This document shows, piece after piece, positions 1 through 40,014 of a stretch of 40,014 nucleotides of DNA. Numbering within the stretch: the first letter of the stretch is position 1; each line of letters starts with the position of its first letter. This DNA comes from a virus, in the IMG/VR virus record IMGVR_UViG_3300030098_004836, positions 1 through 40,014 of that record. One strand, given 5' to 3'. The position numbers and the translations under genes were made by a program. Below the pieces are notes generated by a model, which made no database searches, was not told the origin of the DNA, and saw only the letters and a list, made by a program, of their open reading frames with translations.

Positions 1-992
1 AAATATGGGGGGCATCAATACAAGATTATATGGAAAAAAATCTTGTTTTTGGAGCTTTATGCGTAGACCAATCAGCTTTAGTTGCAGGCGGTGGAGACAG
101 AATCCATCTACCAAGACATACTGAATTAACTGCATCTGACACTTATGGTGGAGCAACAGCCGCTGTTGAAACCTTGATTGACACAAATTTAGCTTTTGCT
201 AAGTCTACTGATGCTGAAGATGCTTATACTTTAGACATCAATCAAGCTATCCATAGCGCAATTTCAATCACAGATGTTGCAAAAGTGCAATCAAGCTATG
301 ATGTAATGAATCTTTATACATCAAAACTTGGTTATGCGTTAGCTAAAAAAATCGACCAATACCTTGCTACAAAGTTATTTGAGGCTATTGCATTTAACTA
401 TGCTAATGGCACAGATGATGGTGCGCAAGCTGGTAATACAGTTGAAATCAATACAACTCACGATTCTACTGATATAACTGCTGCTGGTGTTGCTAATATG
501 TTGCAAGCAATATATGAGAATGATGGCAACGCAAGTGATTATGTATTAGTATTAACCCCTGCTTGTTACTCAAGCTTATTCAAGCTTGCAGAATTTGCAA
601 GATATGATGCTATTGGAACTTCTCAAGGTTCTGTAGTACCATTTATTAGTGGTTATGCTGGTATGTTAGGTGGAGTTGAAGTTATTGTATCTAATAACTT
701 TATGCACTATGGTGCAGGTTCTTCTACCTTAGCAGCTTCATCATCACCAGTTGGTAACTTTAGTGCTAATGGTGTTGACGATGAAAGTGAAAAGCTTTTA
801 GGCTATATGATTGCTAAGGATGCAATGCACATTGCATACTCATCAGGATTAAAGTCAAGAGTTCAAAGTGACTATCATCTACCTTCATTATCTACAAGAT
901 TTGTTGCAGATAGTGTATATGGTTGCTTAGTTACTGGAAGCACTACAGCAGGAAACAAAAAAGTTTTCGCAGTAGTTAGTCCAGCTTCATAG
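1..992 (+). CDS. Major capsid protein, 5'-truncated second allele or copy
   Basis: This is an open frame running in from the window edge (first full codon at base 3) to the stop at 992. It aligns without frameshift, apart from a net one-codon difference, to residues 58 to the end of the complete capsid gene at 38800-39957. About four in five residues look identical by eye, with differences concentrated in the middle (around 400-560) and around 700-830. Both copies share segments such as LTASDTYGG and SSYDVMNLYTSKLGYAL. The product would form the HK97-type icosahedral shell. The internal ATG at 30 is not the start, because codons upstream are conserved with the full gene. It may be a strain variant assembled as a branch or a true paralogue; see the terminal repeat. 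Confidence 0.9.
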   Translation, partial: IWGASIQDYMEKNLVFGALCVDQSALVAGGGDRIHLPRHTELTASDTYGGATAAVETLIDTNLAFAKSTDAEDAYTLDINQAIHSAISITDVAKVQSSYDVMNLYTSKLGYALAKKIDQYLATKLFEAIAFNYANGTDDGAQAGNTVEINTTHDSTDITAAGVANMLQAIYENDGNASDYVLVLTPACYSSLFKLAEFARYDAIGTSQGSVVPFISGYAGMLGGVEVIVSNNFMHYGAGSSTLAASSSPVGNFSANGVDDESEKLLGYMIAKDAMHIAYSSGLKSRVQSDYHLPSLSTRFVADSVYGCLVTGSTTAGNKKVFAVVSPAS

Positions 993-1049
993 TAAGCTAT
1001 AAATTAAGGGGGTGGGAAACTGCCCCCTTATAAACAGGAGAAAAAATGA
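973..1049. repeat. 77-base exact direct repeat, copy 1
   Basis: Bases 973-1049 are identical to 39938-40014, the very end of the window. The base just before the repeat differs (g at 972, t at 39937). It covers the end of the capsid gene, the hairpin and the start codon of the next small gene. A length of exactly 77 looks like a k-mer overlap left by a de Bruijn assembler, implying a loop of 38,965 bases. Confidence 0.9.
1005..1030 (+). other. GC-rich hairpin after the capsid gene
   Basis: TAAGGGGG (1005-1012) pairs with CCCCCTTA (1023-1030), an 8-bp stem with a 10-base loop, 13 bases after the capsid stop. There is no U-run after it, so it is probably a 3'-stabilising or attenuating hairpin rather than a full terminator. 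It lies between the highly expressed capsid gene and the genes that follow. An identical copy is at 39970-39995. Confidence 0.7.
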
Positions 1050-1195
1050 TTAAAATGGAAAGCCCTAACAGAAAGGGTCAATTTAAAATGTTTAAGCCTG
1101 AGGATGTAGAAGGCGCTAAGTCTAATGGTTGGGTAGAAGCCGATAAGCCAAAACCAAAACCAAAACCTAAAGCTAAAAAGAAATCTGGAAAATAA
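1046..1195 (+). CDS. Small basic C-terminal protein, 49 aa, unknown function
   Basis: The ORF starts at ATG 1046 with an AGGAG ribosome site 6 bases upstream and encodes 49 residues. The N-terminal part contains KGQFKMFKPEDVEGAKSNGW, reminiscent of short phage proteins encoded right after capsid genes that describe a residue-numbering style 'position + Trp' fold, but I do not recognise the family. The tail is a Pro-Lys repeat (PKPKPKPKAKKK), probably disordered and nucleic-acid or capsid binding. The position after the capsid gene suggests a head-related role. Its first codons recur at 40011-40014. Confidence 0.65.
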   Translation: MIKMESPNRKGQFKMFKPEDVEGAKSNGWVEADKPKPKPKPKAKKKSGK

Positions 1196-1226
1196 ATATC
1201 AATACTGGACAGAGCAGTATAATATA

Positions 1227-1631
1227 GTGAAAGATATAATAGAACAATTAAAAATTCACGAAGGCTATAAACCTAAAGTATATAAATGCACAGCAGGTGT
1301 AGATACAATAGGGGTCGGCTTTGCTATTAAAGATTTAGAATTATCTGAAGAAGTATGTGATTTAATTCTTACTGAAAAATTAGAAGTATTAGAAGAAAGA
1401 TTTGAAAAGAAATTTGATTGGTTTAAAACAAGTCCTGTAGAAGTTAGAAATGTTATGCTTAATATGGCATATCAATTAGGCTTTGCAGGATTTTGTAAAT
1501 TTAAGAAAACCATAGCGTACTTAGAAGAAGCAGAATGGGAAAAAGCTTCTGTAGAGATGCTTGACTCAAAATGGGCTAAACAAACGCCCAACAGAGCTAA
1601 AGAATTAAGTGAGATTATTAAATCTCTTTAG
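1227..1631 (+). CDS. Phage lysozyme, T4 gpe / GH24 type (endolysin)
   Basis: This 134-residue muramidase would cleave the MurNAc-GlcNAc bond of peptidoglycan for lysis. The N-terminal signature IHEGYKPKVYKCTAG.DTIGVG matches the GH24 active site: Glu12 as catalytic acid, Thr27 as the conserved Thr, and Cys21 at the position of T4 Asp20. Cys at this site is common in GH24 enzymes and is tolerated in T4 lysozyme. There is no signal peptide or membrane anchor, so a holin should be needed. The start is GTG 1227; no ATG is available in a suitable place and the ribosome site is weak. Several small membrane proteins follow at 2957-3898. Confidence 0.9.
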   Translation: MKDIIEQLKIHEGYKPKVYKCTAGVDTIGVGFAIKDLELSEEVCDLILTEKLEVLEERFEKKFDWFKTSPVEVRNVMLNMAYQLGFAGFCKFKKTIAYLEEAEWEKASVEMLDSKWAKQTPNRAKELSEIIKSL

Positions 1632-1661
1632 TTGCTTCTATCTTCTGCCGAATATTAATTT

Positions 1662-2876
1662 ATGTCATCTGATGAATATCTAAATAAGGTTCTTGCTTGC
1701 CCAAGATGCTACAGTAGAAGTCTATCTAAGAGCGGGTTCGATAAGTATAAGCAAAGATATCAATGTAGTGCTTGCAAGTTTAGAACAGTTAATCCTATAG
1801 AGGACTTAGAGCTTCTTAGAGAGAATGTTAGGTATAGAAAAGAGAAGCAGAAAGCCCAAGATGTTACAAGAATAGAACGAAAGGGTTTTAGAGAACACGC
1901 AAGAATTGAAAACGCTGTAGAAGAATACAGCAAAGAATTAAAAAAGCTTTTTGAAAAAAATAGACTACATAAGTCAACTAAAAGCCACAAGATTAGTAAA
2001 AGGGCGGTTGGGGTCATCCAATTTAGTGATGTTCATTTTAATGAATTAGTTGAACTCCAGAATAATCGATACGATTTTAAAGTTGCATCACAGCGATGCC
2101 AATATTTTGTAGAAAAGGCATCAGCGTACTTCAAGATTAATAATGTTAGCCAAGTTGTGGTGGCTTTAACTGGAGACCTAATGAATAGTGACCGAAGGCT
2201 GGATGAATTACTTAATCAGGCTTCAAACAGGGCTAAGGCAACCTTTTTAGCAGTTGATATAATGCAACAAGTTATATTAGACTTAAATAAACGCTTCAAT
2301 GTTAGTGTGGCTAATGTAGTTGGAAACGAAGGACGTGCAAATAAAGAATTAGGTTGGTCTAATTCAGTAGCTACCGATAACTATGACTATACAATTTTTT
2401 CTTGCTTAAAGTACCTTTTTAAGGATTCTAAGGTATATTTTATAGATGGCGACCCATCTGAATTAGTTATAAATGTAGCGGGTCAAAACCTTTTAATGAT
2501 ACACGGACACGGAGCAGTAGGCGCAGGAGTTGAAAAGTCTATTAACCAAATATGTGGAAGGTATTCAATGAAAGGAATAAAAATAGATTATGTTATATTT
2601 GGTCACGTTCATTCGGCAAGAGTAGGAGATTGTTTTGGAAGGTCATCAAGTATGGTGGGGGCAAATGATTACTCTGAAAAAGCATTAAATCTTGGTGGAA
2701 GAGCAAGTCAAAATGCGTATGTTTTTTATGAAAATGGAAATAGAGATGGAATTAAAATAGACTTGCAAAATGTAGATTGTAAGGGTTATGAAATCGATAA
2801 AACTTTGGAGGCGTATAATGCAAAATCAGCGAAAAAGAATAGAAAAAGTGAAACCATATTCAAGGTGGTCGTATAG
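1662..2876 (+). CDS. Calcineurin-like metallophosphoesterase with N-terminal zinc ribbon
   Basis: The protein has 404 residues. Residues 13-38 form a zinc ribbon (C13-x2-C16 ... C35-x2-C38) of the transposase/InsA style, followed by a charged helical linker (about 45-110). The metallophosphoesterase core then shows all motifs in order: D123-x-H125 (FSDVH), G171-D172, G221-N222 (GNEGR, where many relatives have GNH), H281-x-H283 (HGHG) and G314-H315-x-H317 (GHVH). These residues bind two metal ions. The substrate is unknown; phage relatives include phosphatases and nucleases. It lies just after the lysozyme on the same strand. A DNA-directed nuclease or phosphatase role is an inference from the zinc ribbon. 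Confidence 0.85.
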   Translation: MSSDEYLNKVLACPRCYSRSLSKSGFDKYKQRYQCSACKFRTVNPIEDLELLRENVRYRKEKQKAQDVTRIERKGFREHARIENAVEEYSKELKKLFEKNRLHKSTKSHKISKRAVGVIQFSDVHFNELVELQNNRYDFKVASQRCQYFVEKASAYFKINNVSQVVVALTGDLMNSDRRLDELLNQASNRAKATFLAVDIMQQVILDLNKRFNVSVANVVGNEGRANKELGWSNSVATDNYDYTIFSCLKYLFKDSKVYFIDGDPSELVINVAGQNLLMIHGHGAVGAGVEKSINQICGRYSMKGIKIDYVIFGHVHSARVGDCFGRSSSMVGANDYSEKALNLGGRASQNAYVFYENGNRDGIKIDLQNVDCKGYEIDKTLEAYNAKSAKKNRKSETIFKVVV

Positions 2877-2956
2877 TACATCCTCAACATTATTCTCTCA
2901 ATATTGTGCGAATAACTGTTCTTGCACTACGCTTCCAAAATTTTCGGAGAATATTT

Positions 2957-3103
2957 ATGCTGGATAGTATTAGACCTCTTGTTGCAGGGGTTGGAGGAAT
3001 GACAGTTACGTGGATGGAATGGTTGCCGATTGTAATTAGAGTATTAGTAGGACTGGCAACATTTGTATATATATGTGTAAAAATTTATAAGTTAATGAAG
3101 TAA
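2957..3103 (+). CDS. Small single-span membrane protein, holin candidate
   Basis: The product is 48 residues starting at ATG 2957, chosen because CGGAGA lies 6 bases upstream; the frame is open further upstream to a GTG at 2906 but without a ribosome site. Residues about 17-42 are hydrophobic (VIRVLVGLATFVYICVKIY) and end in basic residues, consistent with one membrane helix. It is near the lysozyme gene and starts a run of small membrane proteins, so a holin or pinholin role is plausible. No family was recognised. Confidence 0.6.
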   Translation: MLDSIRPLVAGVGGMTVTWMEWLPIVIRVLVGLATFVYICVKIYKLMK

Positions 3104-3106
3104 TGA

Positions 3107-3472
3107 ATGAACGAAGAGGAATTACAGAAACAAGCAGAAAGTTTTTTAGGAAACTGGGTATGGTTATTTGTATCTGGTGTTGCTCTATTATTATTTAAAT
3201 CGACAATAGAAACTGTTGTTGAAGGGTTAAAAGTCTTTTTAGGAAAAGACATCAATACTGACGATGTTGTAATATTAGACGGTCGCCCTGCAAGAGTTAT
3301 AAGGGTTGGTATGTGGAAAACTACATTCTTTGCTTACGATATTGGAACTGCTAATGGGAAGCCATTTGTTAAAGGTGGAACAAAGATACAGATTCAAAAC
3401 GATAAGCTTAAAGACCATACAATAGAAAGACCTTTACAAATGTTAGATTTGAGTAAATGGGAAGAAAAATGA
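3107..3472 (+). CDS. Membrane protein with an MscS-like beta domain
   Basis: The product has 121 residues. One hydrophobic helix is at about 17-33 (WVWLFVSGVALLLF). The C-terminal half reads as a small beta domain: TDDVVILDGRPARVIRVGMW ... KIQIQNDKLKDHTIERPL. This spacing is like the Sm-type beta domain of small-conductance mechanosensitive channels (GD.V.i.g..G.V..ig.......ipN..l....i.N). That resemblance is by eye only. The start is 3 bases after the previous stop, and the end overlaps the next gene by ATGA, so these genes are translationally coupled. It could act in lysis or membrane sensing. Alternative: an unrelated membrane-anchored virion or lysis accessory protein. Confidence 0.5.
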   Translation: MNEEELQKQAESFLGNWVWLFVSGVALLLFKSTIETVVEGLKVFLGKDINTDDVVILDGRPARVIRVGMWKTTFFAYDIGTANGKPFVKGGTKIQIQNDKLKDHTIERPLQMLDLSKWEEK

Positions 3473-3630
3473 TAAGACAAAGCATTGCTGAAAGAAAAAT
3501 GTTGACAATAGTGAGGCAAGCTATTGATGTAAAGCTTAATGCTTTTGGTTTAAAAATAAGAAAGCTTGAAAACGAAGTTAGGAGTCTTCGTGGAAAGATA
3601 AAAAGATTAGAAAACAAAGGAGAAGAATAA
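3469..3630 (+). CDS. Short coiled-coil protein, 53 aa
   Basis: It starts at ATG 3469 overlapping the upstream stop (ATGA) and ends two bases before the next ATG, so it belongs to the same coupled operon. The second half (KIRKLENEVRSLRGKIKRLE) has a clear heptad pattern and a strong positive charge. No membrane segment is seen. The function is unknown; small coiled-coil partners of membrane proteins occur in phage lysis cassettes (Rz-like spanins have such helices, but no lipobox or anchor is present here). Confidence 0.6.
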   Translation: MIRQSIAERKMLTIVRQAIDVKLNAFGLKIRKLENEVRSLRGKIKRLENKGEE

Positions 3631-3631
3631 T

Positions 3632-3898
3632 ATGGATTGGTTAACAATGAGTTTAGGATTAGGTGGTGGCGGAATAGTGCTTTTTGTGCTAAAGAAGATA
3701 CCAAATGAAAAGATTTGTGCTTTTGTGGAAGGCGGATTCGAAAAAATTGGAGTTGCTATGACGGCAGGTCTTAGTAAATTTTCTTGGACTAAGGGAGTAT
3801 GGAATAAGACTATAGAACCTTGGTTTATTGATTTAATAGATAATATATTCGGCTCAATGGTTAGAGGGCTGATTAAAGGATTGAAGTCTGACAAATAA
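3632..3898 (+). CDS. Small membrane-associated protein, lysis cassette
   Basis: The product has 88 residues, with an AAAGGAG ribosome site 9 bases upstream. Residues 5-20 (TMSLGLGGGGIVLFVL) are glycine-rich and hydrophobic, followed by KKIPNEK. An amphipathic segment follows with many Trp and Phe residues (FSWTKGVWNKTIEPWFIDLI). Similar proteins with an N-terminal MDWLT and a KKIPN motif are, as I recall, common in uncultured marine phages next to lysis genes. A holin or antiholin-like role is possible. The stop overlaps the next start (TAATG). Confidence 0.6.
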   Translation: MDWLTMSLGLGGGGIVLFVLKKIPNEKICAFVEGGFEKIGVAMTAGLSKFSWTKGVWNKTIEPWFIDLIDNIFGSMVRGLIKGLKSDK

Positions 3899-4098
3899 TG
3901 CTTCAAAAGCTCGTTATAAATAAGATTATTAATTTACTCGCTAAGAACTTTAAGCTCTTCGAGGTAATGAAATACGTTGAAGAGCCTAACGAGCTTGATG
4001 TAAAGGTGTTGGAGCTTGAGAATAAAATTTTAAAGTTAGAAAAGCTTCAAGGCAAAATAAAAAAGATAGAAAAAAGGTTAGAGTTATTTAAAAAATGA
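3898..4098 (+). CDS. Coiled-coil protein, 66 aa
   Basis: It starts at ATG 3898 inside the previous stop. The N-terminal half is hydrophobic and amphipathic (LVINKIINLLAKNF), and residues 34-66 form a regular Leu/Lys heptad helix (VLELENKILKLEKLQGKIKK). No recognised family. Its C-terminal bases overlap the start of the fibre-like gene at 4095. It could be a membrane-peripheral partner of the preceding proteins or a small virion component. Confidence 0.6.
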   Translation: MLQKLVINKIINLLAKNFKLFEVMKYVEEPNELDVKVLELENKILKLEKLQGKIKKIEKRLELFKK

Positions 4099-5723
4099 GC
4101 TATAATTTAAAAATAGATAAAAACCTTGGTACTGATTTTAAGAATATAAAAGCAGGAGAAGTAAGCAGCCCTATAAACATAAGTGTAGACAAGGTTCAAA
4201 TTGATGGCGATTTAGAGGTTACTGGAAATACTCTTACGTCATTTGACACCGTGTCTTTAAACAGTCTTACAGCAACCACTTTAAACTCTACAACCCATAA
4301 CGCTAATACAATTCAAATTAAAAGCGGGGCAAGCATAGATGGGACTGGGGGAAATGACCAACAATTAGATATAAATTGTTCTACTCTTTTTGTTAATTCG
4401 GTTGATAACTCATCCGTCGAGGAAACTTGCTTTTTGCAATTAATGTCTCTGGCTGATAACGATGTTGGTATTATTTTTAGAGAGGGCGTAAGTCAAATCT
4501 ATTATATGGGGATTGATGCAGATGATAGCGATAAACTAAAAATAGGGGGCGGAGCAACTATTGGAACAAGTACAGTAGCAGAAATTTCAAGCTCTACTAT
4601 AACTTTTAAGACTGATTTCGAATGTCAATCAGGGGCTGGTACAGATATATTTTCAATAAAAGCTGATGGAAGCGCAGATGTATTTCAGGTGGGCGGAGAA
4701 GATGGTAATTATAGTGTATTAAGATTAAATGAGCAAGGGGGTAGTAGCTCTACAGATTATTTTCAAATATTGGTAGAGGAACACGGAGCGACTACAGTAA
4801 CAACTCACGATAATGCTTTATCATCAGCTCATTTGACATTAGATGTTGATGGTGATATTAATTTAGATGCGGATAGTGGCGATATTAAACTTAAAGATGG
4901 TGGGAGCAATGTAGCTACTTTTGATTCATCAAACTTTCGATTTAGGCTTTATAATGGTGATAGTGCTTTGAATCTTGAGACTACAAGCAACAGAGGAGCA
5001 TCTACAATATCGACTGTAGATGCGTCAGGGGCTAACGAAGGTCATCTAAGTATATCTCCATCTGGAACAATTTCGCTCTCACCAGTTTCAGGAGGCGTGT
5101 ATGTAAGGGAAATGGCAATCCCAGCAGGAAATGTGGCTGCTTATGGACAATTATGGGTTAAAAACACTACTCCAAATGAACTTTATTTTACTACTGATGC
5201 AGGAGATTCTATACAAATAACCGATGGAACAAGTTTAGCAGGTGGTGGAGGGGGAACAAGTAGATGGACTTATAGTTGTACGGGATATAAGTCAAGTAAT
5301 TCGAGTAGCACTAATTATTATTATAGTAATTATGCAGGCAGTACATTACTTTGGTCAGGAAGTGATTCAAGCCCTACCACTACAACTTATATACCTTTGC
5401 CTCATTGGATTGCCCCTGCTGATGGCACATTAACAAGAATACAGGCAGAAGTCAGAGTCCAGACAACAGCCGATGATGGTAAGTTTTATGTTTATAAATC
5501 TACTCCTTCTGATGGAGTGACTACAAGAAGCTTAACATTAATAGGGACATCTGATTCTATGGGGATAGATGCAATTAATCAGACTTTTACTGCATCAACA
5601 GCAATAAGCAGTAGTAACACTTTTTCTCAAAATGATGGGCTGTATATTATGTGGAAAAAAGATTCACATAGCGGTACGGCAAGTCATTATTTTACAATAG
5701 CAATAAGCGGAGAATTTAGTTAA
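4095..5723 (+). CDS. Tail fibre-like or virion structural protein, 542 aa
   Basis: A 542-residue Thr/Ser/Gly/Asn-rich protein without enzymatic motifs. Residues 35-90 and 240-275 show short beta-solenoid-like repeats (for example LDVDGDINLDADSGDIKLK), a pattern found in fibre and structural proteins of marine phages. A run of five glycines near residue 382 separates this from a C-terminal Tyr/Ser-rich beta domain (about 388-542) that could be the receptor-facing part. It overlaps both neighbours (ATG inside the preceding gene, TAATG to the next). The genes at 4095-8258 look like a fibre or decoration cluster placed before the connector genes, an unusual position for fibres. Confidence 0.65.
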   Translation: MSYNLKIDKNLGTDFKNIKAGEVSSPINISVDKVQIDGDLEVTGNTLTSFDTVSLNSLTATTLNSTTHNANTIQIKSGASIDGTGGNDQQLDINCSTLFVNSVDNSSVEETCFLQLMSLADNDVGIIFREGVSQIYYMGIDADDSDKLKIGGGATIGTSTVAEISSSTITFKTDFECQSGAGTDIFSIKADGSADVFQVGGEDGNYSVLRLNEQGGSSSTDYFQILVEEHGATTVTTHDNALSSAHLTLDVDGDINLDADSGDIKLKDGGSNVATFDSSNFRFRLYNGDSALNLETTSNRGASTISTVDASGANEGHLSISPSGTISLSPVSGGVYVREMAIPAGNVAAYGQLWVKNTTPNELYFTTDAGDSIQITDGTSLAGGGGGTSRWTYSCTGYKSSNSSSTNYYYSNYAGSTLLWSGSDSSPTTTTYIPLPHWIAPADGTLTRIQAEVRVQTTADDGKFYVYKSTPSDGVTTRSLTLIGTSDSMGIDAINQTFTASTAISSSNTFSQNDGLYIMWKKDSHSGTASHYFTIAISGEFS

Positions 5724-5863
5724 TGGAAAAAATAGATAAAACAGTATCACCTTATATTGATGTTGTAGATGAGAGCAATGTTGATAGTATGTTAGAGATG
5801 AAATTAAGAATGATTCTGGTAGATAAAATTAATGAAATTGTTGATTGGATAAATTCACAATAG
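5723..5863 (+). CDS. Small acidic protein, 46 aa
   Basis: It starts at ATG 5723 overlapping the previous stop and is 46 residues long. The composition is acidic at the N-terminus (YIDVVDESNVDSM) and helical toward the C-terminus (LRMILVDKINEIVDWINSQ). No family recognised. Its position between two fibre-like genes suggests a small structural or assembly helper. It is followed by a GGAGAG ribosome site for the next gene, which partly overlaps its stop codon. Confidence 0.55.
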   Translation: MEKIDKTVSPYIDVVDESNVDSMLEMKLRMILVDKINEIVDWINSQ

Positions 5864-5871
5864 GAGAGTAA

Positions 5872-6654
5872 ATGGGATTAGAAGGAAAAACAATAGCTGG
5901 CTCATACAAAGATTTATTACATTTAAGTAATAATGGCTCTGGGGTATCTGCAACTAATATTCACGTTGTAAAAGACGGCAATGGAACTAATACATCTTTA
6001 CAGGTTGGAAAAAGAGGGACTTTAATAAAAGGACACGCAGACACAACGCTTACATTTCAAGTTTCCGATTCAAGCAATAACGCTGTATTAAATGTCAATA
6101 CTACAGATAAGGCAGTTACGGCTGGCACAACATTAACTAACGTTACAACTCAAATACAAAAATTTGGAGTGTATGATTTACAGCCAACAGCAGACACTCA
6201 TCACGCTATGTACTCTGATGCTGCAATGACTTCTATTTCAGGCTCTATAGACTTTGGAACAGGTGTAGACCCTGCAACTACATATACCTTAAGCTCATCT
6301 GAAGCTAATGCAAATTCTTTAGTAGCCTCTATATGGTATATTCCAACAGCGATTACAGTAGATGAAGTTAGAGTTATAGCGGCAGGAGAAGCGGCAGACA
6401 CTTTAAATTTCCATTTATACAGCTACGATATGGCGAGCGGTACTGGCTCAGGTGCAGGAGATTTATCAAATGGTGCTGTAGTTGCATCAACAGGAAGCAC
6501 TTTAACAACAGGCAATGACAGAGTAACAACAACAACATTAACAATAGATTCTGCAAATGTAGCTGCCGACAAAGTAATTATAGCTACAGTAGAAAATGTA
6601 GGGGCAACGACAGACGTTACCGCACAATTAATAGTAAAATATCACTATCAGTAA
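5872..6654 (+). CDS. Virion structural protein, fibre-like, 260 aa
   Basis: The product has 260 residues, Thr/Ala/Asn-rich, with no enzymatic motif. The N-terminal half has segments such as TLTFQVSDSSNNAVLNVNT typical of beta-rich virion fibres. The C-terminal half (about 110-260) appears to be a beta sandwich with ITVDEVRVIAAGEA and ADKVIIATVENVG. A good ribosome site (GGAGAG) precedes ATG 5872. Together with the neighbours it likely forms part of a fibre or decoration structure. Confidence 0.6.
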   Translation: MGLEGKTIAGSYKDLLHLSNNGSGVSATNIHVVKDGNGTNTSLQVGKRGTLIKGHADTTLTFQVSDSSNNAVLNVNTTDKAVTAGTTLTNVTTQIQKFGVYDLQPTADTHHAMYSDAAMTSISGSIDFGTGVDPATTYTLSSSEANANSLVASIWYIPTAITVDEVRVIAAGEAADTLNFHLYSYDMASGTGSGAGDLSNGAVVASTGSTLTTGNDRVTTTTLTIDSANVAADKVIIATVENVGATTDVTAQLIVKYHYQ

Positions 6655-6665
6655 GGAGAAGAATT

Positions 6666-8258
6666 ATGGCAAGATATGTCAACAGACAAGCAAGCAATTT
6701 AAATAATAATATTTCTAATAAAGAAGAAGTGGCAGAGACAGTACATTCTTTGAATACAATAAAAACTGTTAAGAAAGGGACTTCGAATAGAATATACGCA
6801 ATCGCAACAGACGCTTCATCAAGTGCTACAAACGAATCTATGCCTCGTAAAGTAGAGGTAGTTAATGAAGGAAGGTGTCCTATAACAATACTTACTGGCT
6901 ATGAAACTTATTCAGATGAGACTACTGGGGCTGGGGCAAAAAGATACCTTCAAACCTTATTGATGCCAAATGAATCCTTTGCTCCACCCGTAAGAAGCGT
7001 TATATCGACAGAAGCAGCTTCTACTCAATTTGATGGAACTGCCTCTAATTCAGGGGTTTATACAAAACCAGCAATTTCAAGCAATTTAATGTATGTAGAT
7101 TCAGGCGTTAATTTGGGTGCTAAAATAGAAGATACAGATACTACTATAACTACTGAGGCTAATGGAACAAATGCCTTTAGAGTAGGAGACCTTATACAAA
7201 TAGGAAATGTTAACACAGAAGATGACGACCAAGCTTTAGAAATTATGCGTGTAACAGAAATAACATCTGCTACGGTAATGCAAGTAGATAGAACATTGCA
7301 CGGCTCGGCAGATACTGTTGATGGAGACCAGCAAAATCACGCCACACACGGAGCGGTAAGTGGTGCTAATATAAATTTTCCTTATTTTAATGCCTTTCAC
7401 GATTGCTCGAAATACACTTCATCTAAAACAGATTCTAATGGAAAGTTTAAAGTAAGTAATATGTTTGGTTTAGGAAGAAGCAAAACTGCAACTGACAATG
7501 TCGGAATTGTCGCAGGCTCATTTGCTTTACGTTTTTATAAAGCGGGCTATCAGTCGCTTGGATTAAGCGGGATTAAAAGTTCTACCGAAACTGGTTTAAC
7601 GGCTGGCTCAACCTATTATCTAAAAGTATCTTGTGATGGCTCTACTGCTTTAGAAATTAATGTCACAATAGACTCAAGCAACACTCAGTTTGGAGGAACT
7701 AATGGTCTTATTTCTAAGCTTCAAACTGCTCTTGACGCACAGTTTTATACAGCAGGGCATTTATTTGAAAAGCAAGTTAATGTAGGAATAGTTGATGGAG
7801 ATTTAAGATTTACATCAGGTCAAAGAGGAAGCGACTCTGCAATAGCTCTAAGCGCTGGAACAAGCGGTGCAGATGCGTCTGTAAGGTTTTTTGCACAGGC
7901 TAATGGAAGGATACCTGCTCTTGCCAACTTGAACACGGCTGTGCCAGCAGATGTTCCTGATGAGTATATTTATGACCCAATTACTTACGAAAAATCAAGG
8001 AATGAAGAAGATTTAGCCTACGATGATGGTAGAGGCAATATATTAGGAGCGGCAGTCGGTAAAATTAATTATGAAACGGGTGCTTTTGAGATTCACGGAG
8101 CGCCTATTGATGCAGACTTTCAATACCTTGTTAATCATAGTTCTGCATTATCTGGAAAAGTAAGCTCAGATACAACAGGTAGAATAAATTCTTTGCAAGA
8201 AATATTAGCCAATACTATTAGTCAGAAAGAAGGAAAGGTTAGGGTGAAAGTTTCATAA
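6666..8258 (+). CDS. Virion structural protein, 530 aa
   Basis: The gene has a GGAG ribosome site 8 bases before ATG 6666. The 530-residue product is rich in Ser, Thr, Asn and Ala and has no enzymatic motifs. The N-terminus contains an Asn-rich segment (NLNNNISNKEE). The C-terminal part has an acidic stretch with DPITYEKSRNEEDLAYDDGRG (about 440-460), which looks like a linker before a short terminal domain. I do not recognise the family. Location between fibre-like genes and connector genes supports a virion role. The stop overlaps the next start (TAATG). Confidence 0.6.
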   Translation: MARYVNRQASNLNNNISNKEEVAETVHSLNTIKTVKKGTSNRIYAIATDASSSATNESMPRKVEVVNEGRCPITILTGYETYSDETTGAGAKRYLQTLLMPNESFAPPVRSVISTEAASTQFDGTASNSGVYTKPAISSNLMYVDSGVNLGAKIEDTDTTITTEANGTNAFRVGDLIQIGNVNTEDDDQALEIMRVTEITSATVMQVDRTLHGSADTVDGDQQNHATHGAVSGANINFPYFNAFHDCSKYTSSKTDSNGKFKVSNMFGLGRSKTATDNVGIVAGSFALRFYKAGYQSLGLSGIKSSTETGLTAGSTYYLKVSCDGSTALEINVTIDSSNTQFGGTNGLISKLQTALDAQFYTAGHLFEKQVNVGIVDGDLRFTSGQRGSDSAIALSAGTSGADASVRFFAQANGRIPALANLNTAVPADVPDEYIYDPITYEKSRNEEDLAYDDGRGNILGAAVGKINYETGAFEIHGAPIDADFQYLVNHSSALSGKVSSDTTGRINSLQEILANTISQKEGKVRVKVS

Positions 8259-8542
8259 TGAATAAAAAAATAGTTAAAATATATTCTATAACAATTATAT
8301 CTATAGCATTAATTATAACTATAGTTATTAATCTTGTAGACTTTGAGGCAATAGTTGATAAGGCTGAAGAAGAGGTTAAAGAAAAAGTAGAAGAAGTTAA
8401 ACAGGAAGTTCAAGAAAAGATTGATGTAAAGAAAGAAGAAGTTAAAGAAGGCATAGAGGAAAAAAAGAACGAGATACAGAATAAGATAGATAAGGAAAAG
8501 GAAAAGCTAAAGAATAAATTTAAAGGATTAATTGATGCCTAA
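8258..8542 (+). CDS. Membrane-anchored long coiled coil, 94 aa
   Basis: Residues 7-28 are a hydrophobic helix (YSITIISIALIITIVINLV). The remaining 65 residues are a highly charged Glu/Lys coiled coil (KEKVEEVKQEVQEKID ...). This topology, an N-terminal anchor followed by a periplasmic coiled coil, is like an inner-membrane spanin (Rz-type), and would be consistent with a lysis role, but it sits away from the lysozyme. Alternatively it is a structural protein. It overlaps the next gene by 8 bases. Confidence 0.6.
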   Translation: MNKKIVKIYSITIISIALIITIVINLVDFEAIVDKAEEEVKEKVEEVKQEVQEKIDVKKEEVKEGIEEKKNEIQNKIDKEKEKLKNKFKGLIDA

Positions 8543-8630
8543 TAAAAAAGCTAAATATAGAAAGCAAGAAAGAAAGAAAAAGAATCTTGCTATTAAAAAA
8601 TATAAGCGAGCTAAAAAGAAGAGGAGATAA
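8535..8630 (+). CDS. Very basic 31-residue peptide
   Basis: ATG 8535 overlaps the end of the previous gene and the frame ends at 8630, three bases before the next start. Eighteen of 31 residues are Lys or Arg, with no other feature. Its own GAGGAGA ending supplies the ribosome site for the next gene. It could be a nucleic-acid-binding or capsid-internal peptide, or simply a leader that couples translation. The intergenic reading is otherwise unexplained, so I treat it as a gene with moderate confidence. Confidence 0.5.
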   Translation: MPNKKAKYRKQERKKKNLAIKKYKRAKKKRR

Positions 8631-8633
8631 TAA

Positions 8634-9602
8634 ATGGCTACAGCACCAACATATATAACGCATAAAGAATTGAAAAGAATATTTCCTCAAATGGATGAGT
8701 TCGACCAAAAAGCTCCTATCTATGGTTGGGTAGAGGTAACAAGTAATAAATATGCTGCTCACGACAGCGGGCAAGTATCTCAATTATTTGCAGATGGAGA
8801 AGATTTAGGCGCAGCCCAATCAGCGCATACTGATTTAAATGTTGAAGGAGAATGGTTTTACAATTCGGCTGAAGACGTATGTTATTATTATTCAGCCAGC
8901 ACTCCATTAGACAAGTTAATGGAAGGAGGAGAAGAGTTTGTAGGTATGGTAACTCAATATAGAGCAGATGCAAGCCGATACTTTGACTCAAGAGTTGACC
9001 CTTCTTTACCAAGAGAACAGCTAAAAGATAAGTCGGGAAACTATGACTATATGGTTATAAGAACAGTTGGCTTAATTGCCGCTTCCTTTATGATAAAAAC
9101 AAAAGACCACGCTTCAGAATTAGCTGCATCTTTTATGGAAGAGGTAGAAAATAATTTAGCAATGCTAAATGAAGGAAAGGCTGCATTATCTTGGCAAAAC
9201 ACTTCAGATGCTTCGCAAGGAATTATAAGAGATATTGCTTATACAGGGGCATTAAGACCTGTAGATACAAGGGGAGAATATAGTGGGACTTGGGACTTAA
9301 TAAAATTAGATATAGGAACGGCTGGAGCTATAGGTACTGCAACATACAATGTATATGTCAAAGATGCTGATGGGCTAAAGCAAAATCAAGTTGTTACTGA
9401 TAAAAAAATAACAGGAGACTTTCAACCTCTTGTAGCTGGTTTGGAAATAAGATTTGCTGGAGCGGCAGACGACTCTGAGGCAGTAGCTACTGACGAGTGG
9501 GAAATTGAAGTGACAGGAAGGCAAGAATATGTCGATTCTTCAGATAGCAAAACTATTAAGCTAACAAGAACAGGAACTCCAAGCAGAAGGTACTATAAAT
9601 AA
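8634..9602 (+). CDS. Putative head-tail connector / adaptor protein, 322 aa
   Basis: The product has 322 residues. The N-terminal third (YITHKELKRIFPQMDEFDQK ...) and the middle (FDSRVDPSLPREQLKD, DYMVIRTVGLIAASFMIK) read like the helical adaptor (gp6/gp15-type head completion) proteins of siphoviruses. The C-terminal part (about 215-320) looks like an added beta domain. The next genes (tail terminator-like and major tail protein) support a neck role. The ribosome site GAGGAG lies at the end of the preceding ORF. Function is inferred mainly from order. Confidence 0.55.
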   Translation: MATAPTYITHKELKRIFPQMDEFDQKAPIYGWVEVTSNKYAAHDSGQVSQLFADGEDLGAAQSAHTDLNVEGEWFYNSAEDVCYYYSASTPLDKLMEGGEEFVGMVTQYRADASRYFDSRVDPSLPREQLKDKSGNYDYMVIRTVGLIAASFMIKTKDHASELAASFMEEVENNLAMLNEGKAALSWQNTSDASQGIIRDIAYTGALRPVDTRGEYSGTWDLIKLDIGTAGAIGTATYNVYVKDADGLKQNQVVTDKKITGDFQPLVAGLEIRFAGAADDSEAVATDEWEIEVTGRQEYVDSSDSKTIKLTRTGTPSRRYYK

Positions 9603-10051
9603 TGCCAGTAACTTTTACAAATAATTGGAAAAACATACTTGACAAGCTTAGAAATGTGTTAAGGACAGAATTTAAGGGAACGTTGCCAGTATTTATAGGC
9701 AATGAAATGAAAAATGAGGGAAGTCAATATTTAATGATTGAACCTTTAGGGACTGAGCTTATTGAGTATGCAAACACTTTTGAAATAAGAGAATTTAGTA
9801 TAAGCGTGTTTTATTATTTTGCTGAAAGAAATGTAAAGAAAACAGCATTAGACCACGTTTTAAGATACACGTCAAGAATTGAAGCACTAATACACGATAA
9901 TGTTAATATGACATATACTAATGAAAATTCTGTATCAGAAACTGCTTATAATTGCAGATTCGAAACATCAGAGTTTTTGCCAGACGAAGAGTCTGGAGTG
10001 TATGTGGTTCAATGGGAATGGAAATGCCTCCATAGAGGCAACTTATCATAA
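9602..10051 (+). CDS. Putative tail completion / terminator protein, 149 aa
   Basis: A 149-residue protein starting at ATG 9602 inside the preceding stop. The pattern, an N-terminal helix (WKNILDKLRNVLRTEF) followed by strands FEIREFSISVFYYF and YVVQWEWKCLHRG, fits the alpha/beta tail terminator fold that caps the tail tube. The gene lies directly before the major tail protein region, as is usual for this protein. No catalytic motif. Identification rests on size, secondary-structure pattern and context. Confidence 0.5.
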   Translation: MPVTFTNNWKNILDKLRNVLRTEFKGTLPVFIGNEMKNEGSQYLMIEPLGTELIEYANTFEIREFSISVFYYFAERNVKKTALDHVLRYTSRIEALIHDNVNMTYTNENSVSETAYNCRFETSEFLPDEESGVYVVQWEWKCLHRGNLS

Positions 10052-10066
10052 TAACAGGAGAAAAGA

Positions 10067-10288
10067 ATGAAATATAAAGCAAAACCATCATATGCTACTT
10101 TAGATAATACGGAAAACTTTATTTCTTTAAATTCTGCCTCTACCCATTTATTGTTGTTAGAAGGGCTTGAAGTTGAATTTAAAGGCAAAGTTTCTAAAGA
10201 CTTGTTAGAGCATTTAGAAAAAGTAGTTAAAGATAATAAACCAGAAGTTAAAAAAATAGTGACTTCTAAAAGTAAGGAGAATAAATAA
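10067..10288 (+). CDS. Small protein before the major tail gene, 73 aa
   Basis: A 73-residue protein with a good ribosome site (CAGGAG, 8 bases upstream of ATG 10067). The central segment (ASTHLLLLEGLEVEFKGKV) may form strands, and the C-terminus is Lys-rich. Such short proteins often sit next to connector or tail tube genes in marine phages. The stop overlaps the next ATG (TAATG), with its own AAGGAG ending serving as ribosome site for the major tail protein gene. Confidence 0.6.
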   Translation: MKYKAKPSYATLDNTENFISLNSASTHLLLLEGLEVEFKGKVSKDLLEHLEKVVKDNKPEVKKIVTSKSKENK

Positions 10289-11316
10289 TGGCTAAGAGTA
10301 CAAATTTTCAAACCAAAGCTGGTTCGAAGGTCACTATTGGAACTGAAGTTACAATGGGGACAGCTTGCTTGGCAAATGGGGTAACATTAGAAATGCCCTG
10401 CACAGATTATAGCTTTAGCGATATTGGTGGTGGCGGAATGTCTTTAGACGCAGCGCCTTTTAGAACGGGATTAGGTGGTTCTACGCAAAGCACTAATATG
10501 GTAAAAGCAAGAAGGTATGACAGAATGTGGGAAGTAAGTTTAACTTTTCACGCAACTGCACAAGCAATAGACAGAATATGTCTTGCAATGTTTGGAGACG
10601 GTGCAACTCCTAACGCACTTATTGGCAGTATGCCAGCGGCTACTAATTATGAACACAATGTCTCTAATATTGTTCCAGTAACAATTCACTTTCAAGATGG
10701 CGCTCACGCTGGAAATGGTACTGACATACATTTTATTAGCTGTATGTGTACTTCTTTCAGTCTTGCGGGAGACATTAGTTCTAATGGTGGTGTCGTGATG
10801 GGAACAGCTAATTTCGTAACTGCGTATGAACCTGTAGAGTCGGATTTAAATTTTACAGGAGGAACTCATACACTACTTACAGCCCAAACAACAATGTTCA
10901 ATATGAACGACTTAGCTACAACAACAGTAACGCCAAGCGGAGGAAGTGCTGAAGACCTTTGTTTATATTCTTTTAATGTTGATATAAATAGAAGTGTTAA
11001 TAGAGTTTCTTTTGACACGGCTTCAAACGCATTTAAGCCTGCGGGCTATGTTGTAGGCGGATATGAAGTTACAGGTTCTTTAACTTGTAAAAGAGATGAT
11101 GAGTCGGCATTAGCTCATCACTTTGTAGATACCGCTCAGCCAGTAGCTGCAATAGACCTTGACACAACAGTTTTTCAAGTCCAGCTTCCAACTGCATTGA
11201 TTGATAACACTTCAATTAATTTTGATGATGATGGCTGGAAAAATGTGATTGGTTTTAGAGGGGCTTATGATGGTGCTACTTCAAGCACTATAGTGTCTTA
11301 TGGAACTACTGCTTAA
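10288..11316 (+). CDS. Major tail (tube) protein
   Basis: The 342-residue product is a beta-rich protein with no membrane or enzymatic motif. It begins MAKSTNFQTKAGSKVTIGTE and has a tail-tube-like pattern: repeated strands, RRYDRMWEVSLTFHAT, YEVTGSLTCKRDD in the second half, typical of phage tail tube proteins with VTGSLTV-like strands. It is encoded immediately before a pair of ORFs that look like tail assembly chaperones and then the tape measure gene, which is the canonical siphovirus order. Confidence 0.75.
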   Translation: MAKSTNFQTKAGSKVTIGTEVTMGTACLANGVTLEMPCTDYSFSDIGGGGMSLDAAPFRTGLGGSTQSTNMVKARRYDRMWEVSLTFHATAQAIDRICLAMFGDGATPNALIGSMPAATNYEHNVSNIVPVTIHFQDGAHAGNGTDIHFISCMCTSFSLAGDISSNGGVVMGTANFVTAYEPVESDLNFTGGTHTLLTAQTTMFNMNDLATTTVTPSGGSAEDLCLYSFNVDINRSVNRVSFDTASNAFKPAGYVVGGYEVTGSLTCKRDDESALAHHFVDTAQPVAAIDLDTTVFQVQLPTALIDNTSINFDDDGWKNVIGFRGAYDGATSSTIVSYGTTA

Positions 11317-11341
11317 TAAACAATAACAAACGAGGATAAAA

Positions 11342-11626
11342 ATGAGAGAAATAAAGTTAGAAAATGGTAAAAAAGTAAAGCTTAAAGAGTTAAGTATAGA
11401 TGAAAGAGATTCATTAATGGATTCTTTAAAATTTACTAAGAATGACAAAGGCGAATTTGATGGTATGGAAATGCCTTATTCAACAATGACTAAGTTTATT
11501 AGAATAGGTGTTGATGGAGACACTTCAGACAAATTCCTAAAATCTTTAACATTAAAAGATAGGACTGATATTTTTGGTGCTATGCAAAAAGATATGTTAG
11601 AGGGGGAAGGGATGCCCTCCAAGTAG
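11342..11626 (+). CDS. Tail assembly chaperone, short form (gpG-like)
   Basis: A 94-residue protein, GAGGAT ribosome site 5 bases upstream. It begins with the typical chaperone-like MREIKLENGKKVKLKELSID and is helical afterwards. Position between tube protein and tape measure is where G/GT-type chaperones lie. The reading frame stops at 11624-11626, but the -1 frame is open from well before this stop to 12075, so a longer frameshift product is expected. Confidence 0.75.
   Translation: MREIKLENGKKVKLKELSIDERDSLMDSLKFTKNDKGEFDGMEMPYSTMTKFIRIGVDGDTSDKFLKSLTLKDRTDIFGAMQKDMLEGEGMPSK
11600..11611 (+). other. Candidate programmed -1 frameshift site
   Basis: The in-frame codons GAG-GGG-GAA-GGG precede the stop of the short chaperone by five codons. 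GGG at 11603-11605 can slip to GGG at 11602-11604. It is not a perfect X-XXY-YYZ heptamer, since the A-site Glu codon would re-pair poorly, so single-tRNA slippage is the more likely mechanism. The AGGGGGAAGGG purine run may also act as an internal Shine-Dalgarno-like stimulator. Confidence 0.4.
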
Positions 11627-12075
11627 AGCTTAATATACTTGGTAGTCCTTGCGAGGGCTGTAGATACCATAGTTTCCCATACGAGGCACTCTTGCCTTTA
11701 TATAAAGATGGGAAACGAATAAAAATGTCTTTTAATTCAAAAGATGATGTTTGGAGCGCTGTCGATTTATTAATCGATGACGCTCTGAACGCAAACACAA
11801 GTAAAAATAATGTGTCTTCTGCTATTATAGACCAGATACCTTTTTTTACCTGTGTTAACCATTTCTTTACAGACAGTATAAGAAAAGATATTGAAAGATA
11901 TATATATTGCGACCAATTTAAAGTTCCCCCTTATTTAGGGGATTATGGGCAACAACCATCTAAATGGGTTAAAAGAGCTTTTTTAATTAAAAATGCAATA
12001 GCTAAAAAAGAAAGTAAAGATATAGAAAAAATTAAAGCTGAGCAAAAAGCAAAAGCTAATAGCAAGAGGAGATAA
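11602..12075 (+). CDS. Tail assembly chaperone, -1 frame extension (gpT-like)
   Basis: This segment is in the -1 frame relative to the preceding ORF. It is open from upstream of 11602 to 12075 and has no ATG before 11725; the nearest possible independent start is TTG 11692. The region before that TTG still reads like protein (GSPCEGCRYHSFPYEALLPLY), which argues that translation arrives by frameshifting. The most likely slip point is the GGGGG run at 11602-11606 in codons GAG-GGG-GAA, where a Gly-tRNA on GGG can re-pair one base back. The C-terminus is Lys-rich. In long-tailed phages such G-GT fusions assist tape measure and tube assembly. Confidence 0.65.
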   Translation, partial: GGRDALQVELNILGSPCEGCRYHSFPYEALLPLYKDGKRIKMSFNSKDDVWSAVDLLIDDALNANTSKNNVSSAIIDQIPFFTCVNHFFTDSIRKDIERYIYCDQFKVPPYLGDYGQQPSKWVKRAFLIKNAIAKKESKDIEKIKAEQKAKANSKRR

Positions 12076-15000
12076 TGGCTAATAAAATTCAGATAAGATT
12101 TGAGGCGATAGGGGATAAGGCTTTAAGAAAGGCAATACAAGAACTTGCTAAAGCACAGGCTCAGCTTGAAAAAAATACTAAAAATTTAAACAAGGCAAAC
12201 AACGCCTTAAGCTCGGCTAATAATAAAGCTACTCAAGCAACCAATAATCACGCAAGGTCTCAAAAACTTATAAAACAAAGAGTTGAAAAGAATGTTCAAG
12301 CTTTTGGAAAACTTCAATCAACTTTAGCTGTTTATAGAAATAAGCTTTTACTCGCAGCCTTCGCAGCAACAGCTTTTAGGCAAACATTAGGAAGCCTTTT
12401 AGATGCTTATGCAAAACAGGAAGCGGCTGAAAGACAGCTTAGTGCAGTATTAGGAACAAGAAGCAGCAATTTATTAAAATTTGCCGCCGCTCAACAGCAG
12501 GTAACAATGTTTGGAGATGAAGTAACTATTCAAGCAATGTCTCAAACTGCCGCATTTATTAAAGATGAAGAACAAATTAAAGAGGTAATGAAAGCCTCTC
12601 AAGATTTAGCGACTTTATTTGGCTGGGATTTAAATACAGCGGCTCAATTAGTTACTAAAACTATCGCAAGTTCTACAAACGCACTTCAAAGATATGGTAT
12701 AGAAGTAGAGGGCGCAGTTGGTAGTGCAGCAAGATTTGAAAGCGTATTAAGCGCTGTAAACAATGTTGCAGGAGGCTTATCAGAAGAGATGGCTGGCACT
12801 TACACCTATGAAGTAGCTCAATTAGGAAATGCTTGGGGAGATTTAAAAGAAGAATTAGGAAAAGAACTTGCGCCTGTAATTACAAAATTAATAAGACTTA
12901 TTAAAGTTTTTGTTGAAGCGTTAGACCCTGAGAATATAAAAAGATTTATGATATCGTTAACTGCATCGGTGGTTGCTATGAAATCTTTTGCATTTGCTAC
13001 GGCAGGCGCATACACTAAAGGCAAAATGTTTGTTAGAGGAATGAGACTTATGAGCGTTGCTGCAAAAACATTTTCTAAAGCATTGAAAGCTGTTGCGTGG
13101 TTTACGGCTATAGATTTCTTAATACAGATGGCTTCTGCTACAAATAGAGTTAAGGGCGGATTTAATGATGCAACTACAGGAATACACGATTTTGATGCTG
13201 CTATAGAGCAACTTAGCTTAACAACTGGCGGCACAGAACAAACTATAGAGCATTTGCAACAAAAACTTGATAACTTAGAGTTTAAAAAAGAATGGGCTAA
13301 AGGCTGGGAAGAGTCTATGGCACAGGCGAAGAAAAATTGGGAAAGTACAGCGGGTATGCCAGCTTGGATGTCTAAAAGCTTAAATGCTGTAGGCGAATTT
13401 GTAGAAGACGCCATTCTTGACTGGTCTACACACGCTATAGCAGGGTTAGATAGAGTAGACTTAACTGATATTTTTGTTTTTGATAATGACGACAATATAA
13501 TTGATTTTACAGAGAGATTTCACGATATAGTGGTAGAAAAGTTTGGCAAAACTTACGATGAATTAAATGAAATGCAAAAAGCCTCACTTTTCAGAGGAAG
13601 TTTACAGCGACCTGATGCAGTAGGTTATATGGATTGGTCAGACATTAAGCCTGGCACTTTAGACTTTAAATGGGATGAAGGGCTTGTTTTTCAAGAAATA
13701 TTGGATGAAATTGAAAGAACAGAAGATATGTTGCGTGAGCTGGGAGCTATGCCAGATGCGGTAATAGAAGTGCCTGTTAAAGTCAAGCCAATAGTGACTA
13801 TGGATGATGATGATAAATTAGATGATACATTTAGAAAACTACTTCAAGAAGTAAGCGATTGGTATAAAATGAGAACAAAAATCCCTGAAGATAAATTAGG
13901 CGCAGATGTGTTTGAAAAAGCGTTCCCAGAATTACCTATTGAGGAGATAGGAGACGGGTGGGGAGTAGACATTGATAAATTGGTAGAAGTATTTGGAAGA
14001 AAGGCAGCTTTAGCGGATTGGATGGGAATTATTGATATTATTACAAGTGAAGTTGCAAAGCTTCCAGCCGCAATGGATGTCAATTTTGTCGAAGATATTA
14101 TTGTAAAAGCAATCGAAGTAGAATCTTATAAATTAGCAAATAAATTAGATAAAATTCCCGAACAGTTTAATACAATGTTTGACGGGCTAAACTTGTCAGA
14201 GTCTGAAAAGCTTAAAAAACAATTTGATATATATGAAAAACAGATAGAGAGCTATTTAATAGATATGATAAAAGTAGCCGATGCTGGGGCGTTTTCAGCG
14301 CATATAAATCCTGAACAATTCTTTAAAGATTGGACAAAAGATGCTGACCTAACAGGTGTTGACCAGATTGTAAAAAAATCAACGGAGACTTGGGTACAGT
14401 TTTTTGACAGAATGGGCAATTTGCACGATGGTGGGGCAGATATGGTCGCTGACTTTTTTGATACTTATGCCACTACGCTGCAAGACAAGGGGATTGCAAA
14501 TGTAGATGATTGGAAAAAATCTATTGATGAGTGGTTTAGCACGTCTGACCAAAAATTAAAAGATAACTCTAAGAGTGTAGATAATTTAATAAAAAATTAC
14601 CAAAAGAAAACAACTGCCATAGGTGAATTAAACCCAGCCATTGCAGAGTATAATACAGTTATAGAAAGCGCTACTAATATTACAGATAAAAATAAGAAAG
14701 AATTAAAAAAAGCTATTATTGCATATTATGAAGAAAAAAGAGTTATCGATAAAGTAAAAAGCTCAAGACAAGAATTATTAAGTATGATTCATTCGACAGA
14801 GATGGCTGAGCAAAGCCGTATAGCTACTTTACAGAACCAATTAGCCTTACTCGAATCAGTAACTGCCGCAGAATTAGACCAAAACACAAACGTTGCTGAT
14901 TTAGTTAAAAAATATAACGATTTAAATGGAGCTATAGACTTATATGCGTATACCTTGGGAAGTAGTTTTGTTGAGTCTAATGAATTAGCTTTGCAAGAAT

Positions 15001-15716
15001 TGGAAATAGTCAAATTAGAACTTGAAGCATTAAAAAAGCATTTTGAAGGCAATGCTGAAATGGTTGATTATTTAGATAGAGCTTTGCAAGGAGTAGAAAA
15101 ATCGGCATCAAGACTTAGCGCAGAGTTTATAAATTTAAGCGAGTGGGGCGACACGTTAACTACAGCGCTAAGTGGTATTGCTTCAGCGGCTGATGCAGCA
15201 GCTTGGTCTGGAGAGCATATGGGAAGAGCTATGGAACAGGCAATTCAAAGAATGGTTAGTATTATAGCTGCTAAGCTTGTGGTCTTTGCAACGTTTTTTG
15301 CTATATTATCAGGAATAGGTTTGGTTCAAACTGGCTCGCTTGCGGGTGGTCAAACTTTATTATATAATTTAACGGGGGGAGGTTTCTGGGAATCTTTTGC
15401 TAATTTTGCATTTCACAAAGGCGGAAAAGTAAAAGGCTATAGCGTAGGAGGGCAAGTAATGCCTTTATACCATTCTGGCGGAGGGGTTGACGATGTTCCT
15501 GCTATGCTTCAAGAAGGCGAATTTGTTATGCAAAGGAGCGCTGTTGACTCTATAGGTCTTGAAAATTTAAACAGAATGAATAGAACAGGGCAGTCTCAAA
15601 GTGGTGTTAATATTTCTTTTTCTGGAAACGTTTTAAGTCGTGATTTTATTGAAGAAGAAGCTATTCCTAAAATTAAAGATGCAATCCGAAGGGGTGCAGA
15701 TATAGGGATTGGGTAA
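12075..15716 (+). CDS. Tape measure protein, 1213 aa
   Basis: The longest helical protein in the genome and located right after the chaperones. Residues 15-85 are coiled coil (AIQELAKAQAQLEKN ...), with hydrophobic segments at about 88-108, 290-330 and 1060-1090 that fit the membrane-active parts of tape measures. The C-terminus (from about 1115) carries the familiar GGxV...SGGGVDDVPAMLQEGEFVM motif followed by S-A-V. It would set the length of a non-contractile tail and take part in DNA delivery; using the usual 0.15 nm per residue, about 180 nm (inference). The start overlaps the preceding stop (TAATG). Confidence 0.9.
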   Translation: MANKIQIRFEAIGDKALRKAIQELAKAQAQLEKNTKNLNKANNALSSANNKATQATNNHARSQKLIKQRVEKNVQAFGKLQSTLAVYRNKLLLAAFAATAFRQTLGSLLDAYAKQEAAERQLSAVLGTRSSNLLKFAAAQQQVTMFGDEVTIQAMSQTAAFIKDEEQIKEVMKASQDLATLFGWDLNTAAQLVTKTIASSTNALQRYGIEVEGAVGSAARFESVLSAVNNVAGGLSEEMAGTYTYEVAQLGNAWGDLKEELGKELAPVITKLIRLIKVFVEALDPENIKRFMISLTASVVAMKSFAFATAGAYTKGKMFVRGMRLMSVAAKTFSKALKAVAWFTAIDFLIQMASATNRVKGGFNDATTGIHDFDAAIEQLSLTTGGTEQTIEHLQQKLDNLEFKKEWAKGWEESMAQAKKNWESTAGMPAWMSKSLNAVGEFVEDAILDWSTHAIAGLDRVDLTDIFVFDNDDNIIDFTERFHDIVVEKFGKTYDELNEMQKASLFRGSLQRPDAVGYMDWSDIKPGTLDFKWDEGLVFQEILDEIERTEDMLRELGAMPDAVIEVPVKVKPIVTMDDDDKLDDTFRKLLQEVSDWYKMRTKIPEDKLGADVFEKAFPELPIEEIGDGWGVDIDKLVEVFGRKAALADWMGIIDIITSEVAKLPAAMDVNFVEDIIVKAIEVESYKLANKLDKIPEQFNTMFDGLNLSESEKLKKQFDIYEKQIESYLIDMIKVADAGAFSAHINPEQFFKDWTKDADLTGVDQIVKKSTETWVQFFDRMGNLHDGGADMVADFFDTYATTLQDKGIANVDDWKKSIDEWFSTSDQKLKDNSKSVDNLIKNYQKKTTAIGELNPAIAEYNTVIESATNITDKNKKELKKAIIAYYEEKRVIDKVKSSRQELLSMIHSTEMAEQSRIATLQNQLALLESVTAAELDQNTNVADLVKKYNDLNGAIDLYAYTLGSSFVESNELALQELEIVKLELEALKKHFEGNAEMVDYLDRALQGVEKSASRLSAEFINLSEWGDTLTTALSGIASAADAAAWSGEHMGRAMEQAIQRMVSIIAAKLVVFATFFAILSGIGLVQTGSLAGGQTLLYNLTGGGFWESFANFAFHKGGKVKGYSVGGQVMPLYHSGGGVDDVPAMLQEGEFVMQRSAVDSIGLENLNRMNRTGQSQSGVNISFSGNVLSRDFIEEEAIPKIKDAIRRGADIGIG

Positions 15717-18700
15717 TGATAGAAAGTTCAGCTCAGTTTATACGTACGTTATCTAAGACATCTAATTATATATATTATATTGTTCACCTAAATTCAAGCC
15801 AAAACGATAAATCAAAACATATATTTATATCTAATAAAAAAACTTCTAATTTTATAGACCCTGAATGTTCTGGCTTTTTAGATTTAGATTTAAAAGTTTC
15901 CCCTATAAAAGAAAGCATAAATCTGCAAGAAAAAAGCTTTAATACTAATAAAATATCTTTTTCTGTCTCCAACTCAGATAGTAAGGGAAAAAGCTTTACC
16001 GACCTTTTGTATAACACTAATTTTCAGGGAGCTGAATTAAAAATTTATATAGCGTCTGATGGAAGCGAAAGTGTAGATGATTGTGTTAATATATTCACAG
16101 GATATATTACGCAAGTTCAATCAGACTCTAAAAGGTGTGAAATATCCGCTGAAGACTATTCTTCATATACATTTAAAGAAAAAACTATACCAAAAAGAAA
16201 AAACCAGCAATCTACGCAAGAGCTTATAGACGGAAACGAAAACATACCGATTCCTATGGTTTATGGTCAAGTTGAAAACTCTAAAATGTTAATGACAAGA
16301 CCGCACATAAACAACTTAAAATCATATATATATCCCGACGCAGTTGACCAAGGAATAAATATTCTCGGATTTTCTACTGATTATAAAGCTTTGCAAATCT
16401 TTAGAGATAAGCTTTATTTAGATATTCCTCAAATATTTCAAGAAGTTGGTGCGGAGGACGACCCTTTAATTATTAACGGAATTAACTATAATTTGCTTTA
16501 TGTAGGCACACCTCAATATGAGATTGAGCAAGACCATATTCTTATAGAAAAAAAGATGTCTGGAAATTCTTTTACAGAGGGGATGCCATTAAATATACAG
16601 GCAAGAGAGCAGTTTCAGGTAGATGTTGAAAGAACCCCTTCAGGAATACAGCCCACATCTTCAGACTCAGTTCTTACATACGGGTATAATAATGAACAAG
16701 AAATAACATTTAACGGACACCAAAACGGATATAATATAAGCGATGGAGCAACATCGTGGAATTTTCCTCTTCCAACCGAAGGAATTCCTATAAGCTATCG
16801 TGAAAACATAGTTGTGGGACATATAACAAGAAAATTAGATAATGGAACGAGCGGAGAAGATTCTGGCTCTATTTGGTGGGTAAACGAGTATCTTAATCAC
16901 TCTAAACTTATGAATCAATATGACCCTAATGGATTTGGGGTAATAGAGATAGTTAGGCATCCTTCCGCAGATGAAGTAGCTGAAGTCTTAAACTTGCCAG
17001 ATGGCTATTACGGTCACGGCGAGATGAAAGTAAAAATATACGTTTGGAGACAAACGAGCGGTACTGGAGCATATATAGGACGTGTTTATCCGTATTGGTG
17101 GTGGACACAGTTGCCTGACCTTGAAGATTTGCAAGGCGCTGATAGTTTGTACGATTTTTGGAACGGGATAGCGGGAGAATGGATAAGAGATTATTTTAAG
17201 GGAGAGCTAAAGTATGCGTGGTCTACTGATGTTGTTGTTCGACACCCCTCTATTCAAGCTCTTAACTTAGGGACTTTGGGTAATTGGCTTAATATAGAAC
17301 AAGACTTTCAGCAATTTGAGATGGTTTATGGATATTCTTTTACAGATGGTCAAGATATTATAAAAATTAGGTTAGACGAAGACCTAACAGAGCAATTTGG
17401 CTCTGGGGCGGCATACCTTCCAAATTCAATATTAGGCGGTAAGGGTAGCTGGATAACAACTAATTCGTGTGGAGATGGGCTTCAATCAACTCCAAACCCC
17501 AGCACCTCAAATCAACGTCAATTTGCGTCAGAGATACCAGATTTAATAGGAGAGTGGGGAGCGCACGGTTCTCAAGGATACTATTATTGTTACGCAAATG
17601 GTTATCGTGTACCAACATTAAGAAAGTTTCTATATGGAAGAAGAATAACGGAAGACGAACATACGGAGACTGGGGGCGCTATTCCTTTAGGCACTTGGGT
17701 ATATGGAATTTTTCCAATAATCGGAGCTTTTAATCCTAAACACTTTAATCAAAGTGATGAGGATTCTTCTGGAGGAATGTATGTTTATGATATGGTTGGA
17801 GATGGTTGCTTGGCTTACGGAAACCCTTATTTTTACGGAGCAAGAAACCTTGAAACAGGCGAATACTACGAAAGTGGCAGTTATAATTTTGGTACTATGA
17901 GAATAGATGAGCTTAATGTTATTGAGTTTGAGGCAACTCCTAATGTTGCTATAAACGCTGACCATCAATGGGCAATAGGAATCCATAATAACTTTGGATA
18001 CGGATTTGGAAAATTAATTACAGATTGGTGGTGTCATACTCCTGGTTGGAATCAGTATGAGAGCGACCAACACCCTAACGGAGCAGCCCACAACATTAGA
18101 CCTGTTATAAAAAGTATTGGAAATTTAGCGCAAACAGGCGGAAGTTATTGCCCTATTCAATATACTGACGGCTTGGCTACAGCAGTTAAGATGGATATTA
18201 CATTTAATTCTGTGACTGGCTCAGATATAATACAAGGCTCAGTATACTCTATGTTTAAATGCAAAATAGATACCGAGTTTTCTTTGTTAGAGGTTGGAGA
18301 TTCCTCTGATGACCCAGCTAAAAACGTAGATTTTTTAGTTGAAGCCGATTGTTTTAAAATTAGAAGCGGACAGGGAAAAGGACATAATGACATTATAAGA
18401 AAAGAAAAGGTTAATACGCTTCCATTAACAAATATCCAAATTCAAACTGTTACCGACCATAACGGAAATACTTGGGACGAAGCGGTTGCAACAAACCCAT
18501 ATCATTGGAATACTGGAAGAGAACCAGAAGGCGAGGAATTAGGAAGCGTTTGGGACGAATATTTAACCGACACTAATTTAAATCTATCTTCTTGGATTGA
18601 TGATGAAGGAGTTCCTCAAACTGACCCAACTACAGTTATGAACGAATGTGATTCACACGAAGTTACCCCTGAAGATATACAAGCAGGTCGTGTAAATGCT

Positions 18701-20038
18701 TGGAGAGAAAATTTAAGTGCGGTAGACGGAGTTTCTTTAACTTTTAGGCTTGGATATAATTATGATATACATCACTTTCAAGACCCTGAGACTCAAAATT
18801 TTGACCTAAACTCGCAACTAAATGAAGACGCTCCTTTCCCTGACAATATAGTAAGGGGAAAATTTAAAGCTTGGCTAAGCAACATATCTTTAAAGCAAAG
18901 ATATATTGTTGGAAATATAAGTCAGCTTGATTACTATGGAAATGTTTTAGGAAGAATTGATGATTCAGATGGTTACTATACAGGGTCTGACTTTCAGGAC
19001 GCAGAGCCTAATATTGAATGGCTTTTAAGAAAGCCTTCTGATATTTTTATACATATATTAGATAAAGAGCTTGATAATACAAGACAGTATAACCAATCTT
19101 CTATAGACTCTTGTCGTTTGTCCGATTGGAAGTTTGATTTTTGTCAAGCAGAAGAGATTGATGGTAAAAATTTTATTGACGATTTTTCTAAAAGCACTTT
19201 TTTCATTCCAAAGTTTTCAAGCGATAATTATTTTTCTTATATAAATCTATTAACACGAAGCACATCTAAGGTTATTGATAAAAAAGATGTTATAAACTTT
19301 GAATATTCAAGAACTCCTAAAGATGACTTAATTTTAAAGTGTAGGGTTCGCTATAATTGGGATGAAGGCTTACAGACATATTTAAACGAAACAAATCCAT
19401 TCGGACACGGAATAATGCCTGCTCAATATCAGCTATATGAAGAATCTTACAACATTAGAAATTCAAATGATTTTTATCTTGATTTTGAATCAAAATATAT
19501 AAGAGATGATGAAACGGCTTTAAAGCTTAGAAACTTTATTTTAAATTGGAATAAAAATATTCATACTGTAATAGAATGTGAGCTTCCTGCAAACTATATG
19601 GTTTTAGAGTGTGGAGACTTTGTTAAATTTAATGATTTATTAGGGGGCTTAAAAGCTTTTGGAATAGATTACACAGACCCGTACGGTTATTTTGTTAACG
19701 AACAACACTATGATGGAAGCTTTATAGTAACCGAAACAAAAAAATCTTTAAAAACCGTAAAAATTACTTGCGTTGCAGCGCCGTCCTTAGTAAACCAACT
19801 ATTAGTAGAATCGGAGTCAGGAAGTTTTGTAAATTTTGAACTAATGGAGGGAACGGGAGACGTTAATTTAGATGGCTCCACAAATATTATGGATGTCATA
19901 ATTCTTGTTAACTATATAATTGGGACTCCTCAAAACCAGCTTAGCCCGCAAGAAGCACTTATTGCAGATGTGGATGAAGATGGCTTTGTTGATATTTTAG
20001 ATTTAGTAGCAATAATTCAAGATATTGTAAATGGTTAA
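15716..20038 (+). CDS. Tail tip / distal tail protein with C-terminal dockerin domain, 1440 aa
   Basis: The N-terminal 150 residues (QEKSFNTNKISFSVSNSDSK, CVNIFTGYITQV) resemble distal-tail or hub proteins that attach to the tube end. The very long middle part is Trp/Tyr/Gly-rich with many beta segments and shows no catalytic motif I can name. Residues 1381-1440 are a two-repeat dockerin type I: loops D1382-x-N1384-x-D1386-G and D1418-x-D1420-x-D1422-G, each followed by the hydrophobic dockerin helix (IMDVIILVNYI, ILDLVAIIQDI). Dockerins bind Ca2+ and a cohesin partner. It starts inside the tape measure stop and is followed after 14 bases by a gene with a possible cohesin-like segment. Confidence 0.8.
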   Translation: MIESSAQFIRTLSKTSNYIYYIVHLNSSQNDKSKHIFISNKKTSNFIDPECSGFLDLDLKVSPIKESINLQEKSFNTNKISFSVSNSDSKGKSFTDLLYNTNFQGAELKIYIASDGSESVDDCVNIFTGYITQVQSDSKRCEISAEDYSSYTFKEKTIPKRKNQQSTQELIDGNENIPIPMVYGQVENSKMLMTRPHINNLKSYIYPDAVDQGINILGFSTDYKALQIFRDKLYLDIPQIFQEVGAEDDPLIINGINYNLLYVGTPQYEIEQDHILIEKKMSGNSFTEGMPLNIQAREQFQVDVERTPSGIQPTSSDSVLTYGYNNEQEITFNGHQNGYNISDGATSWNFPLPTEGIPISYRENIVVGHITRKLDNGTSGEDSGSIWWVNEYLNHSKLMNQYDPNGFGVIEIVRHPSADEVAEVLNLPDGYYGHGEMKVKIYVWRQTSGTGAYIGRVYPYWWWTQLPDLEDLQGADSLYDFWNGIAGEWIRDYFKGELKYAWSTDVVVRHPSIQALNLGTLGNWLNIEQDFQQFEMVYGYSFTDGQDIIKIRLDEDLTEQFGSGAAYLPNSILGGKGSWITTNSCGDGLQSTPNPSTSNQRQFASEIPDLIGEWGAHGSQGYYYCYANGYRVPTLRKFLYGRRITEDEHTETGGAIPLGTWVYGIFPIIGAFNPKHFNQSDEDSSGGMYVYDMVGDGCLAYGNPYFYGARNLETGEYYESGSYNFGTMRIDELNVIEFEATPNVAINADHQWAIGIHNNFGYGFGKLITDWWCHTPGWNQYESDQHPNGAAHNIRPVIKSIGNLAQTGGSYCPIQYTDGLATAVKMDITFNSVTGSDIIQGSVYSMFKCKIDTEFSLLEVGDSSDDPAKNVDFLVEADCFKIRSGQGKGHNDIIRKEKVNTLPLTNIQIQTVTDHNGNTWDEAVATNPYHWNTGREPEGEELGSVWDEYLTDTNLNLSSWIDDEGVPQTDPTTVMNECDSHEVTPEDIQAGRVNAWRENLSAVDGVSLTFRLGYNYDIHHFQDPETQNFDLNSQLNEDAPFPDNIVRGKFKAWLSNISLKQRYIVGNISQLDYYGNVLGRIDDSDGYYTGSDFQDAEPNIEWLLRKPSDIFIHILDKELDNTRQYNQSSIDSCRLSDWKFDFCQAEEIDGKNFIDDFSKSTFFIPKFSSDNYFSYINLLTRSTSKVIDKKDVINFEYSRTPKDDLILKCRVRYNWDEGLQTYLNETNPFGHGIMPAQYQLYEESYNIRNSNDFYLDFESKYIRDDETALKLRNFILNWNKNIHTVIECELPANYMVLECGDFVKFNDLLGGLKAFGIDYTDPYGYFVNEQHYDGSFIVTETKKSLKTVKITCVAAPSLVNQLLVESESGSFVNFELMEGTGDVNLDGSTNIMDVIILVNYIIGTPQNQLSPQEALIADVDEDGFVDILDLVAIIQDIVNG
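19856..20035 (+). other. Dockerin domain coding segment
   Basis: This segment encodes residues 1381-1440 of the tail protein. It has two F-hand calcium loops with Asp/Asn at positions 1, 3, 5, 9 and 12 (first loop D-V-N-L-D-G-S-T-N-I-M-D). A linker of about 25 residues separates the repeats, as in cellulosomal dockerins. It is the last part of the protein, as in most secreted dockerin proteins. Confidence 0.85.
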
Positions 20039-20052
20039 ATATAGGGAAATTT

Positions 20053-20712
20053 ATGATTAGAAAATCAATACATTCATTAAAAAGAAAATTTAAACACAGC
20101 CTAACATCTGCATCTTTACAATATAAAGATGGAGTGGTAACCTTAACAACAGACGCTCCTTTCCAAGCTGTTGAAATTCATTTTAGAGGAAACTTTCAAG
20201 GATTTTCTATGGCAGGTTCTGATTACTATATTGGCGTAGGAAGAGAAAAAATTGTTATAATCTCTTTTATAAAACATAATATTTTTGACAATAGAACGTT
20301 AAGTTTGTTTAAATTTTATGGAAATTTTTTTCCAACCTCTTGCAGGGTAGTTCAACATAAATATTCATCAGTTTATGCCGATATAGTTAGAGAAAACAAC
20401 ACGTTTAATAAGGATGCTAAATGGGAAGGAATACACTTAAATTGGGAAAATTTTACAGACCCAAGCATTAACTATATTGACAATAATAATGAAGAAATTA
20501 GAACTTTTAAAAAAGGGTCTTCAAATTATATGGAAAATGATATAGATACAAATTTATTTGAAGTTTATGATGAAAGTGGGCAAAGGTATTACGGAAATGC
20601 GAAGTCAGCAATAGTTAATAATAAAGTAAGATTTTATAAAAATGACGGCGGCAATATTGTAAATAGAAAAAATATTTTAAAAGGAAAAAATAAATGGCAA
20701 ACAGAGAGGTAG
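20053..20712 (+). CDS. Tail protein with possible cohesin-like domain, 219 aa
   Basis: The protein has 219 residues. Residues 18-115 read as a beta sandwich: SLQYKDGVVTLTTDAPFQAV, EIHFRGNFQGFSM, REKIVIISFIKHN, CRVVQHKYSSVYADIV. The sequence of short strand, 'DAP.qavei.f.G', and a later 'ADIV' strand recalls cohesin-like modules that follow dockerin repeats in Marinimicrobia-type proteins (resemblance by eye). The C-terminal 100 residues are polar, with an Asn/Tyr-rich linker. The gene is 14 bases after the dockerin-bearing gene, so the two products may bind each other. Its end overlaps the next gene by 19 bases. Confidence 0.5.
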   Translation: MIRKSIHSLKRKFKHSLTSASLQYKDGVVTLTTDAPFQAVEIHFRGNFQGFSMAGSDYYIGVGREKIVIISFIKHNIFDNRTLSLFKFYGNFFPTSCRVVQHKYSSVYADIVRENNTFNKDAKWEGIHLNWENFTDPSINYIDNNNEEIRTFKKGSSNYMENDIDTNLFEVYDESGQRYYGNAKSAIVNNKVRFYKNDGGNIVNRKNILKGKNKWQTER

Positions 20713-21914
20713 GACTACCAAGATTTTATATAGACTTTTCAGCATTAGCAAGAGTTTTGGGGTTATGGGTAACTCAAAAGGAAGAATGGGAAGGCGGCTC
20801 ATATGAATTTGATAGAAATAGTCACGTTATAGACAGAATGAATAGTTCGCAGTATGATTTGGGTAGCGAAAACCTTTCGAACGCTTATGAGGTTTGGCTT
20901 GGAGACTATAGCACTCCAAAAACTTTTTTATTTTCAGCTTCTGCTGGAGAAATTAAACCCCATCTTCATATGTCTTTTTGGAACGTGTATGGTGTCAATT
21001 ATAATCTTGATTGGGCTAAATTAATGACAACAACCAACTGGTATGGTGTGCTAAATCATAGTTTTCACAACGCAGTTACCTCTGACTCAGATGTTAATAA
21101 TGTTGTTGTCTCTGGATTTTTTAGCAACTCAAATAACAGTATAAGTCAGCACGGAGTTCCTACAGGAAGAAATGAAGATACAGTTTGTGACACGCAGCAG
21201 ATGGAAGAATATAACGGGTTTAGCATAACAACATTTGACAACCCTATGTGTATGCCTATCAATGAGAGCAATTATCTATCACATAACGATATTAATAAAT
21301 ATGGAAGATTTTGCGTTAGGTTTACTCCTGATTTAGATGGCGTATTCCCAAACGATAGATATGAGATTAGTATAGGGGCGCTAATGTTTGGAAAATATTT
21401 TGATATGCCTCATTCTCCAGACTTACAGGTTAAAAAAAGTATTTCTTTTGATGGGGTTGATTCATCAAGGGGAGTTAGCGGTTCAGACTTTGTCCATATT
21501 AATAACACGGGATTACCAGCTTGGCAACACGGAGATGCTTGGAAAAATGTGTCGTACGATAATAAAGGAAGGGCTTTAAACTTAGGAACAGGCGGAAGAA
21601 GGTCTTGGAATATGAAATTTTCTTACGTAAGCCAAAGCAATATGTTTATAAACCACCATCAAGATAAATCTTTTGGATACCTGTCTAATGAATCAAGCTC
21701 TATGGAATTTACTGAGGGGTCAGACGGCGTTATAGAATCTATATTTCAACTAACTTTAGGCGGAGCTGTTCCTTTTGTGTTTTGCCCAGATTCAAATGCC
21801 TCTGCTTCTGAAAAAGAATTTGCTGTATGTAGGTTTGCTAAAGACTCTCTATCTATAACTCAAACAGCTAATAATGTATGGGATGTTCAAATGATATTGG
21901 AAGAAGTCTGGTAA
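20694..21914 (+). CDS. Minor tail protein, 406 aa
   Basis: The last gene of the rightward structural operon. It encodes 406 residues, rich in aromatic residues, Ser and Asn, with short strands and no enzymatic motif; the C-terminus (AVCRFAKDSLSITQTANNVW, then a hydrophobic-acidic end) fits a beta-sandwich domain seen in tail or baseplate proteins. It starts at ATG 20694 with AAAGG-type ribosome site inside the previous gene. It ends 38 bases before a convergent gene and 20 bases before palindrome copy A. Confidence 0.65.
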   Translation: MANREVGLPRFYIDFSALARVLGLWVTQKEEWEGGSYEFDRNSHVIDRMNSSQYDLGSENLSNAYEVWLGDYSTPKTFLFSASAGEIKPHLHMSFWNVYGVNYNLDWAKLMTTTNWYGVLNHSFHNAVTSDSDVNNVVVSGFFSNSNNSISQHGVPTGRNEDTVCDTQQMEEYNGFSITTFDNPMCMPINESNYLSHNDINKYGRFCVRFTPDLDGVFPNDRYEISIGALMFGKYFDMPHSPDLQVKKSISFDGVDSSRGVSGSDFVHINNTGLPAWQHGDAWKNVSYDNKGRALNLGTGGRRSWNMKFSYVSQSNMFINHHQDKSFGYLSNESSSMEFTEGSDGVIESIFQLTLGGAVPFVFCPDSNASASEKEFAVCRFAKDSLSITQTANNVWDVQMILEEVW

Positions 21915-21934
21915 ATACAATGGTATTTATAAAA

Positions 21935-21959
21935 CGACTTAAAGTAATACTTTAGGTCG
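21935..21959. repeat. 25-bp dispersed palindrome, copy A
   Basis: This is the exact reverse complement of copy E (29920-29944). The palindrome has arms related to CGACTTAAAGTA around one central base. It lies between two convergent genes and contains the stop codon (21952-21954) of the leftward NinB-like gene. It could work as a bidirectional terminator or as a protein-binding dyad. Confidence 0.85.
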
Positions 21960-22296
21960 CTTTGCGAGGGTCTTGAACAGCGAACCCTAATGTTGCTGAA
22001 AACCTTATAATTCTATCTAAAAGGTCGCTAAATTCATCTTTGGTTAAATTTTTTGTAGACTCTATTTCAAACTTAAGCTTAATAACTTCGTGCATCTCAT
22101 CCTCGTTGTAGCCTAAGTGATTCCCAATCTGTCTAATGATATGTCTGTAATAGTTATTCTGCTCCACAGAACGCATTTTGGGAGCTTCTTTTATCTCAAC
22201 CCATACTTCGCCCTTAACACCATTTAAAAACCTTCTATAAGAGCCTATATCGTGTAGCTTTAAAGTTCCTTTTTCAACCTTTCCTGTAAATTTCAT
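21952..22296 (-). CDS. NinB-like recombination protein (Orf family)
   Basis: The 114-residue protein carries the family's RS-x-EQN motif (M41-RSVEQNNYYRH) followed by IRQIGNHLGYNEDEMHEVIK and a C-terminal helical part. NinB/Orf proteins bind single-stranded DNA and help load annealing proteins in phage recombination, which fits with the annealing and resolvase genes upstream on the same strand. It is the last gene of the leftward operon. Its stop is inside palindrome copy A, and its start overlaps the upstream gene by 4 bases. Confidence 0.8.
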   Translation of the reverse strand: MKFTGKVEKGTLKLHDIGSYRRFLNGVKGEVWVEIKEAPKMRSVEQNNYYRHIIRQIGNHLGYNEDEMHEVIKLKFEIESTKNLTKDEFSDLLDRIIRFSATLGFAVQDPRKAT

Positions 22297-22610
22297 TCGT
22301 TAAACTTAAAGTTATAAATTTCAGTTTTATGCAACTCTTCTTTTAACATATCGAACCCTGCACAATGGTCGTATGTTGGGAAGAAATATTTCCATTGACC
22401 GCCAGACATATTTATCCAATAGCAAAAAGCAAGACCTATCTTTCCCGAAGATTTCTCAAATTTTATAATTGCAGTTGATTCACTTAATGGAACAATTTCA
22501 GAAACTTTAAAAGTTTCGTTTGAATGATTAAACTCTCTGTCTGTTCTGCTAAAGTTTAAAGCAACTTGCTCTGACAACTCTTTTAGCTTTAAAGCTCTAT
22601 TTTTCTGCAT
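22293..22610 (-). CDS. Hypothetical protein, 105 aa
   Basis: A 105-residue protein in the recombination operon, preceded by AAGGAG 6 bases upstream of its ATG. The N-terminal part is helical and charged (RALKLKELSEQVALNF). The middle is probably beta (STAIIKFEKSSGKIGLAFCY) and contains several aromatic residues. I do not recognise it. It is overlapped by 4 bases by the NinB-like gene and overlaps the HNH-like gene by 14 bases, indicating co-translation. Confidence 0.7.
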   Translation of the reverse strand: MQKNRALKLKELSEQVALNFSRTDREFNHSNETFKVSEIVPLSESTAIIKFEKSSGKIGLAFCYWINMSGGQWKYFFPTYDHCAGFDMLKEELHKTEIYNFKFNE

Positions 22611-22875
22611 AATAACTCCTTATTAGTTTAAAAGCTTCTTTCCATAAATTAATTTTATACTTATCTTCAAATCTCGGTATTCCTAAGTTATGTCTTTCAG
22701 TATGATGCAATCGGCACAAAGGGACGGCTGAGTAGTGTTTGAGTGTGGGTTTCTTGCGATTACCCCCCATACCGATTGCTTCAAGGTGGTCAGGGTCAGG
22801 GGAAGAGGCAAAACAGACCAAACAAGTACATCCTCGAATATAATCCAAGTATTTTATTGAATCTGCTTTAGCCAA
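22597..22875 (-). CDS. HNH-like zinc nuclease (DUF968/YbcO-type)
   Basis: A 92-residue protein with a compact Cys/His set: C16/C18 and C21 in GCTCLVC, D29-H30 in PDPDHLEAIG, then C54-x2-H57-H58 and H62 (VPLCRLHHTERHN). The order C-x2-C ... DH ... C-x2-HH is the betabetaalpha-metal pattern of small phage HNH proteins that accompany NinB and other recombination genes. It would cut or bind branched or recombination DNA. It overlaps the Hjc-like gene upstream by 22 bases. Confidence 0.75.
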   Translation of the reverse strand: MAKADSIKYLDYIRGCTCLVCFASSPDPDHLEAIGMGGNRKKPTLKHYSAVPLCRLHHTERHNLGIPRFEDKYKINLWKEAFKLIRSYYAEK

Positions 22876-23150
22876 TCCTCTAACCTTAACACGATGTAAG
22901 CATCGCCTCTATCTTGCCTTATAACTTGTGCGTCGACATTCTCATTAGGGAGGAGATACGAAGCTATGCTCTTGCGAATTTTAGCTTGTATCTTATAGTC
23001 TTTAATTATAAGGTCAACTTCGGCGTGCATCCCAAGGCTTTCGCCGTTAGATGCGTATGCTCTTTTGGATTCGAGACCAAATTCTTTTGCTTTGTTAACA
23101 ACATCTCTTTCAAATTTATTTCCTTTAACTTTGCTCGGATGAGTCATCAT
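22854..23150 (-). CDS. Hjc-like endonuclease (PD-(D/E)XK fold)
   Basis: A 98-residue protein: KGNKFERDVVNKAKEFGLES (Glu14) then AEVDLIIKDYKIQAKIRKS with Asp46 and Q55-x-K57. The spacing E ... EVD ... (E/Q)xK matches Holliday junction resolvases of the Hjc type and related phage nucleases; Gln replaces the usual Glu of ExK. There are two ATGs in a row; the second (23147) has better spacing (6 bases) to AAGGAG. A TTTATAAA element directly precedes the ribosome site. It overlaps the zinc ribbon gene. Confidence 0.75.
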   Translation of the reverse strand: MMTHPSKVKGNKFERDVVNKAKEFGLESKRAYASNGESLGMHAEVDLIIKDYKIQAKIRKSIASYLLPNENVDAQVIRQDRGDAYIVLRLEDWLKQIQ

Positions 23151-23292
23151 CTTCTCCTTTATAAACTTCTATATAAGCCTTACATTTAGGGCAATGTAAA
23201 TTAGAAACTATTCCATCTCCCTCTAATCCATAATCTTTGTAAGAGTGGTCTCCGCCCCATATTAATTCTGTTTGACAATGCCAACAATTCAT
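23125..23292 (-). CDS. Small zinc-ribbon protein, 55 aa
   Basis: The 55-residue product has C3-x2-C6 (MNCWHCQTELIWGGDHSY) and C34-x2-C37 (NLHCPKCKAYIEV), forming one treble-cleft or zinc-ribbon. Proteins beginning MNCWHC..ELIWGGDH are very common in uncultured marine phages and cyanophages, as I recall; function is unknown. The acidic C-terminus overlaps the Hjc-like start by 26 bases. Nothing else is coded here. Confidence 0.8.
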   Translation of the reverse strand: MNCWHCQTELIWGGDHSYKDYGLEGDGIVSNLHCPKCKAYIEVYKGEDDDSSEQS

Positions 23293-23356
23293 AGTAGATA
23301 GAACCTTTGCTGATTAACGAGTGTTGGGTTTTTATTGCCGTCAAAACTATCTACCA

Positions 23357-23479
23357 TTATAAAGACTCTTTATTAAGCTTATTTAAATATCGTTCTGCTT
23401 TTTTCTTGCATAAGAATTTTCGCCCATTTATAATATAAACAAAGGCTAATTCTTTATACATTCTAAATTTATCTTTCAT
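23357..23479 (-). CDS. Small basic protein, 40 aa
   Basis: A 40-residue Lys/Tyr-rich peptide. It begins at ATG 23479, with an AGGA-type ribosome site 6 bases upstream. The middle (LAFVYIINGRKFLCKKKAERYLNK) looks like a strand-turn-helix, a common shape for tiny early phage proteins. I do not know its function. The gap between its stop and the zinc-ribbon start is 64 bases with nothing obvious in it. Confidence 0.5.
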   Translation of the reverse strand: MKDKFRMYKELAFVYIINGRKFLCKKKAERYLNKLNKESL

Positions 23480-23495
23480 TATAATCCTAAAATTG

Positions 23496-23563
23496 TAAGG
23501 CGGGGAACTTGCAATACTTTAAGGGAAACCTTGCAAGTGGAGTTAGACAGACACCCCGCCTTA
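23496..23563 (-). ncRNA. Nested GC-rich stem structure between early genes
   Basis: TAAGGCGGGG (23496-23505) pairs perfectly with CCCCGCCTTA (23554-23563), 10 bp. Inside, ACTTGCAA (23507-23514) pairs perfectly with TTGCAAGT (23531-23538), 8 bp with a 16-base loop. This nesting plus a 15-base single strand on one side is far beyond chance in such AT-rich DNA. It lies just after the stop of the 23570-23776 gene and before the next gene's ribosome site. It may be a small structured RNA, a processing site or a regulatory element; no known class was recognised. Confidence 0.6.
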
Positions 23564-23569
23564 AATTAT

Positions 23570-23776
23570 TTATCTTGTTGCAGATTGGATAGCAAATCTA
23601 TGAAATAAATCAATAAAACCACTCTTATCTCTTCCAATCACTTTTCTTTCTACGCTACCCATTTTTCCAAACTCTCTCTTAAATTGCGTTCGCCCTTTCA
23701 TAGCATCTTTTTTATTTCTAAAAAAAGAACAAAATTCCACATCGCCATCTTCATAGCGAACAATATATATTATCAT
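23570..23776 (-). CDS. Hypothetical protein, 68 aa
   Basis: A 68-residue protein starting MIIYIVRYEDGDVEFCSFF, with a Lys/Arg-rich middle (KKDAMKGRTQFKREFGKMG) and a short hydrophobic end. It has an AGGAG ribosome site 5 bases before its ATG. The strand-strand-helix pattern (RYEDG-VEF-C-FFRNKKDA) looks like small phage proteins of unknown role. The nested hairpin at 23496-23563 follows 6 bases after its stop. Confidence 0.65.
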   Translation of the reverse strand: MIIYIVRYEDGDVEFCSFFRNKKDAMKGRTQFKREFGKMGSVERKVIGRDKSGFIDLFHRFAIQSATR

Positions 23777-23784
23777 AGCTTCTC

Positions 23785-23964
23785 CTATAAGTGTTTTTTT
23801 AATTCAATTAAAGTTTTCTTAGGCATATCGTAACCTTGCTCATACATAATCCAAAGCGAGTTAACGCAAGTCTTTAAAAACCTGTCTAACTGTTCGTCTC
23901 CATATAAACCTTTTGTTATCTCTAAGAACTCTCTAAACTCTTCTATTTTGAGATTTTCTTCCAT
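23785..23964 (-). CDS. Small helical protein, 59 aa
   Basis: A 59-residue product from ATG 23964, with its start codon overlapping the stop of the DnaT-like gene. It is predicted to be all helical and mildly acidic at first (EENLKIEEFREFLEITKG), ending Lys-rich. There is one Cys and one Trp in NSLWIMYEQGYDMPKK. I do not recognise it. It is directly downstream of the replication genes and probably part of that operon. Confidence 0.65.
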   Translation of the reverse strand: MEENLKIEEFREFLEITKGLYGDEQLDRFLKTCVNSLWIMYEQGYDMPKKTLIELKKHL

Positions 23965-24347
23965 TATTTCCTTTTTGCTAATAGCCTTGAATTACAACAT
24001 CGACTATCGCCTTTTAGTTCATAATCATTATAAAAATCTGAAATTCTACATTTATCACAATATGCTATAAAAAATCTGCCCGTAGCATCTCGCTTATATT
24101 CTTCTTTTTCTTTTGGAATATCAATTTCATCTTCCCATCTCTTCTGATTTATAAAAGTAGATGGGTGTGGAATATATTGTTTTTCGGTTTCTGTAACCTT
24201 CCAATATTTTAAGTAGTTTTTTAAGCCTTTATAAGCCTCTTCCCTCTCCTTATTAGAAAGTTTTTTAAATCCTTTTTCGGCAGTATAACGCCCAACCTTT
24301 CTTGGATAGGCGTTATAGAACCGCTCAAAAGTAACATCTTTAGACAT
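23964..24347 (-). CDS. DnaT-like replication / helicase-loader protein with zinc ribbon
   Basis: The start ATG 24347 is chosen because it follows the SSB-like stop by one base; a longer in-frame extension reaches 24410 but lies inside the upstream gene. Residues 6-85 (FERFYNAYPRKVGRYTAEKG ... YIPHPSTFINQKRWEDE) match the C-terminal domain of phage replisome organiser and DnaT-like proteins, which bind DNA and recruit the host helicase. The last 35 residues hold CDKC and a CC pair, likely a zinc ribbon. No phage helicase or polymerase gene is visible, so host replication enzymes must be recruited. Confidence 0.75.
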   Translation of the reverse strand: MSKDVTFERFYNAYPRKVGRYTAEKGFKKLSNKEREEAYKGLKNYLKYWKVTETEKQYIPHPSTFINQKRWEDEIDIPKEKEEYKRDATGRFFIAYCDKCRISDFYNDYELKGDSRCCNSRLLAKRK

Positions 24348-24348
24348 A

Positions 24349-24858
24349 TTAAAAAGGTATGTCATTGACATCGTACTTAACCTCGTCCTCTTCAACTGTC
24401 TGATTTTCATTTGATATTTTAGAATCTAACTGCTTAAACGAATCCTCAAGTTTTGCAAACTCAGATTTTAGCCTTATAAAGTCTGCGGAAAGCTTTCCTA
24501 TTGAATAGTCTAAATCGACCTCAAGTGATTCTTTAAGTGGGTTTGGCTTTGCTGCTTCAATCTTGGCTGCCGAGCCGCCATTATTCATATCGTGTATAGA
24601 TAAGCCGTTAACTTTATAGAAAAACTTATCGCCATCTTGACATTTTTCGATAATAACCTCGTCTCCTTCTCCTGCACCTAAAGTTTTTATCATTGTGTGT
24701 AATGTTTCGGTCGCAAAAAAACCATCTTCATCACTATTAATATCAGATTTAATGCCATATAAATACCATCTACCATATTGGTTGTCCCCTTCTTTTGGAC
24801 TATTAAAAGCCAATGTAACATTTCTTGGCTCTCCTACTTGAAATTTAATCGCACTCAT
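24349..24858 (-). CDS. Single-stranded DNA-binding-like protein with acidic SSB-type tip
   Basis: A 169-residue protein. Residues 1-90 look like an OB-fold beta barrel (RNVTLAFNSPKEG, GRWYLYGIKSD, DEVIIEKCQDGDKFFYKVNG). A central Gly/Ala linker and helical segment follow. The C-terminus is acidic and ends YDVNDIPF, close to the DDDIPF tip with which bacterial SSB recruits partner proteins. Located between the annealing protein and the DnaT-like gene, with 1-base spacing or overlap on both sides. It would coat single strands during replication or recombination. Confidence 0.75.
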   Translation of the reverse strand: MSAIKFQVGEPRNVTLAFNSPKEGDNQYGRWYLYGIKSDINSDEDGFFATETLHTMIKTLGAGEGDEVIIEKCQDGDKFFYKVNGLSIHDMNNGGSAAKIEAAKPNPLKESLEVDLDYSIGKLSADFIRLKSEFAKLEDSFKQLDSKISNENQTVEEDEVKYDVNDIPF

Positions 24859-25499
24859 TAATCTATCTCCTTATTTTCACTTAATTTATAAAACTCAATA
24901 ATTGTCTCGTCTATCTTACCGCTTTGAAATCTATCTCTCCACTCTTTGCCTTGCTCTGCATCTAAGCTTGGAAATATAACTTTTTCAACAACATCTTTAT
25001 TATATTTTTCCTTAGCCACAAGCAACTGCCTTATAGTGTTTTTCATATAGTCAGAAATAGGTTTTTCTTTATAAGCACCTTTCTTAAAGTCATCTGCCTC
25101 TACATCAGAATATAATCCTTGCTCATATAGATTTAACAACTTTAGAACCAATCTGTCTTGCCACCTCTTTTCACACATATTAAAATAATAACCACCCTTA
25201 CCTCTCACATTTTCTCTTGTAGCATCGGCAGTAGTCCAAACCTCTTTAGTAAAGTCGTTGCCTTCTTCATCAATCCTAACAACTCTACCTTTGCCCCACA
25301 TCGCTACACCATAAAATGCTTCGGTGTCGTGTATTATTTCAACTTTAGGTTCATCAAAAATTACACCCTCAATCTCTGCAATCTTTGAAATTGCATCGTG
25401 AGTTATAATCCACTTACTACCTATTGTCCAAAAATCAATATCTTGATTTAAGTCATACTTTTTTGCTATACCTTTTATATTATCGGGCATTTCTTTCAT
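24858..25499 (-). CDS. Single-strand annealing protein (Rad52/Sak/Erf-like)
   Basis: A 213-residue protein. The core, DFWTIGSKWIITHDAISKIA ... VWTTADATRENVRGKGGYYF then MCEKRWQDRLVLKLLNLY, has the pattern of phage annealing proteins: a 'wTtadA' strand, a glycine turn, and a helix with AEKR..DR..LKL. It would anneal complementary single strands with the SSB-like partner encoded next. The C-terminal 80 residues are a charged helical tail. The start has AAGGAG 7 bases upstream and a TTTATAAAT element before it. Family assignment within the annealing proteins is uncertain. Confidence 0.7.
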   Translation of the reverse strand: MKEMPDNIKGIAKKYDLNQDIDFWTIGSKWIITHDAISKIAEIEGVIFDEPKVEIIHDTEAFYGVAMWGKGRVVRIDEEGNDFTKEVWTTADATRENVRGKGGYYFNMCEKRWQDRLVLKLLNLYEQGLYSDVEADDFKKGAYKEKPISDYMKNTIRQLLVAKEKYNKDVVEKVIFPSLDAEQGKEWRDRFQSGKIDETIIEFYKLSENKEID

Positions 25500-25527
25500 T
25501 GTCTAACTCCTTTCTTATTTATAAAAA

Positions 25528-25836
25528 TTATGCAACACCGTCTTCTGTCGTTGCATTTAAGTTCTTTTCATTTTCATTCACTTTAGCAAAGATAGATAAA
25601 CTAAATCTTCTCTCACACATATCTTGTGCTTCTTTTTTATCTTTGTTATCTTCTTTGAATTTTTTATAAGATTTTTTTAACGCATCTTTGTTTTGATATA
25701 CAAAATAACAATATTGAGCATACGTATTTAAATCCATATCCCCTATATATAATTCTTTTATAAAATCTCCAAAGCTATTTATAACTTCGACTTTACTTTC
25801 TTTATACCATTGTTTCCAGTTTTTTAAATAATCCAT
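25528..25836 (-). CDS. Hypothetical early protein, 102 aa
   Basis: The first gene after the long non-coding leader 25837-26370, with AGGAG 5 bases before its ATG. The 102-residue product is helical, with aromatic residues in the first half (WKQWYKESKVEVINSFGDFI) and a Lys-rich centre. The C-terminus is Asn/Glu-rich. No family recognised. It leads the annealing-SSB-DnaT operon and might be a regulator or replication accessory protein. Confidence 0.6.
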   Translation of the reverse strand: MDYLKNWKQWYKESKVEVINSFGDFIKELYIGDMDLNTYAQYCYFVYQNKDALKKSYKKFKEDNKDKKEAQDMCERRFSLSIFAKVNENEKNLNATTEDGVA

Positions 25837-26100
25837 AATGCTCCTATTGTGTTATAATGGAATATAAATAATAAAGAAATTTAAAAACAAGACTTTTTTT
25901 CCAAATAGGGATAAAATTATAAACAATCACTTTAGTAAAATACTATAAAATTTGTAGTAAAATACCCAAAAAACATTGCATACTAATAATTTATATATTA
26001 TACAAGCTTCGGTAGATAAAATCTCCTAATTAGTAGAATAAATCTACTCGTAAAAAAAGTTCTTGAATATATTGTCATTTATAATATAAATTGTTAGTCC
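25837..26100 (-). promoter_or_regulatory. AT-rich control region of the replication operon
   Basis: This 264-base stretch is non-coding and extremely AT-rich, with many possible -10 boxes on the minus strand (for example TATAAT-like sequences near 25915 and 26085), so no single promoter can be chosen. A direct repeat TAGTAAAATA occurs twice near 25932-25965. A dyad AGTAGA-TCTACT lies at 26032-26048 and could be an operator. The arrangement suggests regulated transcription of the genes to its left. Confidence 0.4.
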
Positions 26101-26370
26101 ATTATCGGTTTGGTTCAAATCTTTTGGCGATAATATAAAAGGCGGTAGCTACCAAAAGGGGTTTTCACAAAGCTACGGAACAACATTAAAAGACTTGAGT
26201 TCGTGAAAATATTAGTTAGAATATAAAATGAGTCTTCGCAATTTAAAGCTACACTCTTTAATTTGTATGCACGAGGCGACTCTGAGGTTGTAACTCTGTA
26301 AGGCATAGATGTCACTCTGTTTATAACAGGGGTAGGACATTCTATGCTTTGCTCTCTAAGGTTGTAGAGT
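26101..26370 (-). ncRNA. Candidate structured RNA, about 270 bases
   Basis: No convincing ORF. The strongest element is a hairpin at 26303-26347: GCATAGA/TCTATGC (7 bp), then TGTC/GACA (4 bp), then CTCTGTT/AACAGGG (7 bp with one GU) closed by a 3-base loop. Other pairings are CTCTA/TAGAG at 26354-26369, TTTTCAC/GTGAAAA at 26162-26219 and the palindrome GGTAGCTACC at 26144-26153. AGGTTGTA occurs twice near loops. It lies upstream of the replication operon and downstream of a lipoprotein gene. It may be a trans-acting RNA, a leader or both; no known family matches. Confidence 0.55.
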
Positions 26371-26532
26371 TTAGTATTCAACGATTTTAACATAAACGGG
26401 ATTATTAGGAGAATTTCCTAATCCACTACTTGAAACCTCGAAATCCTCGCTTGGCGATGTAATTCCTAAATCACAACCGTGAAAACAAACTGCTAAAATA
26501 TAGCCTAAAATTATAAACTTAATCTTGCTCAT
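26371..26532 (-). CDS. Small lipoprotein, 53 aa
   Basis: The start ATG 26532 has AAGGAG 6 bases upstream; an in-frame ATG at 26559 exists but lies inside the next gene. Residues 1-16 (MSKIKFIILGYILAVC) form a signal peptide and FHGC (C20) with D21 a lipobox-like site. The mature protein is short and rich in Ser, Pro, Asn and Glu. Phage-coded small lipoproteins often block superinfection or serve in lysis (Rz1-like), but here it is far from lysis genes. It overlaps the next zinc-ribbon gene by 14 bases. Confidence 0.65.
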   Translation of the reverse strand: MSKIKFIILGYILAVCFHGCDLGITSPSEDFEVSSSGLGNSPNNPVYVKIVEY

Positions 26533-26647
26533 CTTCTTCTCCTTCTTTGCAATAATCACAAATTATTTTTAAATCTTTAGATTCAAACATTTCTTCATAA
26601 TCTGTATCGACAAGCTTATCACATTCTTGGCACATCATTATACTCAT
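26519..26647 (-). CDS. Small zinc-ribbon protein, 42 aa
   Basis: A 42-residue product with C6-x2-C9 (MMCQECDKLVD) and C30-x2-C33 (IICDYCKEGEEDEQ), one zinc ribbon and an acidic tail. It overlaps the lipoprotein start and is followed by the next gene after one base. It is similar in style to several other small zinc ribbons in this early region. Function unknown. Confidence 0.65.
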   Translation of the reverse strand: MSIMMCQECDKLVDTDYEEMFESKDLKIICDYCKEGEEDEQD

Positions 26648-26648
26648 T

Positions 26649-26792
26649 TTAATAGTCCTCTAAATCTGCTTTTTGCAGGTGTTGTTTTATCTCTCTGTTA
26701 ATCTCCCTGTTGAATTTATAAATTTTTAATAGTATTGATTTATAAAACGTGTGGTCTCTTAACAGCTCATCAATTTTAATTTTTTTAACCAT
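26649..26792 (-). CDS. Small basic helical protein, 47 aa
   Basis: Starts at ATG 26792, AGGAG 9 bases upstream, and directly follows palindrome copy B. The 47 residues are mostly Lys/Ile/Glu (MVKKIKIDELLRDHTFYKSI ...) and helical. It has no known relatives that I recognise. The palindrome, the ribosome site and the start follow each other within 45 bases, so the palindrome could influence its expression. Confidence 0.6.
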   Translation of the reverse strand: MVKKIKIDELLRDHTFYKSILLKIYKFNREINREIKQHLQKADLEDY

Positions 26793-26809
26793 CTGGTGAT
26801 TTCTCCTTT

Positions 26810-26834
26810 CGACTTAAAGTATCACTTTAACTCG
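26810..26834. repeat. 25-bp dispersed palindrome, copy B
   Basis: It has CGACTTAAAGTA on the left, C in the central part and ACTTTAACTCG on the right, so the right arm differs by one or two bases from the perfect form. It contains the stop codon (26827-26829) of the upstream leftward gene and lies immediately before the AAAGGAG ribosome site of the next gene. Confidence 0.85.
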
Positions 26835-27003
26835 GTTTTCTTTTTTTCAGGTTCTGACTGGTAAGATACAGCTCACCAGCTTCATACATTTTGTCTCTGA
26901 TATAGACACGACCTTTCCACTTGCCGACTTGGTGCTTTTTACACCAATCTTCAAAGGTCTTATTGTCAATCTCAAATGTTTTGGATAGTTTAATCTTAAT
27001 CAT
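26827..27003 (-). CDS. Hypothetical protein, 58 aa
   Basis: ATG 27003 is chosen because it overlaps the upstream stop as ATGA; the frame is open to 27030. The product (MIKIKLSKTFEIDNKTFEDW ...) has one Trp-Cys pair and a basic C-terminus ending RKPS. It resembles short DNA- or RNA-binding phage proteins (KKHQVGKWKGRVYIRDK) with a strand-turn-strand but cannot be named. Its stop is within palindrome copy B. Confidence 0.6.
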   Translation of the reverse strand: MIKIKLSKTFEIDNKTFEDWCKKHQVGKWKGRVYIRDKMYEAGELYLTSQNLKKRKPS

Positions 27004-27149
27004 TTCTCTAAGGGCATTTGACACCACCAAATAGTCTGATACTCTCCTTTGGTAGTTTTTGTTTTTTCGTGGTAATCTTCACATAAAGGACAGAAAAAAT
27101 ATAAATCCTCTCTGCAATGTTTTTCAAAATTAGATTGTTCTTGATTCAT
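27000..27149 (-). CDS. Small Cys-rich protein, 49 aa
   Basis: A 49-residue ORF from ATG 27149, overlapping the stop of its upstream neighbour (TAATG). It contains H11-C12, C20-x2-C23 in FFCPLCEDYH and a C-terminal WWCQM. Together these may bind one zinc ion. Like the other small zinc-ribbon proteins of this region its function is not known. Confidence 0.6.
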   Translation of the reverse strand: MNQEQSNFEKHCREDLYFFCPLCEDYHEKTKTTKGEYQTIWWCQMPLEK

Positions 27150-27310
27150 TATCTTTTTCTCCTTATAAGAGTCCAATCGCCCTTTACAAATATATGATAA
27201 TTAATTTTATCAAAAACCTCATCTATCTTTAACTCTCCGTCTTCAAATAAATCCTCATCGGGTATATGTTCCCAATGTTTAAGTTTAAATATTTCGTCCC
27301 ACTCGTTCAT
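27149..27310 (-). CDS. Small protein, 53 aa
   Basis: ATG 27310 overlaps the last codons of the HNH-like gene upstream (ATGA). The product (MNEWDEIFKLKHWEHIPDED ...) is acidic in its first half and ends with WTLIRRKR. No family recognised. It belongs to a chain of overlapping small genes (26371-27807), all probably in a single message. Confidence 0.6.
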   Translation of the reverse strand: MNEWDEIFKLKHWEHIPDEDLFEDGELKIDEVFDKINYHIFVKGDWTLIRRKR

Positions 27311-27807
27311 TTTATCTCCTCGCTATCTTTTTTTATAAACCTTTTAAAACCATTAACCATTATACCAAAAGCTACATTTAAATAAGAAGGGGATAAACCG
27401 CCCTTAAATCTCCAATTTTTAGAACAAAGAGATTCTTTTAAAAGCATATTAAAATATAATTTCTCAACATCTTCGAAAGTAGCGTTGCTTTTCATCTGAT
27501 TCGCTTTTCTCGATATGATTTGAACATTTGTTCTATAATGTTGCCCATACCTTTCTGAATAATAAAACTCCTCATTTCTTACCCTATCTAATGTTGGCGA
27601 ATTATCTGTCGAATGTCCGTCTCCTATCTCTAAAGGTATATCAAGTATAGGACATTTTTTTGGAACGGGTGGTAAGTCTTTAAATTTATTAATATTAAAA
27701 CCCCACCCCTTTTTTATAGCACGAGTCCTTGCTCCTTCCCTTAACCTAATACGAGCATCTTTTCTATGCCTTTTCCTTCTTATTATAGGATTATTACTAT
27801 TATTCAT
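27307..27807 (-). CDS. HNH / endonuclease VII-like protein, 166 aa
   Basis: ATG 27807 is chosen for its AGGAG site 5 bases upstream; the frame is open to 27843. The pattern C52-PILDIPL, then H65, SPTLDR and NVQIISRKANQMKSNATFED matches the phage recombination endonuclease VII-like group with its 'sLDRi...gNv..is..aN..K..at' signature, though it has fewer Cys residues than usual (one zinc site may be lost). A basic N-terminal extension (RRKRHRKDARIRLREGARTR) suggests DNA binding. It follows a hairpin/pseudoknot candidate at 27826-27880. Confidence 0.7.
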   Translation of the reverse strand: MNNSNNPIIRRKRHRKDARIRLREGARTRAIKKGWGFNINKFKDLPPVPKKCPILDIPLEIGDGHSTDNSPTLDRVRNEEFYYSERYGQHYRTNVQIISRKANQMKSNATFEDVEKLYFNMLLKESLCSKNWRFKGGLSPSYLNVAFGIMVNGFKRFIKKDSEEIK

Positions 27808-27825
27808 TATAACTCCTAATGTTGC

Positions 27826-27880
27826 GATTAGGGTTGAAAACATCTATTGCTACGCAACGTGCATTACATCAACCCCAATC
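27826..27880 (-). promoter_or_regulatory. Long hairpin with pseudoknot potential before the endonuclease gene
   Basis: GATTAGGGTTGA (27826-27837) pairs with TCAACCCCAATC (27869-27880). On the minus strand this is a continuous 12-bp stem with one G-U; on the plus strand the same position is an A-C mismatch, so the minus-strand RNA is favoured. The 31-base loop contains GTTGC (minus; 27854-27858), complementary to GCAAC (27821-27825), which is just 3 bases from the Shine-Dalgarno of the endonuclease gene. This could form an H-type pseudoknot that controls translation. A small stem TTGC-GCAA in the loop would compete. Confidence 0.6.
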
Positions 27881-27905
27881 AAGTTAAAGTATCACTTTAA
27901 GAACA
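27881..27905. repeat. 25-bp dispersed palindrome, copy C
   Basis: Only the core TTAAAGTATCACTTTAA (27884-27900) is kept; the outer arms are degenerate. It contains the TGA stop (27892-27894) of the leftward gene and directly borders the long hairpin. Confidence 0.8.
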
Positions 27906-28122
27906 AATCTTTTTTAGCAGGTTTGACACCAAGCATTTTATAAGATTCTAAAATGATTTTCAAAAAGTTCAACTGCTTACCAACTCCATTATTAATTTCA
28001 ACGGCTTCCTTCATCTTATAGAATCCGTCTCTATTTATAATAGATTTCAACACTCCACGATGTTGCTTCATCATATCTTGTAGACTTTCAAAGTCATCTA
28101 ATGTTTGCTTATCGTCTGTCAT
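27892..28122 (-). CDS. Hypothetical helical protein, 76 aa
   Basis: ATG 28122 has a GGAGAG ribosome site; the frame is open to 28128. The product is helical (DDFESLQDMMKQHRGVLKSI ... NFLKIILESYKMLGV) with a Lys-rich end. Such proteins with 'VE.NN..GKQLN..K....Y' patterns could be nucleic-acid binding, but I do not recognise it. The stop is within palindrome copy C. It overlaps the upstream zinc-ribbon gene by 14 bases. Confidence 0.6.
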   Translation of the reverse strand: MTDDKQTLDDFESLQDMMKQHRGVLKSIINRDGFYKMKEAVEINNGVGKQLNFLKIILESYKMLGVKPAKKDLFLK

Positions 28123-28453
28123 TAGCACTCTCCTTGATGGCTCTTTTTAATTGTATTGTCTGTCTCTTGACCTCAACCATTACTTTAGGTAGGTCTTTAG
28201 CCTTTAGGCTCGTACCATCTGCGAGCATATTAGCCACATAAGAATCTGTAAGGTCTGCCTTGTATTTGATATGCAATTTTCTATAATGTTTTTTATTCGC
28301 CTTATAATAATCAGAGCGACTCTTTTTAATTTGCTTATCTTGTTTACATCGGCACTCATTACAAGTATCCCATTTAGCAAGGTGTTGTAAAGCATCGTTT
28401 AACACTAACTTGCTATCGCCTTCAAACGTCTTTAAACATTTAAGACATCTCAT
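28109..28453 (-). CDS. Zinc-ribbon protein with helical tail, 114 aa
   Basis: A 114-residue protein. C3-x2-C6 (MRCLKCLKTF) and C31-x2-C34-x-C36 (DTCNECRCKQ) form a zinc ribbon, followed by a Lys/Tyr/Arg-rich region (KKSRSDYYKANKKHYRKLHI) likely to bind nucleic acid. The second half (LKAKDLPKVMVEVKRQTIQL) resembles a helix seen in HNH-associated proteins: 'ldll...k.ql.l.R'. Possibly a DNA-binding regulatory protein. Confidence 0.65.
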   Translation of the reverse strand: MRCLKCLKTFEGDSKLVLNDALQHLAKWDTCNECRCKQDKQIKKSRSDYYKANKKHYRKLHIKYKADLTDSYVANMLADGTSLKAKDLPKVMVEVKRQTIQLKRAIKESANDRR

Positions 28454-28454
28454 T

Positions 28455-28580
28455 TTACTTACCGTACCTCTCTATAACGGCATCGTGCTTTCTTTTAAAG
28501 GCAACCTTATTTATAAAACATAAAGACACTAAGGTCGCACATATAATTGCTAAACTCCAAAAACCAATATCAATTACCAT
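28455..28580 (-). CDS. Small membrane protein, 41 aa
   Basis: A 41-residue product from ATG 28580, AGGAG 5 bases upstream. Residues 5-24 (IGFWSLAIICATLVSLCFIN) form one membrane helix, and the rest is basic (KVAFKRKHDAVIERYGK), giving an N-out, C-in orientation. It directly follows palindrome copy D. Function unknown. Confidence 0.6.
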   Translation of the reverse strand: MVIDIGFWSLAIICATLVSLCFINKVAFKRKHDAVIERYGK

Positions 28581-28591
28581 TCTAACTCCTT

Positions 28592-28616
28592 TGACCTAAA
28601 GTATTACTTTAAGTCG
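28592..28616. repeat. 25-bp dispersed palindrome, copy D
   Basis: It differs from copy E only in the first base. The stop codon of the 28604-28780 gene lies at its centre (28604-28606), and it is immediately followed on the minus strand by the AAAGGAG ribosome site of the small membrane protein gene. Confidence 0.9.
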
Positions 28617-28780
28617 CTATTTTGATTTGCACTACTTTCCAATAATTCTATTTCCCTTATACAATATTCAAGAGCCTCAATCCAACCTTGAAGATTAGAT
28701 TCGTCGTGATGACCTTTAAATATATTAGACCTTTCTTGGTCTAATGTGCTTTGAATTTCTTTTTTAAGTTTTTCTAACAT
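28604..28780 (-). CDS. Small acidic helical protein, 58 aa
   Basis: The 58-residue ORF runs from ATG 28780 to a stop in the centre of palindrome copy D. The sequence (MLEKLKKEIQSTLDQERSNI ... NLQGWIEALEYCIREIELLE) predicts two helices forming a hairpin. It overlaps the upstream gene by 7 bases. The product's last residues, SDLK, are encoded by one palindrome arm. I do not recognise a family. Confidence 0.6.
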   Translation of the reverse strand: MLEKLKKEIQSTLDQERSNIFKGHHDESNLQGWIEALEYCIREIELLESSANQNSDLK

Positions 28781-29022
28781 TTCGACTCCTTCTCTCTGAC
28801 ATTTAAATAATCAAAGAAACTACCTATGTCTTGAACAATCATATCTTTAGCCTTCTTAACTAATTTTTTACTTACCTTAATCTCTTTATTAATCTCGATA
28901 CCCAATTCTTCTATGTGGCTATAATAATCTTGTATCCTGTTCCAACTATTAACTTGAAGTTCTCTCAATTCTTCAAAACTTCTAAGATACTCTCTCATTC
29001 TGTCTTCTCTACTCTCTCGCAT
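28774..29022 (-). CDS. Coiled-coil protein, 82 aa
   Basis: An 82-residue protein starting at ATG 29022 with AAGGAGAG 5 bases upstream. The N-terminus is very charged (MRESREDRMREYLRSFEELR). Residues 1-75 are predicted helical with heptads. Its leader is the structured region 29038-29440. The role is unknown. It overlaps the next gene by 7 bases. Confidence 0.65.
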   Translation of the reverse strand: MRESREDRMREYLRSFEELRELQVNSWNRIQDYYSHIEELGIEINKEIKVSKKLVKKAKDMIVQDIGSFFDYLNVREKESKC

Positions 29023-29037
29023 AAACTCTCCTTAAAT

Positions 29038-29440
29038 TATAAGATTGGTAAGCCGTCTCCTCTACTAAAGGCTCGTCCTCTTTCGATTCCTACCGCTTCA
29101 CTACAAAGGCTTGGTTAAGCCAAGTCTCTTGAGCCTACCAATCTTTATTTATAAGGCAATAGCTTGGCTACGCAAATGTATTCGCTATTATTAAGTGGAT
29201 ATAGCCCCGTCGGGACGAGTGATTGACGTGTAACAGTTGCCTTTATGTTACTTTATCGGCTTGTCAATTAAATGACTGTTCGAACGCCTTGCAGACTCTA
29301 TCAATCGCTCTAACACAATGACTCCCCGTTCATAGAGGAGTCGTGTCTTACGCCATTCCACACCTAATTATAAGAGCCTCACAAATGCCTCTATCAAGGA
29401 CTTACAATGACTATTGGCTCTTAATTCTATTTCAAATAAC
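29038..29440 (-). ncRNA. Large structured non-coding region, about 400 bases
   Basis: No plausible ORF on either strand. Four long-range pairings divide it into domains: AAGATTGGTA (29041-29050) with TACCAATCTT (29136-29145), extendable to 14 bp on the minus strand through two G-U pairs; AAGGCAA (29153-29159) with TTGCCTT (29237-29243); ACAC-GACTCC (29313-29325) with GGAGTC-GTGT (29337-29346); TAAGAGCC (29371-29378) with GGCTCTTA (29416-29423). Domain 1 also contains CTTGG-TTAAG-CCAAG. It is upstream of a small coiled-coil gene. Size and multi-domain form recall the large phage RNAs GOLLD and ROOL, but no sequence motif of these was identified. Strand is uncertain. Confidence 0.6.
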
Positions 29441-29515
29441 AATATAACTTATGACCTTTAAAATTCTAATGCAAGCTTTATTTACCAAATATGGAAATAA
29501 ATATAACAATCATCT

Positions 29516-29713
29516 TCACACATTTATAAGCTTATAACCGTTGTCGTGCCTTAGCGATTTTAGAGTCCTTATTTCTATGCCGTGTATTATAATATTTAGA
29601 TGTTGCTCATTAATAGACTCTAAAGCACTATTTAAAGATTTTCTAACTACTGAATCTCTAAATCGTCTTTTACTATGCTTTTTCTCTAAATCAAATATGT
29701 ATATTTTTTTCAT
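29516..29713 (-). CDS. Hypothetical basic protein, 65 aa
   Basis: A 65-residue protein with AAGGAG 7 bases before its ATG and TTTATAAAC further upstream. The sequence (MKKIYIFDLEKKHSKRRFRD ...) starts with a strand and continues with an Arg/Lys-rich helix and then LNIIIHGIEIRTLKSL. It might bind nucleic acid. Between its stop (29516) and the structured RNA region is 75 bases of AT-rich sequence without features. Confidence 0.6.
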   Translation of the reverse strand: MKKIYIFDLEKKHSKRRFRDSVVRKSLNSALESINEQHLNIIIHGIEIRTLKSLRHDNGYKLINV

Positions 29714-29732
29714 CGTCTTACTCCTTTATTGT

Positions 29733-29810
29733 TTATAAAATAAAATCTTCATTAAAAAATAAATTATAAAGCCATATAACTATGACCACCATTATAAAAT
29801 ACCCTTCCAT
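29733..29810 (-). CDS. Tiny membrane peptide, 25 aa
   Basis: The ORF has an AAAGGAG ribosome site 6 bases upstream of ATG 29810. Its 25 residues are MEGYFI followed by a hydrophobic helix (MVVIVIWLYNLFF) and NEDFIL. Such a short single-span protein could be a toxin-like or regulatory membrane peptide, or chance. The good ribosome site and its place just before another gene favour a real gene. Confidence 0.4.
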   Translation of the reverse strand: MEGYFIMVVIVIWLYNLFFNEDFIL

Positions 29811-29919
29811 TTATAACTCCTTTAGCCTGTAACTTCTGGCTCATTTATAAAATAGGAAAATGACCATATCCGCACTCTCCTAAAAAAATCAAAAAAATTT
29901 TAAAAATCTGAAAAAAAAT
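29811..29919. other. AT-rich intergenic stretch
   Basis: About 110 bases with A/T runs and no ORF with a ribosome site. The minus-strand sequence CGATTTTTTTT directly follows palindrome copy E, giving it the form of a hairpin followed by a U-run, i.e. a possible intrinsic terminator reading leftward. Confidence 0.5.
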
Positions 29920-29944
29920 CGACCTAAAGTATTACTTTAAGTCG
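29920..29944. repeat. 25-bp dispersed palindrome, copy E
   Basis: Near-perfect palindrome, only one mismatch between its 12-base arms, and the exact inverse of copy A. On the minus strand it is followed by eight T residues, so it could be a terminator for any transcript reading left from the enzyme genes. It starts 5 bases before the twin hairpins. Confidence 0.85.
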
Positions 29945-29949
29945 TTTCT

Positions 29950-30018
29950 GTAAGTCCCTTATTTTACAGGCACTTACGAGCTTTATCCTTGTAACCGCCT
30001 TATTTTACAGGTAGTTAC
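29950..30018. repeat. Twin hairpins from a 22-base direct repeat
   Basis: CCTTATTTTACAGG plus flanks occurs at 29957-29978 and 29998-30019, 41 bases apart with two changes. Each copy sits in a hairpin: GTAAGT/ACTTAC (29950-29955 with 29972-29977) and GTAAC/GTTAC (29991-29995 with 30014-30018), both enclosing a CCT/AGG stem and the same 8-base loop TATTTTAC. The third pair from the inner stem is G-C in one and C-G in the other, a compensatory swap. They follow the amidotransferase terminator in the leftward direction. Confidence 0.65.
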
Positions 30019-30055
30019 GCCGATTGGCTCAAGTGATGCTTTAACTAAAAGGCAT

Positions 30056-30090
30056 AAAAAAAAGCGGGGCTTTTACGCCCCGCAATTTTT
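30056..30090 (-). terminator. Strong bidirectional intrinsic terminator
   Basis: GCGGGGC (30064-30070) pairs with GCCCCGC (30077-30083), a 7-bp stem with a 6-base loop. It is bordered by eight A on one side and TTTTT on the other, so it works on both strands in principle. It starts right after the amidotransferase stop codon at 30091 and should end the leftward enzyme transcript. Confidence 0.9.
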
Positions 30091-30873
30091 CTAAACGTTC
30101 ATTCCGTTGAAAGCGTCGTCACATTCTACGCAAACACGATAAGACCCGTTTCCGCTCAAGTCTCTTAAGTCATTCGTTGAGACGTTACAATAATCACATT
30201 TTTCAAGCTTAGCAAAATCGTCTGTAATACCGCTAAATTTAGACTTTTTAAGCTTTAATGACTTACCCTTAGGCTTTAACGTTATCGGCTTGTAATTGTA
30301 GCCGTAAGACCACCCACAAGCGACCGCACCGCCCGAAGACTTGTAACTGTTATTCGAATACCAAACGTTTCCGTTCCAATGTCCTAAATTCTCGTTAATA
30401 ATTGTGAAATCATTTTGAGAATTTAAGAAGACAAGTTTAGAATGTCCGATAAAATCGCCAATTAGCTTTCTTGTTGCTTTGTAGCTTAAGAAATCGGTCG
30501 GCAAATCTTGTAAGATATCTCTATTAAAAACTTGAGTATCTGACAGTTTTTTATCGTCTTTAACGTTGTGAATCATACCGTTATGAGCAAAAACCAAGTC
30601 TTCCGACACCTTAAACGGATGCACGTTAAAAGTGCCTTCATTCGTGCCGTGTGTACTCAGTCTAAAATGCACAATAAAATTTGACTCTTGATTGTGCAAA
30701 ACGTCGCCCTCGTACTGTTTAAAAAACTTAGAAAACTTTCTAAATTTTTTAGTTGTGATTTTGCCGTCTCTGACAAAGCTATATCCGACCCCGTCACGAT
30801 TGCCGTTAAAAGCCGTTTGCAATGATTCCTTTTCGATATGTCCGTCTTTCTTTTTAAGTATTAGTAAACACAT
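30091..30873 (-). CDS. Class II glutamine amidotransferase with C-terminal zinc ribbon
   Basis: A 260-residue Ntn-type glutaminase. C2 directly after Met is the nucleophile; further family motifs are NRDGVGYSF (N25, D27), VHFRLSTHG (R71), NVHPF (H85) and FAHNG (N98-G99). It would release ammonia from glutamine and hand it to a partner enzyme, here most likely the neighbouring amidoligase. The C-terminus carries C226-x2-C229 and C248-x2-C251, a zinc ribbon. The ribosome site is AAGGGG. Codon use is richer in CpG and in GAC/ACG codons than other genes. It ends at a strong terminator and is preceded by a hammerhead ribozyme. Confidence 0.85.
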   Translation of the reverse strand: MCLLILKKKDGHIEKESLQTAFNGNRDGVGYSFVRDGKITTKKFRKFSKFFKQYEGDVLHNQESNFIVHFRLSTHGTNEGTFNVHPFKVSEDLVFAHNGMIHNVKDDKKLSDTQVFNRDILQDLPTDFLSYKATRKLIGDFIGHSKLVFLNSQNDFTIINENLGHWNGNVWYSNNSYKSSGGAVACGWSYGYNYKPITLKPKGKSLKLKKSKFSGITDDFAKLEKCDYCNVSTNDLRDLSGNGSYRVCVECDDAFNGMNV

Positions 30874-30992
30874 TGTTCACCCCTTTGAAAACTTATTGTT
30901 TCCCGTTAATTGTCTGTTATTTTGTTATCTGTTATTATCCTTCACGTTTCGACCTCGTCCGTCGGATAATCAATTTATGTCAAAAAGCTTTC
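30874..30992 (-). other. Leader between ribozyme and amidotransferase gene
   Basis: The 120-base stretch downstream of the ribozyme cut (on the minus strand) has three ATAACA repeats near 30915-30940, and no ORF. It would be the 5' leader with a 5'-OH end if the ribozyme cleaves. It contains the ribosome site for 30873. Confidence 0.5.
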
Positions 30993-31067
30993 GGTCTGTC
31001 TCATCAGTTCGGGGCGACCACCCCACCGAAGACCCGCCAAAATCGACTAAATAAGGCGGGTTTCGAC
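30993..31067 (-). ncRNA. Type II hammerhead ribozyme
   Basis: On the minus strand, 5' to 3': GTC (31067-31065), GAAA (31064-31061), stem III CCCGCC (31060-31055) with GGCGGG (31038-31033) and a 16-base loop, U (31032), C17 (31031), stem I TTCGG (31030-31026) ... CCGAA (31012-31008), core CTGATGA (31007-31001) and GAC (31000-30998) that pairs with the opening GTC as stem II. All invariant core residues (CUGAUGA, GAAA, UH) and the 10.1-11.1 G-C pair are present. Stem II can be extended by CT/AG and GG/CC with bulges. The permutation with open stem II defines type II. Predicted cut: between 31031 and 31030. Confidence 0.9.
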
Positions 31068-31093
31068 TTTAGCCTTGTTAGGCTATGGGAAAC

Positions 31094-31127
31094 GGGCGAA
31101 ACGGCTTTAAAATAACCATATTCGCCC
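31094..31127 (-). other. Hairpin after the amidoligase stop
   Basis: GGGCGAA (31094-31100) pairs with TTCGCCC (31121-31127), 7 bp with a 20-base loop. It has no U-run on the transcribed side and lies between the amidoligase stop and the ribozyme. A second perfect hairpin, TAGCCT-TGTT-AGGCTA at 31070-31085, follows. Together they would protect the 3' end of the amidoligase message after self-cleavage. Confidence 0.65.
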
Positions 31128-31135
31128 AAAAACCG

Positions 31136-32686
31136 CTAAATCCTCACACGTTGAGCGGGGAAGTTCAAAAAGCTTTCTCCCCAATTTTGAGCCTTTACCC
31201 AAGAAACCAAGTTCTCAAATTTGCCCGACTCCTCGACGTGTTTCCAATATTTTTTAAAGTCTAAAAAGTTCGTCAAGTCTGAGACCTTCGCCCACTCTCT
31301 CATCGACTCGGCAAACTCAATATTTTTTCTGAACGTTTGTTCATTCATTGAAGACCTAAATATTCGTAGTTCTAACGTCTGACGATTTGAAAAGTTAGTT
31401 GCCAAATATCTGTCGTCCCCGACCGCTAACGTCTTAAGGCTTGCGAAATCTGTCGTCCCGTTGTTTCTGTCATATCTAAACTGATACGTCAAAGTCTCGG
31501 AAACCATTCCCGCAATATTATCCGAGAATTTAGCCCATTGACGTAATTTATCCGCCGAACGTTGAGACACTTTAAAAGCAAACCCTTTCCAATGATTTAA
31601 GAATTTGGCGATTTTGTACTGATTCAGACCCGACATTGTCGAACGGTTTAAGTGGACGTGAATCCCGCAAGATTTCGACACGTTCCACCCTAAAATCTGA
31701 CCTCTCAATTTGAACAGTTCTTCGAAGCCGTAAGACGTGAAAAACTCGTAACTCATCGGGTGAGATACAATCTCGACACCCGTTCGACCGTTGCCGTTAA
31801 TTGAGCCGTCGTTTACACAAAACAAGAATCCGCCTTCTAATGTGTTATTAATTTTTGAGACGACTTTTTGTTGGTCAAATCTCGTCAAGCCTTCTTTGAA
31901 TTGTACCTCTAATTCAAAGCCAAGTAAATCTTTATCGGCTCTTAAATTCTCTCTAACGATAGACCCGTTTAAAACGTCCCAACAAAATAATTCGGGTTTA
32001 TGCCCATATCCACGAATACCCGTTGGTATATCGTAATCACAATCCCGACAAATCCCGCCGTCTGTCTCAGTTTGAAGAAGGTCGTCACGATGAAAACGGT
32101 CTCCGCACGATATACAATCCGAGAATAAACTCTCATAATTTGAAAGTTCATATATTCGACCGTTTGCCGACGTCGAATTAAAATTCTCAACGTTGTAATA
32201 TCGCCCGTCAGATGCACATCTAAAAAATTGGCTCATATATTTACGGTCAATTTTATGAGCCGTGACCGTTCTTACACCGTCCCCGCCTTCTATTCTATTT
32301 AAAACAAACGTCCCCCTCTGATAAATAAAAGTCTCCTCAGAAGACACACCGCAAACGACGGGTAAGGCTCTCAAGTAATCTGTATCGCCGACCTCAAAAA
32401 ATCCGCCTATAAATCTATCAATTAAAAACGTGTTAAATTGGTTTTCAATCGAAGACGTTAGACTTGAAACCTCTCTTGATACGTCTATTAATTGCTCAAA
32501 ATCTATATAGGCTAAGCCGTGAGGCAATCCAATTTCGTGAATCCCGTCGTCGTTAGTGATTCGCAAACCGTGTATCTTACTATATGTCCGCCCTTCGATT
32601 GTTGCGATACCGTAACGTCTTGTCCCGTCTACGTTTCCGTTAATGATGCTTAATTTAGTTCCTTTAATATATATTTGGTTTCCCAT
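31136..32686 (-). CDS. Amidoligase (COOH-NH2 ligase, glutamine-synthetase-like fold) with zinc ribbon
   Basis: ATG 32686 is chosen for its AAGGAG 5 bases upstream; an in-frame start at 32746 would put the start at the likely transcription start. The 516-residue protein has an N-terminal domain (1-185), a zinc ribbon (C191-x2-C194, C213-x2-C216) and then the amidoligase core: LGFELEVQF (256-263), NDGSI (292-296), GVEIVSHP (303-310), SCGIHVHLNRS (339-349) and LELRIFRSS (438-446), the motifs expected for the ATP/Mg2+ site. Such enzymes join amines to carboxylates in peptides or proteins, often with a glutaminase partner. The target is unknown. Confidence 0.85.
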   Translation of the reverse strand: MGNQIYIKGTKLSIINGNVDGTRRYGIATIEGRTYSKIHGLRITNDDGIHEIGLPHGLAYIDFEQLIDVSREVSSLTSSIENQFNTFLIDRFIGGFFEVGDTDYLRALPVVCGVSSEETFIYQRGTFVLNRIEGGDGVRTVTAHKIDRKYMSQFFRCASDGRYYNVENFNSTSANGRIYELSNYESLFSDCISCGDRFHRDDLLQTETDGGICRDCDYDIPTGIRGYGHKPELFCWDVLNGSIVRENLRADKDLLGFELEVQFKEGLTRFDQQKVVSKINNTLEGGFLFCVNDGSINGNGRTGVEIVSHPMSYEFFTSYGFEELFKLRGQILGWNVSKSCGIHVHLNRSTMSGLNQYKIAKFLNHWKGFAFKVSQRSADKLRQWAKFSDNIAGMVSETLTYQFRYDRNNGTTDFASLKTLAVGDDRYLATNFSNRQTLELRIFRSSMNEQTFRKNIEFAESMREWAKVSDLTNFLDFKKYWKHVEESGKFENLVSWVKAQNWGESFLNFPAQRVRI

Positions 32687-32752
32687 TTTTACTCCTTTCT
32701 CTCGTCGAGAATTTGTTATTGTTTCGTTAATCTTGCCGTCAATCATACCTAT

Positions 32753-32761
32753 ATTATATCA
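32753..32761 (-). promoter_or_regulatory. Extended -10 promoter of the amidoligase gene
   Basis: The minus strand reads TGA-TATAAT (32761-32753), a perfect TGn extended -10 box, which puts the transcription start near 32746 and gives a leader of about 60 bases before ATG 32686. No good -35 is seen at 17 bases, which is acceptable for an extended -10. Confidence 0.55.
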
Positions 32762-32870
32762 CCGTTAAAATTCCCGTCCTAATGTTTTTTTCTATATCCG
32801 CCAAATAAAGACAAGACACCGAAGAGAAACACCATTAAAAAAATTTTTATATTATATGTACATACACACG

Positions 32871-32989
32871 TTCGAGACCTTGAAGAGAAAAAGCCCCGCA
32901 AATATAGGGACGGTCTTTAATTCCTCTCTTCGTGAAAATGCGATTGAGAAGGTTTCTCGACTTTTAGATGCTACCAATCGCTGAAGCAT
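32871..32989. ncRNA. Pseudoknotted structured RNA candidate
   Basis: TCGAGA-CCTT (32872-32881) pairs with AAGG-tt-TCTCGA (32949-32960), 10 bp with a 2-base bulge. GAAGAGA (32882-32888) stacks directly below with TCTCTTC (32925-32931). ATGCT (32968-32972) pairs with AGCAT (32985-32989), and the loop of this hairpin contains CAATCGC (32975-32981), which is the perfect complement of GCGATTG (32940-32946) in the junction of the first helix. The combination predicts a compact pseudoknot. It is non-coding and lies upstream of the enzyme genes. The strand is unknown. Confidence 0.6.
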
Positions 32990-33143
32990 ACAAACGGGCT
33001 TTAAAGGGCAATTTTGGGGCAAATAGACCTATTTCAATAATGCAAGAACTTTTTTAATTAAATTTTAATAATTCCGTCTGAATTTGGCTCATATGAATAA
33101 TATTTGAATAAAGCAAGCTATTTAAAAAATAATCTGAAATCGT

Positions 33144-33266
33144 GCCGAATCTTAATTTGATACATAACAAAACGCAATTTAAAAGCGTAATCTTAAACAA
33201 TCATTAAAACCGATTTAAAGGTCTGCTTTAAGCCGAATCTTAAACCAAATCGCAAGCCGAATCTTA
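33144..33266. repeat. Three iteron-like repeats in AT-rich DNA
   Basis: GCCGAATCTTAA occurs at 33144-33155 and 33232-33243 and, with one base less, at 33256-33266, all in the same direction. They lie in an 800-base non-coding, AT-rich region with A/T runs. This is a plausible replication origin or regulator-binding region. No DnaA box was recognised. Confidence 0.5.
33211..33235. repeat. 25-bp dispersed palindrome, diverged copy H
   Basis: CGATTTAAAG and CTTTAAGCCG are separated by 5 bases, giving the same length and arm order as the other copies with a diverged centre. It overlaps the second iteron-like repeat by a few bases. Confidence 0.55.
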
Positions 33267-33298
33267 TTTAAATAATATATACTAAGACACATTAAAAG

Positions 33299-33323
33299 AG
33301 ACTTAAAGTAAATGTTTAAATCG
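33299..33323. repeat. 25-bp dispersed palindrome, diverged copy G
   Basis: The left arm GACTTAAAGTA is intact; the right arm is TGTTTAAATCG, with several changes. It lies in the same non-coding region between the enzyme genes and the terminase gene. Confidence 0.5.
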
Positions 33324-33420
33324 ATTAGTAAATTTTATTAAAAAATGAATTAAAAATGTTATTAAAAGGGTCTCCCTTACTCGCTCCAATCCCATAAAAA
33401 CCACGCCCCAAAATTAAAAG

Positions 33421-33445
33421 GGACTTAAAGTATTACTTGAGGTCG
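33421..33445. repeat. 25-bp dispersed palindrome, copy F
   Basis: Starts GGACTTAAAGTATTACTT and ends GAGGTCG, differing at three positions from the perfect palindrome. It is the copy nearest to the rightward terminase small-subunit operon and may control it, since it lies upstream of these genes. Confidence 0.8.
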
Positions 33446-33586
33446 AATTTTGAGGGGGGTCAGGCGGATAAAAAAGGGACGATTGCGGGGGATACCATTT
33501 CCCATAAAATAGAAAAAGGAACTACGCAAATAGGGTTTCAGAAAAAAGTTGCAAAAGAACCCCGATATTCAATATATTTAACTACG

Positions 33587-33739
33587 ATGAAGAAACCTTT
33601 GAACTCATTGGGAGGGGGCAAGGGTAAAAAGCAGACTCACTCGTCTAAAAGATGGCAAAAAACGAAGAAAGCGATAGATAAAGCATCTGATAGCGGGAGA
33701 CTGTGGTGGATAGAGCAATACTTGAGAAAAACATTATGA
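33587..33739 (+). CDS. Small basic protein before the terminase gene, 50 aa
   Basis: From ATG 33587 the frame encodes MKKPLNSLGGGKGKKQTHSS and a basic helical end (RWQKTKKAID ... LWWIEQYLRKTL). There is no clear ribosome site. The stop overlaps the ATG of the terminase small-subunit gene (ATGA), which suggests coupling. The frame is open to 33437, so a longer product is possible. Function unknown. Confidence 0.4.
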   Translation: MKKPLNSLGGGKGKKQTHSSKRWQKTKKAIDKASDSGRLWWIEQYLRKTL

Positions 33740-34374
33740 CAGATTTAATAAAACGACCTTTAGTACAAAAAGCAATACAATTATTCGTACAAGAACCTAA
33801 TATTACCGCACAAGAAGTAGCAAAGCGATTAGAAGTGTCTACTGCCTTAGTATATAATTGGAAACAGAACCCTAACTTTGTAGATGCTATATATGATAAG
33901 TATATGGTAGAGTTCGGCTCAGAATTACCTGCTGTTTTACAATCTATGATACGAGAAGCTAAGGCTGGCAATGTTCAAGCTGGAAGACTTGTATTAGAAC
34001 ATAGTGGTAAGTTAGTTAAGAACGTAAATATAACAGTTGATAGTCCTTATGAGAAGTTTTTAAAAGCAGATAAGGCTGAAATAGAGTTTGAAGACGCTGA
34101 AATAGAAGAGATAGTTGAATCTGTTCCAGATATAAAGGTAGATTTGCCTAAAAGAAAAAAGGAAGACCAAAGCGAGCGTGCGGTCGAGGAAAAAAAGAAT
34201 CTAAAGAAGGCTATAAAAAAGGGGGAGGCAAATAAAAAAAGAACTGAATGGCGTAAATGGAAAAAAAGAGCCAAAGCAGTAGGTTTAGAGCCTCTACCTG
34301 CCAGAAGACCTACTCCTGCTCAAAAAGAAGCGTGGATTAATGAAATCAAAGAAAAAGAAAACAAACAAAGATAG
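33736..34374 (+). CDS. Terminase small subunit-like protein (HTH), 212 aa
   Basis: ATG 33736 is chosen because of the ATGA overlap with the previous frame. Residues 8-60 (VQKAIQLFVQEPNITAQEVA KR.EVS.ALVYNWKQNPNF) form a helix-turn-helix of the phBC6A51/small-terminase type, followed by AVLQSMIREAKAGNVQAGRL VLEHSGK, the oligomerisation helices of this family. The C-terminal 100 residues are extremely Lys/Glu-rich. It would recognise packaging DNA and deliver it to the large subunit. The gene is in the expected place before the packaging genes, which are however inverted. Confidence 0.8.
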   Translation: MTDLIKRPLVQKAIQLFVQEPNITAQEVAKRLEVSTALVYNWKQNPNFVDAIYDKYMVEFGSELPAVLQSMIREAKAGNVQAGRLVLEHSGKLVKNVNITVDSPYEKFLKADKAEIEFEDAEIEEIVESVPDIKVDLPKRKKEDQSERAVEEKKNLKKAIKKGEANKKRTEWRKWKKRAKAVGLEPLPARRPTPAQKEAWINEIKEKENKQR

Positions 34375-34489
34375 AGATAGTGGAATAATTTGGTGTATGG
34401 CTGAAATATATGCTATGAAATTAGCTATTAAAGCTTTGCAAAGCCAGATTAACGAGTTGACTCCGCCCCAGAACCCTGAACAATCGTAG
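34340..34489 (+). CDS. Small protein overlapping two genes, 49 aa
   Basis: ATG 34340 lies in the last codons of the terminase small-subunit gene in another frame, and the stop at 34487-34489 overlaps the 3' end of the convergent MuF-like gene by 41 bases. The product begins MKSKKKKTNKDRDSGIIWCM and continues as a helix (AEIYAMKLAIKALQSQINEL). Short coiled ORFs are commonly found at this place in phage genomes. Moderate confidence because no ribosome site is obvious. Confidence 0.45.
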   Translation: MKSKKKKTNKDRDSGIIWCMAEIYAMKLAIKALQSQINELTPPQNPEQS

Positions 34490-34967
34490 GGTTATCTATT
34501 TCTATATCTTCAGGGATTAATTGACAATAGCAATTCTCTTTGCATATTGAAAAACCGCTTGCGGGGAGACCTAATGATTGCCAAGTTTCCCAAGTCTCTA
34601 CTTGGTCTATCCTACTCGCACAATCATCACATATTTTAGGAGAACCTACTGAAACCCATCTAAGTTTTACGCTATCGCCATAAACGGCATCTTGTCCGAC
34701 TCTAAAGCCTTGCATAATTCCAAGTACAATTCCTCTGTGAATGGAACGACTATATTCTCCGAAGATTCTTCCTCTTCCAAGTAGGTCGGATTCGATTGTT
34801 GCAATAATTCCTGCATCTGACATACCTGCTCCTCTAAGTATTGCAACCTCTTGTTCGATTCGTTCAACGAAGATAGAACCGTAGTAAGCAATCGCAAGAA
34901 TTGCGAAGCTGATGGTGCTTTCGTCTTCTTCTCTGGCTTCATTTAATATCTCCTCTATTTCTGGCAT
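34449..34967 (-). CDS. Minor head protein, Mu gpF-like C-terminal domain
   Basis: A 172-residue protein. The last third, RWVSVGSPKICDDCASRIDQ VETWETWQSLGLPASG ... CKENCYCQL, has the Cys pattern of the MuF (SPP1 gp7) domain: C-x2-C, 'W..lG.P.sG...C..nC.C.L.P'. The first part is helical (ILRGAGMSDAGIIATIESDL) and may contact portal. The usual N-terminal minor head domain is short, so this protein is smaller than typical SPP1 gp7. It is the last gene of the inverted packaging operon. Its start overlaps the gp10-like stop. Confidence 0.75.
   Translation of the reverse strand: MPEIEEILNEAREEDESTISFAILAIAYYGSIFVERIEQEVAILRGAGMSDAGIIATIESDLLGRGRIFGEYSRSIHRGIVLGIMQGFRVGQDAVYGDSVKLRWVSVGSPKICDDCASRIDQVETWETWQSLGLPASGFSICKENCYCQLIPEDIEIDNPTIVQGSGAESTR
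34667..34942 (-). CDS. Possible overprinted ORF within the MuF-like gene, 91 aa
   Basis: A 91-residue frame shifted relative to the MuF-like gene. It has GAGGAG 7 bases before its ATG 34942, and the translation looks natural: a helical coiled coil (QFLRLLTTVLSSLNESNKRL QYLEEQVCQMQELL) with an acidic linker. Shadow frames here usually look less ordered, but the ribosome site motif also codes Glu-Glu in the main frame, so chance is possible. Confidence 0.3.
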   Translation of the reverse strand: MKPEKKTKAPSASQFLRLLTTVLSSLNESNKRLQYLEEQVCQMQELLQQSNPTYLEEEESSENIVVPFTEELYLELCKALESDKMPFMAIA

Positions 34968-35413
34968 TATTTAATAATTGTATTTCTTCTCATTGCCCTA
35001 TAAAATTCTATAATTAAATTTCTTTCTATTTTTTGAGTCTCTTTGTCTGAAGGGAAAATAAAAGGTCTTGCAGGAACAAGCTTATTAGGTATCATCGATT
35101 TTGGACTTGTTTCATAGCCCTCGTTATGATAAATACCATATTTATTCATTTCAATTCCTTTATCGGTAGCTTTTATGCTTCTAAATAAGCTTCCAGTTTC
35201 ATATAAAGGCTTACTTCCACCAGTACCTCTTTTTCTTCGTATTTCTCTTGTAGATTTTTTTAAAGCGGGTCTTAATCCGTCTGTTATTTTTTTCTTAGCA
35301 CTTTTTGCAAAACCCTCACTTGACTTAGCACTTTGTTTTTTTATAATCGAATCTAAAGAATCGGCAAGCTTTGTAAAGCTAAAATTGCTACTTAGTTTTA
35401 ATTTTATTGCCAA
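34967..35413 (-). CDS. HK97 gp10 / Mu gpG-like head-tail protein, 148 aa
   Basis: A 148-residue protein with an N-terminal basic helical half (KKQSAKSSEGFAKSAKKKIT) and the characteristic YETGSLFRSIKA ... YGIYHNEGYET ... NKLVPARPFIF, which matches phage virion morphogenesis proteins of the gp10/gpG family, with the conserved 'R.ar.f.g' near the C-terminus. These proteins complete the tail or neck. It sits between a small ORF downstream of the portal and the MuF-like gene. Confidence 0.8.
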   Translation of the reverse strand: MAIKLKLSSNFSFTKLADSLDSIIKKQSAKSSEGFAKSAKKKITDGLRPALKKSTREIRRKRGTGGSKPLYETGSLFRSIKATDKGIEMNKYGIYHNEGYETSPKSMIPNKLVPARPFIFPSDKETQKIERNLIIEFYRAMRRNTIIK

Positions 35414-35627
35414 ATTCTTCTCCTAATTTTCGAGCTTCTATAATTTTATGCGCATATTGGACAATTGCGGCTTCGGCTATCGCCTCAGCCCACTTTTTAG
35501 GGTCTTTTATAATATCGGAAACATCGCCCTTTAAATCAACATTTATATTATCTTTGAGGTTCTTTATTTTGCTGACGTACTCTTTCAAAGATTGACTGTT
35601 CTTTGTTTTGTTGTTTGTTTTCTGCAA
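35388..35627 (-). CDS. Small helical protein after portal, 79 aa
   Basis: The start TTG 35627 lies within the portal 3' end and has GGAG 7 bases upstream. The product (LKEYVSKIKNLKDNINVDLK ... KKWAEAIAEAAIVQYAHKII) is helical and Lys-rich. It overlaps the portal gene by 80 bases and the gp10-like gene by 26. It could be a small head or connector component. Both overlaps suggest strong coupling. Confidence 0.6.
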   Translation of the reverse strand: MQKTNNKTKNSQSLKEYVSKIKNLKDNINVDLKGDVSDIIKDPKKWAEAIAEAAIVQYAHKIIEARKLGEEFGNKIKTK

Positions 35628-36852
35628 TTATTTTCTCCGCTTCTTTTAAAGATAAGTCATCGTTTTGCTCAACCAATAACTTAGCTTGGGTTGTTAAATT
35701 GTTTTCAAGCCTATGATTGTCCCAAAGTATTTGGTCTTGCATTGTTTTAGGGTACTCAGGCTCATTAAAGTCTAATTTAAGGCTTTCTGGCAACTTAATG
35801 CCATTGTAATCAGCAATCTCTCTTTCGATGTTATATAATTCGTGTTCATACATTTTCCAAAGCTCTAAATCGTCTTGATAGTCTTCAAATCTTTCTAAGT
35901 CCTTAATTTTTAAAGCTATCCCGCTTGGTACTTCTCCTCCATCTTGCGCAAATTGAACAAACAAGTGATTATTTTGCGCTACTAAGTCAACTTGAAACTT
36001 AACAGTCTCAATAACTGATTGCAAGTCTGCTTCAGGGGCTACTATATCAAATACAGAGCCTTCAGGTAAGTCTAAAATAGTATCAGAGCCAGCTCTCTCT
36101 AATTTCTTTTGATTTTGAAGCCCTGTAACATAAGGCTGACCAAACATTTGAAATCTTAACCCTAATTGAAGCTCAGTCATAGTGATATTGACGTGTTCAT
36201 TACAAGAAACTATATCATCTGCCCCATCTACAAAGAAAGAATCAATTTGGTTCTCTCTATGTGTAAATAAAAATGGAAGAACTCCGTATCCGTGTTCATA
36301 TTCTCCAGAAAGATTGCCATCTTCATCATATTCGGCATATATAGAATTATCCCAATAAGCATACTTTAATTTCTCTGTATAAGAGACATCGTTCACGTTT
36401 CCAAGTATAGGATACATTATAGCTTCTGGTTTAAAAGGATTATCTCCAAGATGAACATCAAAATAATAAACAGGAATGTAATCAAAATAAGGCATATCGC
36501 CATCTCTATATACAATTTGCGTTGCCACACTTCCAACTAAACGAGTCATTCTTTCAATGTGCTTCATTCTTGCGTCTTTTACGGTAGTTAAGCTTTTATA
36601 AGCAGGGTTCACATTCCTATTTGCTCCTACATTATATATTCGGCTCATTTTGTTAATAAATCTTCTTGTAAAATTAGCTTCATAGCAAGGGACTTCCCTA
36701 AATGCGTCTGCATCAAAATATCTGTTTATATATTTTGTAGTGTTTGTCCCGCAATAATAATCTATAAGCTTTCTAACATAATCTCTTCTCGCCTTCGCTT
36801 GAGATTGCTTAAAGTCTTGTATTGAATTTTGTATTATTTGTTCTACTGTCAT
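35548..36852 (-). CDS. Portal protein (SPP1-type)
   Basis: A 434-residue protein with the general features of phage portals: a helical N-terminus (VRKLIDYYCGTNTTKYINRY), 'Y.ANFTRRFINKMSRIYNVG', a stem region with GSDTILDLPEGSVFDIVAPE, and a C-terminal helical part (NEPEYPKTMQDQILWDNHRL, then a Gln/Glu/Lys tail). The portal ring is the entry point for DNA and the docking site for terminase and neck. It begins 4 bases inside the terminase gene end (overlap), so the two are coupled. It is read leftward, unlike the capsid genes. Confidence 0.85.
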   Translation of the reverse strand: MTVEQIIQNSIQDFKQSQAKARRDYVRKLIDYYCGTNTTKYINRYFDADAFREVPCYEANFTRRFINKMSRIYNVGANRNVNPAYKSLTTVKDARMKHIERMTRLVGSVATQIVYRDGDMPYFDYIPVYYFDVHLGDNPFKPEAIMYPILGNVNDVSYTEKLKYAYWDNSIYAEYDEDGNLSGEYEHGYGVLPFLFTHRENQIDSFFVDGADDIVSCNEHVNITMTELQLGLRFQMFGQPYVTGLQNQKKLERAGSDTILDLPEGSVFDIVAPEADLQSVIETVKFQVDLVAQNNHLFVQFAQDGGEVPSGIALKIKDLERFEDYQDDLELWKMYEHELYNIEREIADYNGIKLPESLKLDFNEPEYPKTMQDQILWDNHRLENNLTTQAKLLVEQNDDLSLKEAEKIIAENKQQNKEQSIFERVRQQNKEPQR

Positions 36853-38183
36853 CTTTTCCTCACTATTAATTCTTGTTGTTTAATTGGAAATCTGTTTATA
36901 AAAAAATACCTTATCATATCGCATCCGTGGTCGTGGTAACCATCTTTAACAGGTTCTGGCTTCAAGTCAGCCCCTTCTTTTCTTTCAGAGTATCTATAGC
37001 TTTCTAAATCTTGAGCAATTCCTTGGCATTTATTATGAACGTGCAAATATCTTTTCCCTATAGCATTTTCAACAAACCCTCTAACGTGTGTGATTCCTGA
37101 TGCGATATTTCTCGACACCTTATCTCTTATGGTTTGTATTATTATCCCGTTTTGTCTGAAAATTTCTATATCTCCTAAGCCTGACTGTCCTTGAGCCTGT
37201 TTTCCAGCAGGGTCGCCATAAAAAGCATTAATACCGTAAGGTTTTGACTTAATGCGATTGACAAGCTCGTCAGTCTTAATGTTTGTTTCGTGAATAATCT
37301 CATCTATTATATTTATATGCCATTCTCCATTTATTCTATATGTTTGAAACCAGCCTACTGCTGGCATCCTATAACCGAAGTCAATACTACAAAATGTAGG
37401 GTAGTTAGGGTTATAAGGATAATTTCCTACATCTAAATTGCGGTCAAATGGGTATACTTGACCAGCAAATGTTGTAAATTTAGCCCCATACTCTTGGTCG
37501 TAAGACTCTTGAGACATATTTCTTTTTCTTTCAAGAAGAAAAGAATCATTTTTCCCATCAGGAAAAGCAAATTGATTTTCCCACGAAGGCGCTTGGTGCG
37601 ATTCCCATAACTCGTCTGCCTGACCAAGTAAGTATAAATCATATATCCAATTAAAGCCTTCAGGAGTAGTGATAAATATAGCCTTTCCTTTTCTGTCTGA
37701 TAAAGTAGGAGATAAATACATATCCCATATTTTTCTTTTTACTTTAGCAGCCTCATCAATAATAAGAAGGTCTAATCCTTCTCCTACTAATGAATCTGGG
37801 TTGTCAGCAGACTTCCCTTCAACTACTGTCCCCCACTTAAATTTAATATAACGTTCTTTTTCAGACGCTCTTATAATATCGTTTTGATGTCCGACAACCA
37901 TTTTTTGCCAAATCTCACGAAACATTAAGTCTGCTTTATCGTAAGACAATCCAACACACCATATTCTTTTATTCGGCTGCGATGCTACATATGTGGCTTC
38001 CATAGCAGAGCAAGTTGTCTTACCAAACCTTCTTCCACATACCATTACAAAAAACCTTGCAGTATCTTTTGTTGGAAAATGTAATTTTTCTTGTCCTTTG
38101 TGAGGTTTGTACCCCATAAACTCAAACCAAGATTTCTTAAACTCTATGTCTTTATTTAAATTATTTTCCATTAAATGTTGCAT
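36849..38183 (-). CDS. Terminase large subunit (ATPase and nuclease)
   Basis: A 444-residue motor protein. Walker A is at 49-57 (CGRRFGKTT), Walker B at 139-146 (LLIIDEAA) with catalytic E144, and coupling motif ITTPEG at 171-176. The RNase H-type nuclease domain shows D268 (CSIDFGY), D324 (YGDPAGKQ) and D414/D422 in DGYHDHGCDMIRY. It pumps DNA into the procapsid and cuts it. The start is ATG 38183 or 38171 (MENNLN); neither has a clear ribosome site. It is read leftward and its start faces the scaffold gene over an 88-base divergent region. Confidence 0.95.
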   Translation of the reverse strand: MQHLMENNLNKDIEFKKSWFEFMGYKPHKGQEKLHFPTKDTARFFVMVCGRRFGKTTCSAMEATYVASQPNKRIWCVGLSYDKADLMFREIWQKMVVGHQNDIIRASEKERYIKFKWGTVVEGKSADNPDSLVGEGLDLLIIDEAAKVKRKIWDMYLSPTLSDRKGKAIFITTPEGFNWIYDLYLLGQADELWESHQAPSWENQFAFPDGKNDSFLLERKRNMSQESYDQEYGAKFTTFAGQVYPFDRNLDVGNYPYNPNYPTFCSIDFGYRMPAVGWFQTYRINGEWHINIIDEIIHETNIKTDELVNRIKSKPYGINAFYGDPAGKQAQGQSGLGDIEIFRQNGIIIQTIRDKVSRNIASGITHVRGFVENAIGKRYLHVHNKCQGIAQDLESYRYSERKEGADLKPEPVKDGYHDHGCDMIRYFFINRFPIKQQELIVRKR

Positions 38184-38204
38184 TAAACATCTGTCATAAT
38201 CTAA

Positions 38205-38224
38205 TTTATCGCAGAAGATAAATA
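38205..38224. promoter_or_regulatory. Dyad in the divergent terminase-scaffold region
   Basis: ATTTATC (38205-38211) pairs with GATAAAT (38218-38224) with a 6-base gap. It lies between divergent genes, surrounded by AT-rich promoter-like sequence (for example TATAAC near 38250 before the scaffold gene). It may be an operator shared by both transcripts. Confidence 0.45.
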
Positions 38225-38271
38225 CAAGATATAGTATTTTTATTTTTTATAACACAAGATAAGGGGGCAGT

Positions 38272-38790
38272 ATGTCCGAAGAGAATAATACAGTAGCAAG
38301 CGAAACAGTAAGTGAGCAAGCTACACAGAATACTACTCAAGATAGCTCGAATGAGGCGTATATTGCAGAAAGTAAAAAGTATAGAAAAAGAGCGCAGGAT
38401 GCAGAAGCTCGTATAGTTGAGCTTGAAAAGAAATTTGCAAAAGCGGAAGAAGCAAAGCTGAAAGAGAAAGAGGATTTTAAAACCCTTTATGAAAAGGTGT
38501 CTTCTGAAAATGAAGCCTTGTCGGCTACTGCTAAGAAATGGACTAAATATGAAGAAGGCAGACGAACTTCTTTATTGGAAAAGCATCCTGAAGACGAGAG
38601 GGAACAATTAGCAAAATTAGATTTGGAAACTCTCGAATTTGTCACAGGTAAAATTTCAAACATAAAACCTAATGCTCCACAAGTAATAGGAAGGTCTAAG
38701 GATGTCGTTCCCAATAAAGATTGGGGAGATATGAATGAAAAGGAAAAAAGAGCTTTCTATGCTTCCAAAGCTGCGGGTTTAAAATCTTAG
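38272..38790 (+). CDS. Scaffolding protein
   Basis: A 172-residue, highly charged, helical protein directly before the capsid gene. The first 30 residues are Ser/Thr/Glu-rich and disordered; residues 30-95 are coiled coil (KYRKRAQDAEARIVELEKKF ...); the C-terminus is Lys/Arg-rich (NEKEKRAFYASKAAGLKS), typical for contact to the capsid shell. An AAGGGGG purine run lies 5 bases before ATG 38272. It would guide procapsid assembly. It is followed by the capsid gene after 9 bases with an AGGAG site. Confidence 0.85.
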   Translation: MSEENNTVASETVSEQATQNTTQDSSNEAYIAESKKYRKRAQDAEARIVELEKKFAKAEEAKLKEKEDFKTLYEKVSSENEALSATAKKWTKYEEGRRTSLLEKHPEDEREQLAKLDLETLEFVTGKISNIKPNAPQVIGRSKDVVPNKDWGDMNEKEKRAFYASKAAGLKS

Positions 38791-38799
38791 GAGAAATAA

Positions 38800-39957
38800 A
38801 TGTTTAACTTAACTTTTGAAGGTCAAAATCCTTGGATTCAATCTGGTGTTGATTTTAATGTCACATCAAGAATTCAGATGAATTTGTCCGCAACAAACAA
38901 TGTTGCACTTGCTGGTGGTTTACAGGACTCTGATGCTGCTACTGCTTCGCTTCAGGAATTTATTCCCGAAATATGGGGTGCATCAATACAAGACTATATG
39001 GTAAAAAATCTTGTATTCGGAGCGCTTTGTAACGACCAATCAGCTTTAGTTGCAGGCGGTGGAGACAGAATCCATCTACCAAGACATAGTGAATTAACTG
39101 CATCTGACACCTACGGTGGCGGAACAGTTGCTGTAGAAACTTTGATTGGAACAAATTTAGCCTTTAGTGCAACTGGCGATGCTGAAGATGCTTACACTTT
39201 AGACATCAATCAAGGTATTCATAGTGCAATTTCAATCACAGATGTTGCGAAAGTACAATCAAGCTATGATGTAATGAATCTTTATACATCTAAACTTGGT
39301 TATGCCTTAGGTAAAAAAATCGACCAGTATATAGCTACATTATTGTTTCAGGCTGTTTCTTTCAATTATGCGGGCGCAACAGCCGATGGAAATAGTGCAG
39401 GAAACACAATCGAACTAAATGATGCTCACGATGAACAACATATAGAGGCAGTTGGTGTTTCTAATATGCTACAAGCTATATATGAAAATGATAGTAATAT
39501 TGAGGACTATGTAATGATTCTTGTTCCTAAAGTATATGCAAGTCTATTTAAGTTAGCTGACTTTGCAAGATACGATGGAATTGGAAACTCGTTAGGCAGT
39601 CAAGTTCCTTTTATAAGCGGCTTTGCGGGCAAGCTTGGTGGGGTTGAAGTTATTGTATCTAATAACTTTATGCACTACTCTTCAGGCTCAACTTTAGCTC
39701 AAACATCAACCCCTAAAGGAAACTTTAGTTCAAATAGTGTTGATGATGAAAGTGAATTCCTATTGGGTTACTTAGTTCATAAAGATGCTATGCATATTGC
39801 ATACTCTTCTGGATTGAAAGCAAGAGTTCAAAGTGACTACCACCTACCTTCATTATCTACAAGATTTGTTGCAGATAGCGTTTATGGTGCTTTAGTTACT
39901 GGAAATACTACAGCAGGAAACAAAAAAGTTTTCGCATTAGTTAGTCCAGCTTCATAG
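38800..39957 (+). CDS. Major capsid protein, complete copy
   Basis: A 385-residue protein with an AGGAG ribosome site. It begins MFNLTFEGQNPWIQSGVDFN and includes QEFIPEIWGASIQDYMVKNL, a pattern of HK97-fold capsid proteins of marine phages ('f.pe.w..e....l.....f'), and later SSYDVMNLYTSKLGYALGKK and the C-terminal FALVSPAS. It follows the scaffold gene. Identity is supported by context and by being the most conserved part of the window between its two copies. The partial copy at 1-992 is homologous but different. Confidence 0.9.
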   Translation: MFNLTFEGQNPWIQSGVDFNVTSRIQMNLSATNNVALAGGLQDSDAATASLQEFIPEIWGASIQDYMVKNLVFGALCNDQSALVAGGGDRIHLPRHSELTASDTYGGGTVAVETLIGTNLAFSATGDAEDAYTLDINQGIHSAISITDVAKVQSSYDVMNLYTSKLGYALGKKIDQYIATLLFQAVSFNYAGATADGNSAGNTIELNDAHDEQHIEAVGVSNMLQAIYENDSNIEDYVMILVPKVYASLFKLADFARYDGIGNSLGSQVPFISGFAGKLGGVEVIVSNNFMHYSSGSTLAQTSTPKGNFSSNSVDDESEFLLGYLVHKDAMHIAYSSGLKARVQSDYHLPSLSTRFVADSVYGALVTGNTTAGNKKVFALVSPAS

Positions 39958-40014
39958 TAAGCTATAAATTAAGGGGGTGGGAAACTGCCCCCTTATAAAC
40001 AGGAGAAAAAATGA
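39938..40014. repeat. 77-base exact direct repeat, copy 2 (window end)
   Basis: The final 77 bases equal 973-1049. The last four bases (ATGA at 40011-40014) are the start of the small gene found at 1046. Joining both ends gives a circle of 38,965 bases in which 38800-39957 is the capsid gene and the small gene at 1046 follows. Confidence 0.9.
39970..39995 (+). other. GC-rich hairpin after the capsid gene, second copy
   Basis: TAAGGGGG pairs with CCCCCTTA in the same sequence as at 1005-1030. It is within the exact 77-base terminal repeat. Confidence 0.7.

Follow-up and report, generated by a model that had tools for sequence, protein, structure and literature searches.

Two alleles of a capsid gene on one viral contig and evidence for a capsid exchange cassette in its phage group

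The major capsid protein (MCP) is a widely used marker of phage kinship. Mosaic head genes in P22-like phages provide a precedent for the exchange of head genes, and a 2011 paper by Casjens and Thuman-Commike is reportedly associated with this mosaicism. In a wider sense, diverged gene variants ("islands") on near-identical phage genomes have been described already (PMC3909814, PMC7468147), and one member of a phage family was reported to carry a distinct MCP with incongruent gene trees (PMC11946847). In the available parts of PMC3909814 and PMC7468147, the MCP is not named as an island gene. A literature search over titles and the beginnings of abstracts, with subscription journals mostly outside its reach, returned none reporting capsid exchange of the kind discussed here.

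The DNA under study, referred to as the window, is a viral contig of 40,014 nucleotides (IMGVR_UViG_3300030098_004836). In our reading, to which we assign a probability of roughly 0.85, the window would consist of a circle with MCP allele B and a stub with allele A from a co-occurring strain, the two alleles occupying a single slot, and MCP, scaffold tail and adjoining spacer would form an exchange cassette in this phage group.

Shape of the contig and genes around the capsid slot

The window comprises the entire IMG/VR record, which is classed as linear, so that position 1 is a genuine contig end. This 5′ end lies within a gene, and the longest word it has in common with the rest of the contig is at most 10 bases. 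The terminal 77 bases recur exactly once (Table 1); 77 is the length of the longest repeated suffix, and the match is inextensible, base 972 being G where the corresponding base is T. An exact match of 77 bases far exceeds chance. The initial annotation had pointed out this repeat together with the differing base before it, and had described the window as a 38,965-base loop with a tail. Both descriptions are exact, as 40,014 − 1,049 bases leave a loop of 38,965 and a tail of 1,049.

An assembler run at k = 77 leaves an overlap of exactly 77 bases, and the overlap found here is fitting for such a k. End repeats in related contigs support this value. The terminal 77-base word of G028, the contig of L087 from another metagenome, also occurs internally at 2293, G023 has a perfect end repeat of 99 bases, and G022, G012 and G030 show 98-base repeats at the contig ends or no more than two or three bases away. 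G028 is a second lollipop, with the structure of the window at another variable locus: its stub (1–2292) carries other versions of the genes that correspond by homology to window positions 5872–8258 and runs back into the loop within the conserved gene that follows, at the exact 77-base word (L157 1–2369 and the end of L158). For the window, we infer a de Bruijn graph in which the contig would be such a lollipop. The circle, closed in the graph, would represent a single phage genome with allele B and a length of 38,965 bases, and the 1,049-base stub a second, co-occurring strain with allele A. Where the capsid gene ends, the two strains first have a 77-base word in common, and there the stub would enter the circle.

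Table 1. Positions of the capsid alleles, their neighbours and the repeated word in the window
Feature	Position	Strand	Remarks
MCP allele A	3..992	+	329 aa, open at the contig 5′ end; first codon corresponds to B residue 58; PHROG 267
77-base word, first copy	973..1049		Last MCP codons, terminator-like hairpin and sequence beyond; exact match to contig end
Terminator-like hairpin	about 1005–1030		Inside the 77-base word; −20.2 kcal/mol, z −3.1
Lysozyme/endolysin gene	1227..1631	+	PHROG 7; in relatives, the exchange block has its right border at the gene start
Putative portal gene	35548..36852	-	Named by position beside terminase; backbone marker
Terminase large subunit	36849..38183	-	PHROG 2; backbone marker
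Putative scaffold gene	38272..38790	+	Named by position and co-variation; last ~30 residues (about 38689–38790) co-vary with MCP type in relatives
MCP allele B, capsid gene of the circle	38800..39957	+	385 aa; PHROG 267; Pfam Phage_capsid_4; model matches HK97-fold capsids
Central segment of MCP B, most unlike A	39331..39810	+	Residues 178–337; A counterpart about 363–842
77-base word, second copy	39938..40014		Circle closes here; exact match

Allele A, known from the 1,049 bases of the stub only, aligns to B residues 58–385 with 264 of 328 residues identical (80.5%) and 78.6% nucleotide identity. The nucleotide differences are distributed over the three codon positions as 55/41/115. These values agree with the earlier description of 1–972 as another variant of the capsid gene at 38800–39957 with about one in five residues changed. 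Both alleles match PHROG 267 (major head protein), as do examples of the four further MCP types found in relatives, M2, M3, M4 and M5. AlphaFold models were obtained for B (pLDDT 67, with a disordered N-terminus) and for the M3 protein of L088 (pLDDT 76), and matched HK97-fold phage capsids in the PDB with best E values of 1.5e-12 and 5.5e-12, respectively, and TM scores of about 0.4–0.6. The models are of moderate quality, and the variable segment was placed without them. All types are capsids, with an HK97 fold predicted from the models of B and M3 (L088).

A PHROG profile search of the putative portal gene of the window gave no match. The window scaffold gene had no match among PHROG or Pfam profiles, and the scaffold genes of L087 and L088 none among PHROG profiles. 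Elsewhere in the window, an Amidoligase_2 protein (31136–32746, minus strand, E 1e-5) adjoins a class-II glutamine amidotransferase-like protein (30091–30873, minus strand) that stayed under the Pfam cut-off; neither was found in the four long relatives compared. A large putative tail protein (15716–20038, plus strand) ends in a C-terminal Dockerin_1 domain (aa 1381–1436, E 5e-9), which is unusual for a phage. The fibre and tail genes (4095–8258 and 12075–21914) mostly show 27–50% identity or no match in relatives with a terminase identity of 86–90%.

Capsid types and backbone genes across the relatives

The terminase query contributed the best 80 of 198 relatives. In total, 148 loci were reduced to 113 by removing contained loci and identical genes, and applying minimum lengths gave, with the window included, 94 terminase, 75 portal, 108 scaffold, 100 MCP and 81 lysozyme rows. 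Contigs without an MCP match include L104, L124, L142, L144 and L150. At 45% identity, the MCPs form five types, M1–M5, comprising 47, 21, 19, 12 and 1 rows; both alleles of the window fall into the first. The type table covers 68 loci.

For the 37 terminase-fetched contigs with all genes present (drawn from the best 80 of 198), the rank correlation of pairwise identities with those of the terminase was 0.83 for lysozyme, 0.79 for portal and 0.75 for scaffold, and 0.02 for the MCP. An earlier calculation on capsid- and terminase-fetched loci had given a rho of −0.15 between terminase and MCP. As such a mixed fetch is biased against agreement, the correlation was redone on terminase-fetched contigs only.

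Individual pairs illustrate both directions of the discordance. In L087 and L088, the terminase proteins are 100%, the portal proteins 99.8% and the lysozymes 96.6% identical, and the MCPs 25.8%. At the DNA level, the left flank of the block (5,068 bases) agrees to 98.0% and the right flank (1,196 bases) to 99.5%; between the scaffold 3′ end and the lysozyme start, nucleotide identity drops from these 98–99.5% to about 40%. Conversely, L091 and L113 have MCPs of 97.6% and terminases of 77.6% identity, with nucleotide identities of 82–95% over the MCP and 40–85% on the left flank. An MCP identity of at least 85% combined with a terminase identity below 82% was found in 38 of 3,160 pairs. The 76 pairs with terminases at least 95% identical divide into 39 of the same and 37 of different MCP type, and all five types are present among the 32 typed contigs, from 27 metagenomes, whose terminase is at least 85% identical to that of the window. 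The terminase tree, a quick tree with many weak forks, requires 31 MCP type changes over 81 typed rows, compared to a minimum of 4 for five groups and a mean of 43.6 after shuffling; the MCP type is thus partly inherited yet often changed. Restricted to the terminase query and the window, the same tree shows 26 changes over 61 typed rows, and its starred branches alone require at least 7, 8, 10 and 6 changes for M1, M2, M3 and M4.

Diverged homologous variants at one locus of near-identical genomes, one feature by which islands are recognised, were found for L087/L088 and for the 19 pairs with borders described below. The pattern shown by these comparisons is that of an MCP slot acting as an exchange cassette, with the neighbour genes nearly constant. 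As judged from the gene identities, capsids are exchanged throughout this group, often for proteins much more distant from each other than A is from B. The MCP here tells least about the backbone, while terminase, portal, scaffold body and lysozyme agree mutually. Capsid-based trees of such phages would therefore mislead.

The borders of the exchange were located in 19 pairs with terminases at least 95% identical and MCPs of different type. The left change-point lies at a median of 153 alignment columns before the scaffold stop (range 108 to 485), the right one close to the assigned lysozyme start (median distance 4 bases, range −22 to +52). Scaffold windows within residues 1–139 are unrelated to MCP identity (rho at most 0.09) and follow the terminase, and windows 140–159 and 150–169 correlate with the MCP (rho 0.49 and 0.38) rather than with the terminase (0.16 and 0.06). 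Hence, the last ~30 residues of the scaffold travel with the MCP whereas the remainder does not. In P22, the scaffold binds the coat protein with its two C-terminal helices (PMC9965877), and the co-variation of the scaffold C-terminus with MCP type is, as co-variation, compatible with coat binding. By this analogy, the exchange block looks like the capsid protein plus that part of the scaffold that must fit the capsid. The pattern is that of MCP, scaffold C-terminal tail and spacer being replaced as one block, bounded by the conserved scaffold body and the conserved lysozyme start; the tail would move along because contact with the capsid protein is expected of it. The likely route would be homologous recombination between co-infecting phages via these two conserved stretches.

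The borders showed neither a recombination enzyme nor a recombination site. A homing endonuclease or integrase beside the MCP was considered as motor of the exchange, and none of the nine extra ORFs scanned after the MCP matched one (0/9). In Pfam, three of these ORFs matched Laminin_G_3 (lectin-like) and one NKWYS (a capsular-polysaccharide family), and five had no match. The Laminin_G_3 proteins lie between MCP and lysozyme in some relatives (L037:2371–3540, L058:2544–3701, L056:11538–13448) and are perhaps capsid decorations.

Alternative explanations

The initial annotation had left two readings of the window side by side: either strains that co-occur and have recombined at the capsid gene, or a tandem capsid paralogue. 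In the latter case, one genome would carry MCP B followed by MCP A, and the assembly would have broken at the repeat. The 77-base repeat on its own is compatible with this arrangement, which would however leave unexplained why the contig starts in mid-gene with words of at most 10 bases in common with the rest. Moreover, a second MCP match was found in 0 of the 148 related loci other than the window, and when 45 of the fetched records were searched as a whole, 44 had an MCP at one place (split into two pieces of a single ORF in two of them) and one had no match. Contig L003 (IMGVR_UViG_3300030109_004063) is the key relative here: in the same gene order as the window, its sole MCP is 97% identical to A, and the scaffold and lysozyme on either side share 94% and 89% identity, respectively, with those of the window. 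In steps of 60 bases, the A side is 87–100% identical to L003 from position 1 to about 1140 and mostly 72–97% thereafter, and the B side 82–98% through the scaffold gene and down to 52–83% in mid-MCP. L003 was also the only contig matched by a 33-base word of the 3′ flank in an exact-word search, this word being an exact part of the 77-base repeat. Searches with exact 36-base words, taken from either allele, retrieved no record from this collection, which may lack very near records, and a DNA search of window 36000–40014 against a phage collection gave no match. We consider the tandem reading, which is not supported by these comparisons, very improbable. The reading of co-occurring strains is strongly favoured by L003, the lack of double MCPs in the related loci and the G028 lollipop, and the sequence comparisons give good support to A and B being alternatives for a single slot rather than two capsids in the same virion.

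Alleles of one slot could also have diverged in place, through selection on an exposed capsid segment and without exchange. Both A and B are of type M1, and their amino acid differences are concentrated in a single segment: A codons 1–120 and 281–328 are near B and codons 121–280 distant, the amino acid identity being 90%, 70% and 92% for B residues 58–177, 178–337 and 338–385. Still, the silent sites are uneven too, with NG86 dS values of 0.42, 1.85 and 0.27 for the first, middle and last part and differences at 26 of 45 four-fold sites in the middle versus 13 of 69 outside (Fisher P = 4e-5, with limits set after inspection). The dN/dS ratio, taken from the NG86 output, is 0.14–0.18 in all three parts. 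The L003 scaffold is 94% identical to that of the B genome, while its MCP is only 81% identical to B but 97% to A. In-place divergence is accordingly regarded as unlikely. Selection alone would be a poorer explanation of the high silent divergence confined to one tract than a replacement of this tract by sequence from a source outside the sampled set; for the middle segment of B, the nearest other capsid of the set is only 75% identical. Besides the whole block, smaller tracts within the MCP may thus be exchanged as well, leaving A and B different mainly in one central segment. With respect to the group as a whole, apparent swaps might be assembly chimeras, i.e. misjoins of unrelated phages at conserved words. 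Every contig is metagenomic and most are fragments, some single swaps could be chimeric, and the window itself joins two strains. However, one swap would require two misjoins, one at each side, returning to the same backbone, and this would have to account for the five types in the terminase clade of the window as well as for the 37 of 76 close pairs that differ in type. Furthermore, the MCPs common to distant backbones are themselves diverged (82–95% at the nucleotide level), indicative of old transfers and not of copied reads. Chimeras as a general explanation are very unlikely, and exchange of the capsid block remains our preferred reading.

Possible driver and comparison with known systems

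A scan of a genome collection returned one close terminase, at 78%, on L171, a 13-kb contig binned with the MAG "bacterium TMED88"; the remaining matches (best 80 of 207) were at 27–38%. This is a weak hint to a host, too little to name one. TMED88 and other names suggest a marine habitat.

Bacterial defences that sense capsid proteins may be the driver of the exchange, as a phage that changed its capsid type and kept the rest of its genome would escape them. CapRel senses MCPs, and phages escape it through MCP substitutions (PMC11578894). Staphylococcal Thoeris responds to the capsids of one serogroup but not to those of another, which its authors propose as a force behind capsid diversity (PMC11312562). 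Both systems supply a reason to change the capsid protein, and by analogy an escape from capsid-sensing host defences is plausible; in contrast to CapRel and Thoeris, such a defence in the host of the present phages is hypothetical. A fuller scenario of capsid serotype switching, in which at least four to five capsid types circulate among co-occurring lineages, are swapped, together with the scaffold tail that fits the coat, into genomes that otherwise stay the same, and are favoured by defences when rare, is possible but put forward tentatively, with the odds somewhat against it. The sharp borders can serve as a natural experiment to find the scaffold residues that have to match the capsid, and the group itself as an open system in which to ask whether capsid diversity is driven by capsid-sensing immunity.

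Among described systems, the phages from cryoconite resemble the present group in their near-identical cores and in diverged homologous variants at fixed loci, several of them co-present and with contigs broken there. Their islands comprise methyltransferases, tail fibres, terminases and others, with the capsid at most contained in 11 "structural proteins" (PMC7468147). Metaviromic islands likewise concern marine phages and loci that differ between co-occurring lineages, but Table 1 of that study contains host-recognition genes and terminases and no capsid gene (PMC3909814), whereas the terminase is a conserved marker here. Unlike in the cryoconite islands, the variable gene in the present phages is the MCP itself, together with part of the scaffold. 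The P22-like phages share with them the exchange of head genes as modules, in which coat and scaffold must fit. They differ in that here the border cuts through the scaffold gene, and the exchange takes place between backbones of up to 99.5% DNA identity.

Follow-up and report, generated by a model that had tools for sequence, protein, structure and literature searches.

The DNA analysed here (hereafter the window) is a single virus record of 40,014 bases. Judged by its head and packaging genes (terminase, neck and capsid) together with its tail genes, it belongs to a tailed phage. Within the tail module (Table 1) the gene of the tail hub protein, P0001, follows directly downstream of the gene for a probable tape-measure protein, an order that is common to relatives, and the C-terminus of the tape-measure protein (GNVxSxDFIExEAIPxIKxAIRRGADIG) is conserved in them. 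Two shorter genes follow the hub. P0002 is a small tail-tip protein and P0003 is possibly a gpM-like tip protein; neither of them gave a Pfam match. Outside this module, fibre-like proteins are encoded at 4095-8258, one of them at 4095-5723. Two major capsid genes that are 80% identical lie one at each end of the record (3-992 and 38800-39957), the first being truncated at its 5' end. Relatives have one copy, and the pair reflects either a tandem duplication across a circular junction or an assembly fault. On the minus strand, the gene for a class II glutamine amidotransferase-like protein (30091-30873) adjoins that of an Amidoligase_2 protein (31136-32746), the two being possibly a ligase/amidase pair.

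Table 1. Features of the tail module, with positions in the window and the basis of each assignment.
Feature	Position	Strand	Basis
Tail module	~8.6 to 21.9 kb		
Probable tape-measure protein, 1213 aa, directly upstream of the hub gene	12075..15716	+	Length, position, conserved C-terminus
Tail hub protein P0001, 1440 aa: L-like domain, variable middle, J-like hub, C-terminal dockerin	15716..20038	+	ORF; structure matches; gene order in relatives
N-terminal domain of lambda gpL / GTA tail-tip type, residues 1-160	15716..16195	+	AF2 model
Variable middle region, residues 320-1060, mostly low-confidence model	16673..18895	+	pLDDT
Tail hub domain of lambda J / JBD30 / Chi / T5 pb3 kind, residues 1067-1367	18914..19816	+	VIA-align
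Flexible linker, about residues 1364-1378	19805..19849	+	pLDDT < 50 at model residues 764-778
Dockerin domain, residues 1381-1440, extreme C-terminus	19856..20035	+	PF00404; fold match to 1ohz_B and 2ccl_B
Calcium loop 1 (F-hand), DVNLDGSTNIMD, residues 1382-1393, D1382-V-N-L-D-G-S-T-N-I-M-D1393	19859..19894	+	
Calcium loop 2 (F-hand), DVDEDGFVDILD, residues 1418-1429, D1418-V-D-E-D-G-F-V-D-I-L-D1429	19967..20002	+	
Small tail-tip protein P0002, 219 aa	20053..20712	+	Position conserved in relatives; fusion in L261
P0003, 406 aa, final gene of the tail module, C-terminus conserved	20694..21914	+	Position conserved in relatives

An earlier note on this DNA had placed a dockerin on a tail protein. 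Structural comparison bears this out and identifies the carrier as the tail-tip hub. The N-terminal domain of the AlphaFold2 (AF2) model resembles lambda gpL (8iyk_L; Z 12.4, 3.2 Å, 141 residues), the GTA protein 6tba_7A (Z 13.2) and T5 pb3 (7zhj_b; Z 9.4). The middle region that follows has pLDDT mostly below 50 (residues 318-478 and 487-809) and is patchy up to about residue 1060. For the hub domain, VIA-align matched JBD30 (8rk3_b; Z 17.9, 3.8 Å, 257 residues), Chi (8vjh_A; Z 17.7), lambda J (8xcg_J; Z 17.4), T1 (9l9p_S; Z 15.8), GTA (6tba_8A; Z 14.5) and T5 pb3 (7zhj_b; Z 12.3). The combination of L-like and J-like matches indicates that P0001 is a tail hub in which both parts are fused, as they are in T5 pb3. 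The hub of lambda J reaches to about residue 607 and is followed by FNIII domains and the central fibre; in P0001 only about 73 residues remain after the hub domain, a linker and the dockerin. Hubs of the lambda J/T5 pb3 fold form trimers; the tail would accordingly carry three dockerins at its end, and more than three in relatives with doubled modules. By its family membership, P0001 would be trimeric and its dockerin exposed at the tip.

The Pfam search that had been proposed as a check gave Dockerin_1 (PF00404) as the sole match of the 1440-residue protein (residues 1381-1436, E 5e-9, 36.7 bits, the curated cut-off being 22.9 bits), and in a six-frame search of the window the same family scored 41.6 bits (E 6e-12). 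When the last 63 residues were searched by sequence against solved structures, the matches were mostly dockerins (best E 2.3e-5). The C-terminal dockerin with two calcium loops is thus confirmed by Pfam, by the paired loops and by the predicted fold, and its limits had been given exactly, codon 1381 beginning at 19856 and codon 1440 ending at 20035. Both F-hand loops are 12 residues long and have Asp/Asn at the calcium positions, features that are kept in relatives; in a 38-row alignment Asp 1382, 1386, 1393, 1418 and 1429 are at least 90% conserved. The domain would probably bind calcium. Loop positions 10-11 are V/I-L in most dockerin copies, in both loops (the motif filter used for these statistics fixes D1, D5 and D12, so that only the remaining positions are informative). 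Known dockerins have recognition residues at positions 10-11, and the V/I-L pairs would form a repeated hydrophobic patch at that site.

The AF2 model that covers the dockerin comprises residues 601-1440 and was built from an alignment with 37 relatives. It divides into three parts (model numbering): the hub at about 467-767, then a linker that is disordered (764-778) and last a compact C-terminus (780-840). The latter, with helices at 791-802, 811-817 and 827-839 (pLDDT 81-91), shows the paired F-hand loops and three helices after the linker. In VIA-align, model residues 781-838 matched the C. thermocellum dockerin 1ohz_B (Z 11.2, 0.9 Å over 56 residues), residues 778-840 matched 2ccl_B (Z 11.7) and the C-terminal stretch matched 3ul4_B (Z 10.3). 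The best solved matches were all dockerins.

How widely the domain is carried was examined with several queries. A terminase query gave 217 relatives in viral contigs. A hub homologue was detectable in 20 of the 50 terminase-related records examined (22-50% identity in matched segments), and in 19 of these 20 Dockerin_1 was over the cut-off. A dockerin-blind query with the hub domain alone recovered 80 loci with 28-45% identity to the window. The hub protein carries a dockerin in 77 of them and the other three are truncated by the contig end, so the domain is present in all 77 intact hub C-termini, in 72 of them at most 12 residues from the stop; this hub-domain alignment was built from dockerin-bearing hubs and may under-sample distant dockerin-free hub families. 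The domain is neither absent from relatives nor devoid of paired F-hand loops, the two grounds for doubt raised in the earlier note. The hub family is diverse, yet the dockerin is kept, which argues that the domain is retained for use. A DNA pattern of the dockerin, run over the viral collection, matched at least 120 contigs, and among the listed matches dozens carry the same hub with a terminal dockerin, homology being no part of that query. The full hub query found no close relatives by exact peptides and no match among isolate phages. One relative, G049 (L274), has no recognisable dockerin and its C-terminus keeps a possible remnant (DINGTNSVTLKDS); apart from it, no outgroup hub homologue without dockerin was found.

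The position of the domain is variable in some of these genomes. In L212 (274-834, minus strand) and L234 (687-1247, minus strand) a protein of its own, 186 aa long, carries the dockerin; its gene lies just downstream of the hub and overlaps the end of the hub gene, so that the dockerin behaves like an add-on. L261 has P0002 fused to the rear of the dockerin, and several relatives have an additional, degenerate dockerin-like module ahead of the terminal one. In many relatives two genes (with products of about 570-640 and 790-890 aa) share out the hub, the dockerin being on the second (for example L257:5724-9940, L258:8742-13252 and L262-L265). Dockerins occur also on other viral proteins. A secreted protease of the trypsin-like type that bears a dockerin, together with a short helical tail, is encoded by L175 (7668-8972, plus strand; E 2.8e-56 for Trypsin and 1.9e-9 for Dockerin_1), and dockerin-tagged trypsin-like proteases appear as well in L170 (6960-8126, minus strand), L192 (11257-11895, minus strand) and L172 (4072-4428, plus strand). 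Gut-phage dockerins gave weak scores, one being on a hypothetical protein near a record end.

The divergence of the dockerin was compared with that of the hub that bears it. Among independent pairs whose hub DNA is 80-98.5% identical (18 pairs), identity was lower in the dockerin than in the hub in 15 (Wilcoxon p 1e-4), and non-synonymous divergence was higher in the dockerin in 16 (p 5e-5), synonymous sites being near saturation in several of the pairs. The variable middle region of the hub is also fast-diverging. Some pairs have a dockerin island of about 60% identity between flanks that are at least 93% identical. In the pair L196/L248 the hub domain is about 97% identical, the dockerin 61% and the downstream gene 93%, and synonymous divergence rises from 0.08 in the hub to 0.45 in the dockerin. 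Such an island between conserved flanks points to the exchange of a cassette and not to point mutation. A conserved calcium frame with a fast-changing surface would fit a module of binding specificity. Relaxed constraint can likewise raise the divergence of a terminal domain, which would speak against this reading; we consider it the weaker alternative because exchange is seen, and not loss.

Taken together, these observations suggest that a large group of uncultured marine phages attaches to its hosts by an interchangeable plug and socket. In the mechanism that we propose, the hub would be a natural fusion of lambda L-like and lambda J-like parts, like T5 pb3, and each of its chains would continue into the flexible linker and a calcium-bound dockerin, which would replace the FNIII domains and the central fibre. 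The dockerin would be exposed and would dock into a cohesin-like domain that the host displays on its surface or secretes onto it, and this docking would set, or help to set, host recognition at adsorption. Docking into a host cohesin is plausible, and the rapid exchange relative to the flanks would fit a specificity module. The most likely reading, to which we give about even chances, makes the dockerin an exchangeable adhesion tip that depends on calcium and binds a cohesin-like receptor of the host. The broader proposal, that a marine tailed-phage lineage adsorbs by cohesin-dockerin recognition and changes its specificity by swapping dockerin cassettes, is put forward more tentatively, at somewhat less than even chances. 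Against the adhesion reading, specificity may sit instead in the variable middle region or in the fibre-like protein at 4095-5723, and G049 has no recognisable dockerin.

The partner of the dockerin could also be sought in the phage itself, as the earlier note had offered as an alternative. This idea received no support: Cohesin (PF00963) was not over the cut-off in any of 77 phage records (31 + 46), in a sequence search that would miss a very divergent cohesin, and the comparison of the tail proteins with Pfam gave no cohesin. Searches with a home-made cohesin profile and profile-profile comparison of the tail proteins were likewise negative, the profile being weak even on some true cohesins. 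Two sub-threshold cohesin matches were dismissed, one in a homologue of the major tail protein (L275) and the other in a short ORF, judged spurious, that lies opposite a fibre-like gene (L276). As far as such searches reach, the lack of a detected phage cohesin favours a partner in the host. The corresponding explanation would make the dockerin an internal joint, plugged into a cohesin-like domain of a separate phage protein (a detachable fibre or tip protein) that would itself bind the host, much as T5 pb3 bears pb4 as a fibre apart. It is attractive in that the hub ends without a fibre of its own, fibre-like proteins are encoded in the window, and P0002 and P0003 keep the same order in relatives, P0002 being even fused behind the dockerin in one of them. 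Besides the negative cohesin searches, the downstream sequence remains about 93% identical despite dockerin exchange, which argues against co-variation with P0002, and we regard this explanation as unlikely.

The search for a host gave little to hold on to. The only close terminase match in GTDB genomes was a 13-kb contig, possibly a binning product, in the MAG bacterium TMED88 (unclassified in NCBI). Neither dockerin nor cohesin was found in this MAG, which makes the host link to TMED88 weak and also counts against the adhesion reading. Among the viral contigs, L136 (IMG/VR) encodes a protein that combines a type IX secretion sorting domain with dockerin repeats of a similar kind, which stay below the Pfam threshold, and the hubs of L146 (residues ~880-1030) and L251 (~1070-1200) have GCTDPNAxNYNPxATxDDGSC repeats around a non-terminal dockerin. 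We take both the sorting domain and these repeats to be associated with marine FCB-group bacteria, and treat them as a lead.

Two further roles for the dockerin were considered. The calcium ligands are its most conserved feature and it sits at the tip of the hub, as would be expected if it were a structural plug that closes or rigidifies the tail tip, or that triggers its opening upon a change of calcium or of the membrane environment, with no cohesin bound. A plug fitted to the hub is ill-suited to the rapid exchange, the disordered linker and the occurrence as a separate protein in L212 and L234, and we find this role quite unlikely. The dockerin might otherwise act as a secondary tether that fastens the phage to secreted host material or particles bearing cohesins and increases encounters, while another part of the tail binds the true receptor. 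The highly variable middle region of the hub and the fibre-like protein at 4095-5723 would be available for the latter, and the dockerin-tagged protease of viral contigs such as L175 indicates that dockerins serve other extracellular roles in marine phages. Nevertheless, near-universal retention at the tail tip better fits an obligatory step than an aid, and the tether appears very unlikely to us. Finally, the odd partial second capsid gene at the contig ends hints that the assembly may have faults, but an assembly chimera or a chance EF-hand-like match is refuted by the same architecture in dozens of independent contigs, as well as by a fold match specifically to dockerins, leaving it a practically negligible probability.

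Our literature search found no report of a dockerin on a tail hub. The nearest are a dockerin-like gene product of phage VvAW1 (PMC3558961) and a protein of an E. coli phage that bears a carbohydrate-binding module (PMC5967307), neither case being that of a tail hub with a dockerin. The domain is an ordinary dockerin and the protein an ordinary hub, while their combination, its fixation in a marine lineage and the exchange of the domain are, as far as we have checked, new. If the adhesion reading is true, the receptor of uncultured phages would become predictable from sequence, by way of the cohesin, and phage tails would possess a natural, swappable adhesion module.

Dockerins are calcium-binding plugs used by bacteria to assemble complexes of cellulose-degrading enzymes. 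Their pairs with cohesins, which occur in cellulosomes and in secreted proteins of bacteria, rank among the strongest and best-engineered couplings between proteins. The dockerin as plug is what P0001 shares with the cellulosome system, whereas no cohesin or scaffoldin was found in the 77 phage records. With type I dockerins (PF00404; 1ohz/2ccl of C. thermocellum) it shares the two F-hand loops, the three helices and the near-twofold repeat, but those dockerins are borne by an enzyme or scaffoldin instead of a phage tail hub, and the phage copies mostly have the hydrophobic V/I-L in either repeat, at positions 10-11 of the loop. The hubs of lambda (J), T1, JBD30 and Chi have the same hub fold (Z 15-18, for a predicted model) and the same place after the tape measure. 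Unlike lambda J, P0001 has an L-like domain fused at its N-terminus and, in place of the FNIII domains and the receptor-binding fibre, a linker and a dockerin. In T5 pb3, too, a single long chain begins with an L-like part and goes on to a J-like hub, but that chain finishes with FNIII domains and is joined to a separate fibre, pb4, whereas the chain of P0001 ends in the dockerin.

Follow-up and report, generated by a model that had tools for sequence, protein, structure and literature searches.

The locus studied here raises the question of whether a phage tail protein ending in a dockerin and the product of the gene next to it could form a pair of the kind known from cellulosomes. The window, that is, the whole stretch of DNA analyzed, has 40,014 bases and covers all of the record IMGVR_UViG_3300030098_004836, which we regard as a tailed phage because it has matches to capsid and terminase proteins and, more weakly, to a tape-measure protein. 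The tail genes of interest lie on the plus strand. A tape-measure-like protein of 1213 aa (12075..15716), recognized by its position, its length and a weak PHROG tape-measure match (E 0.16), is encoded 5' of a gene for a protein of 1440 aa (15716..20038), which follows directly and carries the dockerin (19856..20026) at its C-terminus. From its place after the tape-measure-like gene and from weak PF13550 (Phage-tail_3) matches located 5' of the dockerin in three relatives (E 3.4e-4, 0.044 and 0.08, all below the curated cut-off), we infer that this is the tail-tip (hub) protein. The hub is one long ORF in the window and in other relatives, but two large ORFs in a row (about 380-640 and 790-970 aa) encode it in L128, L129, L133, L134, L138, L142, L144 and L145. 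The next gene, an ORF conserved in relatives (20053..20712), encodes the cohesin-like protein of 219 aa, in which a beta-sandwich predicted by AlphaFold2 (residues 17-115; 20101..20397) is followed by a variable C-terminal part (residues 116-219; 20398..20709) with low AlphaFold2 confidence. It is overlapped by a conserved tail gene (20694..21914), whose product of 406 aa begins with MAxxxxGxPRFYxD... in an alignment of 18 sequences. This downstream gene served as our synteny marker and matches phrog_8610 (E 0.001), a family of unknown function in PHROGs.

Other features of the record were observed as well. Two very similar major-capsid-like ORFs of 320 and 385 aa are located at its opposite ends (30-992 and 38800-39957) and are probably tandem paralogues parted by the contig ends. 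At 31136-32746 and 30091-30873, an Amidoligase_2 match (PF12224, E 9.8e-6) lies beside an ORF that starts with MCLLILKK and, by this motif, resembles a class II glutamine amidotransferase.

The original prediction, made from the sequence of the window, had placed a dockerin in the tail gene adjacent to that of the small protein, and this proved correct. In a profile search, PF00404 matched hub residues 1381-1436 (E 5e-9, 36.7 bits against a cut-off of 22.9), the same domain was recovered by a genome search with PF00404 (E 6e-12), and comparison with PDB sequences returned dockerins at E 2.5e-5 and weaker. Both 12-residue calcium-binding loops, DVNLDGSTNIMD and DVDEDGFVDILD, are present with their Asp/Asn ligands. 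The upstream gene thus ends in a genuine type I dockerin. Of 23 family members, 21 had two canonical loops; canonical ligands are absent from loop 1 of L150 and from loop 2 of L151, and half dockerins with a single recognizable calcium loop before the stop codon occur in L166 (3903-4202) and L168 (4259-4558). The fold comparison was made on a relative, L172, in which dockerin and sandwich are fused, rather than on the window protein; the dockerin part of its model superimposed on the Clostridium thermocellum dockerin 2ccl_B with 62 residues matched at an rmsd of 0.9 A (Z 12.3). Dockerins like that of the window are rare in annotated phages, since a tblastn search with it touched 6 of 50,697 records at E<=10.

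The small protein had been predicted to start with a strand-rich sandwich at about residues 18-115, with the motifs DAPFQAVEIHF and VYADIV. These motifs are in place (residues 34-44 and 107-112, respectively), and an AlphaFold2 model built with 28 homologous rows has a confident all-beta sandwich at residues 17-115. Mean pLDDT was 91-96 for ten-residue blocks in 21-70 and 81-110 and 72 for 71-80; confidence was low past about residue 115, with block means of 39-74 after residue 120. Within residues 20-113 eight strands are predicted, versus the nine-stranded jelly-roll of cohesins, and the confident domain of about 98 residues is short of the cohesin module of about 140 residues. Several longer relatives (for example, L126, 4288-4890) have a YYGDVHFHSxGxFMTG-like motif in their C-terminal part, which is degenerate in the window.

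Comparison of the model with known structures, which the original prediction had proposed as a check against cohesin folds, gave cohesin 1g1k as the best PDB match in Foldseek (E 7e-3), ahead of a pilus domain, CBM2, chitobiase and further cohesins; no PDB match to the sandwich was below E 1e-3. After realignment with VIA-align, in which a Z below 8 may reflect merely a common arrangement, cohesins accounted for 20 of the best 50 realigned PDB entries. The top cohesin, 2vo8 (Z 9.1, 3.8 A, 99 residues), was tied with GH20 N-domains (Z 9.0, 2.8 A, 101 residues) and chitin-binding domains (Z 8.7, 2.9 A, 87 residues), and CBM2-like entries were close (6qfs, Z 8.1; 2cwr, Z 8.7). The second part of the fused L172 model gave a similar picture (cohesin 2jh2_C, Z 8.5, 3.0 A, 96 residues; GH20 N-domains, Z 8.6). 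These comparisons of predicted structures support placing the sandwich in the cohesin/CBM2-like fold group and leave membership in the cohesin family itself unsupported; judged on the models, the fold alone does not tell cohesins from CBM2-like domains.

Sequence kinship with cohesins was not confirmed. The cohesin profile PF00963 had no match in any of 36 related records at E<=10, a Pfam search of 18 family members returned no cohesin (0 of 18), and PDB profile searches with the cohesin-like family found none either. An hhalign comparison with three similar CipA cohesins, a small and weak reference alignment, gave a probability of 0.2%. ORF 20053-20712 itself matched nothing in Pfam, PHROGs, PDB cohesins or annotated phages, and direct searches with the window proteins yielded no relatives of it. 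Several candidate matches were rejected: large T antigen as a PDB sequence relative of the window protein (E 0.3) as well as 2wus and an integrin (PDB profile searches A1 and A7) were at chance level, and weak Pfam or PHROG matches of single family members were unsupported by other members. In BFVD, nine viral proteins were found at E<1e-3 (eight of 140-268 aa and one of 1389 aa), which are probably members of the cohesin-like family.

Relatives were therefore collected through other genes of the phage. A terminase search yielded 217 relatives, of which 80 were retained as loci; 38 of them, for the most part longer records, were searched for the hub and for ORF 20053-20712. Hub relatives occurred in 20 of the 38 records. 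Relatives of the small protein were detected by tblastn in 13 of the 38, mostly over query residues about 8-125 (in G012 the match extends to residue 208); the sandwich stretch is more than chance, as this is the part conserved in relatives. Of the 20 terminase-and-hub records, 19 contained the syntenic gene according to a family profile built from 18 small proteins; the contig of the remaining one, G028 (locus L139), stops 66 bases past the dockerin. In all loci searched this profile matched the syntenic gene alone, and no second protein of the sandwich family was found. The order of hub, small protein and conserved downstream gene was found wherever the contig reaches in these 20 hub regions, the small protein being fused to the hub in G014. 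PF00404 was present in 19 of the 20 records, the exception being G038, and of the 19 records whose sequence extends beyond the hub, 18 had both the dockerin and the cohesin-like gene.

A wider pool was obtained by joining loci fetched via the downstream gene and via the small protein to the terminase loci. It is conditioned on the genes used for fetching, and the 20 terminase-and-hub records form the less biased sample. Merging of identical domains reduced 134 ORF matches to 56 distinct cohesin-like domains, and for 51 of these a dockerin was found in the gene directly upstream. The remaining five comprised two fused to a dockerin in one ORF, two without a detected dockerin and one (L154) without upstream sequence. 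The ORFs of hub and small protein overlap in 35 of the 51 adjacent pairs. Adjacency among relatives is inherited and not independent. Across the 36 related records covered by the PF00404 and PF00963 searches, which are not all of the records with loci, PF00404 was present in 33, in 32 of them above the cut-off; the dockerin of G053 (L189) is below the Pfam threshold, yet it scored 24 bits with the family's own dockerin profile. Neither Pfam nor the family profile detected a dockerin at G038 (locus L143) or G049 (locus L184).

Some loci differ in the arrangement of the hub. By eye, the hub end of G038 may contain a degenerate dockerin-like stretch. In L184 (3925-5829), the hub without a detected dockerin is next to a cohesin-like gene with a long N-terminal extension, and its end (NLISG...YGFINGEY...YWIRAS) resembles another extracellular module. 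The dockerin of L222 (3331-5967) is internal to the hub (residues 124-186 of 879), and the cohesin-like gene is still next. The hub C-termini of L130, L131 and L140 have two successive dockerin-like stretches, the first of which is less canonical.

The position of the two fusions was examined in a tree of the downstream gene with 55 rows (L211, which has no marker ORF, is absent). The sister group of fused L218 consisted of seven unfused rows (fork 98/93), and fused L221 was sister to unfused L220 (100/99) within another group of 19 rows (100/99). Two separate fusions are the simplest reading of this tree. In both fused proteins (L172/L218 and L221) the linker between dockerin and sandwich is short and contains no Met. 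The two cases without a detected dockerin (G038 and G049) are also apart in the tree. A pair conserved in very diverged phages and fused twice is what would be expected of two domains that work together.

The dockerin surface provides further hints. In cellulosomal dockerins, positions 11, 12, 18, 19, 22 and 23 of each repeat contact the cohesin, according to the accessible text of PMC4728124. Among 53 phage dockerins, position 11 was V/I in all 53 first and 49 second repeats, position 12 was L in 37 and 38, position 18 was V/I in 45 and 47, and position 19 was N/Q in 41 and 32, respectively. These four positions are alike in both repeats, and each repeat thus presents the same mostly hydrophobic surface, as is the case in dual-mode dockerins. 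A chain corresponding to the natural L172 dockerin-sandwich stretch, modeled with 22 dockerin and 5 sandwich rows, had a pTM of 0.60, between the values expected for fixed and for free domains, and the relative placement of the domains was not fixed. In a mutual-information test of 52 pairs (effective number 42) with a control gene, the top coupling z was 5.4 for dockerin and sandwich versus 4.9 for dockerin and control gene, which does not separate the pair from the control; position 12 of both repeats couples to one sandwich column (z 4.3 and 4.2) and with similar strength to the control gene (4.8 and 3.8).

On the basis of these results, we consider it moderately probable that a cohesin-dockerin-like and probably calcium-dependent joint links the hub and the sandwich of its neighbor. 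The type I dockerin at the hub's C-terminus would plug onto the sandwich of the next gene's product and thereby anchor the small protein and its variable C-terminal part on the hub; perhaps the small protein also brings the product of the following gene to the tail tip. Dockerins fold around two calcium ions, from which we infer that the joint would depend on Ca2+. It might serve to assemble or switch the tail tip. Speculatively, it might close or stiffen only after lysis, because there is very little free Ca2+ in the cytosol versus about 10 mM in seawater. The dockerin with its calcium loops, the predicted sandwich, the conserved adjacency and two fusions in separate clades support this joint; counting against it are the two lineages in which no dockerin was detected, the half dockerins of L166 and L168, the odd loops of L150 and L151 and the lack of cohesin sequence kinship. 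The observation behind the original prediction is confirmed, and its interpretation as a calcium-dependent joint, in which binding is deduced, is partly supported. A bolder version, in which a siphophage lineage has its own linked cohesin-dockerin system, the first viral pair, with a hub dockerin and a minimal socket lacking sequence homology to known cohesins, both under calcium control, open in the cytosol and closed in Ca-rich water after lysis, appears doubtful at present.

The chief rival, which we consider unlikely, makes the sandwich a module of the CBM2/chitobiase-N kind that binds carbohydrates or a receptor at the tail tip, with the dockerin attaching to a different virion protein or to a host-surface cohesin. 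CBM2/chitin-binding and GH20 N-domains rank beside cohesins, cohesin sequence signal is absent, and G038 and G049 keep the sandwich although no dockerin was detected there, all of which would fit; however, this leaves the near-constant dockerin neighbor and the two fusions unexplained, and no second protein of the sandwich family was found in the loci searched. It is rather unlikely, in our view, that the two domains are independent tail-tip decorations without mutual binding, the dockerin serving the hub as a Ca-stabilized C-terminal cap and the sandwich being a structural domain of the baseplate, adjacent by gene order alone. Tail genes tend to keep their order in any case, coevolution with the sandwich was not clearly above that with the control gene, and a dockerin can sit inside the hub, as in L222; but the symmetrical conservation of positions 11, 12, 18 and 19 in both repeats is unexpected of a mere cap, and two fusions in separate clades also argue against it. 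It is quite unlikely that dockerin and sandwich bind between neighboring hub subunits, encircling the tail tip as a ring or clasp, and recruit no further protein. The fused L172/L218 and L221, in which a short linker joins plug and socket within a single chain, would suit such a ring formed in trans, whereas the socket of most relatives forms a protein of its own, complete with a variable C-terminal part.

The favored reading, a joint between the hub dockerin and the neighboring sandwich, suggests that a family of uncultured tailed phages may join tail parts by a putative cellulosome-type plug and socket. Cohesin-dockerin binding, known from cellular enzymes and scaffolds, ranks with the strongest protein joints known in nature. 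If true, its use between virion parts would be a new way to assemble or Ca-switch a tail tip, and protein engineering would gain a minimal socket of about 98 aa along with over 50 natural plug-socket pairs. What looked like an annotation oddity thus becomes an easily tested binding question. As for the host, one terminase relative among genome contigs was on a contig of MAG TMED88, for which a binning error is possible, and therefore no host is assigned. Annotated phages, searched with the hub and the marker of a relative, gave two dockerin-only matches and nothing more.

Among the titles and abstracts listed, no phage cohesin-dockerin pair was found; the accessible parts of PMC5967307, PMC3558961 and PMC9377139 mention dockerin and not cohesin. 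Calcium acts on tail-tip proteins of a siphophage in lactococcal phage p2, where, according to the accessible text of PMC3499812, the baseplate is Ca-activated by rotation of the receptor-binding heads, but that text names no dockerin or cohesin for it. The type of plug is known, and what is new is a socket family unrecognized so far and its place in a phage tail. CBM2/chitin-binding domains and GH20 chitobiase N-domains (6qfs, 2cwr, 5dhd and 6ezr) have a similar sandwich with tied Z; unlike the phage domain, they are parts of glycan-degrading enzymes, and to our knowledge they have no dockerin partner. Non-cellulosomal cohesins of Clostridium perfringens glycoside hydrolases (2vo8, 2jh2 and 2w1n) and of Archaeoglobus fulgidus (2xdh) were among the best structural matches (Z 8.0-9.1), but these have about 130-140 aa and belong to cellular proteins with no phage context. 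The type I pairs of clostridial cellulosomes (1ohz and 2ccl) resemble the phage pair in the dockerin fold (within 0.9 A for the fused relative), the duplicated calcium loops, the conserved symmetrical recognition positions and a partner with a cohesin-like sandwich. They differ in having Ser-Thr at positions 11-12, where the phage dockerins have V/I-L, whereas the phage pair lies in tail genes, has a socket of about 98 aa without sequence homology to cohesins, and provides one socket per plug, encoded by the next gene.

Follow-up and report, generated by a model that had tools for sequence, protein, structure and literature searches.

A zinc-ribbon amidoligase and a class II glutaminase encoded as a two-gene unit with an intervening predicted hammerhead ribozyme in a viral genome

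Genes for an Amidoligase_2 protein and a class II glutaminase have already been described side by side in phages. In the podoviruses PaP3 and PSA-HP1, they belong to a larger set of genes named the "peptidoglycan modification cassette", for which a role in resistance via wall modification has been proposed (PMC5498523). In phages of OM43 bacteria, the pair is listed among auxiliary genes, with functions yet to be explored (PMC10580990). Separately, hammerhead ribozymes have been reported between genes of phage transcripts in prophages, where they are thought to cut these transcripts into shorter mRNAs (Perreault 2011, PMC3088659). Here we analyse such a pair in the 40,014-base IMG/VR virus record IMGVR_UViG_3300030098_004836 (the whole of which is hereafter called the window). 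A first-pass annotation of this record had read the pair as a complete system for forming amide bonds, and had taken the zinc ribbon in each protein to suggest a shared scaffold or target.

Two enzyme genes at the head of the early module

Reading leftward, the window carries a small terminase gene, the amidoligase gene (31136..32686, minus strand), a gap of 262 bases, the glutaminase gene (30091..30873, minus strand) and an intrinsic terminator (30064..30083, minus strand; a 7-bp all-GC stem followed by T8), which lies directly after the glutaminase gene and closes the unit. The amidoligase gene is the first of the leftward early module, and the pair lies beside the terminase genes where the early genes begin. 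Downstream of the terminator, positions 29900-30060 hold short repeated motifs (CCTGTAAAATAAGG, present twice, and the inverted repeat CGACTTAAAGTAATACTTTAGGTCG), which are possibly regulatory or part of an origin. Two major head protein genes, 80% identical, are found at the two ends of the record (30-992 and 38800-39957). The one at 30-992 has no start, so the record probably represents almost a whole genome, with the cut falling within a tandem pair of head-protein genes.

The amidoligase reading frame extends upstream to an ATG at 32746, but it is the ATG at 32686, the start assumed in the first-pass annotation, that is closely preceded by AAAGGAG, within a Shine-Dalgarno-like sequence read directly from the strand (32692..32699, minus strand). 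A start at 32686 gives a protein of 516 amino acids and the numbering C191/C194/C213/C216 for its ribbon cysteines; the coordinates and cysteine numbering of the first-pass annotation were exact for both genes. The protein matches PF12224 (Amidoligase_2) with 26.2 bits (cut-off 22, E 9e-6). An AlphaFold model built from 33 relatives is of poor quality in the stretch preceding residue 145 and of good quality from that residue on, and its residues 239-505 (31172..31972, minus strand, as delimited by the structural alignment and conserved columns) match YbdK, plant glutamate-cysteine ligase and glutamine synthetases (VIA Z 11.7 to about 10); Foldseek alone gave a best E of only 1e-3. Eight residues (E260, D293, E305, H343, H345, R376, E439 and R441) are invariant across the 33 aligned relatives, and E258 is present in 32 of them. 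The GxHxH and ExR motifs of the protein are those known from the active site of glutamine synthetase. The protein is thus an Amidoligase_2 member with a predicted glutamine-synthetase fold, and its catalytic residues look intact.

For the glutaminase (260 amino acids, nucleophile Cys2), the window protein alone reaches 23 bits against GATase_6 and 21.5 bits against GATase_4, just short of the respective cut-offs of 27 and 23, and it is the family that provides firm evidence. GATase_4 matches 37 of 40 family members (E up to 0.05), the family profile finds GlmS with an E of 1.5e-6, and the structural model (pLDDT 86) matches the GlmS glutaminase domain (1xff) with a Foldseek E of 1e-7; EgtC is also among the fold matches. 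Cys2 directly follows the initiator Met in all 40 relatives, and R71, T74, G76, N98, G99 and D112, which are GlmS-type glutamine-binding residues, are equally invariant. We conclude that this gene encodes a class II glutamine amidotransferase with a GlmS-like fold. Both family assignments proposed in the first-pass annotation are therefore borne out by profile and fold comparisons, with catalytic residues conserved rather than mutated in the 33 and 40 relatives.

Distribution of the pair and of its zinc ribbons

Searches of viral contigs with the single proteins returned no close relatives, and relatives were reached only through the glutaminase alignment, the first amidoligase alignment being too divergent for use in scanning. 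This alignment alone fetched 80 viral contigs, 70 of which have at least 1,200 bases upstream of the glutaminase gene. An amidoligase gene lies directly upstream, on the same strand, in 68 of these 70 loci (the exceptions being L045 and L060). The loci were picked by the glutaminase alone, and an adjacency this frequent is not due to chance. In most relatives, the two reading frames overlap by a few bases, and the gaps mostly range from -10 to 35 bases. In addition, protein distances of the two partners are correlated (r 0.91 for 33 pairs, with none of 2000 permutations above 0.31), a parallel divergence which co-inheritance of linked genes alone could produce. Strict gene order, overlapping frames and this correlation all favour the idea of a complete amide-forming system, of which the transfer of ammonia between the two proteins is the part that we infer.

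The pair is present in phages of OM43 bacteria, in mycobacteriophages and in a spring podovirus; named phages carrying it are MEP401, MEP402, Marvin and its relatives, and ctgrD200. It is also recognisable in 29 of 37 loci from bacterial genomes, and integrase and prophage-tail genes are found among the neighbours of the bacterial loci examined. One bacterial reading frame (L099) spans both genes. Compared with L095, its amidoligase carries a frameshift in the tail, and its glutaminase keeps its own Met-Cys start, so we treated this apparent natural fusion as an artefact. Some glutaminase relatives lack a recognisable amidoligase, and large ORFs of unknown family stand directly or nearly directly upstream of them (L119:6551-7999, L123:6733-8001 and L104:5810-7327); these are possibly very divergent ligases. 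A Mur ligase beside Bifidobacterium glutaminases was also considered and was rejected, the adjoining ORFs having no Pfam match.

Each window protein carries a ribbon predicted from CxxC pairs, C191/C194/C213/C216 in the amidoligase (32039..32116, minus strand) and C226/C229/C248/C251 at the C-terminus of the glutaminase (30121..30198, minus strand). Within the aligned viral relatives, the amidoligase ribbon is nearly universal (C191, C194 and C216 in 33 of 33, C213 in 32 of 33), whereas that of the glutaminase is kept in 31 of 40 and missing in nine. Many relatives have further ribbons before that of the amidoligase, with up to 18 CxxC motifs by a crude count (L004, whose amidoligase has several CxxC motifs, was cut too early), and two relatives match LIM. 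In eight loci (L016, L018, L037, L044, L046, L049, L055 and L057), the amidoligase follows a tandem array of 16-18 CxxC motifs, that is about eight to nine LIM-like ribbons, and we found no description of such an arrangement of CxxC array and amidoligase domain. Ribbonless amidoligases are found in 16 of the 29 bacterial-genome pairs, in Bacteroidales prophages, and in PaP3. The ribbon is thus a trait of one large viral branch rather than of the chemistry. The ribbon of the viral amidoligases is near-universal, but as that of the glutaminase is optional and ribbonless pairs exist in gut prophages, the proposal of a shared scaffold or target is supported only in part. The best solved match of the ribbon profile is ribosomal protein eL37 (E 0.009, a weak lead that is not significant for function), and the glutaminase ribbon weakly resembles the zinc domain of ClpX (E 0.05), which is again a lead only.

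A predicted hammerhead ribozyme in the intergenic gap

Beyond what the first-pass annotation had noted, a type II hammerhead ribozyme (30990..31068, minus strand), predicted to be self-cleaving, lies in the intergenic gap. It matches RF02276 with 57.3 bits (cut-off 37, E 2e-9) and contains both the CUGAUGA and GAAAC cores. It is also found by an independently written stem-and-core descriptor, for which the control gave two matches per 2.67 Mb of reversed sequence; RNA folding alone does not single it out (z -1.2). From the core, the predicted cut falls between 31031 and 31030, 157 bases before the glutaminase ATG.

A second case is provided by the related phage contig L010 (IMGVR_UViG_3300030117_004994), in which the amidoligase-glutaminase gap of 114 bases holds a type I hammerhead-like sequence. 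This sequence is one of seven of type I on the same strand (L010:1724-7039, approximately G004:10048-15363), which occupy, one per gap, the gaps around six consecutive early genes, the pair included. The strict descriptor accepts six of them but not the copy in the amidoligase-glutaminase gap, in which the base of stem II contains a mismatch, and two of the seven are just under the Rfam cut-off (31.4 and 30.9 bits, cut-off 34). When the L010 stem I sequence was scanned in viral contigs, no other contig had more than one copy; viral contigs contained no further exact copy of the core of the window ribozyme.

We rejected the possibility that a ribozyme is a constant part of the pair. Most gaps are limited to -10 to 35 bases, several longer gaps have no recognised ribozyme, and the PaP3 cassette gave no hammerhead match with Rfam. 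As most other relatives have no room for it, the hammerhead is a recurrent addition. One relative phage contig contains a different type of RNA element, a group I intron (L016:11262-11623; Rfam RF00028, 75.7 bits).

Possible reactions and targets, and comparison with known systems

Of 43 non-redundant viral loci, nine have an ATP-grasp ligase close to the pair and six have a gamma-glutamyl cyclotransferase there, both in keeping with amide or peptide-bond chemistry; other common neighbours are replication genes. PaP3 has the full set, with a COOH-NH2 ligase, the amidoligase, the glutaminase, an ATP-grasp protein and a gamma-glutamyl cyclotransferase. These neighbours, the full set of PaP3 and the published label of its cassette lead us to favour glutamine-dependent amidation of peptide-type carboxylates. 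Based on sequences and models, the two proteins probably form a two-component amidoligase that depends on glutamine and is produced early in infection. The glutaminase would free ammonia from glutamine, and the amidoligase would phosphorylate a carboxylate with ATP and turn it into an amide. The ribbon block before the catalytic domain of the amidoligase would most likely hold the substrate or a partner, and the target would be a host component with peptide-type carboxylates. The hammerhead probably separates the two messages, and after the cut the glutaminase message would keep a 157-base leader and a 5'-hydroxyl end.

Two kinds of target, a peptidoglycan precursor or a host protein, appear about equally likely, each being plausible at somewhat less than even confidence. 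The pair may amidate or re-link cytoplasmic precursors of peptidoglycan, so that the wall of the infected cell resists lysis from outside or superinfection. This reading is consistent with the naming of the PaP3 and PSA-HP1 cassette (PMC5498523), which is itself a prediction, with the match of three flanking ATP-grasp proteins to a D-Ala-D-Ala ligase domain, and with the fact that all named bacterial hosts found are walled bacteria. However, the window has neither ATP-grasp protein nor cyclotransferase, cell-wall ligases do not typically come with zinc-ribbon arrays, and a structural relative of the amidoligase is present in a giant virus of protists. Alternatively, the ribbon block may dock a host protein (e.g. 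one of the ribosome or of RNA polymerase), the carboxylates of which would be amidated or conjugated to hijack the cell. Ribbon cysteines conserved as strongly as catalytic residues, arrays of CxxC motifs and LIM matches before the catalytic domain, and the early position of the pair all argue for such docking, to which the eL37 likeness adds a weak lead that is not significant evidence of function. On the other hand, the pairs of Bacteroidales prophages are otherwise recognisable although they have no ribbon, and the PaP3 amidoligase has none either. An extended version of this second reading, which we consider unlikely, is that a zinc-ribbon-guided, glutamine-fed amidoligase amidates one specific host protein early, that the ribozyme splits the messages and that the approximately nine tandem ribbons of some relatives are interchangeable docking modules.

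It is also possible, if doubtful, that the two proteins share no ammonia. The amidoligase would then couple a carboxylate to an amino acid or another amine, as its best fold matches include glutamate-cysteine ligases, whose amine substrates are not ammonia, and the Ntn protein would be a separate EgtC-like amidase trimming or recycling gamma-glutamyl products. The presence of EgtC among the glutaminase fold matches and of gamma-glutamyl-bond enzymes near some pairs is in line with this reading, but the GlmS-type residues that bind glutamine do not vary, GlmS ranks first among the matches by both sequence and fold, and gene order and coupling suggest a single complex. Finally, CxxC ribbons are common in nucleic-acid-binding proteins, and class II glutaminases participate in some phage 7-deazaguanine pathways, so that the ribbons might bind nucleic acid of the phage or the host, a base of which the pair would modify. 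We regard this as very improbable, as the scanned window ORFs include no other recognised gene for base modification and none recurs around the pair.

In very different phages, the pair stands among the early genes as a unit of two genes in strict order, the target of which has so far only been guessed. The two-gene form of the window is the smallest version and therefore a good system for finding the substrate, and the catalytic residues of the pair offer clean dead mutants. If a host protein is amidated, this would represent a new mode of host takeover by phages. In addition, a ribozyme between two subunits offers a direct test of whether the ratio of two enzyme parts is set by self-cleaving RNAs in phages.

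With regard to hammerheads, those described in prophages flank other genes (Perreault 2011, PMC3088659), whereas in the window a single type II copy splits the amidoligase-glutaminase pair. The podovirus cassette (PaP3, LUZ24-like phages and PSA-HP1; PMC5498523, PMC3890496) resembles the window in having an Amidoligase_2 gene followed by a class II glutaminase gene, but it adds a second COOH-NH2 ligase, an ATP-grasp protein and a gamma-glutamyl cyclotransferase, and its PaP3 amidoligase lacks the ribbon of the window protein. As no window ORF matched the ATP-grasp or gamma-glutamyl cyclotransferase profiles, we class the locus as the two-gene core and not as a peptidoglycan modification cassette. 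The OM43 phages MEP401 (gp05-06) and MEP402 (gp06-07) (PMC10580990) share with the window the genes, their order and early position, a single amidoligase ribbon and all catalytic residues. They differ by a 10-base gene overlap, which contains no ribozyme, and by a different, ribbonless C-terminal part of the glutaminase. Mycobacteriophage Marvin (gp105-gp106, with 19 related records) has the pair in the same order, with Cys-rich ribbons in both proteins as in the window, but its ribbon arrangement is different and its gap of 79 bases shows no ribozyme by descriptor scan. Such pairs occur in phages, as stated in the first-pass annotation. As the pair is found in OM43 phages, in Marvin and in prophages, and has already been described in print, the window pair adds a member to a known type rather than a new type.

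Follow-up and report, generated by a model that had tools for sequence, protein, structure and literature searches.

A type II hammerhead ribozyme between the amidoligase and glutamine amidotransferase genes of a phage

The window analyzed here is a 40,014-nucleotide stretch of viral DNA (IMG/VR record IMGVR_UViG_3300030098_004836), in which an amidoligase gene and a class-II glutamine amidotransferase (GATase) gene lie next to each other on the minus strand, amidoligase first. The amidoligase gene (31136-32746) encodes 536 amino acids and matches Amidoligase_2 (PF12224) at 26 bits, above the cut-off of 22, as well as phrog_2443. The GATase gene (30091-30873) encodes 260 amino acids and scores 23 bits against PF13522, just under the cut-off of 27; the assignment is nevertheless supported, as the protein is 33-35% identical to phage relatives in MEP401 and MEP402 and begins with a Met-Cys that is invariant among relatives, as expected for an N-terminal nucleophile. 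One of these relatives, MEP402 gp07, is annotated as a 'putative glutamine amidotransferase'. Both families have been reported in the OM43 phages MEP401 and MEP402, in a study that cites earlier proposals of a role in cell-wall modification or metabolite synthesis (PMC10580990). The gap between the two genes measures 262 nt and holds a type II hammerhead ribozyme, oriented along both genes, 70 nt past the amidoligase stop and 127 nt ahead of the GATase start. Also on the minus strand are a hairpin past the amidoligase stop (31094-31127, found by folding, with no U-run and absent from the terminator list), a short hairpin directly 5' of the ribozyme (31070-31085), a hairpin in the GATase leader (30934-30970) and a Shine-Dalgarno-like AAAGGGG ahead of the GATase start (30880-30886). 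A bidirectional intrinsic terminator is predicted past the GATase gene (30064-30083), and no sigma-70-type promoter is predicted on the minus strand within the gap. A DNA-level search of known phages found nothing similar to the locus.

The Rfam family Hammerhead_II (RF02276) matches positions 31068-30990 of the minus strand at 57.3 bits (gathering score 37), with an E-value of 2.1e-9 across the whole 40-kb window and all 66 model positions covered. It is the sole Rfam family above cut-off in the window by cmscan; the intergenic region otherwise gives only sub-threshold chance matches (RF_site1, sX5). The conserved core is complete, with CUGAUGA (31007-31001), GAAA (31064-31061; G12, A13, A14 and A15.1) and U16.1-C17 all present. 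C17 lies at 31031, and by homology the cut is predicted to fall after it, between 31031 and 31030. Stem III (31061-31032) has seven base pairs, formed by A15.1+CCCGCC (31061-31055) and GGCGGG+U (31038-31032), and is closed by a 16-nt loop. Stem I and its loop (31030-31008) have five pairs between TTCGG (31030-31026) and CCGAA (31012-31008). Stem II is the open end (31067-30998), with GTC (31067-31065) facing GAC (31000-30998). Stems I and III are thus loop-closed and stem II is open, as a type II hammerhead requires. An earlier note, made from the letters alone, had read a complete type II hammerhead here and suggested a check with the Rfam model; every core base and stem that it named lies where it was placed, and the model agrees. 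What that account lacked is a pseudoknot (31020-30992), read from sequence pairing, between UGGUC in loop I (31020-31016) and GACCG in the 3' tail (30996-30992). A loop-tail pseudoknot of this kind is important for fast cleavage (PMC3088659). Taken together, the covariance model, core, stems and pseudoknot support the assignment of the motif as a genuine type II hammerhead.

A survey of viral type II hammerheads can reveal which features of the window copy are general. A motif scan returned at least 120 stretches, which after removal of repeats left 113 distinct viral sequences among the matches listed; with the window and five sequences from later scans, these make up a comparison set of 119. 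Across the set, compensating changes preserve nearly every pair that varies in stems I and III, and the window conforms, retaining seven, five and three pairs in stems III, I and II. Compared with the usual form of RF02276, the window shares the core, the open stem II, the closed stems I and III, the conserved UGGU loop and the tail pseudoknot; it differs in its 16-nt stem III loop and in its 3-bp stem II (GUC/GAC), where the second pair is U-A (T-A in the DNA) and G-C in most other instances. Its pseudoknot is also of a less common type, GGUC with GACC in place of GGUU or GGUG with AGCC. Loops with GGUC go with GACC tails in 3 of 5 listed sequences, as against 9 of the other 108 (Fisher p 0.008, on only five such loops), and the window has the same combination. 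The mean pseudoknot length of 4.84 lies above all 500 tail shuffles (mean 4.72, sd 0.04), although only slightly, as both the loop side and the tail side are nearly invariant.

The survey also bears on where these ribozymes sit. Placement was scored as intercistronic when the stop of an open reading frame of at least 40 codons lay no more than 12 nt from CGAAAC and, 6-60 nt past CTGATGA, there was a start preceded by a purine-rich leader. Such a stop-ribozyme-start order on the same strand was found for 99 of the 113 listed sequences, which come from partly related phages and are not fully independent cases, whereas random positions in the same loci gave 3.4%; intercistronic placement is therefore the rule. 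The spacing is near-fixed, with the stop usually 1-2 nt ahead of CGAAAC and the start most often 15, 18 or 19 nt past CTGATGA. This tight packing of stop, ribozyme, Shine-Dalgarno sequence and start puts the pseudoknot tail right beside the ribosome binding site in the listed hammerheads. The window copy, at 70 and 127 nt, falls outside the compact pattern (stop within 12 nt, start within 60 nt). Most of the 97 upstream and 99 downstream neighbors have no Pfam match, and an amidoligase or GATase was recognizable in none of these 196 genes of the listed examples. Families that could be recognized include HU-like DNA-binding proteins, DUF2786/DUF7168, GemA, DUF3164, Gam and Mor, several of which are typical of Mu-like phages. 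The earlier remark that phage hammerheads often lie near endolysin genes is not borne out in this sample, since HU-like, DUF2786/DUF7168, GemA, Gam and Mor are the recognizable neighbors and the published account names integrase genes and prophages (PMC3088659).

How the gene pair is arranged elsewhere is the second comparison. Searching viral contigs with the amidoligase or the GATase as a single protein gave no matches; a search with a GATase alignment succeeded and yielded 80 loci, which together with four annotated phages make 84 records. The amidoligase lies directly upstream of the GATase in 63 of these, and in 56 of the 63 the gap is at most 43 nt, with frames that overlap or touch in most pairs, leaving no room for a ribozyme. 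For example, the pairs of MEP401 and MEP402 (PMC10580990) have the same families, order and strand as the window, but their frames overlap by 10 nt and no hammerhead is present, and the amidoligase locus of mycobacteriophage Marvin, again with the same families, order and strand, has a gap of 79 nt and no hammerhead. No type II hammerhead was detected in any of the 84 records (E 0.01), and two positive controls in a second run were detected; nor did the seven pairs with wider gaps contain any Rfam family above cut-off when all families were scanned. Four of the records (L126, L127, L128 and L129; L139 nearly duplicates L129) come from the family of the window phage itself, with terminases at 58-60% identity and the protein at 35548-36852 at 49-54%, and their gene-pair gaps are 21-34 nt with no hammerhead. 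As far as sampled, then, the 262-nt spacer with its ribozyme appears specific to the window's lineage. Since 56 of the 63 pairs overlap or lie close and none of the 84 records, the four same-family phages included, carries a hammerhead, the ribozyme seems to be a lineage-specific gain, one that would uncouple a normally coupled pair. The location between amidoligase and GATase genes, which the earlier note had proposed, is strengthened by this comparison, because most relatives have overlapping or almost touching frames. It also offers a natural experiment, with the same gene pair with and without a ribozyme inside one phage family.

The reading we consider likely is that the hammerhead self-cleaves the minus-strand message between the two frames, and that it probably cuts a shared amidoligase-GATase message in two. 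The pair would be co-transcribed and the RNA cut after C17 (31031). On the upstream side, the stem III hairpin would become the end of the amidoligase mRNA, which would carry a 2',3'-cyclic phosphate and a 3' tail of 105 nt. On the downstream side, the GATase mRNA would start at the stem I hairpin with a 5'-OH and a leader of 157 nt, so that a type II cut would give each new end a hairpin. The two halves would be degraded independently, thereby breaking the coupling of translation that overlapping frames in the relatives suggest, and the two genes could be controlled separately. Whether the 5'-OH would stabilize or destabilize the GATase half depends on the RNases of the host: 5'-OH ends resist some 5'-sensing enzymes, but are open to attack in hosts with RNase J. 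The terminator-like site lies past the second gene of the pair, and the sampled relatives of the pair have no such ribozyme. Splitting is supported by the intercistronic placement of 99 of the 113 listed examples, by the 56 of 63 related pairs that leave no room for a ribozyme, and by the finding that triple hammerheads of A. tumefaciens were active in living E. coli after cloning (PMC3088659). Counting against it are a competing fold, a spacing to stop and start that is looser than usual, the failure to find any ortholog of the ribozyme at an amidoligase-GATase junction that could show conservation, and the absence of cleavage in 4 of 18 consensus hammerheads that were tested (PMC3088659).

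Alternatively, the hammerhead could be a passenger, active or formerly active, that came with a gene cassette in a variable region and has no role for the pair; this is less likely. Relatives with terminase large subunits (TerL) at 76-93% identity share the packaging genes with the window phage, and the genes past a helix-turn-helix (HTH) gene (33703-34374) downstream of the packaging genes, the region where the pair lies, differ from phage to phage. No amidoligase or GATase was found in the sequence pieces of these relatives that were examined, many of which are fragments. In that variable region, one relative (L222, TerL 87%) carries a type II hammerhead (16455-16507 of its contig, 28.2 bits, under the Rfam cut-off), between other small genes, with a stop 1 nt ahead of CGAAAC and a start 30 nt past CTGATGA. 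It is the only one of 80 TerL relatives with a type II hammerhead signal. Judging from these sequences, type II hammerheads occur in this phage group, but are rare and change neighbors. The loose spacing of the window copy could likewise be the remnant of a lost neighbor gene. However, the core bases, three stems and pseudoknot are all intact, which decay would not favor, and the ribozyme, as in the other examples, is intergenic and on the coding strand. At the ends of the window, positions 1-1049 and 38969-40014 align over their full length at 81% and hold divergent versions of the major capsid gene, one at each end, with 80% protein identity and 3' ends that are nearly identical over about 90 nt; they could be tandem capsid genes or the product of a strain-mixed circular assembly.

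A second alternative is a ribozyme that cuts slowly or conditionally. The motif CCGAA occurs twice in the ribozyme, at 31012-31008 and again in the tail at 30994-30990, so the 5' strand of stem I (31030-31026) has two rival partners. Plain minimum-energy folding did not give the hammerhead fold: the pseudoknot cannot be drawn by this method, and the tail pairing, which ties up the strand beside the cleavage site, is chosen instead. The fold was for this reason compared with those of other type II hammerheads. As isolated RNA, and with pseudoknot energy left out, the active fold lies 4.3 kcal/mol above the best one; the median gap for the other 113 listed hammerheads is 1.2 kcal/mol, and only 2.7% have one as high as the window. 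In this model the competing fold may mean slower or conditional cleavage, or nothing at all given the omitted pseudoknot energy. That a ligand, ion or helicase decides whether the RNA is cut is improbable: nearest-neighbor energies omit the pseudoknot, which would make up several kcal/mol, co-transcriptional folding may lead to a different outcome, and the alternative pairing cannot be shown to be conserved. It is a long shot, too, that the duplicated CCGAA switches the RNA between cleaving and non-cleaving folds, with self-cleavage setting the amidoligase:GATase ratio, but such a switch would be a naturally regulated hammerhead of a bacterial virus. A chance resemblance with no ribozyme function can be set aside as very improbable, for although the hammerhead is a small motif and not every consensus match is active (PMC3088659), this one has an E-value of 2.1e-9 in the window, is intergenic, lies on the right strand and has the pseudoknot.

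Cleavage of the shared message as favored here has precedents. Phage hammerheads, which the earlier note took as established, were described in 2011 as lying on either side of single phage genes and cutting polycistronic transcripts (Perreault et al. 2011, PMC3088659), and a 2017 review summarizes phage type II hammerheads and treats the function of prokaryotic and phage hammerheads as an open question (PMC6155905). The clustered prophage hammerheads of Perreault et al. (PMC3088659) likewise lie between genes of a polycistronic message and were proposed to process it; the window differs in having a single copy, in the amidoligase-GATase pair, and in not compactly abutting stop and start. The earlier claim that splitting a two-enzyme message of this kind had not been described therefore holds in part: no paper joining hammerhead ribozyme, phage and amidoligase was found in a search that mostly did not reach subscription papers, but polycistronic phage hammerheads had been reported in 2011 (PMC3088659). 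The kind of ribozyme and its use by phages are already known; the location between amidoligase and GATase is new.

Several phages carry many more copies. In one metagenomic phage contig (L290, IMGVR_UViG_3300017605_000570, 9500-18200), 24 type II hammerheads pass the Rfam cut-off within 7.6 kb of a single strand, a ribozyme at nearly every gene junction; most of them come directly past a stop codon and are followed by an AGGTG-type leader and a small gene's start. Cultured phages of Streptomyces from the Arquatrovirinae also have them: Marav (L291, OQ995441.1), Salutena, BartholomewSD, Omar and TinaBelcher (L292-L295) carry 9-13 each in their small-gene region. Every one of the 13 in Marav falls between annotated genes, and most are 10-20 nt ahead of a start. 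None of Marav's 13 is annotated, no ribozyme appears in the annotation tables of the Streptomyces-phage stretches viewed, and no paper joining hammerhead ribozymes and actinobacteriophages was found among those searched. The strict stop-ribozyme-start placement of most viral type II hammerheads surveyed, together with these Streptomyces phages, makes the mRNA-processing hypothesis testable in cultured phages. Another phage contig with a type II hammerhead (L206) also carries a RAGATH-28 RNA (8875-8959, 63 bits).
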